DNA of 40,659 nucleotides, taken from positions 1 through 40,659 of the forward strand of contig JADZEA010000076.1 of assembly GCA_020850775.1 (NCBI GenBank), in the 5' to 3' direction. Both the position numbers and the translations under genes were made by a program. This document shows, piece by piece, positions 1 to 40,659 of this stretch. Within the stretch, counting starts at the first letter, position 1. Every line of letters starts with the position of its first letter. The notes beneath the pieces were generated by a model. That model saw nothing but the letters and a program-made list of their open reading frames with translations. It ran no database searches and was not told the DNA's origin. This DNA comes from a bacterium. Its GTDB lineage: Bacteria; CLD3.

Positions 1-66
1 AAATTGAGTGTTTGGGTAAAGGTACAAACGCTGTCTGGGAAAAAATTGATTGAGAGTATCAGTTAG
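1..66 (+). CDS. 3' end of an unknown gene (partial)
   Basis: Frame 1 is open from the window edge to a TAG at 64-66 and encodes 21 residues with a believable mix (it contains VWVKVQTLSGKKLIES). A stem-loop followed by a T-run starts seven bases later, as expected after the end of a + strand gene. Only the tail is visible, so no function can be given, and a chance open frame of this length cannot be excluded. Confidence 0.4.
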   Translation, partial: KLSVWVKVQTLSGKKLIESIS

Positions 67-72
67 TACGTA

Positions 73-124
73 GTTAATTGGGTATTAAATCAAGCTGTTA
101 ATACCTAATTAACAGATGTTTTTT
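73..124 (+). terminator. Stem-loop with T-run downstream of the partial gene
   Basis: GTTAATTGGGTATTAA (73-88) pairs with TTAATACCTAATTAAC (98-113) over 16 positions with one G-U pair and a 9-base loop, followed by a T-rich stretch at 118-124. The T-run is on the + strand side, so it best serves the gene ending at 66. The hairpin also lies just beyond the trpS stop and may act on both strands. Confidence 0.55.
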
Positions 125-1094
125 ACTCAATTCCGACGGATTGTAAAGCTCTTTGCAAAGTCATTTTAGCCATTCCACGTGCTTTTTTTCCACCTTCTCT
201 GAGAACGTCAAGGAGGAAGGAAGGTTTTTTTTCAAGTTCCTTTCGTCTTTCTCTGAAAGGCTCAAAGTAGGTATTGATTTCTTCAAGCAAAGCCATTTTT
301 GCGTGTCCGAAACCGTAGTTTCCCTTTCTGTAGTTTTCAGCCATTTCGCTAACCTTTTCCTTTGGAGCAAGTAGTTTGTAAAGTGCAAAAATATTGCAGG
401 TGTCAGGATTTTTTTGTGCTTCAAGTGGTTCTGAACTCGTAACAATGCTCATCACTTTTTTCTTTAACTCTTTTCCTTCGTCAAAAATTAAAATTGTGTT
501 CCCGTAAGATTTGCTCATTTTTGAGCCGTCAACTCCGGGAACGTAAGGCGAAGAACTTAGTTTGTAATCAGGAATTACAAAAACATCACCAAAAATTCCG
601 TTGAACTTAATCGCTAAATCCCTCGCAATTTCAACGTGTTGAACCTGGTCTTTTCCAACCGGAACAATGTTTGAGTCGTAAGCTAAAATATCTGCTGCCA
701 TCAAAACGGGATAGTTAAAAAGTCCGGCGTTTGCTGCGATACCTTTTGCAATTTTATCTTTGTAGGAGACAGCTTTTTGCAGAAGTCCCATTGGAGTTAC
801 TGTCATCAGAAACCACATAAGTTGAGTAATTTCAGGAACATCACTTTGTTTGAAAAGTATTGCTTTGTTTGGGTCAAGCCCACAAGCAAGGTAAGAAAGA
901 GCGACTTCAAAAGTAAGTTTTTTCAGTTTTTTGGCATCCTGAATAGTTGTCAGTGAGTGGTAGTTTGCAATAAAATAAAGCGAGTCATTTCCGTGTTGGT
1001 TTTCGATGTGCTGTTTCATTGCACCGAAGTAATTTCCAAGGTGCAGTTCTCCTGAAGGTTGAATTCCTGAAAGGTAACGTTTAGGTTTTTCCAC
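123..1094 (-). CDS. trpS: Tryptophan--tRNA ligase
   Basis: Cytoplasmic class I aminoacyl-tRNA synthetase that charges tRNA-Trp. The 323-residue length fits bacterial TrpRS. The class I signature appears as HLGN at residues 18-21 (HIGH motif) within SGIQPSGELHLGNYFGA. KMSKS is at residues 192-196, preceded by PGVDGSK. Start: GTG at 1092-1094, preceded on the minus strand by AGAGGA about five bases upstream; no in-frame ATG gives a better N-terminus. It is transcribed away from the tRNA cluster and is apparently monocistronic. I see no leader, T-box or trp attenuator upstream. Family assignment is firm. Confidence 0.97.
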   Translation of the reverse strand: MEKPKRYLSGIQPSGELHLGNYFGAMKQHIENQHGNDSLYFIANYHSLTTIQDAKKLKKLTFEVALSYLACGLDPNKAILFKQSDVPEITQLMWFLMTVTPMGLLQKAVSYKDKIAKGIAANAGLFNYPVLMAADILAYDSNIVPVGKDQVQHVEIARDLAIKFNGIFGDVFVIPDYKLSSSPYVPGVDGSKMSKSYGNTILIFDEGKELKKKVMSIVTSSEPLEAQKNPDTCNIFALYKLLAPKEKVSEMAENYRKGNYGFGHAKMALLEEINTYFEPFRERRKELEKKPSFLLDVLREGGKKARGMAKMTLQRALQSVGIE

Positions 1095-1235
1095 TTTTTC
1101 CTCTAATTTTTTTACGGTTTGAAATTAGTCTTTAATTTTTTTTAAGGCAAGAAAAATCAGGTGCAAAAGCAGTATATTTTTTAGAAAACACCAAAGATTA
1201 AATCAGGCTTTTACTAAAAATCTTTTAAAAAACCC

Positions 1236-1266
1236 TTGACAAAGTTTTTTTTCGGTTTTACCTTTG
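1236..1266 (+). promoter_or_regulatory. Bacteroidota-type promoter for tRNA-Phe
   Basis: TTGACA at 1236-1241 and TACCTTTG at 1259-1266 are separated so that 20 bases lie between TTG and TA. TACCTTTG is an exact match to the TAnnTTTG -7 box known for the Bacteroidota primary sigma factor. The tRNA 5' end is at 1293, 27 bases downstream of the box. Confidence 0.7.
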
Positions 1267-1292
1267 CACTCTCAATTTTTGAGAAAAGGTTT

Positions 1293-1365
<73 letters not shown>

Positions 1366-1375
1366 CTTTTTAATG

Positions 1376-1417
1376 AAATTCCCGAAAAAAATATAAAATT
1401 TCGGGAATTTTTGTTTT
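1376..1417 (+). terminator. Stem-loop between the two tRNA genes
   Basis: AAATTCCCGAAA (1376-1387) pairs perfectly with TTTCGGGAATTT (1399-1410) around an 11-base loop and runs into TTGTTTT. The form is that of an intrinsic terminator for tRNA-Phe. It is only about 30 bases from the next tRNA, so it could instead be a partial terminator or processing site. Confidence 0.75.
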
Positions 1418-1439
1418 AACTTTTATTGAACTTGAAAAG

Positions 1440-1513
1440 GGGCCTTTAGCTCAGCCGGTTAGAGCAACGGACTCATAATCCGTGGGTCCAGGGTTCAAGT
1501 CCCTGAGGGCCCA
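1440..1513 (+). tRNA. tRNA with CAU anticodon, probably tRNA-Ile2
   Basis: A 74-base cloverleaf: acceptor GGGCCTT/AGGGCCC, D stem GCTC/GAGC, anticodon stem ACGGA/TCCGT, loop CTCATAA with CAT at 1474-1476, T stem CAGGG/CCCTG, discriminator A at 1513. CCA is not encoded. It lacks the 1-72 mismatch of initiator tRNA. The acceptor start and the CTCATAA loop resemble the AUA-reading tRNA-Ile2, in which TilS converts C34 to lysidine, but an elongator tRNA-Met cannot be ruled out by eye. Confidence 0.9.
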
Positions 1514-1628
1514 TAATTTAAATTAAGAATGATTAATTTATGTTCTTAAAAAGTAATTTTACAGTTTTTGGTCTTTGCAGGAATAAAAAAAAGTCCTTGC
1601 TAAGTCAAAGAAATCAAGATTTTGAAAT

Positions 1629-1671
1629 AAAAAGTGCATTCCTTAAAGTTTAAGGATTGCACTTTTTTTTT
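1629..1671 (+). terminator. Rho-independent terminator after the tRNA pair
   Basis: GTGCATTCCTTAAA pairs with TTTAAGGATTGCAC (14 positions, one mismatch), followed by a run of nine T to 1671. It ends the CAU tRNA transcript just before the Zn-ribbon gene. Confidence 0.85.
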
Positions 1672-1701
1672 GCCTGATTTTATTAAACGAAAGGGAAAAA
1701 A

Positions 1702-2424
1702 ATGGATTTAAGAGAACAATTAGCTTTGCTAAAACAACTTCAGGATGTTGACTCAGAGTTTGCTTACATTGAACTTTCAAGAGGTGAGCTACCTGAATTA
1801 ATAAAAAGAGAAGGTGAAGAACTAATTCTAAAAGATGCAAATTTGAAGGCACTTGGAAACCAGCTTGAAATCAATAAAAAATCTCAGTCACAGCTTGAAA
1901 TTGACATTCAAGTTTCAAAAGACAAAATTGTTAAGTACCAAAACCAACGCTATCAAGTTACAACAAACAGAGAGTACGAAGCAATTAACACGGAAATTGA
2001 AAGCCAGGAACAAAACATTGAAGACTACGAAAAGCAGTTAATTGAATTGCTCCGTGAAGAAGAAGAAGTGCGGGAACAACTAAAAGAATTAGTTGAAGAA
2101 GTGGATGATTTAAAGATGAATATTAAAAATAAAACTTCTGAACTTGAAGAAGCTGACCGGCTTTCAAAAGATAAAGAATTAGAACTTAAAAAGAAAAAAG
2201 AAGAAATTTCTCCGAAAATTGAACATTCATTAATGAGAAAGTATCAGAGAGTTTCTCAAAGTAACAGCAATAAAATTGGCGTTGTAAACATTAAAAGAGG
2301 TGCTTGTGGTGCTTGTTTCAGGAAATTAATGCCACAAATTGTTGTTGACGTCAGGGCAATGGATAAAATCAATTGCTGTACTTCTTGTGGAGTAATTTTG
2401 TTGGCTGAAGAAGAAAATAATTAA
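1702..2424 (+). CDS. Coiled-coil protein with C-terminal zinc ribbon (COG1579, zf-RING_7)
   Basis: A 240-residue protein. Residues about 1-190 are a long charged heptad-rich coiled coil (for example runs of EEEEVREQLKELVEEVDDL). The C-terminus is a four-cysteine zinc ribbon with CxxC at 202/205 and CxxC at 226/229. This is the COG1579 architecture, a widespread family predicted to bind nucleic acid but without a firmly established role. The start ATG follows a purine-rich AAAGGG stretch. The kinase gene follows immediately, with its Shine-Dalgarno sequence overlapping this gene's stop codon, so the two are probably cotranscribed. Confidence 0.88.
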   Translation: MDLREQLALLKQLQDVDSEFAYIELSRGELPELIKREGEELILKDANLKALGNQLEINKKSQSQLEIDIQVSKDKIVKYQNQRYQVTTNREYEAINTEIESQEQNIEDYEKQLIELLREEEEVREQLKELVEEVDDLKMNIKNKTSELEEADRLSKDKELELKKKKEEISPKIEHSLMRKYQRVSQSNSNKIGVVNIKRGACGACFRKLMPQIVVDVRAMDKINCCTSCGVILLAEEENN

Positions 2425-2428
2425 GGAG
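2423..2428 (+). promoter_or_regulatory. Shine-Dalgarno site placing a kinase start at ATT
   Basis: AAGGAG overlaps the stop of the Zn-ribbon gene. Eight bases downstream, in frame with the kinase, is ATT (2437-2439); no ATG, GTG or TTG is available there. The only later standard start, GTG at 2545, has AAGGAG directly abutting it with no spacer. Confidence 0.55.
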
Positions 2429-2436
2429 ATTTTAAA

Positions 2437-3339
2437 ATTAGCACTGCTCAAAGTTATTGCTTTGGTGGAATTAATTTTTCAGTTGCAGATGAAAGTAAAA
2501 AGTATTCTTCAATTTTAGAACAGTTCTTTACTGCAACCAAGGAGGTGGAGAATGAGTTTACTTTTACTTTTGAGACACTTCAGCACAAAATCCCAAACTG
2601 TAAAGTTGTTCACTCAACAAAGGAATTGGACTATTTTAAAAGCCCTTCAAGGATTTTTGTAAGATTTAACAAAGACGAAAGCTACTCAGAAATTTCGCAA
2701 AATTCCTGTAAATTTTACGTTGGAGACTATTTAAAAAGTTATCCTAAAATTTTAATTGATTGGCTTTTTGAACCTTCTTTCCTTGAAATTATTCGGCAAC
2801 GCGGAATTTATTTTTTGCACGCCGGAGCTTGTGTAAAAAATGGAAAAACAGTAATTTTCCCAGCTTCTTCGGGAAGTGGAAAAACAACTTTGACAATGAC
2901 TTTGTTAAAAGGCGGTTTTTCACTTTTGAGCGATGACAAAGTTTTTTTTAAAAAAGACAGCAATTCTTGTTTTTCTTTTGCAACTCCGCTGAAAGTTACG
3001 GAGGAAGCCTTTAAATTTCTTGAACTTAAAGGTGATTACAATACTTCCTACCAAGGCAAAATCCTAATTCCAAGAGAAAATTTGCAAACTGTTGATTCGG
3101 GAATTCCAAAAGTATTTTTATTCTTAAAACTCACACAGGGAAAATCCAAACTTGAAAAAATTGATAAAACCTCAGCTTTTATGAAATTGCTTTCGCCTTC
3201 GCTGACGCTTTGCAATCCTGAAGCTGTAAAAATTCAACTCGCCGTGATGAAAAAAATTTTACTCGTTTCGGAGTGTTACAACTTACATTTTGGACAAGAT
3301 TTTGAGGACGTTCCAAAAAATATTTCTGCTTTGCTTTAG
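2437..3339 (+). CDS. HprK-like P-loop kinase, probable ATT start
   Basis: Read from ATT 2437 the protein has 300 residues; from GTG 2545 it has 264. The C-terminal half carries FPASSGSGKTT (Walker A GSGKTT at 146-151 in the longer version) and LLSDDK (Asp pair at 167-168), the arrangement of the HPr kinase/PEP-carboxykinase-like fold. The region 2437-2544 is in frame, free of stops and encodes protein-like sequence (SYCFGGINFSVADE), so the true start is very likely upstream of GTG. No HPr (ptsH) gene is nearby, and stand-alone members of this fold have varied or unknown substrates. It follows the COG1579 gene with no gap. HprK-like fold: fairly sure. Substrate: unknown. Confidence 0.75.
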   Translation: MSTAQSYCFGGINFSVADESKKYSSILEQFFTATKEVENEFTFTFETLQHKIPNCKVVHSTKELDYFKSPSRIFVRFNKDESYSEISQNSCKFYVGDYLKSYPKILIDWLFEPSFLEIIRQRGIYFLHAGACVKNGKTVIFPASSGSGKTTLTMTLLKGGFSLLSDDKVFFKKDSNSCFSFATPLKVTEEAFKFLELKGDYNTSYQGKILIPRENLQTVDSGIPKVFLFLKLTQGKSKLEKIDKTSAFMKLLSPSLTLCNPEAVKIQLAVMKKILLVSECYNLHFGQDFEDVPKNISALL

Positions 3340-3471
3340 ATTTTTAAAATCTTTTGTTTTTCTTAGCTGAAAACTGCTTTACATTTTAATTTTAGGTTTC
3401 AAGTCTTTTTTTTGCTAAATTGAAATTGTAAACGAAGTCGTTTAAAACAAAAAAATTTTGAAAGAAATTTA

Positions 3472-5412
3472 ATGAACAAAAAAAAATCATACCTTTGGAT
3501 AAATGTGTTAATTTTTGCAGGGATTTTTATCCTTTTACCACTTTTCTTTTTTCCACAAGAAAGAATACCCGAGATTCCTTACAATCAATTTAAAAAAGAA
3601 CTGAAAGAAGGGAAAATTGAGTCTGTAAAAATTAATCAGGACATTCTTACTGCAACACGAAAAGAAAGTGCTGTGATTAAGATTCCGCAACAGCAAGTTG
3701 AAAACGAAAAAAATACGGATTCTTTCCAAAGATTTCTGGAACAAAAAACCGAAGTAAAAATGGTTAGAAACAAGTTCAAAGTGATTTTGATAAGCGATCC
3801 AAATCTTGTTGAAGAATTTGAAAAACAAGGTGTTGAGTATCAAAGAATTATCAACGACAGTTGGTTTGAAAACAACTTCTCGTGGATTTTTTCCCTGATT
3901 TTGATTGTGCTTTTGTGGAGTTTTTTTTTCAAGAAAATGGGTGGAGGAACTTCGGGAATTTTAAATATCGGGAAATCAAAAGCTAAAGTTTACAACGAAG
4001 ACGACAACACAAAAACTACTTTTAAAGATGTTGCGGGAATTGAAGAAGTGATTGAAGAAGTTAGCGAAGTTGTTGATTTTTTAAAAGACCCAAAACGGTT
4101 TCAAAAACTTGGTGGAAAAATTCCAAAAGGGTTTTTGCTTGTCGGACCTCCCGGAACAGGGAAAACTTTACTTGCGAAGGCTTTAGCAGGAGAAGCAAAC
4201 GTTCCTTTTTTTAGCCTTAGTGGTTCTGATTTTGTGGAAATGTTTGTTGGAGTTGGTGCTTCAAGAGTGAGAGACCTTTTTGAAAAAGCTAAAGAAAAAG
4301 CCCCTTGCATTATTTTTATTGATGAAATTGATGCTGTTGGAAGGAGCAGGAGCAGACTTTCAATCAACGGTGGAAATGACGAACGGGAAAACACGTTGAA
4401 TCAATTGCTTGTTGAAATGGATGGTTTTGACACCGATAAAACTGTGATTTTAATTGGTGCGACAAATCGTCCTGATGTTCTTGACCCGGCTTTGCTGCGT
4501 CCCGGAAGATTTGACAGACAAGTTGTACTGGACAGACCTGATTTGAACGGAAGAATAAAAATTTTTCAGGTTCACACAAAAAATATGCCTTTGGATGAAA
4601 AACTTGATTTAAAAGCACTTGCATCTCAAACTCCAGGTTTTGCGGGAGCAGAAATTGCTAATGTTTGTAACGAAGCATCACTTTTAGCTTCGAGGCAAGG
4701 TAAAGAAAAAATTGAGATGATTAATTTTCAAAATGCAATTGAAAGAGTGATTGCAGGGCTTGAAAAGAAAAATAAACTTATAAATCCACGTGAAAGAAAA
4801 ATTGTTGCTTACCACGAATCGGGACACGCACTTGTTGGTTATTTTTTACCGTTTTCTGACCCGGTTCACAAGGTTTCAATTGTTCCAAGAGGAATTGGTG
4901 CTTTAGGTTACACGATTCAGGCTCCGCTTGAAGACCGTTACTTGCTTTCAAAAGAAGAACTTTTAGACAGAATTTGTGCTTTGCTTGCCGGCAGAGCAGC
5001 GGAAGAGATTGTTTTTGAATCGGTTTCAACAGGTGCTTCAAACGATCTTGAGAAAGTAAGTGAAATCGCAAAAAGAATGGTTACAACTTACGGAATGAGC
5101 AAAAGACTTCAAAATGTTTCGTTTACAGACGCACAAGAGGGTTTTTTAGGTGGTTACACAAACAAACCTTACAGTGAAAAAACAGCTCAAATCATTGATG
5201 AGGAAGTTCAGGCAATAATTTCAGGCTCTTACGAAAAAGCGAAACAATTAATTTTTGAGCACAAAGATGTTTTTGAGACGTTAGCTAAAAAATTACTTAA
5301 AGACGAAGTTGTTGACAGCAATGATTTATTGGATATTTTCGGACCAAATCCGCATAAAATTGATTTTGAACAAGAAGAAATTAAAGAAATTAAAAACGCA
5401 GAGGCAAGCTAA
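3472..5412 (+). CDS. ftsH: ATP-dependent zinc metalloprotease FtsH
   Basis: Membrane-anchored AAA+ protease that degrades misassembled membrane proteins and regulatory substrates. Its 646 residues match the family. In order: a TM helix at about 8-27, a periplasmic segment, a second TM helix at about 140-155, and the AAA domain with Walker A GPPGTGKT (near 225), Walker [12 protein letters not shown] and the second region of homology [19 protein letters not shown]. The M41 peptidase zinc site HESGH is near residue 448, with a downstream Asp in ASNDLEKV near 524. It is the first gene of a run with DUF4178, DUF350 and PspA; the next start lies one base past its stop, so translation is probably coupled. 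Confidence 0.98.
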
Positions 5413-5413
5413 A

Positions 5414-5926
5414 ATGGGAATTTTCAAAAAACTTAAAGATGTTTTGTGGGTTTCAGAACCAGAAGAAAAAAGTGTAAAAAGGACTTTTTTTAACATTCGT
5501 TGCGGAGATATTTTAACGTATCTTGGAGATGATTTTGTTGTAAACGCAGTTTATGTTTACGACGAAGAAGGTTTTAAGTGGAACACTTATGGTTACGACG
5601 ATAGCGAAGGAAACCATTGTTATTTTTCAGTTGTTTCAGACGACAGGTTGGAGCTTTCGTTGTGGAAAGAAGTTTTAACAAGTGTTGACAACGTTGGCGA
5701 CAAAATAGTTTTTGAAGGTAAAAATTATTTTCAAACCGAAAGAGGAATCGCAAGCGTTTCAAGGCAAATAATTTCAGGTCAGGAAACAAGGTTCAGAGTA
5801 AAGTATTGGGAATACGAGGCTGAAAGTGGTGAAATGCTTTCAATCGAAGAATCAGGCGGAACAAAAACCGTTACAACAGGAAAAATGATTGAAGATTACA
5901 CGATTGAAATTTTACCGGGTTCTTAG
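5414..5926 (+). CDS. DUF4178 domain protein
   Basis: A 170-residue soluble protein with no signal peptide or TM helix. It is built of beta-rich segments such as RCGDILTYLGDDFVVNAVYVYDEE and ends TIEILPGS, matching the DUF4178 pattern as I know it. ATG 5414 was chosen because it lies one base after the ftsH stop and avoids a 100-base overlap. Members of this family commonly occur beside DUF350 and PspA genes, as here. Biochemical function is unknown; context suggests an envelope-stress role. Confidence 0.75.
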   Translation: MGIFKKLKDVLWVSEPEEKSVKRTFFNIRCGDILTYLGDDFVVNAVYVYDEEGFKWNTYGYDDSEGNHCYFSVVSDDRLELSLWKEVLTSVDNVGDKIVFEGKNYFQTERGIASVSRQIISGQETRFRVKYWEYEAESGEMLSIEESGGTKTVTTGKMIEDYTIEILPGS

Positions 5927-5951
5927 TTTTATTAACTTTTAGGAAAAAATT

Positions 5952-6425
5952 ATGGAAGAGCAATTTATTAACTACCAAGAGATTTTAATAAATTTTTTGC
6001 ATTCAGGGATTTATTTTTTAGTTGGAATTTTAGTCCTTTTTCTTGGCAGGAAAGTTTACCAAATGATTACACCTTACAACATTGACGAAGAAATTTCAGT
6101 TAAAGACAACGTCGCAGCAGGAATTACAGAAGCAGGATTTTACCTTGCTTTAGGAATAATTATTCATGCTTCCGTTGGTGGAGAAAGCTATTTTGGAAAG
6201 TATGATTATGGTTTTTTAAGAACTTTTGCAAAAGATGCAATTTTATCAGTTCTTTACTTTGTGTTGGGTTTGATTTCGCTTTCGGTTGGCAGAAAAATTT
6301 TGCAACTTATTTTGCCTTTTTCACTTGACAAGGAAATTGTAGAAGATAAAAACAAAGCTGTAGCGCTTGTGGAAGCATCTTTTTACTTAACTTTAGCAAT
6401 AATTATTCACGCAAGTTTTTCGTAA
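5952..6425 (+). CDS. DUF350 membrane protein (YjfL-like), two internal repeats
   Basis: A 157-residue inner-membrane protein with about four hydrophobic helices arranged as a duplication. Repeat one (about 13-80) has LVGILVLFLGRKVYQMITPYN ... ITEAGFYLALGIIIHAS, and repeat two (about 88-157) has VLGLISLSVGRKILQLILPFS ... LVEASFYLTLAIIIHAS. The shared GRKxxQ...P and EAxFYLxLxIIIHAS elements mark the DUF350 family. An AGGA lies before ATG. It lies between DUF4178 and pspA, the usual company of this family. Molecular function is not established. Confidence 0.85.
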   Translation: MEEQFINYQEILINFLHSGIYFLVGILVLFLGRKVYQMITPYNIDEEISVKDNVAAGITEAGFYLALGIIIHASVGGESYFGKYDYGFLRTFAKDAILSVLYFVLGLISLSVGRKILQLILPFSLDKEIVEDKNKAVALVEASFYLTLAIIIHASFS

Positions 6426-6478
6426 CTTTCAGGAGAAAACTTCGTTAAGGGTTAAAAATTAAACAAGGAGGTTTATTA

Positions 6479-7150
6479 ATGGCAATGAGCATTTTTAGTA
6501 GAGTTTCTGACATTTTCAAAGCAAACATCAATGATTTGTTAGACAAAGCAGAAGACCCCGAAAAAATGATAAAACAAATGGTTATTGAAATGGAAGAAGC
6601 AGTTGGAAAAGCTACAAACTCTGTCGGAATCGCAGTAGCTAACGAAAAAAGACTTGAAAAAATATACCAACAAAATCTTGCCTTGACAGAAGAATGGCAA
6701 AACAAAGCTGTTTTGGCCGTTCAAAGCAACAGAGACGATCTTGCAAAATTGGCTCTTGAAAAGAAAAACAGTTACCAAAAAGCTGCAAGTGATTTGTTAC
6801 CGACTTACGAGCAAGCAAAAGCTGCTTCAACACAACTTAGGGGACAACTAAGTGAGCTTAAGAAAAAACTTGACGAAGCAAGAATCAGAAGAGACACTTT
6901 GATTGCAAGGTACAAAGCTGCAAAAGCTAAAGAAGAAATTGCTTCTTCAATTTCGGGAATTGGAGGCGATGCTTTTTCTAATTTTGACAGATTTGAAAAG
7001 AAAGTTGAAGATAAAGAAGCTCAGGCTGATGCAATGGTTGAAATTACAGGCGATACAAATTTGAGCCTTGAAAAAGAGTTTGAAGCACTAAAAACTACAA
7101 GCAATGTTGATTCTGAGCTTGAAGTTTTGAAGGCAAACCTGAAAAAGTAA
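6479..7150 (+). CDS. pspA: PspA/IM30 family membrane-stress protein
   Basis: A 223-residue mostly helical protein of the ESCRT-III-like PspA/Vipp1 family, which coats and stabilises the inner membrane. The N-terminus SIFSRVSDIFKANINDLLD is the amphipathic membrane-binding helix, followed by EDPEKMIKQMVIEMEEAV and long charged coiled coils to about residue 150. A perfect AAGGAGG lies eight bases before the ATG, the strongest ribosome site in this cluster and suited to a high-copy scaffold protein. It is the last gene of the ftsH-DUF4178-DUF350-pspA run and is followed by a terminator. No PspF-type activator gene is visible. Confidence 0.93.
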   Translation: MAMSIFSRVSDIFKANINDLLDKAEDPEKMIKQMVIEMEEAVGKATNSVGIAVANEKRLEKIYQQNLALTEEWQNKAVLAVQSNRDDLAKLALEKKNSYQKAASDLLPTYEQAKAASTQLRGQLSELKKKLDEARIRRDTLIARYKAAKAKEEIASSISGIGGDAFSNFDRFEKKVEDKEAQADAMVEITGDTNLSLEKEFEALKTTSNVDSELEVLKANLKK

Positions 7151-7165
7151 AATTTTCTTAGGATT

Positions 7166-7210
7166 AAACAAAAAGGTAAAATCTAAAAAGATTTTACCTT
7201 TTTTTGTTTA
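7166..7210 (+). terminator. Terminator after pspA
   Basis: AACAAAAAGGTAAAATCT pairs with AGATTTTACCTTTTTTTGTT around a short AAAA loop; the descending arm contains a T7 run. It lies 16 bases past the pspA stop. The hairpin is symmetric enough to work in both directions. Confidence 0.85.
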
Positions 7211-7241
7211 AAAAAAGCCTGCTAAAACTAACAGGCTTTTG
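7211..7241 (-). terminator. Terminator of rpsU
   Basis: On the minus strand AAAGCCTG pairs with CAGGCTTT around a ten-base loop and is followed by a T-run. It begins seven bases past the rpsU stop. Confidence 0.85.
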
Positions 7242-7247
7242 GGAAAA

Positions 7248-7424
7248 CTATTCAGAACCATATTTTCTTTTTTTGACTTTGATTGTGTGCATTCTTTCGC
7301 TTGGGCTTACGTAATAAGCTCTTTCACGGCAACGTTTTACGATTCTGCTTTTATTACATTCTGTGGTAAATCTTCTGATTGCTTTTTCAAAAGGTTCACC
7401 TTCACGAACTTTTACTGCTAACAT
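7248..7424 (-). CDS. rpsU: 30S ribosomal protein bS21 (short form)
   Basis: A 58-residue basic protein starting MLAVKVREGEPFEKAIRRF, the conserved bS21 N-terminus, with a C-terminus rich in Lys/Arg (IKVKKRKYGSE). It is shorter than the roughly 70 residues of E. coli bS21, as in other FCB bacteria. It has a strong Shine-Dalgarno AAGGAG before ATG and its own terminator, so it is an independent gene between pspA and the ABC operon. bS21 sits by the 16S 3' end, and in Flavobacteriia it takes part in masking the anti-Shine-Dalgarno, so the strong site here could be used for autoregulation; that last point is inference. Confidence 0.93.
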   Translation of the reverse strand: MLAVKVREGEPFEKAIRRFTTECNKSRIVKRCRERAYYVSPSERMHTIKVKKRKYGSE

Positions 7425-7596
7425 TTTAAGATTCTCCTTTTAGTTTAATTTTTTTACTTAAAAACCAGCTAATAAAAGTTTAACGAAAACTATGCCATAA
7501 AGTTTTTGGTTTGTTGGAAAGTTTTTCCACAAAAAAGTGGTTGTTTTTTTGGCACTGTGGTAAAATTAAAGCATGTAATTTTATTTTAAAAAAGCC

Positions 7597-7627
7597 TTGA
7601 ATTTATAAATGACTTTTTTTATCTTCG
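7597..7627 (+). promoter_or_regulatory. Putative promoter of the gld-like ABC operon
   Basis: TTG at 7597-7599 and TATCTTCG at 7620-7627 with 20 bases between, the same spacing as the tRNA-Phe promoter and one mismatch from TAnnTTTG. It lies about 70 bases before the ATPase start, within the 270-base gene-free interval 7425-7694, where I see no other clear element. Confidence 0.5.
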
Positions 7628-7694
7628 TTCCGCTTTATTTGTAAAATGCTTTAATTACAATTTTTAAATTAACTAAATTTCAGGAACAAAAAGA

Positions 7695-8624
7695 ATGATT
7701 AGTATTCAAAACGTTTCTAAACTTTACGGAACGGCTAAAGCAGTTGACAATGTTTCTCTTGAAATTGCAAAAGGTGAAATTTTAGGATTTCTTGGTCCTA
7801 ACGGAGCAGGTAAAACTACAATGATGAAAATGGTTACGTGCTTTTTCCCACCTTCAGATGGAAGTATCCAGGTTGACGGTTACAATGTTTACGATGACAG
7901 CCTGAAAATTCGTGAACTCATTGGCTATTTACCTGAACACAACCCCCTTTACCTGGAAATGAATGTTGTTGACTACTTAAAATTCGTTGCAGAAGTTAGA
8001 AAAATTTCGGATAAACTAAAACGCATCAGAGAAATTATTGACCTTTGTGGAATTGGTGAAATGAAATCTAAACTCATCGGGCAACTTTCCAAAGGTTACA
8101 GACAAAGAGTTGGTTTAGCTCAGGCTCTGATTCACAATCCACAAATTTTAATCCTTGACGAGCCTACGACAGGTTTGGACCCAAACCAAATCGTTGAAAT
8201 CAGAAACCTGATCCGTGATTTGGGAAAAGACAAAACGGTCATTTTTTCAACTCACATCCTTTCGGAAGTTCAGGCAATCGCAAGCCGTGTAACAATCATT
8301 AACAACGGAAAAATTGTTGCTGACGGTTCTGCTGAAGACCTTAAAAATACTGTTAAAGGCGGGGCAAAAATCAATCTTGAAATTAAAGCTAATGATTCTG
8401 AAGAAATTATTTCAAAATTTCAGGGAATTATGGGGATTGAACAAGTCAAAACTGATAGTTTCAGCAACGGACACTACAAACTTCATCTTGAAACAGTAAA
8501 AGGTTTTGATGTTCGTGAAGCAATTTTTGACCTTGTTGTAAGCCAAAACTGGAAACTTCTTGAGCTAAAACGTGAGCAAACAAGCCTTGAAGATGTTTTC
8601 CGTAACCTTACACAACAAAATTAA
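7695..8624 (+). CDS. ABC transporter ATP-binding protein, GldA-like
   Basis: A 309-residue ABC ATPase of the ABC-2/GldA/CcmA class. Walker A GPNGAGKTT is at 34-42, the signature LSKGY at 131-135 (GQLSKGYRQRVGLAQAL), Walker B LILDEPTTGLDP from about 152, and the switch His in STHILSEV. The roughly 100-residue C-terminal extension after the ATPase core is typical of GldA-type proteins. It is followed within ten bases by its permease. In gliding Bacteroidota GldA/GldF/GldG are required for gliding, but close relatives occur in non-gliding species, so the substrate here is unknown and no gld symbol is given. Confidence 0.9.
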   Translation: MISIQNVSKLYGTAKAVDNVSLEIAKGEILGFLGPNGAGKTTMMKMVTCFFPPSDGSIQVDGYNVYDDSLKIRELIGYLPEHNPLYLEMNVVDYLKFVAEVRKISDKLKRIREIIDLCGIGEMKSKLIGQLSKGYRQRVGLAQALIHNPQILILDEPTTGLDPNQIVEIRNLIRDLGKDKTVIFSTHILSEVQAIASRVTIINNGKIVADGSAEDLKNTVKGGAKINLEIKANDSEEIISKFQGIMGIEQVKTDSFSNGHYKLHLETVKGFDVREAIFDLVVSQNWKLLELKREQTSLEDVFRNLTQQN

Positions 8625-8633
8625 GGAGCTAAA

Positions 8634-9344
8634 ATGTCAAATATTCTTTCTATTTTTCGTAAGGAGCTAAACTCGTACTTCGATTCTTCCCTTGCTTACA
8701 TTTCTATTTTTTTGTTTTTAATAATTACGGGAATCGGATTTTTTAATTTTAGCTTTTTCATTCAAAAGCAAGCCGATGTCAGGGATTTATTTTTCTTCTG
8801 CAGCGCTGTTTTTGTCGTAACAATTCCTGCAATTACAATGAAAACAATCTCTGAAGAATTAAAAAATGGAACTCTTGAACTACTAACAACTTATCCAATC
8901 CGTGATTTTGAAATAATTGTCGGAAAGTTTTTAGCTTCTTTCATCTTACTTTTAGTAACTATTGCACTAACTTTTGTTTACACTTTTTCAGTTTCAACAC
9001 TTGGAAACCTTGATGAAGGAATTGTGATTGGTGGTTACATCGGTTTAATTTTGATGGGAGCAACGCTAATTTCTTTGGGAATTTACATCTCAAGCGCAAC
9101 TGAAAGTCAGGTTGTTGCTTTAATTATCAGTGTTGCAATTACTTTCTTTTGGGTTTTTCTTGACAACATTTTAGTTTTTATCAGTGGAAATGTTAGAATC
9201 ATTGATTTCCTTGCAATTGATTCGCATTTTGCAAACATTCAACGTGGCGTTGTAGATTCAAGAGATTTAATTTACTACTTTTCATTCACTGGATTATTCT
9301 TGTTTTTAGCAACACGCAAACTTGCAAGCAGAAAATGGAGTTAA
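8634..9344 (+). CDS. ABC-2 type permease, GldF-like
   Basis: A 236-residue integral membrane protein with six predicted helices (from about 18, 53, 100, 135, 155 and 215) and the conserved SEELKNGTLELLTTYPIRDFEIIVGKF segment (quoted in parts: SEELKNGTLE, LLTTYPIRD), typical of ABC2_membrane_3/GldF permeases. AAGGAG stands seven bases before ATG. It sits between the ATPase and the GldG-like gene, whose start is four bases past its stop, with GGAG inside this gene's last codons. Confidence 0.9.
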   Translation: MSNILSIFRKELNSYFDSSLAYISIFLFLIITGIGFFNFSFFIQKQADVRDLFFFCSAVFVVTIPAITMKTISEELKNGTLELLTTYPIRDFEIIVGKFLASFILLLVTIALTFVYTFSVSTLGNLDEGIVIGGYIGLILMGATLISLGIYISSATESQVVALIISVAITFFWVFLDNILVFISGNVRIIDFLAIDSHFANIQRGVVDSRDLIYYFSFTGLFLFLATRKLASRKWS

Positions 9345-9348
9345 AAAA

Positions 9349-10929
9349 ATGACAGACAAAAAAACATCTTTCAAACTAAATTCAAACCTACTTTTATTGG
9401 TGATTGTTGGAATTTTAATCGCAATTAACGTGATTTCCAACTACTTTTTCACAAGAATTGACTTGACGGAAGAGAAAATTTTCACACTTGCTCCAACAAG
9501 TATTGAAACAGTCAAAAACCTTGATGACAAACTTTTCATTAAAGCATACTTTAGTGCCGATATTCCTTCTCCTTTTTCAAACACAAGGCAATACTTACAA
9601 GACCAACTTGATGAGTACAGAGCTTATTCAAACGGAAACCTTGTGTACGAATTTATTTCTGACAGCCTTGACAGAGAAGCACCAAAAGCAGGAATTCAAC
9701 CCGTTGACCTGCGGGTTGTGGAAAACGACCAAATTTCTGTTCGCAGAGTGTACCTTGGTCTTGTCATGAACTACGAGGATAAAAAAGAAGTTATGCCTTT
9801 TATCCAAAGTTCTGAAGGACTTGAGTACGACTTGACAAAAAGAATTTTGAAACTTACAACTGAATCTACAAAAAAAATTGGTTTTCTTACCGGACACGAT
9901 GAAGCCGACGAAAAATCCCTGCAAACCGTTCGTTCTCATTTGCTTGAACAGTACCAAGTTGTCCCTGTTTCAACAGAATTTGGCAAAAAAATTCCACAAG
10001 ACATTGCTGCTTTACTTGTCATTTCGCCTAAAAAAGCACTTTCAGAATGGGACAAGTACGCAATTGACCAATATTTAATTGGTGGTGGAAAAGTCGGTTT
10101 TTATCTAAACCAGGTTGCCGTTGAGCTTTCACAACAACAATCAGAAAATCTAAACCTGAACCTTGACAACTTACTTGCAAGTTATGGAATTAAAGTTAAT
10201 CAAAACCTTGTTCAAGACTTGCAAAACCAACCAATTAACGTCCAGGAAAGACGTGGAATTTTTAACATTAACCGCCAAATTCCTTACCCGTTTTTGCCTT
10301 TAGTCAGAACTTTTGCAAAAGGTGAGGGAATGGTTAAAGACCTTGAAAATGTTTCTTTCTATTTTGCAAGCACGATTGACACAACAGCTGCAAAAGAAAC
10401 TTCGGTTTACAAAGTGCTTGCCTACAGTTCTCCTTATTCAAAAACTGCAAGCGGAGAATACCAGCTTTACCCGCAAGATCCTTCACAAATCAATAAAAAT
10501 GATTACAACCTTGGAAAACAGGCGTTGGCAGTCAGCGTTTCAGGAAAAATTACTTCTGCCTTTGCAAGCGGAAACAGACCTCAGTTTATGCGACCCGATT
10601 CAACTTTTGGTGATGACATTCAACCAACTTTGTTAGAAACCGAAAACGCAAGAGTTTTTGTTGTTGGAGATGGTGATTTTATGCAGGAGAATTTCAAAAA
10701 CCAACCTGACAACATTAATCTTTTCCTGAATTCTGTAGATTGGTTAGCTTCAAGTGAAGGTTTGATTTCAATTCGTTCACGCGAAGTTACGGATAGAAAA
10801 ATTGAAGAAATTACCGACGGAAAAAAAGATTTTATTAAATGGGGAAACAGCATTGGACTTCCTTTGCTTGTTTTAGTGTTTGGGCTTGTCAGGTGGCAAG
10901 TTCGTAAAAATCATAAAGTAGAGGTATAA
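9349..10929 (+). CDS. GldG-like ABC auxiliary protein (ABC_transp_aux)
   Basis: A 526-residue protein with one N-terminal TM helix (LLLLVIVGILIAINVISNYF), a large extracytoplasmic domain and one C-terminal TM helix near 500-518. The early motif TRIDLTEEKIFTLAPTSIETV and later IGFLTGHDE and VFVVGDGDFMQ are characteristic of the ABC_transp_aux/GldG family. ATG 9349 is preferred over an upstream TTG because GGAG (9337-9340) is well spaced and overlap with the permease is avoided. It is the extracytoplasmic partner of the two preceding ABC subunits; its role is not defined outside gliding studies. Confidence 0.88.
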   Translation: MTDKKTSFKLNSNLLLLVIVGILIAINVISNYFFTRIDLTEEKIFTLAPTSIETVKNLDDKLFIKAYFSADIPSPFSNTRQYLQDQLDEYRAYSNGNLVYEFISDSLDREAPKAGIQPVDLRVVENDQISVRRVYLGLVMNYEDKKEVMPFIQSSEGLEYDLTKRILKLTTESTKKIGFLTGHDEADEKSLQTVRSHLLEQYQVVPVSTEFGKKIPQDIAALLVISPKKALSEWDKYAIDQYLIGGGKVGFYLNQVAVELSQQQSENLNLNLDNLLASYGIKVNQNLVQDLQNQPINVQERRGIFNINRQIPYPFLPLVRTFAKGEGMVKDLENVSFYFASTIDTTAAKETSVYKVLAYSSPYSKTASGEYQLYPQDPSQINKNDYNLGKQALAVSVSGKITSAFASGNRPQFMRPDSTFGDDIQPTLLETENARVFVVGDGDFMQENFKNQPDNINLFLNSVDWLASSEGLISIRSREVTDRKIEEITDGKKDFIKWGNSIGLPLLVLVFGLVRWQVRKNHKVEV

Positions 10930-10930
10930 A

Positions 10931-11041
10931 ATGAAAAAAATAACTTGGTTAGCTTTAGTTTTAGGAACGCTTGGAGCAATCATTTATTTTTTAAGTAAAG
11001 TTGTTGAAACTAAAAAGGAAGTTCCACAAAACAAGGATTAA
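10931..11041 (+). CDS. 36-residue single-pass membrane peptide
   Basis: A small open frame (ATG 10931, TAA 11039-11041) placed one base after the GldG-like stop and two bases before the DUF4340 start, with GAGG upstream. The peptide starts MKKITWLALVLGTLGAIIYF, a TM helix, then has a charged tail SKVVETKKEVPQNKD. Its start resembles the next protein's start (MKKTGLLAVVLVALGIIAYF), suggesting a partial duplication of that signal anchor. Tight packing in the operon argues that it is translated. Function unknown. Confidence 0.65.
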   Translation: MKKITWLALVLGTLGAIIYFLSKVVETKKEVPQNKD

Positions 11042-11043
11042 AA

Positions 11044-11976
11044 ATGAAAAAAACAGGACTTTTAGCAGTAGTTTTAGTCGCTCTTGGAATTATTGCTTAT
11101 TTTTCAGTAAAAGGCAGCAACACAAGTTTTAGTTCGGATTTGCCAAAAGATTTTTTTGCAGCCGATACAACAAAAATTACTTCAATTGAGCTAAAATCAA
11201 TCAAAAATGGTGAAATTGCCATTTCAAAAGAAGGCGAATTTTGGAAACTGACAAAACCTGTTGTTTACCAGGCTGACCAAAGTAAGGTTAATGCAATCAT
11301 TAATGAAATTCCAAAAATTTTGATTAACAATCCGGAACAATCAAACAACCCTGAAAAATTTGAAAAATATCAAGTCAGTGATTCAACGGGAACTTTTGTA
11401 AAATTTTTAGCCGGAAACGAAGTTCTCGCAGAATTTATTGTCGGGAAATCAGCTTCTTCAGGAGTTTTTTTGAGGCAGCCAAATAAAAATGCTGTAATAC
11501 TTGCCGAAAGTTTTAATTCCTATCTTTTTACGCAACCTTCTGAACAGTTTAGGGACAGAACAGTTTGTAAACTCAAAGCCGAAGAAATCACAAAATATTT
11601 TGTAAAATCTTTAAAAGGTGAGCTAACAATTGAAAAAGCTGATTCACTTTGGGTAGTTACAGGTAGCGAAGCAAAGGAAAAAACAACTCAGGCAGACGAA
11701 AGTTTAATTGAAACTTGGGGAGCACGTTTTGCAAATCTTTTCGCTTCAAAATTTCACGATGCACAAAGCGATTTTACAAACCCAACACTTTCAGTTAAAC
11801 TAACAACTCCGCAAGGTGAAAAAACTTTCTTAGCAGTTGAAGACAAAGACACAAACTTTTACCAGGTAAAATATTCTGATTCCGAGCAAATCTTTTTGAT
11901 TGCAAAAGGTGTGTTGGATTCTTACAATAAAAGTTACGACGAACTGAAAAAACAAGAACAACCTAAGAAAAAGTAA
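11044..11976 (+). CDS. DUF4340 domain protein
   Basis: A 310-residue protein with an N-terminal signal anchor (MKKTGLLAVVLVALGIIAYF) and an extracytoplasmic domain in which a beta pattern recurs twice (ISKEGEFWKLTKPV near 57-70; IEKADSLWVVTG near 197-208). DUF4340 proteins commonly follow GldG/ABC_transp_aux genes, as here, and probably act with that complex outside the inner membrane. AAGGA lies about five bases before ATG. Last gene of the ABC operon; no clean terminator follows. Confidence 0.85.
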   Translation: MKKTGLLAVVLVALGIIAYFSVKGSNTSFSSDLPKDFFAADTTKITSIELKSIKNGEIAISKEGEFWKLTKPVVYQADQSKVNAIINEIPKILINNPEQSNNPEKFEKYQVSDSTGTFVKFLAGNEVLAEFIVGKSASSGVFLRQPNKNAVILAESFNSYLFTQPSEQFRDRTVCKLKAEEITKYFVKSLKGELTIEKADSLWVVTGSEAKEKTTQADESLIETWGARFANLFASKFHDAQSDFTNPTLSVKLTTPQGEKTFLAVEDKDTNFYQVKYSDSEQIFLIAKGVLDSYNKSYDELKKQEQPKKK

Positions 11977-11997
11977 TTTTGCAAGCTCAAACAGTTT

Positions 11998-12049
11998 CAT
12001 TCACTTTGTTACAAAAAAACACTGTCGGGATTTGGAGACCTTAGTTTTG
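11998..12049 (+). pseudogene. Relic of a VOC-family gene (5' and 3' ends joined)
   Basis: Bases 12018-12044 read NTVGIWRP then TAG and, with the five bases after, match the end of the intact VOC gene (35396-35755, minus strand) at 31 of 32 positions. Bases 11998-12013 match that gene's beginning (the HSLCY region) at 15 of 16. The roughly 300 bases between are missing. This looks like an old second VOC copy that lost its middle. Both remnants are in the same order and orientation, and the frame is not maintained across the junction. Confidence 0.7.
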
Positions 12050-12168
12050 TTGTGTGAGTGTCTTACTTCTTGGTGAGGCTCTCACACTGAAACTTTCGCG
12101 GAATCCACGCTTCTTAGCGGGGTTTACGCTAAAAAAATCCTGTCCTTGAAACCCAAAAAATAAAAAAC

Positions 12169-15100
12169 TTAGTTTTCCCACGTTACAACGTAGAAAAATT
12201 TCCCACTGCTTACAGCGTTTGTGTCTGTGTAATTTGTGTTTGAAGTTTCATCAATTGGAACTAAACCCGTTACTTCTGTAATTGGAACTAAACTTCTGTA
12301 AATTTTATAGTTAGTTGCTCCAACTACTGCTGACCAGTTTAAAACTGCAGCGTTCCCGTTCTTTTGGATTTTTAAATCGGAAACAGGTGGCAAAACGCTT
12401 AAACTCACTGTAACGTAATCCGTTTTTAGTAAACTATCACTTTCCGTTCCGTTGGAAACAACAAGTTTTACACTGAAAGTTCCCGCTTGCGTGTAGCTGA
12501 AAACAGGATTTTGTGTCGTTGCGTCGGTTGTTCCGTCGTTCTGAAAATCCCAAAACCAACTTGTAACCTGATTTGGAAAACCAACCGAAAAATCCGTAAA
12601 AGTTACGTTCAAAGGTGCTTCTCCGCTCACAACACTTGCTTGAAAATTAGCTTCCAAAGGAACTGAAAGATTGTTAAAAGCAACCAAAGGTAAAACTTGT
12701 AAACTACCATTTTCCACAAGTGTAAGGTTTCTGTTTGAAATGGAATCTTCCCACACAAAAACTCCATTTTTTAAGTGCAAAAACTTAAACTCAACATTTT
12801 TTGGTTCACAAGCAGCAAAAACCAAAGTGTCAGCAAAAATGTTTGCAGAAACCTGAGTTAGCTCAATTCCGCTCCAACCTGAAAAAGTTCCCGCAACAAA
12901 AACGCTTTCAATGGAATCGGCTACAACAAGAACCTGAAAGTAAACCTGTGTCGTTTGTGCTGTAACTGTCGGAACTACGTTATCAAAAAATACAGTAGCC
13001 AAAGTTGTGTCTGAGTTTGCAAAATCCAAGTTCAAAGTTCTGTTTCCAATTTGGTCTTCCCAGTTCACAACCGAACTTCCGTCTGTAAAACAGAAAAATT
13101 TGTACTCTTGATTTAAAGTGCTTCCGGCAAGGATTTGGTAATTCCCTGAAAAAATTTTGTCGTTGTTTGCGTCAAAAATCTTAGTCCCGTTCCAACCCGA
13201 AAAAGTCCCTGCAACAAAAACACTGTCAATCGTCTGTAAACAGTAGTTAGTCAGGTCAACGCTGAAAGTTACGTTTTTACTTTGCGAAAGCACGTCGTTA
13301 AAAGTTACTGTTGGCAAAGTTTGGCTCGTGTTCGTGTCGTCAAGCGTAAAGTTTCTGTTGCCAATCGTTTCCCAAACCGTTTCAGTTCCGTTGCTGTAAG
13401 TAAATTTATAATTTCTTGTTTTCACGCTGCAACCCGGAAAAGCAAAAACACCACTGTAAACGTTTCCGCTTCCTGAAACTAAAGGAATTGCCGTTGGATT
13501 CCAGTTCGTAAAATCACCTGTAAGGTAAACATTTGTAACTACTCCGCTTACAAAAGAAAAATCCACGCTGAAAGTTACGTTCACGTTTTGAACGGTAACG
13601 GTTGTTGGTTCTGTGTTGTTGAAGTAAACAGTTGCCAAAGTTTGGTTCGTTTGCAAAGTGTCAATCGTTAAGTTTCTGTTTGGAACGTCGTTTTCCCAAA
13701 CAAAATTTGTGCTTCCGTTTGCGTAGTAAACAAATTTAAATTCCTGATTTAAAGTGTCTCCAACTGCGAAAGTGTGAGTTCCAGTGTAAATTTTGTCGTT
13801 GTTTGTGTCCGAAAGTTTCAAAGGGTTTAAAGCCCAGTTCGTAAAACTTCCGGCAACAAAAACGCTGTCAATTGTTTCCGAACAAAAAGCATTCAGGTTA
13901 ACGTTAAAAGTTACATTTTCAGGTTGTAAAATCCCGTTTTGAGAAACTACCGTGATGTTTTTTGTTTCAAAATCCGAAAGTGTTCCGTCTGAAACCGTAA
14001 GTTTTACTGCGTAAGTTCCAACGTTTGTGAAAGTGTGTGAAGTGATTGAAGTGATGTCGTCGGTTGTTCCGTTACTGTCAAAATCCCAAAGGTAACTTGT
14101 AATTGGATTTGTTCCCTGTGTGGAAGTGCTTGTAAAATTAACTGTCAGAGGAGAAAATCCACTCAAAACACTTGCCGTAAAATCTGAGTTTGGTGGAGTT
14201 GGTGGTAAAACTAAGTTGTTAAAAGTTACAGTTGCAAGGTTTTGTGTTGGTAAAGAATCGTTTAAAACCAAAGTTCTGTTTGCGATTTGGTCTTCCCAAA
14301 AAACGTTCGTTCCGTCAGTGTACGTGAACTTGTAGAGGTAACTTTCGTTGCTGCAAGCGGGAAAAACGTAGCTTCCGCTGTAAGTTGTTCCGTTGACCAA
14401 AGTTAGCGGAACTGCTGAAGTGTTCCAGTTTACAAAATTTCCCGTTACTGAAACACTTGTAAAAGGAGCTTGAACAACAGCAAGGTCAACTTGAAAATTT
14501 ACAGTAACTTGTTGAGTTGTAAAATTTGAGTAAACGTCGTTAAAAAATACTGTTGACAAAGTTTGAGTTGAGTTTGTGTCATTGATTGTCAGGTTCCTGT
14601 TTGCGATTTGGTCTTCCCAGGTTGTTGTTCCGTTGCTCGTGTAAACGAACTTGTACTGTTGGTTTTCGCTTGTTCCTGCGGGAAAAGTGTAAGAACCTGT
14701 CCAAATTTTGTCGTTGTTCGGGTCTGAAAGCGAAACCGCCTGAGAACCTGTTGACCAGTTTGAAAAAGTTCCCGTAGCTTTGACTTCTGAAACTGTGTTT
14801 GTGAAAGTGCAGGAAGCGTTCAGGTCAAGGCTAAAAGTTACTGTAACACTTTGGTCAATTCCTGCAAGAGTTACGTTTACAAAATCATTTTTAGTTTCTG
14901 TAACGGTTGAAACTCCATCAAAAATTGTTAGTTTGACGCTTTTTAAACCTTGTGTTGTGTACGTGTAAGAAGGATTTTGTCCTGTTGCGTCAGTTGTTCC
15001 GTTGTTGTCAAAATCCCAGTTCCAGCTTTGAATCGGATTGTTTCCGGCAGTTGAGAGGCTTAAAAAATTTACAGTTAAGGGCAAGTTTCCGCTTGTCGGG

Positions 15101-18100
15101 TTTGCGGAAAAATCGGCAGTGAGCGAAGTTGAGTTTCCGTCCGGAAAGCCGTCGTTGTTTGCGTCAACTGTAAAAATTACGGAGTTGTTGATTGTTGGTA
15201 AGTTTGTTCCTGTTGTGTTTGAAGGAGCAGAATCGGAACTAAGTTGTGTTTGAGTTGCAAGCGAAGCAACAAGGCGAATCGTAGCTCCTGATTTTACGAT
15301 TCCTTCGCCGAGTTCGTAAAGTGCGTTCCAGGGAATTGCGATTTCTGAGCCGGTCAAAGTTCCCGTCAGGAAAGTTCGTGAAAAAACAGAACTAACCTGA
15401 GTTGCGTTGGTTAAAGAATTAATTTTCCAAAAATCACCGTTAGAACCGGCGTACGAACCGAACTGAAAATCAACTTTCATTTGGGAAGCAGAGTTAAAAA
15501 CTGCGTTTCTGTCCCAAACATTGATTGTTGAAAGGTTTGTTTGCCCGTTTGCACCATTTGGGTCAGTGTCAAGGTAAAGAAGCCAGGAAAGGTTTGAGGC
15601 GACTTGTCCGTCAATTCCCAAGTAAAGGTAAAGAGAATCCCAATCCATAAAAATCGTTTCAATTTCGTTACTTGCTCCTAAAAATGAATCGTTGTTCGGG
15701 TCGTCAACTAAAATTGTTGAATTGTCCCATTCGTTAGCGTCAAAAAAACCGTCAATTGTTTTGCTAATGTTTTCAAGTTTCCAAACTCCGTAACCGTCAA
15801 AGAAAAAATACCTTTCGTTACCGTTTCCGAGCGTGTTTTGGAAAGAGTTAGCTTCAGCCAAAAGTCTGACGTTGTTGAAATCAGCATTTTTGAAGTTGCC
15901 AGCAGTTGTTTGGTCAAGCTGAATCCTGATAATTTGTGAGTTGCCGGTGTTCAAAATCGTTGAGTTTGCAAGCGAAAAATCAGGAACGTTGTCAAAATTT
16001 GTGTCAAAGCCAATGTTTGCAAGGCTTGTTTGAGAGAAATTCATCGTGTCATCGAAACGCAAAATCAAAATTCCTGTTTGAGCAAAAAAATCAATGTTTG
16101 AGACTAAAGGTTTGTTCACAACAGTTGAAGCCAAAGCGTCAAGTTCAGGAGAAGTCAAACCGTTTGGTTGAGCGTAACCGCCGTAAAGCAGAAAATCAAA
16201 AGTTCCGTTTCCACTGATTTCATCGCCCTTGACGAGTGTTGAAGTAAACTCTGCAGTGTGAGAAGCGCCGCCGCTTCCGACGACACAGGCAACAGTTGCG
16301 TTTGAACCTGTGTTTCTTTGTCCAAAGTAAGCACTTGTTGGAGCAAAAACTCTTTGAATGCCTTGTGGGTTCCAGGTTAGCGAGAGCAAATCAGGAGTAA
16401 ACCCGGATTTAATGTAAGTTGTTCCGGGAGTTGTGTAGCGAACTTTTAAGTAAGGTTGATTTTCTTCAAGCCTGATTCTTTTGGTCATTCCGTCTTTGAA
16501 CATTGAAATTTGAACGACTGAACCTGAACCGTTGTCAACAGTCCAGCCGTAAGATTCGTTAATCCAGTTTGCGTTTCCGTTGACAAAGACGTCTGAAAGC
16601 CCTGCAACGTGGTTAGCGTCGTTGTAATCGCCGGTTGTTCCTTCCCAGTAGGCGTTGTCGTTTCCGATTAGTGAGTAAGTGTAGTCTGTTCCTTTTGCAA
16701 AGAGCCAGCAAAGTCTTCCGCCTGTTCCTTCAAAAACTGCGAAAATTCTGTCGTTGTAAATTATCATTTCAACGGCTCCGTCAAGGTCAATGTCAGAAGT
16801 GTAAGCAGCAGTTGAATTTGTGTACCAGTTTGCAGCCCATTTTGCTGCTTCGGCGTAAACGTTTGTGTTTTTGATGTGTGCGGAGTAGTTGTGGATCCAG
16901 CCTGAAGTTTGTCCGCCAAGTCCTTCGTGCCAGGCAGTTTCGTGAATGTTTGTCATAAAAGTTAGCCAACCAGCTTCAGAAATTGAATTTGAGGCACTGC
17001 TTAAAAGATTGTTGTAAGTGTTCCACCAAACGTTTCCGTAGTTCCAGCCTGGATTGTGAAAATCAGACGGACTTTGCGTTCCTGCCCAATCTGTGTACCA
17101 GGCGTTGTTGTTTCCGCCGTAACCGTTGAAACCGCCGATTAAATCGTAAGTTCCGTTGTTTAAAGTAATTCCGTTTCCGTTAAATTTTCCTGAAGAGATT
17201 GCACTTGAAAGTTTCCAGGCTCCTTGCCAGGAGGAATTTGCTGAAAGCTGTTGGTTTAACCACAAAAAATTTTCAACTCCAGAGCTAACGGCTTGTCCGC
17301 TGACTTCTGCGAGAACTTCCCAATCAGTTCCATAAACTGCAATTCCATTTTCTCCAGTGCTTAAAATTGTATTCCAGGCGGCACCTGCGTTGTAGTTTAC
17401 GTTTCCGGTGAAAGTGTTGTCAATCGGAATCACACGCAAATTTATTCCGTTTCCATTGTTCATCCAATGAATTTTGTGGTTGTCAGCTCCTGCAAGGTGG
17501 ATGTAATCGTCAAGGATAACCGCTTCAATTCCATTTTGCGTCCAGTTGTCGCCGAGCCAGGTATCGGAAATTCCGGCGTCAGGGTAAGTTCCGCCTGAGA
17601 GCCAAACTCTTTCGGGAATCCAGGCGATTGAAGGGTTGTAGTTGTACACAAAATTTATTAAATCGTGCTGAGTTTTTACGGATTTGTTGTTTAGGTTATC
17701 GGGAAGAAAAGGCATAATGTGTTGTCCAAGTGCTGAAGAGACGATTTCTGCCCAACCTTGCTGTCCACCTTGAGCCAACCAGTCATTAAAAGTTGGGTCG
17801 TGCCATTCTGCAGCAGAAATTAAAGTTCCGCTCAGGTGGTAGTTTGCGGGAATGCTGTAGTTTTGTGAAATTGCGAGGAGTTCGTCAAAACCGTTTCCGG
17901 AAGAGTTTGGGAAAGTTGTTCCGCCGTCTGTTCCGCGAAAAACGTCTGTGTAAGTTAGCCCTTGGTTTCCGTGTAAAACAAAAGCACAGTTTCCTGTTTG
18001 TGTTGAGATTTGGTTTGAGCCTTTGAGAGTGTCGATTGTTTTTCCTGCGATTTCGGTAGTTACGAGGTAAGAAATCGGGAAAGTTTCGTTGTTAAAGATT

Positions 18101-18600
18101 TCATTCGGGTAGGTTGCGAGTTCATTTTTCAGGTTTTGTGAGTGTGGGATTACGAGTTCCACGAAGTTAAATTCCCGTGTAAGTTGAGTTTGGATTTTTT
18201 CTTTAAGGGAATTTCGTAAGGTTTTATTTTTGCCTGAAAACTCAATGAGTTCATCGTAATAAAAATTTTCATTTTTTACGAAGTTCTTTTTGTCTTTTGA
18301 GTAAGAAAGGTAAATTTTGATTTTTGTGTTGTTAGAGTTAAAAAGTTCGGTTTTGTGGTCAAGGCTTTGTAAAAGGTAAATTCCAACACGAATTTTCAAG
18401 TAGTTTGGTTCAAGGTCGGCGTAGAGAGTTAGTAAGTCAGCTGAAGGGTTTTTGATAATTTCTTCTGTTTCAACGGCAAAATCAGCTTTTTTAAAATGGA
18501 TATTTTTGTAAGATTTTGGGTTCCCAAACTCAATTTTATTTTGAGCAAGCAGAAGAAACGGGAACAAAAGAAAAATAAGTTTCAATAAATTTTTAGCCAT
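12169..18600 (-). CDS. Giant secreted GH57-like glycosidase with PKD and starch-binding-like domains
   Basis: 2143 residues from ATG 18600, chosen because AAAGGG precedes it and it begins directly with a signal peptide (MAKNLLKLIFLLFPFLLLAQ); an upstream in-frame start would add 17 residues ahead of the signal. Domains by position: N-terminal beta region to about 195; GH57-like catalytic region about 200-640 (HGNQGL near 211, AWIPERVW near 329, TDWE near 427); beta region with DLDGAVEMII; CBM9/DOMON-like region about 960-1170; PKD about 1170-1245; binding domains A1 and B1 about 1250-1457; PKD about 1470-1550; A2, B2, A3, B3 about 1562-1978; PKD about 1985-2063; FnIII to the end. Likely acts on extracellular alpha-glucan. 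There is no T9SS sorting domain. GH57 is judged from motifs only and could be a related polysaccharide-active family. Confidence 0.75.
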   Translation of the reverse strand: MAKNLLKLIFLLFPFLLLAQNKIEFGNPKSYKNIHFKKADFAVETEEIIKNPSADLLTLYADLEPNYLKIRVGIYLLQSLDHKTELFNSNNTKIKIYLSYSKDKKNFVKNENFYYDELIEFSGKNKTLRNSLKEKIQTQLTREFNFVELVIPHSQNLKNELATYPNEIFNNETFPISYLVTTEIAGKTIDTLKGSNQISTQTGNCAFVLHGNQGLTYTDVFRGTDGGTTFPNSSGNGFDELLAISQNYSIPANYHLSGTLISAAEWHDPTFNDWLAQGGQQGWAEIVSSALGQHIMPFLPDNLNNKSVKTQHDLINFVYNYNPSIAWIPERVWLSGGTYPDAGISDTWLGDNWTQNGIEAVILDDYIHLAGADNHKIHWMNNGNGINLRVIPIDNTFTGNVNYNAGAAWNTILSTGENGIAVYGTDWEVLAEVSGQAVSSGVENFLWLNQQLSANSSWQGAWKLSSAISSGKFNGNGITLNNGTYDLIGGFNGYGGNNNAWYTDWAGTQSPSDFHNPGWNYGNVWWNTYNNLLSSASNSISEAGWLTFMTNIHETAWHEGLGGQTSGWIHNYSAHIKNTNVYAEAAKWAANWYTNSTAAYTSDIDLDGAVEMIIYNDRIFAVFEGTGGRLCWLFAKGTDYTYSLIGNDNAYWEGTTGDYNDANHVAGLSDVFVNGNANWINESYGWTVDNGSGSVVQISMFKDGMTKRIRLEENQPYLKVRYTTPGTTYIKSGFTPDLLSLTWNPQGIQRVFAPTSAYFGQRNTGSNATVACVVGSGGASHTAEFTSTLVKGDEISGNGTFDFLLYGGYAQPNGLTSPELDALASTVVNKPLVSNIDFFAQTGILILRFDDTMNFSQTSLANIGFDTNFDNVPDFSLANSTILNTGNSQIIRIQLDQTTAGNFKNADFNNVRLLAEANSFQNTLGNGNERYFFFDGYGVWKLENISKTIDGFFDANEWDNSTILVDDPNNDSFLGASNEIETIFMDWDSLYLYLGIDGQVASNLSWLLYLDTDPNGANGQTNLSTINVWDRNAVFNSASQMKVDFQFGSYAGSNGDFWKINSLTNATQVSSVFSRTFLTGTLTGSEIAIPWNALYELGEGIVKSGATIRLVASLATQTQLSSDSAPSNTTGTNLPTINNSVIFTVDANNDGFPDGNSTSLTADFSANPTSGNLPLTVNFLSLSTAGNNPIQSWNWDFDNNGTTDATGQNPSYTYTTQGLKSVKLTIFDGVSTVTETKNDFVNVTLAGIDQSVTVTFSLDLNASCTFTNTVSEVKATGTFSNWSTGSQAVSLSDPNNDKIWTGSYTFPAGTSENQQYKFVYTSNGTTTWEDQIANRNLTINDTNSTQTLSTVFFNDVYSNFTTQQVTVNFQVDLAVVQAPFTSVSVTGNFVNWNTSAVPLTLVNGTTYSGSYVFPACSNESYLYKFTYTDGTNVFWEDQIANRTLVLNDSLPTQNLATVTFNNLVLPPTPPNSDFTASVLSGFSPLTVNFTSTSTQGTNPITSYLWDFDSNGTTDDITSITSHTFTNVGTYAVKLTVSDGTLSDFETKNITVVSQNGILQPENVTFNVNLNAFCSETIDSVFVAGSFTNWALNPLKLSDTNNDKIYTGTHTFAVGDTLNQEFKFVYYANGSTNFVWENDVPNRNLTIDTLQTNQTLATVYFNNTEPTTVTVQNVNVTFSVDFSFVSGVVTNVYLTGDFTNWNPTAIPLVSGSGNVYSGVFAFPGCSVKTRNYKFTYSNGTETVWETIGNRNFTLDDTNTSQTLPTVTFNDVLSQSKNVTFSVDLTNYCLQTIDSVFVAGTFSGWNGTKIFDANNDKIFSGNYQILAGSTLNQEYKFFCFTDGSSVVNWEDQIGNRTLNLDFANSDTTLATVFFDNVVPTVTAQTTQVYFQVLVVADSIESVFVAGTFSGWSGIELTQVSANIFADTLVFAACEPKNVEFKFLHLKNGVFVWEDSISNRNLTLVENGSLQVLPLVAFNNLSVPLEANFQASVVSGEAPLNVTFTDFSVGFPNQVTSWFWDFQNDGTTDATTQNPVFSYTQAGTFSVKLVVSNGTESDSLLKTDYVTVSLSVLPPVSDLKIQKNGNAAVLNWSAVVGATNYKIYRSLVPITEVTGLVPIDETSNTNYTDTNAVSSGKFFYVVTWEN

Positions 18601-18625
18601 AAAAATGCCCTTTAAGTTAGGTTTT

Positions 18626-18656
18626 AGAAAGTAAATAAAAAGGGTTGCCAAGTCAA
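18626..18656 (-). promoter_or_regulatory. Putative promoter of the GH57-like gene
   Basis: On the minus strand TTGAC (TTG at 18656-18654) is followed after 20 bases by TACTTTCT (18633-18626), the same spacing as other promoters here though the -7 box is imperfect. It leaves a leader of about 25 bases. Confidence 0.35.
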
Positions 18657-18697
18657 TTGGTAAAGCCTTTTAAAATATTTTTTCCTTAAAAAAATTA

Positions 18698-18727
18698 TTG
18701 ACTAACACAAAAATTTCAGTAAATTTA
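18698..18727 (+). promoter_or_regulatory. Putative promoter of the T9SS cargo gene at 18797
   Basis: TTGACT at 18698 and TAAATTTA at 18720-18727 with 19 bases between TTG and TA. The same pair of boxes and spacing precede the subtilisin gene at 35923. Confidence 0.5.
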
Positions 18728-18796
18728 AAAAGTAGCTTGAATGCAATTAATCTTTATTCTAATCTTTATTTTAAAACTTAAACAAAGGACAAAATT

Positions 18797-20263
18797 ATGA
18801 AAAAGTTTTGTTTACTAACTTTATTTTTGGGTGCTTTTGCAAGTATTTCCTTAGCTTTACCAACTGTTGACGGAGATACTTCTGAGCCTGATTACGAAAT
18901 TATTGCCACTTACACGAGTGGAAACAATGGTTTTGGAAGTTCAAACAACATTCGTTCAATCAAAATTGCGAGAAACTCAGCAACTGATGATTTTTACATC
19001 GGCATTCCCTGCGATTTGGTGAGTAACGATAATGTTTTGCTTTTTATGGATGCTTCCGGTTACGATGGAAGAGACAAAGGTTTAGCTGTTGGACAAACAG
19101 GAGAAACTGGTGTTTTTGGCACAGGAGGTTTGGACGGCACGTTTATGGATTTTGAAGTGGATTACGCCTTTTCTTTTAACAAAGGTGGTTCAGGCACTGA
19201 TTTTTTCATGGACGCAATGCGTTACGGTGAAGGGACGCCTTTTATCAAAAGTTCGTTTTTTAACAACGGTTCAGGAAAGAGTTGCAACCAAAGTGGCACT
19301 CCTTCAACGATTCCAAGTTCAGGCATTACAGATTTTTCCGACGCAAACACAATGACAATCGCATACAACAACGGAGGTGGAATTGACCAGGGAATTGAGT
19401 TAATGCTGCACATTCCTTCTTCAGGTTCAACGGCTCTTCCGGGCGTTGTAAAAACTCACTACGCAAAATTTTTTGCAGTGATTGTCAGCGGTGGCGGATT
19501 TTTTTCTGACGAAATGCTTCCTCACCACAACCGTCAGTCAGGAAACCCCGGATACGATGTAAATTTTGCTTCAACAACTTTCAACAATGGTGCTGAAGGA
19601 GATTTTTTTACCGCTCCTGACGTTCCTTTGCCTGTAAACCTGAATTCTTTTAATGCTAAAAACAGCAACAACAAAATCGTTCTTGAATGGATTGCTGAAT
19701 CCGAAATCAACAACAAAGGTTTTATCGTTCAAAGGAAAACCAAAAACGAAACAAACTTTACTCAAATCGCTTCTTACTTAGATTCTCCGGAACTTCTTGG
19801 ACGAGGGAACTCTCCTTTTTCAAAAACTTATACTTTTGTTGACAGAGAGGATTTGATTTTGGGTGAAACTTATGAATACTTGCTTACTGACGTTGATTTT
19901 GTAGGAAACAGGATTGACCACAAAGATTTGATTGCAACAGTTCGCTACGAGCCAACAATTAATGAAAATGAAGTGAGAATTTCAAAATTTATTTTAAAAG
20001 GAAACTTCCCGAATCCTTTCAACCCAACAACAACAATTCAGTTTGAATCATTAGGCAAAACAGATTACTCACTTTCAATTTTTAACACTTCAGGTCAGCT
20101 TGTCAGAAATCTTGTTTCTGAAAAACCTGCCGAAATTGGAACTAATGAAATTGTTTGGGACGGAAAAGACGACAACGGTTCTTTGGTTTCTTCGGGAATT
20201 TATTTTTACCAGCTTAAAGGTGGAAATTTTTCCGAAACTAAAAAAATGATGCTTTTAAAATAG
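18797..20263 (+). CDS. Secreted protein with type IX sorting domain, unknown function
   Basis: 488 residues. A signal peptide (MKKFCLLTLFLGAFASISLA) is followed by a Gly/Ser/Asn/Phe-rich beta region at about 22-280 with no enzyme motif I recognise (YIGIPCDL, VLLFMDASGYDGRDKG). A FnIII-like segment spans about 280-385 (PLPVNLNSFNAK ... VLEWIAESEINNKGFIVQRK), and the C-terminal sorting domain about 400-488 (NFPNPFNPTTTIQF ... DDNGSLVSSGIYFYQLK ... ETKKMMLLK). This C-terminal plan is standard for T9SS cargo in Ignavibacteria-like bacteria. Divergent from the GH57-like gene across 196 bases. Surface location: confident; role unknown. Confidence 0.85.
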   Translation: MKKFCLLTLFLGAFASISLALPTVDGDTSEPDYEIIATYTSGNNGFGSSNNIRSIKIARNSATDDFYIGIPCDLVSNDNVLLFMDASGYDGRDKGLAVGQTGETGVFGTGGLDGTFMDFEVDYAFSFNKGGSGTDFFMDAMRYGEGTPFIKSSFFNNGSGKSCNQSGTPSTIPSSGITDFSDANTMTIAYNNGGGIDQGIELMLHIPSSGSTALPGVVKTHYAKFFAVIVSGGGFFSDEMLPHHNRQSGNPGYDVNFASTTFNNGAEGDFFTAPDVPLPVNLNSFNAKNSNNKIVLEWIAESEINNKGFIVQRKTKNETNFTQIASYLDSPELLGRGNSPFSKTYTFVDREDLILGETYEYLLTDVDFVGNRIDHKDLIATVRYEPTINENEVRISKFILKGNFPNPFNPTTTIQFESLGKTDYSLSIFNTSGQLVRNLVSEKPAEIGTNEIVWDGKDDNGSLVSSGIYFYQLKGGNFSETKKMMLLK

Positions 20264-20274
20264 AAAAACTTTAA

Positions 20275-20316
20275 GTGAGAGTTTTACTTCTAAAAGTCAA
20301 ACTCTCACCTTGTTTT
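20275..20316 (+). terminator. Terminator after the T9SS cargo gene
   Basis: GTGAGAGTTT (20275-20284) pairs with AAACTCTCAC (20299-20308) and is followed by CTTGTTTT. In the reverse direction it is followed by TTAAAGTTTTT, so it may also end the small minus-strand gene at 20327-20398. Confidence 0.7.
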
Positions 20317-20326
20317 AAGGGAAAAA

Positions 20327-20398
20327 TTATCCAAAAACAATTTCAATAAAAAGACCAACCAACGTACTTAAAACTAATAAAATCCCTAACGCCTTCAT
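20327..20398 (-). CDS. Possible 23-residue hydrophobic peptide
   Basis: Minus-strand frame ATG 20398 to TAA 20327-20329, encoding MKALGILLVLSTLVGLFIEI then VFG. It is nearly all one TM helix, with a lysine at position 2 and a single Glu. AAAGGTG stands seven bases before ATG, a good ribosome site, and a bidirectional hairpin follows. It occupies an otherwise empty 357-base interval (20264-20620) where I see no other gene. Such small frames can arise by chance in AT-rich DNA, so the call is tentative. Confidence 0.45.
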   Translation of the reverse strand: MKALGILLVLSTLVGLFIEIVFG

Positions 20399-20620
20399 TT
20401 TTATCACCTTTCATTTTTTATTTTTTTGTGATTCTTGCAAAACAAAGGCACTTTGAATGCCAAAATAAAAAACGACTTTTTAAGCCTTGCAAACAGTTTT
20501 TTTGTCAAAAGCCTGAAAATTTTCAATGGTTAAATTTAAGCAGCTGGTAAAATAAAACCACTTTTATCCTTTCCGTGAAAAGCCTTTTGTCTTAAATTCA
20601 GGCAAAACGAAAGTGAAAAA

Positions 20621-21865
20621 ATGATTGTTAAGAATTTCAATAAACGTTTCCCGGATTACGAAAAAATTTTAGAAAATTTGGAAAGTGCAAACTTTCTTGT
20701 GAACTTCAAAAAAAATTCAATTTCTATCAGTTTGGATATTTTTACAGTTCTGACTTATGATTTACGAGGTTTTTTGATTTATGGAATTGCAGATGAAATT
20801 ACTTTTAAACGTGGTCTTGGAAACCGTTTCCTGAAAATTTACCGTGAAAATGCTAAAAAACAGAGATTTGATTTGACAGATTTTGAACGAAAAAGCCTGC
20901 TTAATTTTGCGAAACAAGTCAGCGAAACGTGTTTTTCCGGTAAAGCAAAAAATGTTAACCACGAAAATTACACGCAAGCAGAACTTGAAAACTTCATTCA
21001 AAAAATCAATTCTAAAAATTATGAAGACTACGAAGAGCTTGAGGAACTTTACAAAAAAAATTACAGTCCGGTTATGATTTTGCCGCCAGACCAGTACTTA
21101 GCTTTGGTTGTTCAGATGACTGTTGGTTGCTCGTACAACAAGTGCAGTTTTTGTTCGTTTTACAAAGACGTTGAATTCAAAATAAAACCAGTTCAAGAGG
21201 TAAAAAACCATATTTTTGGGTTAAAAAATTTTTTAGGCGAAGCTTTAAAATTAAGGAAATCAATTTTTCTTGGCGACGCAAACTCTTTGCTTGCTCCGAC
21301 AAAATACCTTGTTGAACTTTTAGATTTTTTACAAACGCAATTTGAGTTTGGGAGAGGTAATTTTTCAGGAGTTTATGCTTTTGTTGACAATTTTACGCAA
21401 AATTTCAAGACAAAAAATGACTATCAAAAACTCGCAGAACGAAATTTTAAACGTGCTTACATTGGTTTTGAAACAGGTTCACAAAATGTTTTAAGGCTTT
21501 TGAATAAACCTGCAACTCCGCAAGACGCAAGGGACGTTGTCAATCGTTTAAAGGAGAGTGGAATTTCTGTTGGTGTGATTTTAATGACTGGAGTTGGTGG
21601 CAAAAAATATTTTGATGAACACATTGAAAAAAGCGTTGAAGTGATTAATCAAATGAATTTAGACAGTTCGGACATTGTTTATTTTTCAGAATTTGTGAGT
21701 TACGGAATGCAAAATTATCTTGAGTTTTTACACAGGGAAGGAATAGAAGACAACGCAGAAACAGACTCAAAAATGCAGACAGAAGCAATTAAATCAAGGC
21801 TTTTTGAAAACTCACGCGATAAACCAAAACTTACAAAGTATGAAATTGAAGAGTTTATTTATTAA
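20621..21865 (+). CDS. Radical SAM protein
   Basis: 414 residues. An N-terminal region of about 150 residues without a recognised motif precedes a radical SAM core starting VVQMTVGCSYNKCSFCSFY near residue 163, whose three cysteines (C-x4-C-x2-C) would hold the 4Fe-4S cluster. Typical core features follow: FLGDANSLL, the YIGFETGSQNVLRLLNKP strand (beta-4/5, near 285) and GVILMTGVGG. This resembles the COG1032-type radical SAM proteins that share the GCsxNxCxFC motif; the reaction is unknown. The 3' end overlaps the next gene by 26 bases. Confidence 0.85.
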   Translation: MIVKNFNKRFPDYEKILENLESANFLVNFKKNSISISLDIFTVLTYDLRGFLIYGIADEITFKRGLGNRFLKIYRENAKKQRFDLTDFERKSLLNFAKQVSETCFSGKAKNVNHENYTQAELENFIQKINSKNYEDYEELEELYKKNYSPVMILPPDQYLALVVQMTVGCSYNKCSFCSFYKDVEFKIKPVQEVKNHIFGLKNFLGEALKLRKSIFLGDANSLLAPTKYLVELLDFLQTQFEFGRGNFSGVYAFVDNFTQNFKTKNDYQKLAERNFKRAYIGFETGSQNVLRLLNKPATPQDARDVVNRLKESGISVGVILMTGVGGKKYFDEHIEKSVEVINQMNLDSSDIVYFSEFVSYGMQNYLEFLHREGIEDNAETDSKMQTEAIKSRLFENSRDKPKLTKYEIEEFIY

Positions 21866-23219
21866 AACATTTTTTGCACTAATTTTTGGTTTTTTTAGCC
21901 AGGTTTTACTTGCACAGGAATTTTTTGTTACATCGTACAAGCCCGTTGATTTTTCTTTTAAAAACGAGTCTGTTACAGTAAGTTTTTCACAAAAAATTGA
22001 CCAGGTAACAATCAAAAATGAGAATTTTTTAGTCCTTGAAAACTCAAAAGAAGTGAAGGGTAGTTTTGTTTTTGATAAAAATCGGGAAACGGTAACTTTT
22101 CAACCGGAAGAAAACTTTAGTGAGGGTTCAAAAATTACTTGTATTTTGACTAACGGGATTAAATCACAAAGCAATCAAAATTTGCAATCAAAAATTTGGG
22201 AATTTGTCGTCAGAACACCACAAACTTTTGCGGAACCTGATTCTGAGCTTGTAATTTATTCAACAGACCTTGATTTTGATGGAAATCTTGACATTATTCT
22301 TGGCGATCCTTCTGTATTTTTTGGGAATATTTTAGTTTTTTGGGGGCTTGGAAAGGATAGTTTTTCAGTTCCCTTAAGGCTTTCTTTTCCTGATGAACCA
22401 TTCAAAATTTTTGCTGCCAACCTTGATAAAACACCTTTTGCAGAAATTATTGTTACAGGAAAAGAGTTTGGTAAAATCGCAATTTTCCAAAATAATTACG
22501 ATTTTTTTTCTGAGCCACAAGTGTTTAAAGGGCTTGAGTTTGGGATTGTTTATGCACAAGACCTTGAAAAAGACGGTGATTTTGACCTTGTTTTAACTTC
22601 TGCAGTTTCAAATTCAAACGTAAAAATCCTGCTAAATGATGGAAAAGGGAAGTTTTTGGCAAACGACCTTGAGGCTGAAAAAATCATTTCAGCTTACGCA
22701 GGAGATTTAAACGGTGATAAAATTCCTGACCTTGTCGGGATTGCGGAAGGGAATGAAAAATTTTTAGAACTAAGGCTTAGTAACCAACAAAATTCTTACA
22801 CGTCAAGCAAGTTGAGAATTGGAAATTTCACAAAAATAACTGTAAATGATTTTAACAAAGATGGTTTTGCGGATATTTTTTTGAGTGGTGAAACCCCAAA
22901 AGACTTTGTAATTCTGGAAAACTCGGGAAACGGAAACTTTAATTTTTCGGATTTGGAATTTTCGCAAATTCAAACCGGAGAATGGCAAACTAACGAAAAA
23001 AGCATTTTTAAAATTTTTGATTTTGGAAAAGATAATTATTTGCCAATTGTTGTCAACTTTACAAGTGAAAATTTGAAAGCTGAAATTTTTGATTTTGGTG
23101 GAAAGAAATTGCAAGAAATTGTAAAGAGTGGAAAAATTGGTGAAAGCATTGTTTTAGAAGAAATTAGAGAAACTCAGAGCAAGGTTTTTATGAAACTTGG
23201 CGGAGCAGTTTTTAAGTAG
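21840..23219 (+). CDS. Secreted FG-GAP/VCBS-repeat protein with N-terminal Ig-like domain
   Basis: 459 residues from ATG 21840, chosen because it begins directly with a signal peptide (MKLKSLFIKTFFALIFGFFS ... LLAQ); a TTG 36 bases upstream would put 12 extra residues before it. Residues about 30-125 look like an SbsA/Big_5-type Ig domain (VTVSFSQKIDQVTIKNENF). Then come repeats with calcium-loop-like signatures: DLDFDGNLDIILGD, DLEKDGDFDLVLTS, DLNGDKIPDLVGIA and DFNKDGFADIFLSG, typical of FG-GAP/VCBS beta-propellers. No T9SS sorting domain is seen. It overlaps the radical SAM gene by 26 bases, so translation is probably coupled, though the functional link is unclear. Confidence 0.8.
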   Translation: MKLKSLFIKTFFALIFGFFSQVLLAQEFFVTSYKPVDFSFKNESVTVSFSQKIDQVTIKNENFLVLENSKEVKGSFVFDKNRETVTFQPEENFSEGSKITCILTNGIKSQSNQNLQSKIWEFVVRTPQTFAEPDSELVIYSTDLDFDGNLDIILGDPSVFFGNILVFWGLGKDSFSVPLRLSFPDEPFKIFAANLDKTPFAEIIVTGKEFGKIAIFQNNYDFFSEPQVFKGLEFGIVYAQDLEKDGDFDLVLTSAVSNSNVKILLNDGKGKFLANDLEAEKIISAYAGDLNGDKIPDLVGIAEGNEKFLELRLSNQQNSYTSSKLRIGNFTKITVNDFNKDGFADIFLSGETPKDFVILENSGNGNFNFSDLEFSQIQTGEWQTNEKSIFKIFDFGKDNYLPIVVNFTSENLKAEIFDFGGKKLQEIVKSGKIGESIVLEEIRETQSKVFMKLGGAVFK

Positions 23220-23319
23220 TAAAAAAAAATGCGGAAAAAACACAAGTAAATGACAATCTTAGCGTTTTTTTTTCGTAAATTCTAAGGTTTTTGAGTTGTT
23301 TTACTACTAAATTTAGCAC

Positions 23320-23350
23320 TTGAAAAAGCAAGTTGTAAGAATTAGTTTTT
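23320..23350 (+). promoter_or_regulatory. Possible promoter of the folP-cdaA-porU operon
   Basis: TTG at 23320-23322 and TAGTTTTT at 23343-23350 with 20 bases between, close to the TTG-N20-TAnnTTTG form. It lies 25 bases before the folP TTG start. The DNA is AT-rich, so a chance match is possible. Confidence 0.3.
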
Positions 23351-23375
23351 GTTTAACTTTTAACTTAACAAGCCT

Positions 23376-24218
23376 TTGGAAACAGAAAATTTTACTTTTT
23401 CTTTCAGAAACGGGACTTACGATTTTTCTGAAAGAACTTTTTTGATGGGAATTCTAAACGTTACGCCGGATTCTTTTTCTGACGGTGGTAAGTTTTTTGA
23501 CAAACAAAAAGCCATTGAACAAGCATTAAAAATGGAGAGTGAAGGTGCTGATTTTATTGATATTGGAGCAGAATCAACTCGTCCAAATTCTCAGGCTGTC
23601 AGTGTGGAAACTGAACTTGAAAGACTTGTTCCGGTTGTTAGCGAACTTCTAAAAAAGGTGAAAATTCCAATTTCAATTGATACGACGAAAGCTAAAGTTG
23701 CAGAAGAAATGTTAAAACTTGGAGTTGAAGCAATTAACGATATTTCGGGATTTGTTTTTGAGCCAAAGATTGCGGAAATTGTTGCAAAATTTAATGCTTT
23801 TGCTTTTTTGATGCACACAAAAGGAAAACCTCAGGAAATGCAAAAAAATGTTAGTTACGACAATTTGATTGGAGAAATTCAGACTTATCTTGAAAGCTCA
23901 ATTTCTTTTGCGAAAAGCAAAGGAATCAGGGGAATTGCAATTGACCCCGGAATAGGGTTTGGGAAGTCTTTTGAAGGAAATTTTGAAATTCTTGCAAGGC
24001 TTGGAGAGTTTAAAAAATTTGGTAAACCAATTCTTGTTGGTCTTTCACGAAAAGGATTTCTTGGGAATGAAGTCGGAGAAAGGTTAGAAGGAAGCCTTTC
24101 CGGAGCAGTTGCTTCTGTTTTGAATGGTGCAAATATTTTGCGTGTTCACGATGTTAAGGAAACTAAAAAAGCAATTTTTGTTGCTGATAAAATTAAAAAA
24201 TACCAAAGATGGAACTAA
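23376..24218 (+). CDS. folP: Dihydropteroate synthase
   Basis: 280 residues; condenses 6-hydroxymethyl-dihydropterin diphosphate with p-aminobenzoate in folate synthesis. Family motifs: MGILNVTPDSFSDGG (24-38), DIGAESTRPN, ISIDTTKAKVAEEML, INDISGF and DPGIGFGKS (near 190), then GLSRKGFLG. Start is TTG 23376; there is no upstream in-frame ATG, and this start gives the usual short lead before the first motif. No good Shine-Dalgarno is visible. It overlaps cdaA by ten bases, a linkage seen in many Bacteroidota. Confidence 0.96.
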   Translation: METENFTFSFRNGTYDFSERTFLMGILNVTPDSFSDGGKFFDKQKAIEQALKMESEGADFIDIGAESTRPNSQAVSVETELERLVPVVSELLKKVKIPISIDTTKAKVAEEMLKLGVEAINDISGFVFEPKIAEIVAKFNAFAFLMHTKGKPQEMQKNVSYDNLIGEIQTYLESSISFAKSKGIRGIAIDPGIGFGKSFEGNFEILARLGEFKKFGKPILVGLSRKGFLGNEVGERLEGSLSGAVASVLNGANILRVHDVKETKKAIFVADKIKKYQRWN

Positions 24219-25006
24219 TTAAATTAGATTTTTTGACGATTACTCTGTTTGATGTCTTAGATATTTTTTTAGTGTCATTTATTTTTTACAAGCTCTTTAT
24301 TATTTTACGCGGAACACGAGCCTATCAAATGCTTCTTGGTTTTGTTGTGATTTTGGCGTTTTCTTTTCTTGCTGAAGCGTTTGAAATGAAAGGAATTTTA
24401 TGGCTAATTGAAAATATCAGAGCTGTTTGGGTTGTTGCTTTTGTGATTCTTTTCCAATCAGAATTACGAAGATTTTTAATTTATCTTGGTCAAAGCAATT
24501 TTGTGAATGTATTTTTTAAGCATCAAAACATTGGTTTTATTGACCAGCTCACAGAAGGAGTAAAAGTGCTTTCTCAAACAAAAACAGGTGCTTTGATTGT
24601 TCTTGAACGGGAAACAGGAATGCGTGCAGTTATTGAAACAGGCTTGATTTTAGGGGCAGAAATTTCAAAGGAATTGTTGCTTTCAATTTTTAACAAAAAT
24701 TCTCCGCTTCACGACGGAGCAGTTGTAATTAGAAATTATTTGATTGAAGCAGCAGGTTGTTTTTTGCCAATCACGCAAAATGATACAATTCCTTTGAGTT
24801 GGGGAACGAGGCACAGAGCAGCGATTGGAGTTACGGAAGAATCAGATGCAATTTCACTCGTTGTTTCAGAAGAAACAGGAGAAATCTCAATTGCAAAAAA
24901 CGGGAACTTAGAAAAAAATTTAACCATTGAAGAAATTAGAACTAAATTAAAAGAAGAATTATTAAAACCTGATAAAAGTATCAAAATTTTAGGTGTTGAA
25001 AAATGA
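24209..25006 (+). CDS. cdaA: Diadenylate cyclase CdaA (c-di-AMP synthase)
   Basis: 265 residues. An N-terminal membrane region (about 10-85, three helices) is followed by the DisA_N/DAC catalytic domain with HDGAVVI (DGA near 168) and RHRAAIG (near 200), the two motifs that bind ATP and metal. The length and plan match CdaA (TIGR00159) rather than DisA. It makes c-di-AMP, which controls osmolyte and potassium balance and wall integrity. No CdaR gene is adjacent, as would be usual in Firmicutes. It overlaps folP by ten bases and porU by four (ATGA), so it is translationally coupled on both sides. Confidence 0.96.
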   Translation: MELIKLDFLTITLFDVLDIFLVSFIFYKLFIILRGTRAYQMLLGFVVILAFSFLAEAFEMKGILWLIENIRAVWVVAFVILFQSELRRFLIYLGQSNFVNVFFKHQNIGFIDQLTEGVKVLSQTKTGALIVLERETGMRAVIETGLILGAEISKELLLSIFNKNSPLHDGAVVIRNYLIEAAGCFLPITQNDTIPLSWGTRHRAAIGVTEESDAISLVVSEETGEISIAKNGNLEKNLTIEEIRTKLKEELLKPDKSIKILGVEK

Positions 25007-28000
25007 TAAAAAAAGACTTTTTGCTTATTGGAATTTTTGGAATTTCAAGTTTGATTGTTTCAAATGCAGTTTTGGGAAACGATGCCAAAAAACAAGAAAA
25101 AACAAAATCTAATGTTGCAGTTCAAACTGAGAAACAAGAAAAAACTTTCAAAATTATTGAGCATTCAAAAAATAAAATCAAAATTAAAGTTACAAACCCT
25201 GAACCTGAATTTGAAAATTTTGAGTTTGACGGGAAAACTTTTGTCAAGTTTAAAGATGCCAGAAGTGGGTTTTTACAAAAAACAAATTATCCTGAAATTC
25301 CAAATTTTTCTTACACTCTAAACATTCCAAGCAAAAATCTTGCTGTCAGAGTTTTAGATTCAAAGTCACGGAAAATTGCAATAAAAAATCCGATAAAACC
25401 TGTTTTTGAAGATGTTGCAAATTATGGAACAGGGAGCGAAGCAAAACAAAAACCACTCTTGGATTATGCAAAAACAACTGTTTATCCTTCACAAATTGCA
25501 GAAATTAACAGGGAAGGTAATTTTCGTGGAAATGAGTTGGTAACTCTTAAAATTTCACCTTACGTTTATTTTCCTTCGCAAAATTCAATTACTTTTTACT
25601 CTGAAATGACCCTTGAAGTAACTTTTGAAGAAGATTTAAATTCAACAAAAGGTGTTGTTAATCCAGACCCAAGTATTGCAGAACTTGAGCTTCTTTCCAA
25701 AACGGCAGAAAATTACAGGGAAGCACAAAGCCTGAACTTTTTTAAAGGTAAGAAAAATGGTTCCCAGCTTTCAGAAACAATCACAAATTATGACACTGAA
25801 GACAAAAAAATCAGAATGATTGTTGAAGAAGATGGAATTTACAGAATTACTTTGAGCGACATTGACAAACTTGGAGTTAGCCTTTTTGGTTTGGATCCAC
25901 GTTACTTAAAAATTTATAAAAATAACACACAAATACCTGTTTATTTTAGTGGTGAAGCAGATGGAGTTTTTGATGAAACTGATTACTTTGATTTTTGGGG
26001 CGAGAAAAGAGTAAAAACTTATCTTGACAAAGTAAAGACTCCTGATGTTTACCAGGACCCTTACTCAACTGAAAATTGTTATTACATTAGTTGGAAAAAA
26101 GACGATGGTTTTGGTTTGAGAATGGTCGATGAAAATGTAGCTCCAACGATTGTTGACAACCTTTCAATTGCAAATGACCTTTACACGGCAAAGTTTTTTG
26201 ACGACAAAATTCATTTGGAAGAAGACAGACTTTTTAGCCGTTTAGGAGACGTTTCTTACAAAGAAGTGCTTGATATTACACAAAGAGACCATTGGTTTTG
26301 GACTGAAGCAAGAGCTTTTAGTACAAAAGCAATTTCAATAAATTTACCGGGACTTTACGCTGATGGAAGTGCGGAAGCAAAGTTTACAATTGCACTTCAT
26401 GGAAGAACAAGTGGAAGCCATCACGTAATTGCATCAGTGAACAATCAGCAGGTTTACAACACAAGTTGGGTAGAACAAAAATTAAAAATGCTTTATCCGA
26501 TAGGTTCAACTTCCGGAACAAATATTGGTACCGGAGGAATTGCACAATCGCTTTTGCTTGAAGGAATTAACACCGTAAACCTAAGTTTACCCGGCGATAC
26601 ACAATCAGGAGAAAATGATGTTGTGCTTTTAAACTGGATAGAAATTCAGTACAAAAGAAAATTAGAGGCTTACGAAAACTCTTTAACTTTCAGAAAACCA
26701 GAGTCTAATATTTACGGTGAAACAGATGAGAGATTTGGAGTTTGGGAATTTAATGTAAAAGGTTTTACTAACCCAGATATCGTCCTCTACAAAAAAGGAA
26801 TTAGCCGTTTAAATGGTGGAATTATTGGAATTATCACGGATGAGTTTACAAAGGAAAAAACTTTTCGTATAAAAATCCAGGATGAAATTCTTAGCAACGA
26901 GGTGGAATACATCGCAACAACAGAAGAAAAAATTAAAAAGCCAAAAAGGTTTGAAGCTAATTTACCATCTGACATTAAAGGAATTACAGAACAAGTTGAT
27001 TACTTAGTTATTTCGCATCCGGAATTTATTGGAAGCAAGTTAGACGAGTTTGTTGAATTACACGAAAACAATCCAAAATTACCATTAAGCACAAAAGTAA
27101 TTGATGTAATGGATATTTATGATGAATTTTCAGCAGGGCATCGTTCTCCTGAAGCAATTAAATCATTTTTGCGTTTTGTTTATGAAAATTGGACAAAACC
27201 GGCACCAATTTATGTTTTATTGGTTGGTGATAATTCCTGGAACGGGAAATTACCCGAAGAAGGTGGTGGAAACTTTATTCCTTCACAACTTTTACACACA
27301 AAAGAATGGGGACTTGCAGTAAGTGATTCCTGGTATGGATTTCTTGATGATGATTTTTTACCGGAGTTTTTAATCGGCAGATTCACTGTAAATGATAGAT
27401 TTGAACTTCAGGCAGTTGTTGACAAATCAATTGAACACATAACAAACCCTGATTTTGATGAGACTTTTAATAAAATTTTATTCATTTCCGGTGGAGCAGG
27501 AATTTTTTCAGACCAAAATAACGTCTTAATAAGAGACCATTTACCTTCACAATTTGATGTAATAAGATTAAACACAAGTGCAGAGACAACAGAAAATTCT
27601 TCAACTAACCCGGATCTTTTGCTAAACAATCAAAATTTAGCGGCAGAAATTGAAAAAGATATTGACCTTGGCGGTACTTCTGATTTAATAGATATTTTTG
27701 ATGGTGGAATTTCAATCATTAATTTTATGGGACACGGCGGCGGAGCAGTTTGGGCTGACCAAGGGCTTTTTAGACTTCCTGACGTTGAAAGAACAAGTAA
27801 CAAAGGAAAATACCCTTTTGTTACAAGTATGACTTGTTTTGCAGGAGCTTTTGACGAACCTTCACGTTTAAGTTTGTCCGAAAAAATGATGATTGAAAAA
27901 GACAAAGGTGCAATTGGTGTTTGGGCTTCTTCAGGTCTTGGCTGGACTTGGAATGACTTTTTCATTTCTCAGGAAATTTGGCGACCAATTTTACTTGAGA

Positions 28001-30432
28001 ACCAAACTTTTGGTCAGGCAATTTGGCAAGCAAAACAAGATTACCTGAAAAAATACAGTCCTGATGGTGTTGCAAACCCTTCTGACCAAGAATTTTCAAT
28101 GATTACACAGTACAATCTTTTAGGAGACCCGGCACTCTCTCTGCACGTTGCAAACGAAAAATTTGTTGAAAATTCTCTTGAACTTTCTGACGATAATTTA
28201 ACTTACGGGCAAGATGTTGTTGTCAGTGGTGAAGCTGATTTTGAAATCAGAAGGTTGAAAATTGCTGTTACAAATTCTTACGGAAGAACAATCAAGGAAT
28301 TTTTGTTTACTCCAAACTCAAATAATTTTAGTGAAACAATAACAATTCCAGACAAAGGACCAATTGCAGAATCAAACGGAAATGGAACTTACTCATTAAA
28401 ATTAACTCAAAACACTGAACTGCTTTTGAATACTACTTCTGGTTTTATCAAAATTTATGCTGATAATGATGACATTAGCGATATTAAAATTGCCAATGCT
28501 TCAATTCCTTTTTTAGTTGATGGTCCTTCAATTATTTCAACAGCTCACTTCCCTTTAAACCCAACCGAAAGAGATTCCGTCTATTTCCATATTTTTATTG
28601 AGCCAAACGGAAAAGTGATTACAGAAATAAAATGTATCGGGCGTTACGATACTCCAAATAATTTTAACGCAAGCGACAGGTTTTCTTACATTACAGTTAA
28701 AGACACATTAAACACGAAACATTTTTATACTGCAAATCCTTTTGTTGACGGAAGAGGCGGAACTCTGATTCACTACTATTTTCAAATTACAACCGATGAA
28801 GGAAAAATTTACAAAACAAACTCTCAAAATTACTTTCTTGGTGAAAAATTAGATTTTAACACAAACAAGGAAAAATTTTGGCTAAGTGGTGAAGATGAGG
28901 TAAAATTCAACTTTTCAGTTTCAAACAACACGCCAGTTGCACAAAACAACATTCCTTTAAAGTTTACTTTTTTGAGAACTGATAGTTTGGCGTTTGCAAT
29001 GAATTACACAATTAATTCTATTCCATCTTACTCAAGTTTTGATTTTAATTCGCAACTTTTAGTTGAACAATTTGATTTTATCCCGGGAAAATATTCTGTT
29101 AAAGCAGAAATTGACCCATTAAATGTTTTTGGTGAAGCAATCAGGCAAAATAATGCAAGGATTTTTGAACTGAAACTAAATCATTTTAACGTAACTCCGG
29201 CACTCGGAACAACTTTGAATAAAACAACTCATTCAGAAGTTGCTGTTGATGACCAAATTTTTATAGACATTGAACCGCAAAAATTTACTGAAACAGGTGT
29301 TTTAATAATTTCTGAAAAACTGATGCCAAACACACGCACTCAAAATTTATTTGTTCCGTACACCTATGAAGTTAATAACTACCCTTTAAAACGTGAAGCT
29401 GCAAAACTAAGAGATGAATTTTTAGCTTACAAAATTGATTTTTCAAAATCTGAAGCGGTTTTAGAAGAAAAAATAAAAATAAAATTTGCACTTAATCCAT
29501 TGCTTCAAGACACGATTGGGACGACACAAATTGCTTTTTATGATTTACCAAACAAAAGATGGCTTCTGCTTCCAACAACACAAAACGGCGATTTCTTTGA
29601 AACTGAAACTGCTAACGAAGGTCTTTACACGTTAATGAACAGCACTGACGATGCAAACAAAGGCACTAAGTTCTTTCCTTCCGTTGAACTGAATGCTTCG
29701 GGAAAAACAATTACTGATGGAAGTTTTGTTTCATCTAATGCTAAGGTTTCATTGATTTTACAAGATGAAAGCGGAATTAATTTGAATACAATTTGGGTTA
29801 CTTTGAACGGTGATACTCTTGATTCTAATGAACTTGTTTTACCAGACTCAACTTCTAATCCAAACATAATTTCAATACCTTTACGAGTTGCACTAAACAC
29901 GATTGTTTCCGATTACGTGGTTAAGTACCAAGTTTCTGATTACGCCGGAAATCTTTTAACAGACAAACAAGTAACTTTCAGAACTTTGGCAAACACAAAC
30001 CTGACAGTTTATGGAAACTTCCCGAATCCTTTTGGTGATGCAGTTGCTAAAAGCATTCCTGATAAAAAATTAGGTGAAAAAGGAACTATTTTTGCATTTT
30101 CAGTTGAAGGAATTGACGATGCGGCGGATAAACCCTGGGAAATCAAGATTGAAATTTATTCTGTTGCAGGAAGATTGGTAAAGAAAATGTTTAACCGTTC
30201 CGGAAACAGGGAAGGAATTGATTACACAAAAGAATTTGAAACTGACAGGACACCAAACTCAACTTCTGCCCGCGGACACGAAATTTATTGGGATGGGCTT
30301 GATGACAAAGGCAATGAAGTTGCAAACGGAGTTTACTTTTACATAATTACAATAAAAGGAAAAGACACAAATCAAGAAACTATCAGTGAAAAATACAAAG
30401 GTAAGTTGGCAAAAATAAGAACTGAACAGTAA
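25003..30432 (+). CDS. porU: PorU-like C25 peptidase, type IX secretion sortase
   Basis: 1809 residues with an N-terminal signal or membrane anchor (FLLIGIFGISSLIVSNAVLG). The gingipain-type C25 region lies about 660-1060, with candidate catalytic His in NFMGHGGGAVW (near 910) and Cys in TSMTCFAGAFDEP (near 943), preceded by PIYVLLVGDNSW. Long beta-rich C-terminal regions follow, ending in a sorting-domain-like tail (NFPNPFGDAV, EIKIEIYSVAGRLVKKM, WDGLDDKGNEVANGVYFY). PorU cleaves sorting signals from T9SS cargo and attaches cargo to the surface. The family size is usually about 1150-1300, so this one is long. Immediate neighbour of porV, as expected. Confidence 0.88.
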   Translation: MIKKDFLLIGIFGISSLIVSNAVLGNDAKKQEKTKSNVAVQTEKQEKTFKIIEHSKNKIKIKVTNPEPEFENFEFDGKTFVKFKDARSGFLQKTNYPEIPNFSYTLNIPSKNLAVRVLDSKSRKIAIKNPIKPVFEDVANYGTGSEAKQKPLLDYAKTTVYPSQIAEINREGNFRGNELVTLKISPYVYFPSQNSITFYSEMTLEVTFEEDLNSTKGVVNPDPSIAELELLSKTAENYREAQSLNFFKGKKNGSQLSETITNYDTEDKKIRMIVEEDGIYRITLSDIDKLGVSLFGLDPRYLKIYKNNTQIPVYFSGEADGVFDETDYFDFWGEKRVKTYLDKVKTPDVYQDPYSTENCYYISWKKDDGFGLRMVDENVAPTIVDNLSIANDLYTAKFFDDKIHLEEDRLFSRLGDVSYKEVLDITQRDHWFWTEARAFSTKAISINLPGLYADGSAEAKFTIALHGRTSGSHHVIASVNNQQVYNTSWVEQKLKMLYPIGSTSGTNIGTGGIAQSLLLEGINTVNLSLPGDTQSGENDVVLLNWIEIQYKRKLEAYENSLTFRKPESNIYGETDERFGVWEFNVKGFTNPDIVLYKKGISRLNGGIIGIITDEFTKEKTFRIKIQDEILSNEVEYIATTEEKIKKPKRFEANLPSDIKGITEQVDYLVISHPEFIGSKLDEFVELHENNPKLPLSTKVIDVMDIYDEFSAGHRSPEAIKSFLRFVYENWTKPAPIYVLLVGDNSWNGKLPEEGGGNFIPSQLLHTKEWGLAVSDSWYGFLDDDFLPEFLIGRFTVNDRFELQAVVDKSIEHITNPDFDETFNKILFISGGAGIFSDQNNVLIRDHLPSQFDVIRLNTSAETTENSSTNPDLLLNNQNLAAEIEKDIDLGGTSDLIDIFDGGISIINFMGHGGGAVWADQGLFRLPDVERTSNKGKYPFVTSMTCFAGAFDEPSRLSLSEKMMIEKDKGAIGVWASSGLGWTWNDFFISQEIWRPILLENQTFGQAIWQAKQDYLKKYSPDGVANPSDQEFSMITQYNLLGDPALSLHVANEKFVENSLELSDDNLTYGQDVVVSGEADFEIRRLKIAVTNSYGRTIKEFLFTPNSNNFSETITIPDKGPIAESNGNGTYSLKLTQNTELLLNTTSGFIKIYADNDDISDIKIANASIPFLVDGPSIISTAHFPLNPTERDSVYFHIFIEPNGKVITEIKCIGRYDTPNNFNASDRFSYITVKDTLNTKHFYTANPFVDGRGGTLIHYYFQITTDEGKIYKTNSQNYFLGEKLDFNTNKEKFWLSGEDEVKFNFSVSNNTPVAQNNIPLKFTFLRTDSLAFAMNYTINSIPSYSSFDFNSQLLVEQFDFIPGKYSVKAEIDPLNVFGEAIRQNNARIFELKLNHFNVTPALGTTLNKTTHSEVAVDDQIFIDIEPQKFTETGVLIISEKLMPNTRTQNLFVPYTYEVNNYPLKREAAKLRDEFLAYKIDFSKSEAVLEEKIKIKFALNPLLQDTIGTTQIAFYDLPNKRWLLLPTTQNGDFFETETANEGLYTLMNSTDDANKGTKFFPSVELNASGKTITDGSFVSSNAKVSLILQDESGINLNTIWVTLNGDTLDSNELVLPDSTSNPNIISIPLRVALNTIVSDYVVKYQVSDYAGNLLTDKQVTFRTLANTNLTVYGNFPNPFGDAVAKSIPDKKLGEKGTIFAFSVEGIDDAADKPWEIKIEIYSVAGRLVKKMFNRSGNREGIDYTKEFETDRTPNSTSARGHEIYWDGLDDKGNEVANGVYFYIITIKGKDTNQETISEKYKGKLAKIRTEQ

Positions 30433-30461
30433 TCAAAAATTTTAAAAGGGTTTAAAAAATA

Positions 30462-31526
30462 ATGTTAAGAAAAATTATTTTAGTTGCAGTTGTTTCATTG
30501 TTTGTTGGGAATCTTTTGGCAAAAGAAAACACAACTGCTTTTCTTGAAAATGGAGTTGGTGCAAAAGCACTTGGAATGGGAAATTCTTACACAGGTTCGT
30601 GGTTGGACGGCAACTCATTTTATTGGAATCCTGCCGGAATTTCTTTTGCAAAACGCAGAGAAGTTGCCGGAATGTACGCAACGAGTTTTTTGGAAACTTC
30701 TTACAATCATTTTGGTTACACTCACAAACTTCCAAAAGACGCTGCTTTTGGAATTAACTGGATTCGCTACAGTATTGATAAAATCCCTGTTTACAATACT
30801 TTAACAAATGAAGCAACAAGGGACCCAAACAATCTTTACGGTGATTTTATTGAAGGAAAAAACTTTGATAACATCCAACAAGCGTATTATTTTACTTTTG
30901 GAAAAAAACACAAACTTAATTTTGACCTTGGCTGGCTTTACTACAATTTACCAATTGAATTTGGTTATGGTTTTAACGTGAAGGTTATCCGAATGGCAAC
31001 AAGTGGCTTGAGTGGAATTGGAATTTACGATGCAGGACAAAAAAGAGATGGCTCAAGTTTACCTGCAATTGAGTACGACGACCTTTCTGTAACTGGAATT
31101 GGAATGGATTTAGGTTTTCTTTTTAAAGCAAGTATGAGCGAAATTGCAAGTAAGGAAGGTTTAGGCGATTTAGGAGTTGGTTTTCAAATTCAAGATTTGA
31201 GTGAAGAGGAATTAAAATGGAGTGCAAACACAAAAGACAAAGTTGAAAGAGCTTACCTGACGGGAGTTTATTACGTTCAAGATTTTGATTGGATAATTGA
31301 CGAGTACACTTTTGCTTACAATTATGATTCAAGAAATGAAGGGTCTCATCATTTTGGCGGTGAAATTAGACTCAAAAAAATGTTCGCAATCAGGCTTGGT
31401 TCAAACGGTGGAGACGCAACTTATGGTTTAGGTTTTATTTTTAAAGGGTTTACTTTAGATTGGGCTTACTGGAATCACAGTAAACTTGAAGGACCACACA
31501 GATTTAATCTTTCATTCCAATTTTAA
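30462..31526 (+). CDS. porV: PorV/PorQ-like outer-membrane protein of type IX secretion
   Basis: 354 residues. Signal peptide MLRKIILVAVVSLFVGNLLA, then AFLENGVGAKALGMGNSYTG ... FYWNPAGISF, the FadL-like barrel start typical of the PorV/PorQ family, alternating beta strands through the length and a final aromatic residue (NLSFQF) suited to BAM insertion. PorV carries cargo from the SprA translocon to the PorU sortase. AAGGG lies before ATG. It follows porU by 29 bases and precedes a lipoprotein gene by 11. Confidence 0.85.
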   Translation: MLRKIILVAVVSLFVGNLLAKENTTAFLENGVGAKALGMGNSYTGSWLDGNSFYWNPAGISFAKRREVAGMYATSFLETSYNHFGYTHKLPKDAAFGINWIRYSIDKIPVYNTLTNEATRDPNNLYGDFIEGKNFDNIQQAYYFTFGKKHKLNFDLGWLYYNLPIEFGYGFNVKVIRMATSGLSGIGIYDAGQKRDGSSLPAIEYDDLSVTGIGMDLGFLFKASMSEIASKEGLGDLGVGFQIQDLSEEELKWSANTKDKVERAYLTGVYYVQDFDWIIDEYTFAYNYDSRNEGSHHFGGEIRLKKMFAIRLGSNGGDATYGLGFIFKGFTLDWAYWNHSKLEGPHRFNLSFQF

Positions 31527-31537
31527 CGGATAAAGTT

Positions 31538-32347
31538 ATGATTTATTTAATTTTAGTTTTATGCTTTTCATTTTTTACTGCTTGTGGAACTGATGCCGAT
31601 AAAGACACAATTCCACCTCAAAAACCATTAATTGTTGATAAATCTGCCGATACTTCGGGAGTTGAAACAGGAATTGACGCTGTTGCTGACGGAGATTGGA
31701 TTCGTGTTGAGTGGTTTCAAAATCAGGAAGAAGACGTTAAAGGCTACACAGTTTACCGTTCTAAAAAATCAGGCGGGTTTACTCAATTAACAAATATTAG
31801 TGCCGAAGAGATTGAAAACATTGATAGCTTGATTATTAACAAAGGGCTTCCAAATCAGGAAATTAAAAATATTGTTTTCTTTAATGATTCTTTGACAATT
31901 GATACAACTGAAACTTTAGAAACAGGTGTTATTTATAAATATTACGTTAGAGCATTTGATAAAACAGGTAATGTTTCCGCTTCTTCGGATACAATCAGTT
32001 ATCAGTTAGAGGAAAAGCCGGTTGGTGTAAGCCCGTTAGGAAGTTATGACAACACTCAACCTGTTTTTAGATGGTTTTGGAACCCAAATTATTTTTCAAG
32101 TTATGTTTTGAAAATAACGGATGAATTTGGAAATTACATTTGGATTTTTGAAGAAGTTCCCGGTACTTTTGGACAAGAGTATTTAGTTGAATTCAATAAA
32201 GACGGGAAAGCAAAAATTAATGAATTAGAAACAGGAAAACGCTACATTTGGCGAGTTGATGGAGTTGGAGTTGTTAATCTAAAAAACGGAAAAGTGTTTT
32301 CCGGCGCTGAAAGCAATTGGAAACGATTTACCATTGTTGGTGAATAG
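31538..32347 (+). CDS. Lipoprotein with fibronectin type III-like domains
   Basis: 269 residues. A short lipoprotein signal ends in FFTAC (Cys 16), so the mature protein should be lipid-anchored. Residues about 50-150 resemble FnIII (WIRVEWFQNQEEDVKGYTVYRSKKSGGF ... KYYVRAFDKTGNVSASSDTI, quoted in parts: EDVKGYTVYRSK, YYVRAFDKTGN), and a second beta domain spans about 165-269 (FRWFWNPNYFSSYVLKITDE). Last gene of the folP-cdaA-porU-porV run; location suggests a surface partner of the T9SS apparatus, which is inference. A terminator follows 15 bases later. Confidence 0.8.
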   Translation: MIYLILVLCFSFFTACGTDADKDTIPPQKPLIVDKSADTSGVETGIDAVADGDWIRVEWFQNQEEDVKGYTVYRSKKSGGFTQLTNISAEEIENIDSLIINKGLPNQEIKNIVFFNDSLTIDTTETLETGVIYKYYVRAFDKTGNVSASSDTISYQLEEKPVGVSPLGSYDNTQPVFRWFWNPNYFSSYVLKITDEFGNYIWIFEEVPGTFGQEYLVEFNKDGKAKINELETGKRYIWRVDGVGVVNLKNGKVFSGAESNWKRFTIVGE

Positions 32348-32361
32348 TTTTTCTCACTTAG

Positions 32362-32394
32362 AAGAGTTTAACTTACAAGTGAAGCTCTTTTTAA
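32362..32394 (+). terminator. Terminator of the folP-porV operon
   Basis: AAGAGTTTAACTT pairs with AAGTGAAGCTCTT (13 positions, one G-U and one mismatch, three-base loop) and leads into TTTTT. It sits between the convergent lipoprotein and aminotransferase genes. Confidence 0.7.
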
Positions 32395-32396
32395 AA

Positions 32397-33524
32397 TTAT
32401 CTTTTCAAAACTGCAAGCAATTTTTCAATTTCTTCCTCAGTGTTGTAAAAATGCGGAGAAACTCTCAAAAATTTATCCCGCAAAGCAATTGTAATATTTT
32501 CACTTTTGAGCTTTTGATAAATTTTTTCGTTGTCTGAACACGAAAAACTAACAATTCCGGAAAGTTCGTTTTCGTTTTCAAAAGGCGTTTCAAGTTTTAG
32601 TGTGCTTTCTAAAATCCCGTTTCGCACTTTTTTTGTGAGTGTTTGGACTTTTTCCCAAATGTTTTGCTTGCCGATTTCATTCAGAAGTTTTACTGCTTCC
32701 AAAGTTCCCCAAACACCAATGCAATTGTGAGTTCCAAACTGATACCTTTGTGGAGTTTCAAAAAGATTTTCCAACCTGTAATCAAAAAAATCCCAAAAAT
32801 GCTTCACAGAAAGCCAACTCGTAAAAGGCGATGCAATCCTGTTTTGCAGCTCTTCCGTTACAAAAACAAAAGCCGTTCCCTGCAAACCCATCAACCACTT
32901 GTTGCAACCGTTACTCAAAAAATCAATTTTATATTTTTGGACGTCAAGCGGAACAACTCCAACTCCCTGAATCCCGTCAACACAAAAAATTATACCTTTG
33001 GATTTGCAAAGTTCACCAATTTTTTCCAAATCGCTGCGAAAACCATTCGCAAAATTCACAAAACTAATGCTCAAAACCTTTGTTTTTGGAGTGATTGCTT
33101 TTTCTAAATCCTCAACTAAAATCCTTCCGCTACGGTTTTTCACAAAATCAATTTCAACACCTTTGCTTTTCAGGTTCAAAAAAGGGTAAACGTTTGCAGG
33201 AAATTCAATGTCGTTCAGCAAAACTCTGTCGCCAACTTTCCAGTCAAGCCCTGAAGCTAACACAAGCAAGCCTTCGGAAGTGTTGTGCAGGTAGCCGATT
33301 CTTTCTTTCGGGGCATTGATTAATTTGCCAATTTCTGTCTTAAAATCATCAATTTTTTGCAAAGTCTTAGGGAAAAAATCAATTTCACCAAACTGTCTTT
33401 CAAAAATAAAATCCTCAATTCCTTTGCTCACACGGGTTGAAAAAGGAGAAATTGAAGCGTGGTTCAGCCAGATTTGTTTTTCAGTGATTGGAAAAAGTTT
33501 TCGGTAAGAATTAAAATCAATCAT
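32397..33524 (-). CDS. Class V PLP-dependent aminotransferase family enzyme
   Basis: 375 residues of the fold type I class V family (cysteine desulfurase/isopenicillin-epimerase-like). Visible: GYLHNTSEGLLVLASGL (phosphate-binding turn near 77-93), CVDGIQGVGVVPLDV with Asp 183 (pyridine nitrogen) and Gln 186, and NGCNKWLMG with the PLP-binding Lys 209. The substrate cannot be told from sequence; no Suf/Isc or tRNA-thiolation gene is nearby. Its start overlaps the phosphatase stop by eight bases, so translation is probably coupled. Last gene of a three-gene minus-strand run. Confidence 0.88.
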   Translation of the reverse strand: MIDFNSYRKLFPITEKQIWLNHASISPFSTRVSKGIEDFIFERQFGEIDFFPKTLQKIDDFKTEIGKLINAPKERIGYLHNTSEGLLVLASGLDWKVGDRVLLNDIEFPANVYPFLNLKSKGVEIDFVKNRSGRILVEDLEKAITPKTKVLSISFVNFANGFRSDLEKIGELCKSKGIIFCVDGIQGVGVVPLDVQKYKIDFLSNGCNKWLMGLQGTAFVFVTEELQNRIASPFTSWLSVKHFWDFFDYRLENLFETPQRYQFGTHNCIGVWGTLEAVKLLNEIGKQNIWEKVQTLTKKVRNGILESTLKLETPFENENELSGIVSFSCSDNEKIYQKLKSENITIALRDKFLRVSPHFYNTEEEIEKLLAVLKR

Positions 33525-34599
33525 TTTTTACTTCCAAAATTAACAAAGTTGTGTCGTCGTCAAAGGCTTCCAAACCAACTGCCTGAAGCCAGTTTTTTAA
33601 AATAAAATCTTTTAGTTCCGTACAGTCAAGGTGCGTGTTTTCTCTGCAAAGTTTTAAAAGAAGCTCCTCTTTTGATGTTTCCGGGTCAAGAAACGCATCG
33701 CTAAACAAAATAATTTTATCGCCTTCGCGAAGTCTTACCTGCTGGATTTTTTCTTTTGCGAGGATTGGGTTAAAAATTTTTTCACTAAACGAGCCAATCA
33801 AAGGAACAGAAGCTCTAAGTTTTTTGAACGTTCCGTCTTTTCGGATAACGAGTTGGTTCGGATGACCTGCGTTCAGGTAGTTCAAAACCAATTTCTGCGG
33901 GTTAAACGAAGCGACAAAAATGCTTGAAAAATCATCTGTTTCGCTGATTTGCAGCAAAAACGAGTTTGCGTCCCTGATGGTTTTGCGGATGTTTCTGAAG
34001 TTAGCCGAGCTTTTGATAAAAGTTATAAATTTTGCCATTAAGTAGGAAGCTGTTAAGTTGTGTCCTGACATGTCTGCAATTGTAAAACCATAAATTTCTT
34101 TTTGTGGAACGATGCAAAACATATCGCCGCTTGCGTAAGAAAGTGCCTTGTAGTAGTAGTCAAACGAAAGTTTTGGTAATTTTAGCTTTCTGTCAGGCAG
34201 AAAATTGTGTTGGATTTCCTCAATTTTCCGGTAAGTTTCCAGCAATTTCTTTTTTGCAAGCACTCTTTCCGTTACGTTTACAATCGTTGCAATTTGTTTA
34301 TCTTCAACGTTTTGAACCCGCACTTCTCCCCAAAATTCAATTCCATTAAACCGAAACTCAATTTCATAGGTGTAGTACGTGTTGTTTTTCCTTGCACCGA
34401 TGATTTTGTAGTAATCTTCAAGGTTGTTGTAATTAATTAATTCAATTGAGTTTGTGCCAACGATTTGTTCGTAAGTTGTGTTAAAAAGCGAACAAAATTT
34501 TTTGTTTGCCCATAAAATCAGGTCTGTTTTTCGTTCAACGATTAGAGTTGAAACCGGTGAAAGGTCAAACAAAGGGAGGAAGTCTTTTAGTGGAATCAT
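33517..34599 (-). CDS. PAS domain protein with SpoIIE/PP2C-type phosphatase domain
   Basis: 360 residues from ATG 34599, chosen because the upstream gene ends at 34607 and a PAS domain starts at once (MIPLKDFLPLFDLSPV). PAS about 5-120 (LIVERKTDLILWANKKFCSLF, quoted in parts: ILWANKKFCSLF). SpoIIE domain about 150-358 with TIADMSGHNLTASYLM (metal-binding Asp), YLNAGHPNQLV, IILFSDAFLDPE and FDDDTTLLIL. The usual TDG/E of the third motif is SDA/D here; the metal-binding Asp residues are kept. Such proteins usually dephosphorylate anti-sigma-factor antagonists or similar switches; no partner gene is adjacent. Confidence 0.85.
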   Translation of the reverse strand: MIPLKDFLPLFDLSPVSTLIVERKTDLILWANKKFCSLFNTTYEQIVGTNSIELINYNNLEDYYKIIGARKNNTYYTYEIEFRFNGIEFWGEVRVQNVEDKQIATIVNVTERVLAKKKLLETYRKIEEIQHNFLPDRKLKLPKLSFDYYYKALSYASGDMFCIVPQKEIYGFTIADMSGHNLTASYLMAKFITFIKSSANFRNIRKTIRDANSFLLQISETDDFSSIFVASFNPQKLVLNYLNAGHPNQLVIRKDGTFKKLRASVPLIGSFSEKIFNPILAKEKIQQVRLREGDKIILFSDAFLDPETSKEELLLKLCRENTHLDCTELKDFILKNWLQAVGLEAFDDDTTLLILEVKND

Positions 34600-34606
34600 A
34601 AAAATT

Positions 34607-35197
34607 TCATTTCCCAAAAAAACTGCTGCTGCCTGAAGAACTGCTGCCAAAACTACGTGATGAAAAAGTGTTTCGCTGTCTTCTGAAGTAGTTATCGTAG
34701 TCGTCAAATCTTCGGTAAGAGCCGTAGTAGTTTCTTTGGTTGTTCAGCATACTTGAAATCATCCACCAGGTAACCAAATCGCCTGCATCAAGGTGAAAAA
34801 AACTACGGTTGTTGTACCTGTCAGAAACGTAAACTTTCTCGTTTTCTTTGTCAACTTCAATTTTGAACTGTAGTTTATCCGTTTCTTCAAAAGCTCCGTT
34901 TTGGTTAAAATCATTAAAACCAATCAGTTCTCCACCCTGAGAAAATGCGAGCCTGAAATTTTCTTTTTCTGTGATTAGGTTCTTTTGTAAAATTATCGCT
35001 TCAAGTTCGCCAAGATTTTTGTTCCCATTTTTATTGAATTTTTTGTATTCTTCAAGTATTCCTTCAAGGTTTACATCGGAACTGGCAATTCCTGTAAGGT
35101 TTCCTGAAGTATTTTCATCGGAGCAAAAAGAAAGCAAAGACGAAAAAACAAAGTTTAGAACGATGAAAAGAATGATGATTTTAAGTAGGTTCTGCAT
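34607..35197 (-). CDS. Envelope protein with Ser/Phe/Arg-rich tail, unknown
   Basis: 196 residues. The N-terminus (LLKIIILFIVLNFVFSSLLSFC) is a signal sequence, possibly a lipoprotein signal, though Phe just before the Cys is unusual. The middle holds a DFNQNGAFEETDK segment that resembles an EF-hand-like calcium loop. The C-terminus changes to Tyr/Arg/Asn (YYGSYRRFDDYDNYFRRQ) and ends in a Ser/Gly/Phe tail (SSSSGSSSFFGK). I do not recognise a family. First gene of the phosphatase-aminotransferase run; the next start lies seven bases past its stop. Confidence 0.7.
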   Translation of the reverse strand: MQNLLKIIILFIVLNFVFSSLLSFCSDENTSGNLTGIASSDVNLEGILEEYKKFNKNGNKNLGELEAIILQKNLITEKENFRLAFSQGGELIGFNDFNQNGAFEETDKLQFKIEVDKENEKVYVSDRYNNRSFFHLDAGDLVTWWMISSMLNNQRNYYGSYRRFDDYDNYFRRQRNTFSSRSFGSSSSGSSSFFGK

Positions 35198-35310
35198 AAT
35201 TTTTCTGCCAAATTTTTAGCAGGAACTTAATTAATTTTTTAGCTTAAAAAAAGAACTAAGTTTTACCAGTGAATTAATAGTCAGAAGATAAATTCCCATT
35301 TAAAAACAGA

Positions 35311-35350
35311 AAAACCTTCAGGGTTTTCTCAAAAATCTCCTGAAGGTTTT
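35311..35350 (-). terminator. Terminator of the VOC gene
   Basis: AAAACCTTCAGG (35311-35322) pairs perfectly with CCTGAAGGTTTT (35339-35350). On the minus strand it is followed by further T, about 45 bases past the VOC stop. Its core closely resembles the hairpin at 40480-40519. Confidence 0.75.
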
Positions 35351-35395
35351 AGTTAGTTTTAAAAATTATTTCTTTTAACAACGGGCTGTTCAAAA

Positions 35396-35755
35396 CTAAG
35401 GTCGCCAAATCCCGACAGTGTTTCCTTCCGTGTCTTCAAAATGCGCAAAGTATCCGTGTTCGTCGGAAATTTTTGTTTCAGGAAATACCATTTTTCCACC
35501 GTTAGCTTCAATTTTTGCAAGCATTTCGCCAATGTTTTCAACAGAAATGTAAGGAATGACACTGTTTCCGTTTTTTACTTCAGTTCCTTCTTCAATTTGT
35601 GCGAAGCCTCCGCCAATTCCATCTTTTTCAGCATTGAACATCGCGTAACAATCGCCCATTGGTTGAAATTTCCAGGCAAAAATTTCCGTGTAAAATTTTG
35701 TTGCCCTTGCTAAGTTTTTTGTGTAAAACTCAATGTAACAAAGTGAGTGGTTCAT
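35396..35755 (-). CDS. VOC family protein (glyoxalase/bleomycin-resistance fold)
   Basis: 119 residues, one full vicinal-oxygen-chelate unit of two beta-alpha-beta-beta-beta modules. Typical signatures: CYIEFYTKNLARATKFYTEIF at the start (quoted in part: FYTKNLARATKFYTEIF), PYISVENIGEMLAKIEANGG in the middle and FEDTEGNTVGIWRP at the end. Fits the small stand-alone VOC proteins of unknown substrate, often annotated as glyoxalase-like. AAAGGG precedes ATG. Monocistronic with its own terminator. A broken second copy lies at 11998-12049. Confidence 0.9.
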   Translation of the reverse strand: MNHSLCYIEFYTKNLARATKFYTEIFAWKFQPMGDCYAMFNAEKDGIGGGFAQIEEGTEVKNGNSVIPYISVENIGEMLAKIEANGGKMVFPETKISDEHGYFAHFEDTEGNTVGIWRP

Positions 35756-35850
35756 TTTTTTCCCTTTCTTGAGAGATTTAAAGTTTAATTAATTGAACTT
35801 AAGCTAAAAAAATGAACTGACAGCATTGTGTCAGTCTCCTGAAAAAAATC

Positions 35851-35880
35851 TTGTAATTTTTTCTAATTCACTTAAATTTA
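35851..35880 (+). promoter_or_regulatory. Putative promoter of the subtilisin-like cargo gene
   Basis: TTG at 35851-35853 and TAAATTTA at 35873-35880 with 19 bases between, the same boxes and spacing as the promoter at 18698-18727. It lies about 40 bases before the ATG, which has AGGAG (35910-35914) eight bases upstream. Confidence 0.5.
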
Positions 35881-35922
35881 TAGAGTAATCAAAACTCACA
35901 ATTAACCTTAGGAGAAAGACCT

Positions 35923-38900
35923 ATGAAAATTTTTACTGCTTTTTTATTTTTGCTGTTGCCGTTACTCGCTTCGGCAAAAGAATTTTACTACTACAAAAAC
36001 CAAAAAATTTTTATTCACGAATCCAATAAAATTCTTGTTGAACTCAAAGAATCCAATAAAAATTTTATTGAAAATTTAATCTCAACTTCACCTTTTTTGC
36101 AGGATTTTAATCAGGAAACTGTTTTTTCAAAAACTCAGGACAACCGTTTTAAAACTCTCTGCATTCTTGAATTTAAAGAAGGCAGCTCCGAAACAACAAA
36201 ACAGGATTTTGTAAATTTTCTGAAAAATCAACAGGAAGTTTACTCTGTTTTTTCAGGCTATCAAAATAAAAACGAAGGAATGTTCGTTTTTGGTGAGTTT
36301 TTAATTCAGTTCAAACCTTTTGTTTCAAGAAATCAAGTCAATAATTTCTTACAAAACAATAATTTAACTTTGGTTGACGATTCCGAGCCGTTGCCAAATT
36401 ATTTTGTTGTAAAAATCCCGCAAAACACGGAAGCAAACTTTTTTGACCTTGTAAACTCAGTCAATGCCTCTGAACTTGTGAACTTTTCTGAACCAAACTT
36501 CATTTTACAAGATTTGCTGGACAGCGACCCGCTTTTTCCAACTCAGTGGGGAATGCACAACACAGGACAGTTTAATGGAATTGTTGACGCAGACGTTGAC
36601 GCTCTTGAAGTCTGGGAAAACGTAACAACAGGCGACCCAAACATCGTTATCGCAGTTTTTGACACAGGAATTGACGCAACTCATCCCGATTTGGCTGGAA
36701 ACGTTGTTACAGGTTTTAACACAATTAACAACACAACAAACCCAACTTACGCTCCCGAAAACGAAGCTCACGGAACTTGCACTTCCGGAATTGCCGCTGC
36801 TGTCGGCGATAACAACGAAGGAATTCACGGCACTGCCTCAACTTGTAAAATTATGCAAATCAAAATTTTCCCTTTTGTAGTCTCGCAAACTGTAACAGGA
36901 ATTAATTGGTCCTGGCAAAATGGTGCAGACGTAATGAGTAATTCCTGGGGAGGTTCAAGTCCTGTTACTTCAATTGAAAGTGCTTTTCAACAAGCAAAAA
37001 CACAAGGAAGAGAAGGAAAAGGCTGCGTGATTTTAGCTTCAAGCGGAAACAACGACAATCCGGACCCACACTATCCCTCAGCTTACACAAGCACGATTTC
37101 AATCGGTTCAACCTCAATGTGTGAGGAAAGAAAAAGCCCTGTAAGTTGTGACGGAGAAAATTTTTGGGGAGCAAGTTACGGAGACCAGCTAAACTTCGTG
37201 GTTCCCGGCGTAACAATCCAGACAACTGACATCGTTGGAGTCGAAGGTTACTCAACCGGAAACTACTCGCCTGATTTTGGCGGAACTTCTTCCGCTTGTC
37301 CGCTTGCTGCCGGAATCGCCGCTTTAGTTGTTTCAGTTGACACGATGCTGACTTCCGACGAAGTTCAGACAATCCTTGAAACAACTTGCGAAAAGGTCGG
37401 AAACTACACTTACAACCAACAAAAAACTAACGGAACCTGGGATTTTGAAATGGGTTACGGAAGGGCAAACGCTTACGAAGCTGTTGCAAAAGCCTGCAAA
37501 CCAAAAAACTTTGAACTGATTGACCCAATCAATGCTTCAACTTACGTGATTGGAACAATTATGAATTTTAACTGGGAAAAATCTGCTTTTGCAAACAAAC
37601 TTGATACTTTGCGTTACGAATTTCAAATTTCACCAAACACAAATTTTTCAACAATTTCCTTTACTGAAACACTTACAGACACAGTTTTTCAGTGGCAGGC
37701 TCTTCTTTCCCCGCAAGATTATTTTTGGCGTGTGATTGCAAAAAGCCTGAAAAATGGTTCGCAAGTCGTTTCTACAGGAGCAAATTCAATAACTCCTTAC
37801 TTTACTTTCCAACTAATCCAACCAACAGGACCTTACCTGATTTACAATTCCTTCTCGGTGAACGACCAAAACGAAGACAACGACGGACTCGCCGATTTTT
37901 ACGAAACAGTAAACCTGAACGTGCTTTTTGAAAACGTCGGAATCCAAAACACAATCAACACAACTGCAACTTTAACTGAAAACAGCCCTTACGTTACGGT
38001 GGTAAACGGAACAGCAAACTTACCACCTGTAACTTTTGGAACCATTCTGAACACGCCGGGAATTTTTACAATTTCAATTAACGGGAACGTTCCCGACAAG
38101 GAAAAAGTAAAAATGACTCTTTCAGTAACAGACGGAACAAACACCTGGACAAGTTATTTTTACGTCGTGCTGCACTCACCGGTTTTTGTTTACGATTCTT
38201 TCAGTCTGGTTGAAACAACAGGAAACGGAGACACTTTTTTACAGCCAAACGAAACGGGAAACCTTACCGTTTTGCTAAAAAATATTGGTTCTGCAAACGC
38301 TCAAAACGTAAACCTTGTCGTTACAAGTCTTGGATTTTCTTTAACAATCCAAAACCAAAATGCAACGATTGGAACGATTGGAGCAAACCCTTCAGTTTCA
38401 GCAAGTTCGCTCATTCCCGTTACTGCAACTCAAAATGCAAACTACGGCGAAACAGTTCCAATTGGAATCGTTCTGACGATTGGCAACAACTTTTCGCAAA
38501 CACTTGAAGGAACGGCAGAAATCGGTAACAGGAGCTACTTGCTTGATATTTTTAATGATAACTCAAACGAGTGGCAGTTTACAAACACTTTTACAGGCTT
38601 AAAATGGGCAATTGATTCAACTGCTTCCCAAATCGGAACCCAAACTGCCTACAAAAGTTTTCCTTTTAGTCTGAACTACAACAACGGAACAAATTTTATC
38701 AGTGGCACAGTTGCAAATTCAGGAGAAGCAATTTCGCCAGTTTTAGACATCTCAACTCACGTAAATCCCGTTTTAAGATTTTGGAGCCTGCACGACGTTG
38801 AAGGAAACAACTCAAAAGACCAAAGATGGGTGAAAATCAGCAACGACGGTTTTGCAACAATTCTTGACTCCGTTCAACTCAGCAACTTGGACCCGCAACA

Positions 38901-40452
38901 AACCTGGTCTCAAAAATCAATGAATTTGAACAATGCGTGGGGAAAAATTCAAATCAAACTCGCTTTTAATTCTGTTGACGGCGGTTTCAACTTTGGAAAA
39001 GGTTGGTTCGTTGACAACCTGATTGTCGCAAACTCTCTGCCAACCCCAACAATTAACGTCTCAAAAACAAACTTAAAGCAAGTTTTAGCTCAAAGCACAA
39101 CCAAAACAAAAGTTGTAACTCTTGCAAACACCGGGCAAACTTCACTAACTTACTCAATCGTCGCAAACTCAATAAATTTTCCGCAGGCAAGTTCTGAAAA
39201 CGAATTTGCAGACCTTTTAGCTAAGCAGGAAAAGTATCAAAACCAACTTGAAACAGAAAAAGACCGAACAAAATCTTTTGAAGTGCGAAACAGACTAATT
39301 GCAACTCAAAAACAAATCCAAACTCTTAAAAACGGAGCAAAAATTTCTGAAACTTTGAACGTTCCCTGGTTAAACTTAAACTTAACCAATGGTTCAATTT
39401 TAAGTGGAGACTTTGTGTTTTTGAACGTTCAGTTTGTTCCGGGAACGATGCTGGAAGGTTTTTACTACGCAACAATCACAATTACTTCAAACGATCCGAA
39501 CAAACCAACAACAAACATTGACGTCGTGATGAATGTTGACAACACGCCGATGGAAATTGGTTTTATCCCGTCAGTTTTACTTTACGAAGACACAAGCGAC
39601 CAACTTGCACTCGGCGATTACGTCGTTGAAGGAAATCCAAGCCAAATTTTTTGGACAGCACAAATTTCTGACCCGAACATCGCTGTCGGAATTGTTCCAA
39701 TCTGGAATTTTTTGAACATTAATCCGGCACCAAATTATTTTACGGCTTCACAAAAGGAACTGATTTTAACAGCTACTCACAGTCTTGGAGGAGATTTCTG
39801 GACAGACACAATTTCCGTTGTGATTTTGCCGGTAAACGACCCGCCAACAGCTTTTAACATCGTTTCTCCTGCAAACTTTGCAACGATAAATTCTCCGCCA
39901 CAAAACAAAGTTACTTTTACCTGGCAAAAATCTTTTGATTTGGAAACTCAGGAACCTTACTACTCGATTGAGTTTGCACAAACTTCAAACTTCGCAAACA
40001 GCACTCTGACGGTTGTCGGACCTGATAGTTTTGTAACTGTAACTTTCAATTCAAGCGGTTGGAACTACTGGCGTGTTTTTGTAACTGACGGAACTGTAAC
40101 GCTTCCCTGTGCGAATTTTTATCGTGCCGTGAACGTCATTTTGTCCGGAGTAGAGGACGAAAACAACTTGCCAAAGGCTTACAAACTTTCGCAAAACTAT
40201 CCGAACCCGTTTAATCCAACGACAACGATTGAGTTTGCGATTTTGGAAAGTGGTAAAACAGAACTTGAAATTTTTAACGTTTTAGGACAGAAAATCAGGA
40301 CGCTTGTTTCTGAAAAACTATTAAGCGGAAGCTACAAAGTGAAGTGGAACGGAACAGACGAAAACGGAAAACAAGTTTCGTCAGGAATTTATTTTTACAA
40401 GCTAAAAAGTGGAAACTTTTCCGAAACGAAAAAAATGGTTTTGTTGAAGTAA
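35923..40452 (+). CDS. Subtilisin-like (S8) protease with type IX sorting domain
   Basis: 1509 residues. Signal peptide MKIFTAFLFLLLPLLASA, a propeptide-like region to about 190, then an S8 domain about 200-530 with Asp 247 (VFDTGID), His 283 (HGTC) and Ser 456 (GGTSSAC), so the catalytic triad is intact. Then come a FnIII-like domain (about 533-640), two CARDB-like beta domains (about 640-870), a jelly-roll-like domain (about 870-1045, FNDNSNEWQF ... GKGWFVDNLIV) and an ASH-like domain split by a charged helical insert (about 1086-1146). A second FnIII-like domain follows, and the sorting domain spans about 1420-1509 (NYPNPFNPTTTIEF ... SSGIYFYKLK ... ETKKMVLLK). A cell-surface or secreted protease; likely a substrate of the PorU/PorV system. 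Confidence 0.92.
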   Translation: MKIFTAFLFLLLPLLASAKEFYYYKNQKIFIHESNKILVELKESNKNFIENLISTSPFLQDFNQETVFSKTQDNRFKTLCILEFKEGSSETTKQDFVNFLKNQQEVYSVFSGYQNKNEGMFVFGEFLIQFKPFVSRNQVNNFLQNNNLTLVDDSEPLPNYFVVKIPQNTEANFFDLVNSVNASELVNFSEPNFILQDLLDSDPLFPTQWGMHNTGQFNGIVDADVDALEVWENVTTGDPNIVIAVFDTGIDATHPDLAGNVVTGFNTINNTTNPTYAPENEAHGTCTSGIAAAVGDNNEGIHGTASTCKIMQIKIFPFVVSQTVTGINWSWQNGADVMSNSWGGSSPVTSIESAFQQAKTQGREGKGCVILASSGNNDNPDPHYPSAYTSTISIGSTSMCEERKSPVSCDGENFWGASYGDQLNFVVPGVTIQTTDIVGVEGYSTGNYSPDFGGTSSACPLAAGIAALVVSVDTMLTSDEVQTILETTCEKVGNYTYNQQKTNGTWDFEMGYGRANAYEAVAKACKPKNFELIDPINASTYVIGTIMNFNWEKSAFANKLDTLRYEFQISPNTNFSTISFTETLTDTVFQWQALLSPQDYFWRVIAKSLKNGSQVVSTGANSITPYFTFQLIQPTGPYLIYNSFSVNDQNEDNDGLADFYETVNLNVLFENVGIQNTINTTATLTENSPYVTVVNGTANLPPVTFGTILNTPGIFTISINGNVPDKEKVKMTLSVTDGTNTWTSYFYVVLHSPVFVYDSFSLVETTGNGDTFLQPNETGNLTVLLKNIGSANAQNVNLVVTSLGFSLTIQNQNATIGTIGANPSVSASSLIPVTATQNANYGETVPIGIVLTIGNNFSQTLEGTAEIGNRSYLLDIFNDNSNEWQFTNTFTGLKWAIDSTASQIGTQTAYKSFPFSLNYNNGTNFISGTVANSGEAISPVLDISTHVNPVLRFWSLHDVEGNNSKDQRWVKISNDGFATILDSVQLSNLDPQQTWSQKSMNLNNAWGKIQIKLAFNSVDGGFNFGKGWFVDNLIVANSLPTPTINVSKTNLKQVLAQSTTKTKVVTLANTGQTSLTYSIVANSINFPQASSENEFADLLAKQEKYQNQLETEKDRTKSFEVRNRLIATQKQIQTLKNGAKISETLNVPWLNLNLTNGSILSGDFVFLNVQFVPGTMLEGFYYATITITSNDPNKPTTNIDVVMNVDNTPMEIGFIPSVLLYEDTSDQLALGDYVVEGNPSQIFWTAQISDPNIAVGIVPIWNFLNINPAPNYFTASQKELILTATHSLGGDFWTDTISVVILPVNDPPTAFNIVSPANFATINSPPQNKVTFTWQKSFDLETQEPYYSIEFAQTSNFANSTLTVVGPDSFVTVTFNSSGWNYWRVFVTDGTVTLPCANFYRAVNVILSGVEDENNLPKAYKLSQNYPNPFNPTTTIEFAILESGKTELEIFNVLGQKIRTLVSEKLLSGSYKVKWNGTDENGKQVSSGIYFYKLKSGNFSETKKMVLLK

Positions 40453-40479
40453 TTTTAGCAAAAACCCGATTTTAAAATT

Positions 40480-40519
40480 AAACCTTCAAGGCTCAAAAAT
40501 CTTGAAGGTTTTTTTGTTT
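40480..40519 (+). terminator. Terminator of the subtilisin gene
   Basis: AAACCTTCAAG (40480-40490) pairs perfectly with CTTGAAGGTTT (40501-40511) and runs into TTTTGTTTT. The remaining bases to 40659 hold no gene or clear element I can support. Confidence 0.85.
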
Positions 40520-40659
40520 TTAAAATCTAAAGTTTTCAGTAAAAAGCTAACTTTTCTTTGTGAGAACCCAAATTCTTAGCTCGGACTTTTACCTAAAATC
40601 CTCACTTTTTTTAGCAATTTTAACCAAAACTTCCTTACCTTTAGCAAAAAAATTTGAAG

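Follow-up and report, generated by a model that had tools for sequence, protein, structure and literature searches.

Two described settings of the diadenylate cyclase gene cdaA come closest to the one considered here. Firmicutes carry it in the cdaA-cdaR-glmM operon, and in Bacteroidota it follows folP. On the side of protein secretion, the closest described systems are the PorU-PorV pair and PorU itself as part of the T9SS attachment complex: a C25 peptidase of about 1140-1370 amino acids with catalytic His and Cys residues, a C25 propeptide and a CTD-like end. NCBIfam also defines the families PorU2 and PorV2 (NF052324 and NF052325), PorU2 being a second, long kind of PorU-like protein. An earlier survey limited T9SS to Bacteroidetes (PMC4793230).

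How might c-di-AMP and T9SS be connected? To our knowledge, little is understood of how c-di-AMP signalling works in Gram-negative bacteria that have a T9SS, and we know of no genetic basis for the link between c-di-AMP and gingipains in P. gingivalis. In that organism, deletion of cdaR or pde alters LPS, lowers cell-bound gingipain activity and raises the activity in the medium (PMC9259658).

Here we report a run of genes in which cdaA is followed by relatives of porU and porV. The locus lies in the window, by which we mean the whole 40,659-nucleotide stretch of DNA analysed, from a bacterium of GTDB lineage CLD3 (genome G000). The unit and its landmarks are as follows.

23376-24218, + strand: folP, dihydropteroate synthase, TTG start (TIGR01496, 292.6 bits; PF00809, E 1e-74)
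24209-24218, + strand: folP/cdaA overlap, 10 bases (folP stop 24218, cdaA start 24209)
24209-25006, + strand: cdaA, membrane diadenylate cyclase (TIGR00159, 250.3 bits; PF02457, E 6e-43; PF19293)
25003-25006, + strand: cdaA/porU overlap ATGA, 4 bases (cdaA stop 25006, porU start 25003)
25003-30432, + strand: long PorU-family gene of class A, 1809 amino acids, signal-peptide-like start (NF033707, PF01364, PF08126, tree)
27001-28143, + strand: peptidase C25 domain of the PorU-like protein (nearest solved structure PorU 6za2)
29674-30420, + strand: C-terminal region, T9SS CTD-like (aligned with the canonical PorU C-terminal end)
30462-31526, + strand: PorV-family outer-membrane barrel gene (NF033709, fold model)
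31538-32347, + strand: tandem-FnIII lipoprotein gene (invariant lipobox Cys, fold model)

The original prediction had placed folP, cdaA, porU, porV and an FnIII lipoprotein gene on one strand, with overlaps of ten and four bases at the first two junctions, and had read the set as one transcript. The coordinates are confirmed on the + strand at 23376-32347, and both overlap counts are correct on the stop and start positions. Behind porU, the gaps are 29 bases to porV and 11 bases from porV to the lipoprotein gene. A sequence scan found no terminator-like site at any junction from folP to the lipoprotein gene. Promoter-like sites showed no excess (26 versus 26.9 in shuffles), and a Bacteroidota-type promoter pattern, which occurs 5 times in the window against 3.8 expected, is absent from the + strand junctions of the unit. 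The five genes thus combine a common strand, short gaps and junctions free of terminators, as genes of an operon do, and a single transcript is probable. The unit is bounded upstream by a gene for an FG-GAP protein, 156 bases from folP, and downstream by a convergent aminotransferase gene.

The assignments of folP and cdaA are secure, as both products exceed the curated cut-offs of their families (162.6 bits for TIGR01496 and 188.8 bits for TIGR00159). CdaA has the two parts expected of it: N-terminal membrane segments and a DAC domain with its DGA and RHR motifs. The motifs HDGA (at about 24710) and RHR (24809-24817) are invariant or almost so in the CdaA alignment. The enzyme is the same as in Firmicutes and in Bacteroidota; as in Firmicutes it sits within an envelope-related operon, and as in Bacteroidota folP lies upstream. 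Unlike the Firmicutes operon, the window unit contains neither cdaR nor glmM, and unlike both it has outer-membrane secretion genes as the downstream partners of cdaA.

The third gene is not what it was first taken to be. The original prediction joined cdaA to the T9SS sortase gene itself; the window gene is instead a divergent PorU-family paralogue, and a better PorU is encoded elsewhere in the same genome. Against the PorU family profile NF033707 the window protein scores 284 bits in hmmscan and 247 in the genome search, short of the cut-off of 420. A full-length canonical PorU at contig C196 (15611-18988, locus L131) scores 704 bits, which rules out the window gene as the canonical copy. 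The two are 27% identical over 489 residues. C196 also holds a PorV-like gene next to its PorU, giving this genome two PorU-PorV pairs; the sister genus (G001) likewise has a canonical PorU beside a PorV-like gene in addition to its cdaA-linked one.

Membership of the window protein in the PorU superfamily is nonetheless clear. It matches the C25 peptidase family PF01364 (E 5e-80) and the propeptide family PF08126, retains the catalytic His911 (GHGGG, 27733-27735) and Cys945 (SMTCF, 27835-27837), and ends in a CTD-like region. The solved structure nearest to its C25 domain is P. gingivalis PorU (6za2, E 3e-40), ahead of the gingipains. C25 domains were cut out by profile coordinates. A tree built from 44 PorU-family proteins groups the canonical PorUs together (SH-aLRT 93) and places every cdaA-linked protein in a separate clade (SH-aLRT 99), which we name class A; it also takes in one protein each from KSB1 and Calditrichales and a near-linked one from Fidelibacterota. 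The catalytic His and Cys of class A are invariant in the protein alignment. The window protein therefore shares with PorU of the attachment complex the peptidase, its catalytic residues, the propeptide and the tail, and with the T9SS PorU-PorV pair an adjacent PorV-family barrel and an SprA in the same genome. It differs in its length and its clade, and the window pair differs in lying below both equivalog cut-offs, behind folP-cdaA and ahead of an FnIII lipoprotein gene. Like PorU2, class A is a long second PorU-like family, but the window matches to PorU2 and PorV2 are weak (200.9 and 57.3 bits, far under the cut-offs of 450 and 325). In Bacteroidota, the long PorU-like genes belong to a different clade from class A, and none was found behind cdaA.

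The neighbour of porU was identified through its fold. Its sequence gave no match among solved structures, and it falls short of the cut-offs for both NF033709, the PorV/PorQ family (71.7 bits against 90), and NF033710 (23.9 against 250). An AlphaFold2 model (pLDDT 84.6) found T9SS PorV chains as the best folds (8gl6_F and 6h3i_F, TM about 0.65), with FadL ranking below them; the model thus predicts the FadL-like barrel of the PorV type. The lipoprotein carries its lipobox cysteine at position 16 (31583-31585), invariant in 22 aligned sequences, and its model (pLDDT 87.4) matches folds of FnIII pairs, that is, a tandem FnIII protein.

Is the arrangement a peculiarity of one genome? The neighbourhood survey that the original prediction had proposed found the cdaA-porU link in four phyla, and an arrangement private to this genome is ruled out. 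Across the nine genomes of the window's phylum, class A PorU follows cdaA wherever the contig extends far enough. One contig stops inside porU (G001) and one just behind cdaA (G003); in both genomes the matching part of porU stands first on a different contig and is followed there by porV and the lipoprotein gene, and the link is read across the contig ends. Among 100 Fidelibacterota genomes, 87 have cdaA, 60 have class A PorU and 58 have both. In 48 of these, the start of the C25 domain lies 1.5-2.5 kb downstream of cdaA in the same orientation, roughly as far as the N-terminal part of PorU is long; three of the other ten have the genes on the same contig, and of the remaining seven, three have them at contig edges. 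All 20 Fidelibacterota loci that we read show folP-cdaA-porU, with porV next where the contig extends, and most also have the lipoprotein gene and an SLBB gene. A KSB1-like phylum has the link in 9 of 30 loci, and Calditrichota have it in 8 of the 26 loci with enough downstream sequence. Bacteroidota and Ignavibacteriota loci that were read keep folP-cdaA or cdaA, with no class A PorU behind it.

Protein identity between the window and family f2 or the other phyla is 44-50% for FolP and CdaA, 25-27% for PorU, 22-32% for PorV and 26-31% for the lipoprotein. With identities this low, the gene order must be old, and its recurrence in four phyla is not a matter of chance. The PorU tree favours a single ancient origin of the block, followed by losses. 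The CdaA tree, whose deep branches are poorly resolved, requires about seven changes of the linked state. Transfer of the block is the less favoured alternative. In some Fidelibacterota (L066/L175 and L065) the strand of cdaA carries a PorU-family gene at a greater distance downstream, which may represent a halfway stage towards losing the link.

Relatives show a longer version of the gene order, tilS-hpt-ftsH-folP-cdaA-porU-porV-lipoprotein-SLBB. Family f2 and the other phyla thus extend a housekeeping order, tilS-hpt-ftsH-folP, by the cdaA-to-SLBB genes. In the window tilS-hpt-ftsH is missing upstream of folP; the window's family has FG-GAP and radical SAM genes there, and comparison of these flanks indicates that its five-gene block is one cut loose from the tilS-hpt-ftsH operon and kept together. 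The genes in the place of tilS-hpt-ftsH are the radical SAM gene at 20621-21865 and the FG-GAP gene at 21804-23219. At the other end, a small SLBB gene of the polysaccharide-export type follows the lipoprotein gene at L054:16263-16772, at L079:10386-10901 and in Fidelibacterota loci; in the window's phylum none was observed at that place.

The spacing of the genes varies more than their order. The window's overlaps fit the proposal that cdaA and porU are translationally coupled, but that part of the original prediction does not carry over to all relatives: in the sister genus 40 bases separate folP from cdaA and 27 bases cdaA from porU, while cdaA-porU gaps reach 165 bases in f2 genomes. Most Fidelibacterota have overlaps or gaps of less than 30 bases. 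Judged from these junction sequences, the conserved feature is the close spacing, the overlap itself being variable. The gaps of 142-165 bases in some f2 genomes could offer room for a promoter.

What does class A PorU do? The SprA translocon scores above cut-off in all nine genomes of the window's phylum, and many proteins there have PorU-tail-like C-terminal domains. In seven sister genomes (G002-G008), the cdaA-linked class A protein is the sole C25 peptidase above cut-off. With SprA also present, class A is therefore the best sortase candidate in these seven; if a PorU-type sortase acts on T9SS cargo in them, the searches suggest that class A is that sortase. Of the arguments on function this is the strongest, though an indirect one. 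Class A is then of interest as a PorU subfamily that provides the only such C25 peptidase in seven SprA-bearing genomes outside Bacteroidetes (cf. PMC4793230). The window's own genome presents another picture, its class A protein being one of six C25 matches. Since a canonical PorU lies beside a PorV-like gene in this genome and in the sister genus, class A may not be the principal sortase of these two. Canonical PorU is also present in linked genomes of other phyla.

We favour reading the locus as an old envelope operon of deep FCB phyla with a sortase function, to which we give a probability of about two in three. Under this reading, the housekeeping run tilS-hpt-ftsH-folP-cdaA would bear a surface-attachment module at its 3' end, consisting of the class A cysteine peptidase, the PorV-family barrel and the FnIII outer-membrane lipoprotein, joined in other phyla by the SLBB protein. 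The PorU-PorV pair would process T9SS CTD cargo and anchor it on the cell surface. Expressed from a transcript shared by all five genes, the amount of attachment machinery would be linked to the growth and envelope state in which the c-di-AMP synthase is made. The gene pairing suggests, in other words, that cdaA and the attachment genes are run together. Counting against this reading are the canonical PorU of G000 and G001, the class A score below the PorU cut-off, the variable junctions, and the lack of the link in every cdaA locus read from Bacteroidota, the phylum in which T9SS has been studied.

What has kept them together is less certain. A porU-porV-lipoprotein module functionally unconnected to folate or c-di-AMP could have been inserted, in a single event, after a housekeeping operon with steady expression and been retained for that expression. 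Such hitch-hiking does not conflict with the operon reading, and it is the chief competitor of a signalling role; we consider it a serious possibility, at somewhat less than even odds. Relatives do have tilS-hpt-ftsH-folP as a housekeeping order in its own right, porU-porV-lipoprotein-SLBB stands alone in Calditrichales L169 and farther along the contig in L175, and the link is missing from many KSB1-like and Calditrichota genomes. Yet its retention in 48 of 58 Fidelibacterota and the whole of the window's phylum, even after separation from tilS-hpt-ftsH, exceeds what simple drift would lead one to expect. Alternatively, c-di-AMP made by CdaA would control cargo anchoring through LPS or the state of the cell wall; the need to coordinate production of enzyme and target would then account for the operon, and attachment would track a turgor or wall signal, as the original prediction had suggested for secretion capacity. 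Persistence of the link through deep divergence in four phyla is in keeping with such control. So is the lack of the usual neighbour of cdaA: all nine genomes of the window's phylum have CdaA, and they yielded no convincing YbbR/CdaR, one marginal match in G007 aside. The arrangement also fits, by analogy, a connection of the kind seen in P. gingivalis, where cdaR and pde mutants with changed LPS move gingipain activity from the cell to the medium (PMC9259658). On the other hand, no Rfam c-di-AMP riboswitch was found within the window and domain profile searches showed no c-di-AMP effector domain in the linked proteins, and many relatives have folP-cdaA with no porU behind it. We hold regulatory coupling of this sort to be unlikely.

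Class A PorU-PorV might also be dedicated to one cargo or to envelope polysaccharide work, leaving canonical PorU as the general sortase. The canonical copies in G000, G001 and linked genomes of other phyla speak for such a division of labour, as does the SLBB protein encoded next to the module in other phyla. We doubt it: G002-G008 have no other C25 peptidase above cut-off and yet carry SprA and CTD-like proteins, and the structure nearest to class A is PorU rather than a gingipain, with a PorV fold next door. The boldest proposal is quite improbable in our estimate: that the amount of anchored T9SS cargo is set directly by the level of CdaA or by its product, in a conserved operon of deep FCB phyla where a hitherto unrecognised ancestral PorU-PorV-lipoprotein module takes CdaR's place beside cdaA.

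Each part of this locus belongs to a known family or is a divergent relative of one; what is new is the conserved joining of the parts, which is apparently undescribed. We found no account of it in the literature open without subscription, including work on PorU2, on T9SS in Marinimicrobia, and on diadenylate cyclase with folP or in its genomic context. That at least four phyla retain the pairing, at low protein identity, argues independently that the two may go together, and the pairing singles out specific candidate partner proteins for the link between c-di-AMP and T9SS.

Elsewhere in the window, two proteins (18797-20263 and 35923-40452), one of them a subtilisin-like peptidase, have T9SS-type C-terminal domains with the motif NFPNPFNP or NYPNPFNP, and both are therefore likely cargo. 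On the - strand, 12169-18651 encodes a secreted protein of 2160 amino acids in which PKD-like and repeated carbohydrate-binding-like segments can be made out by eye.
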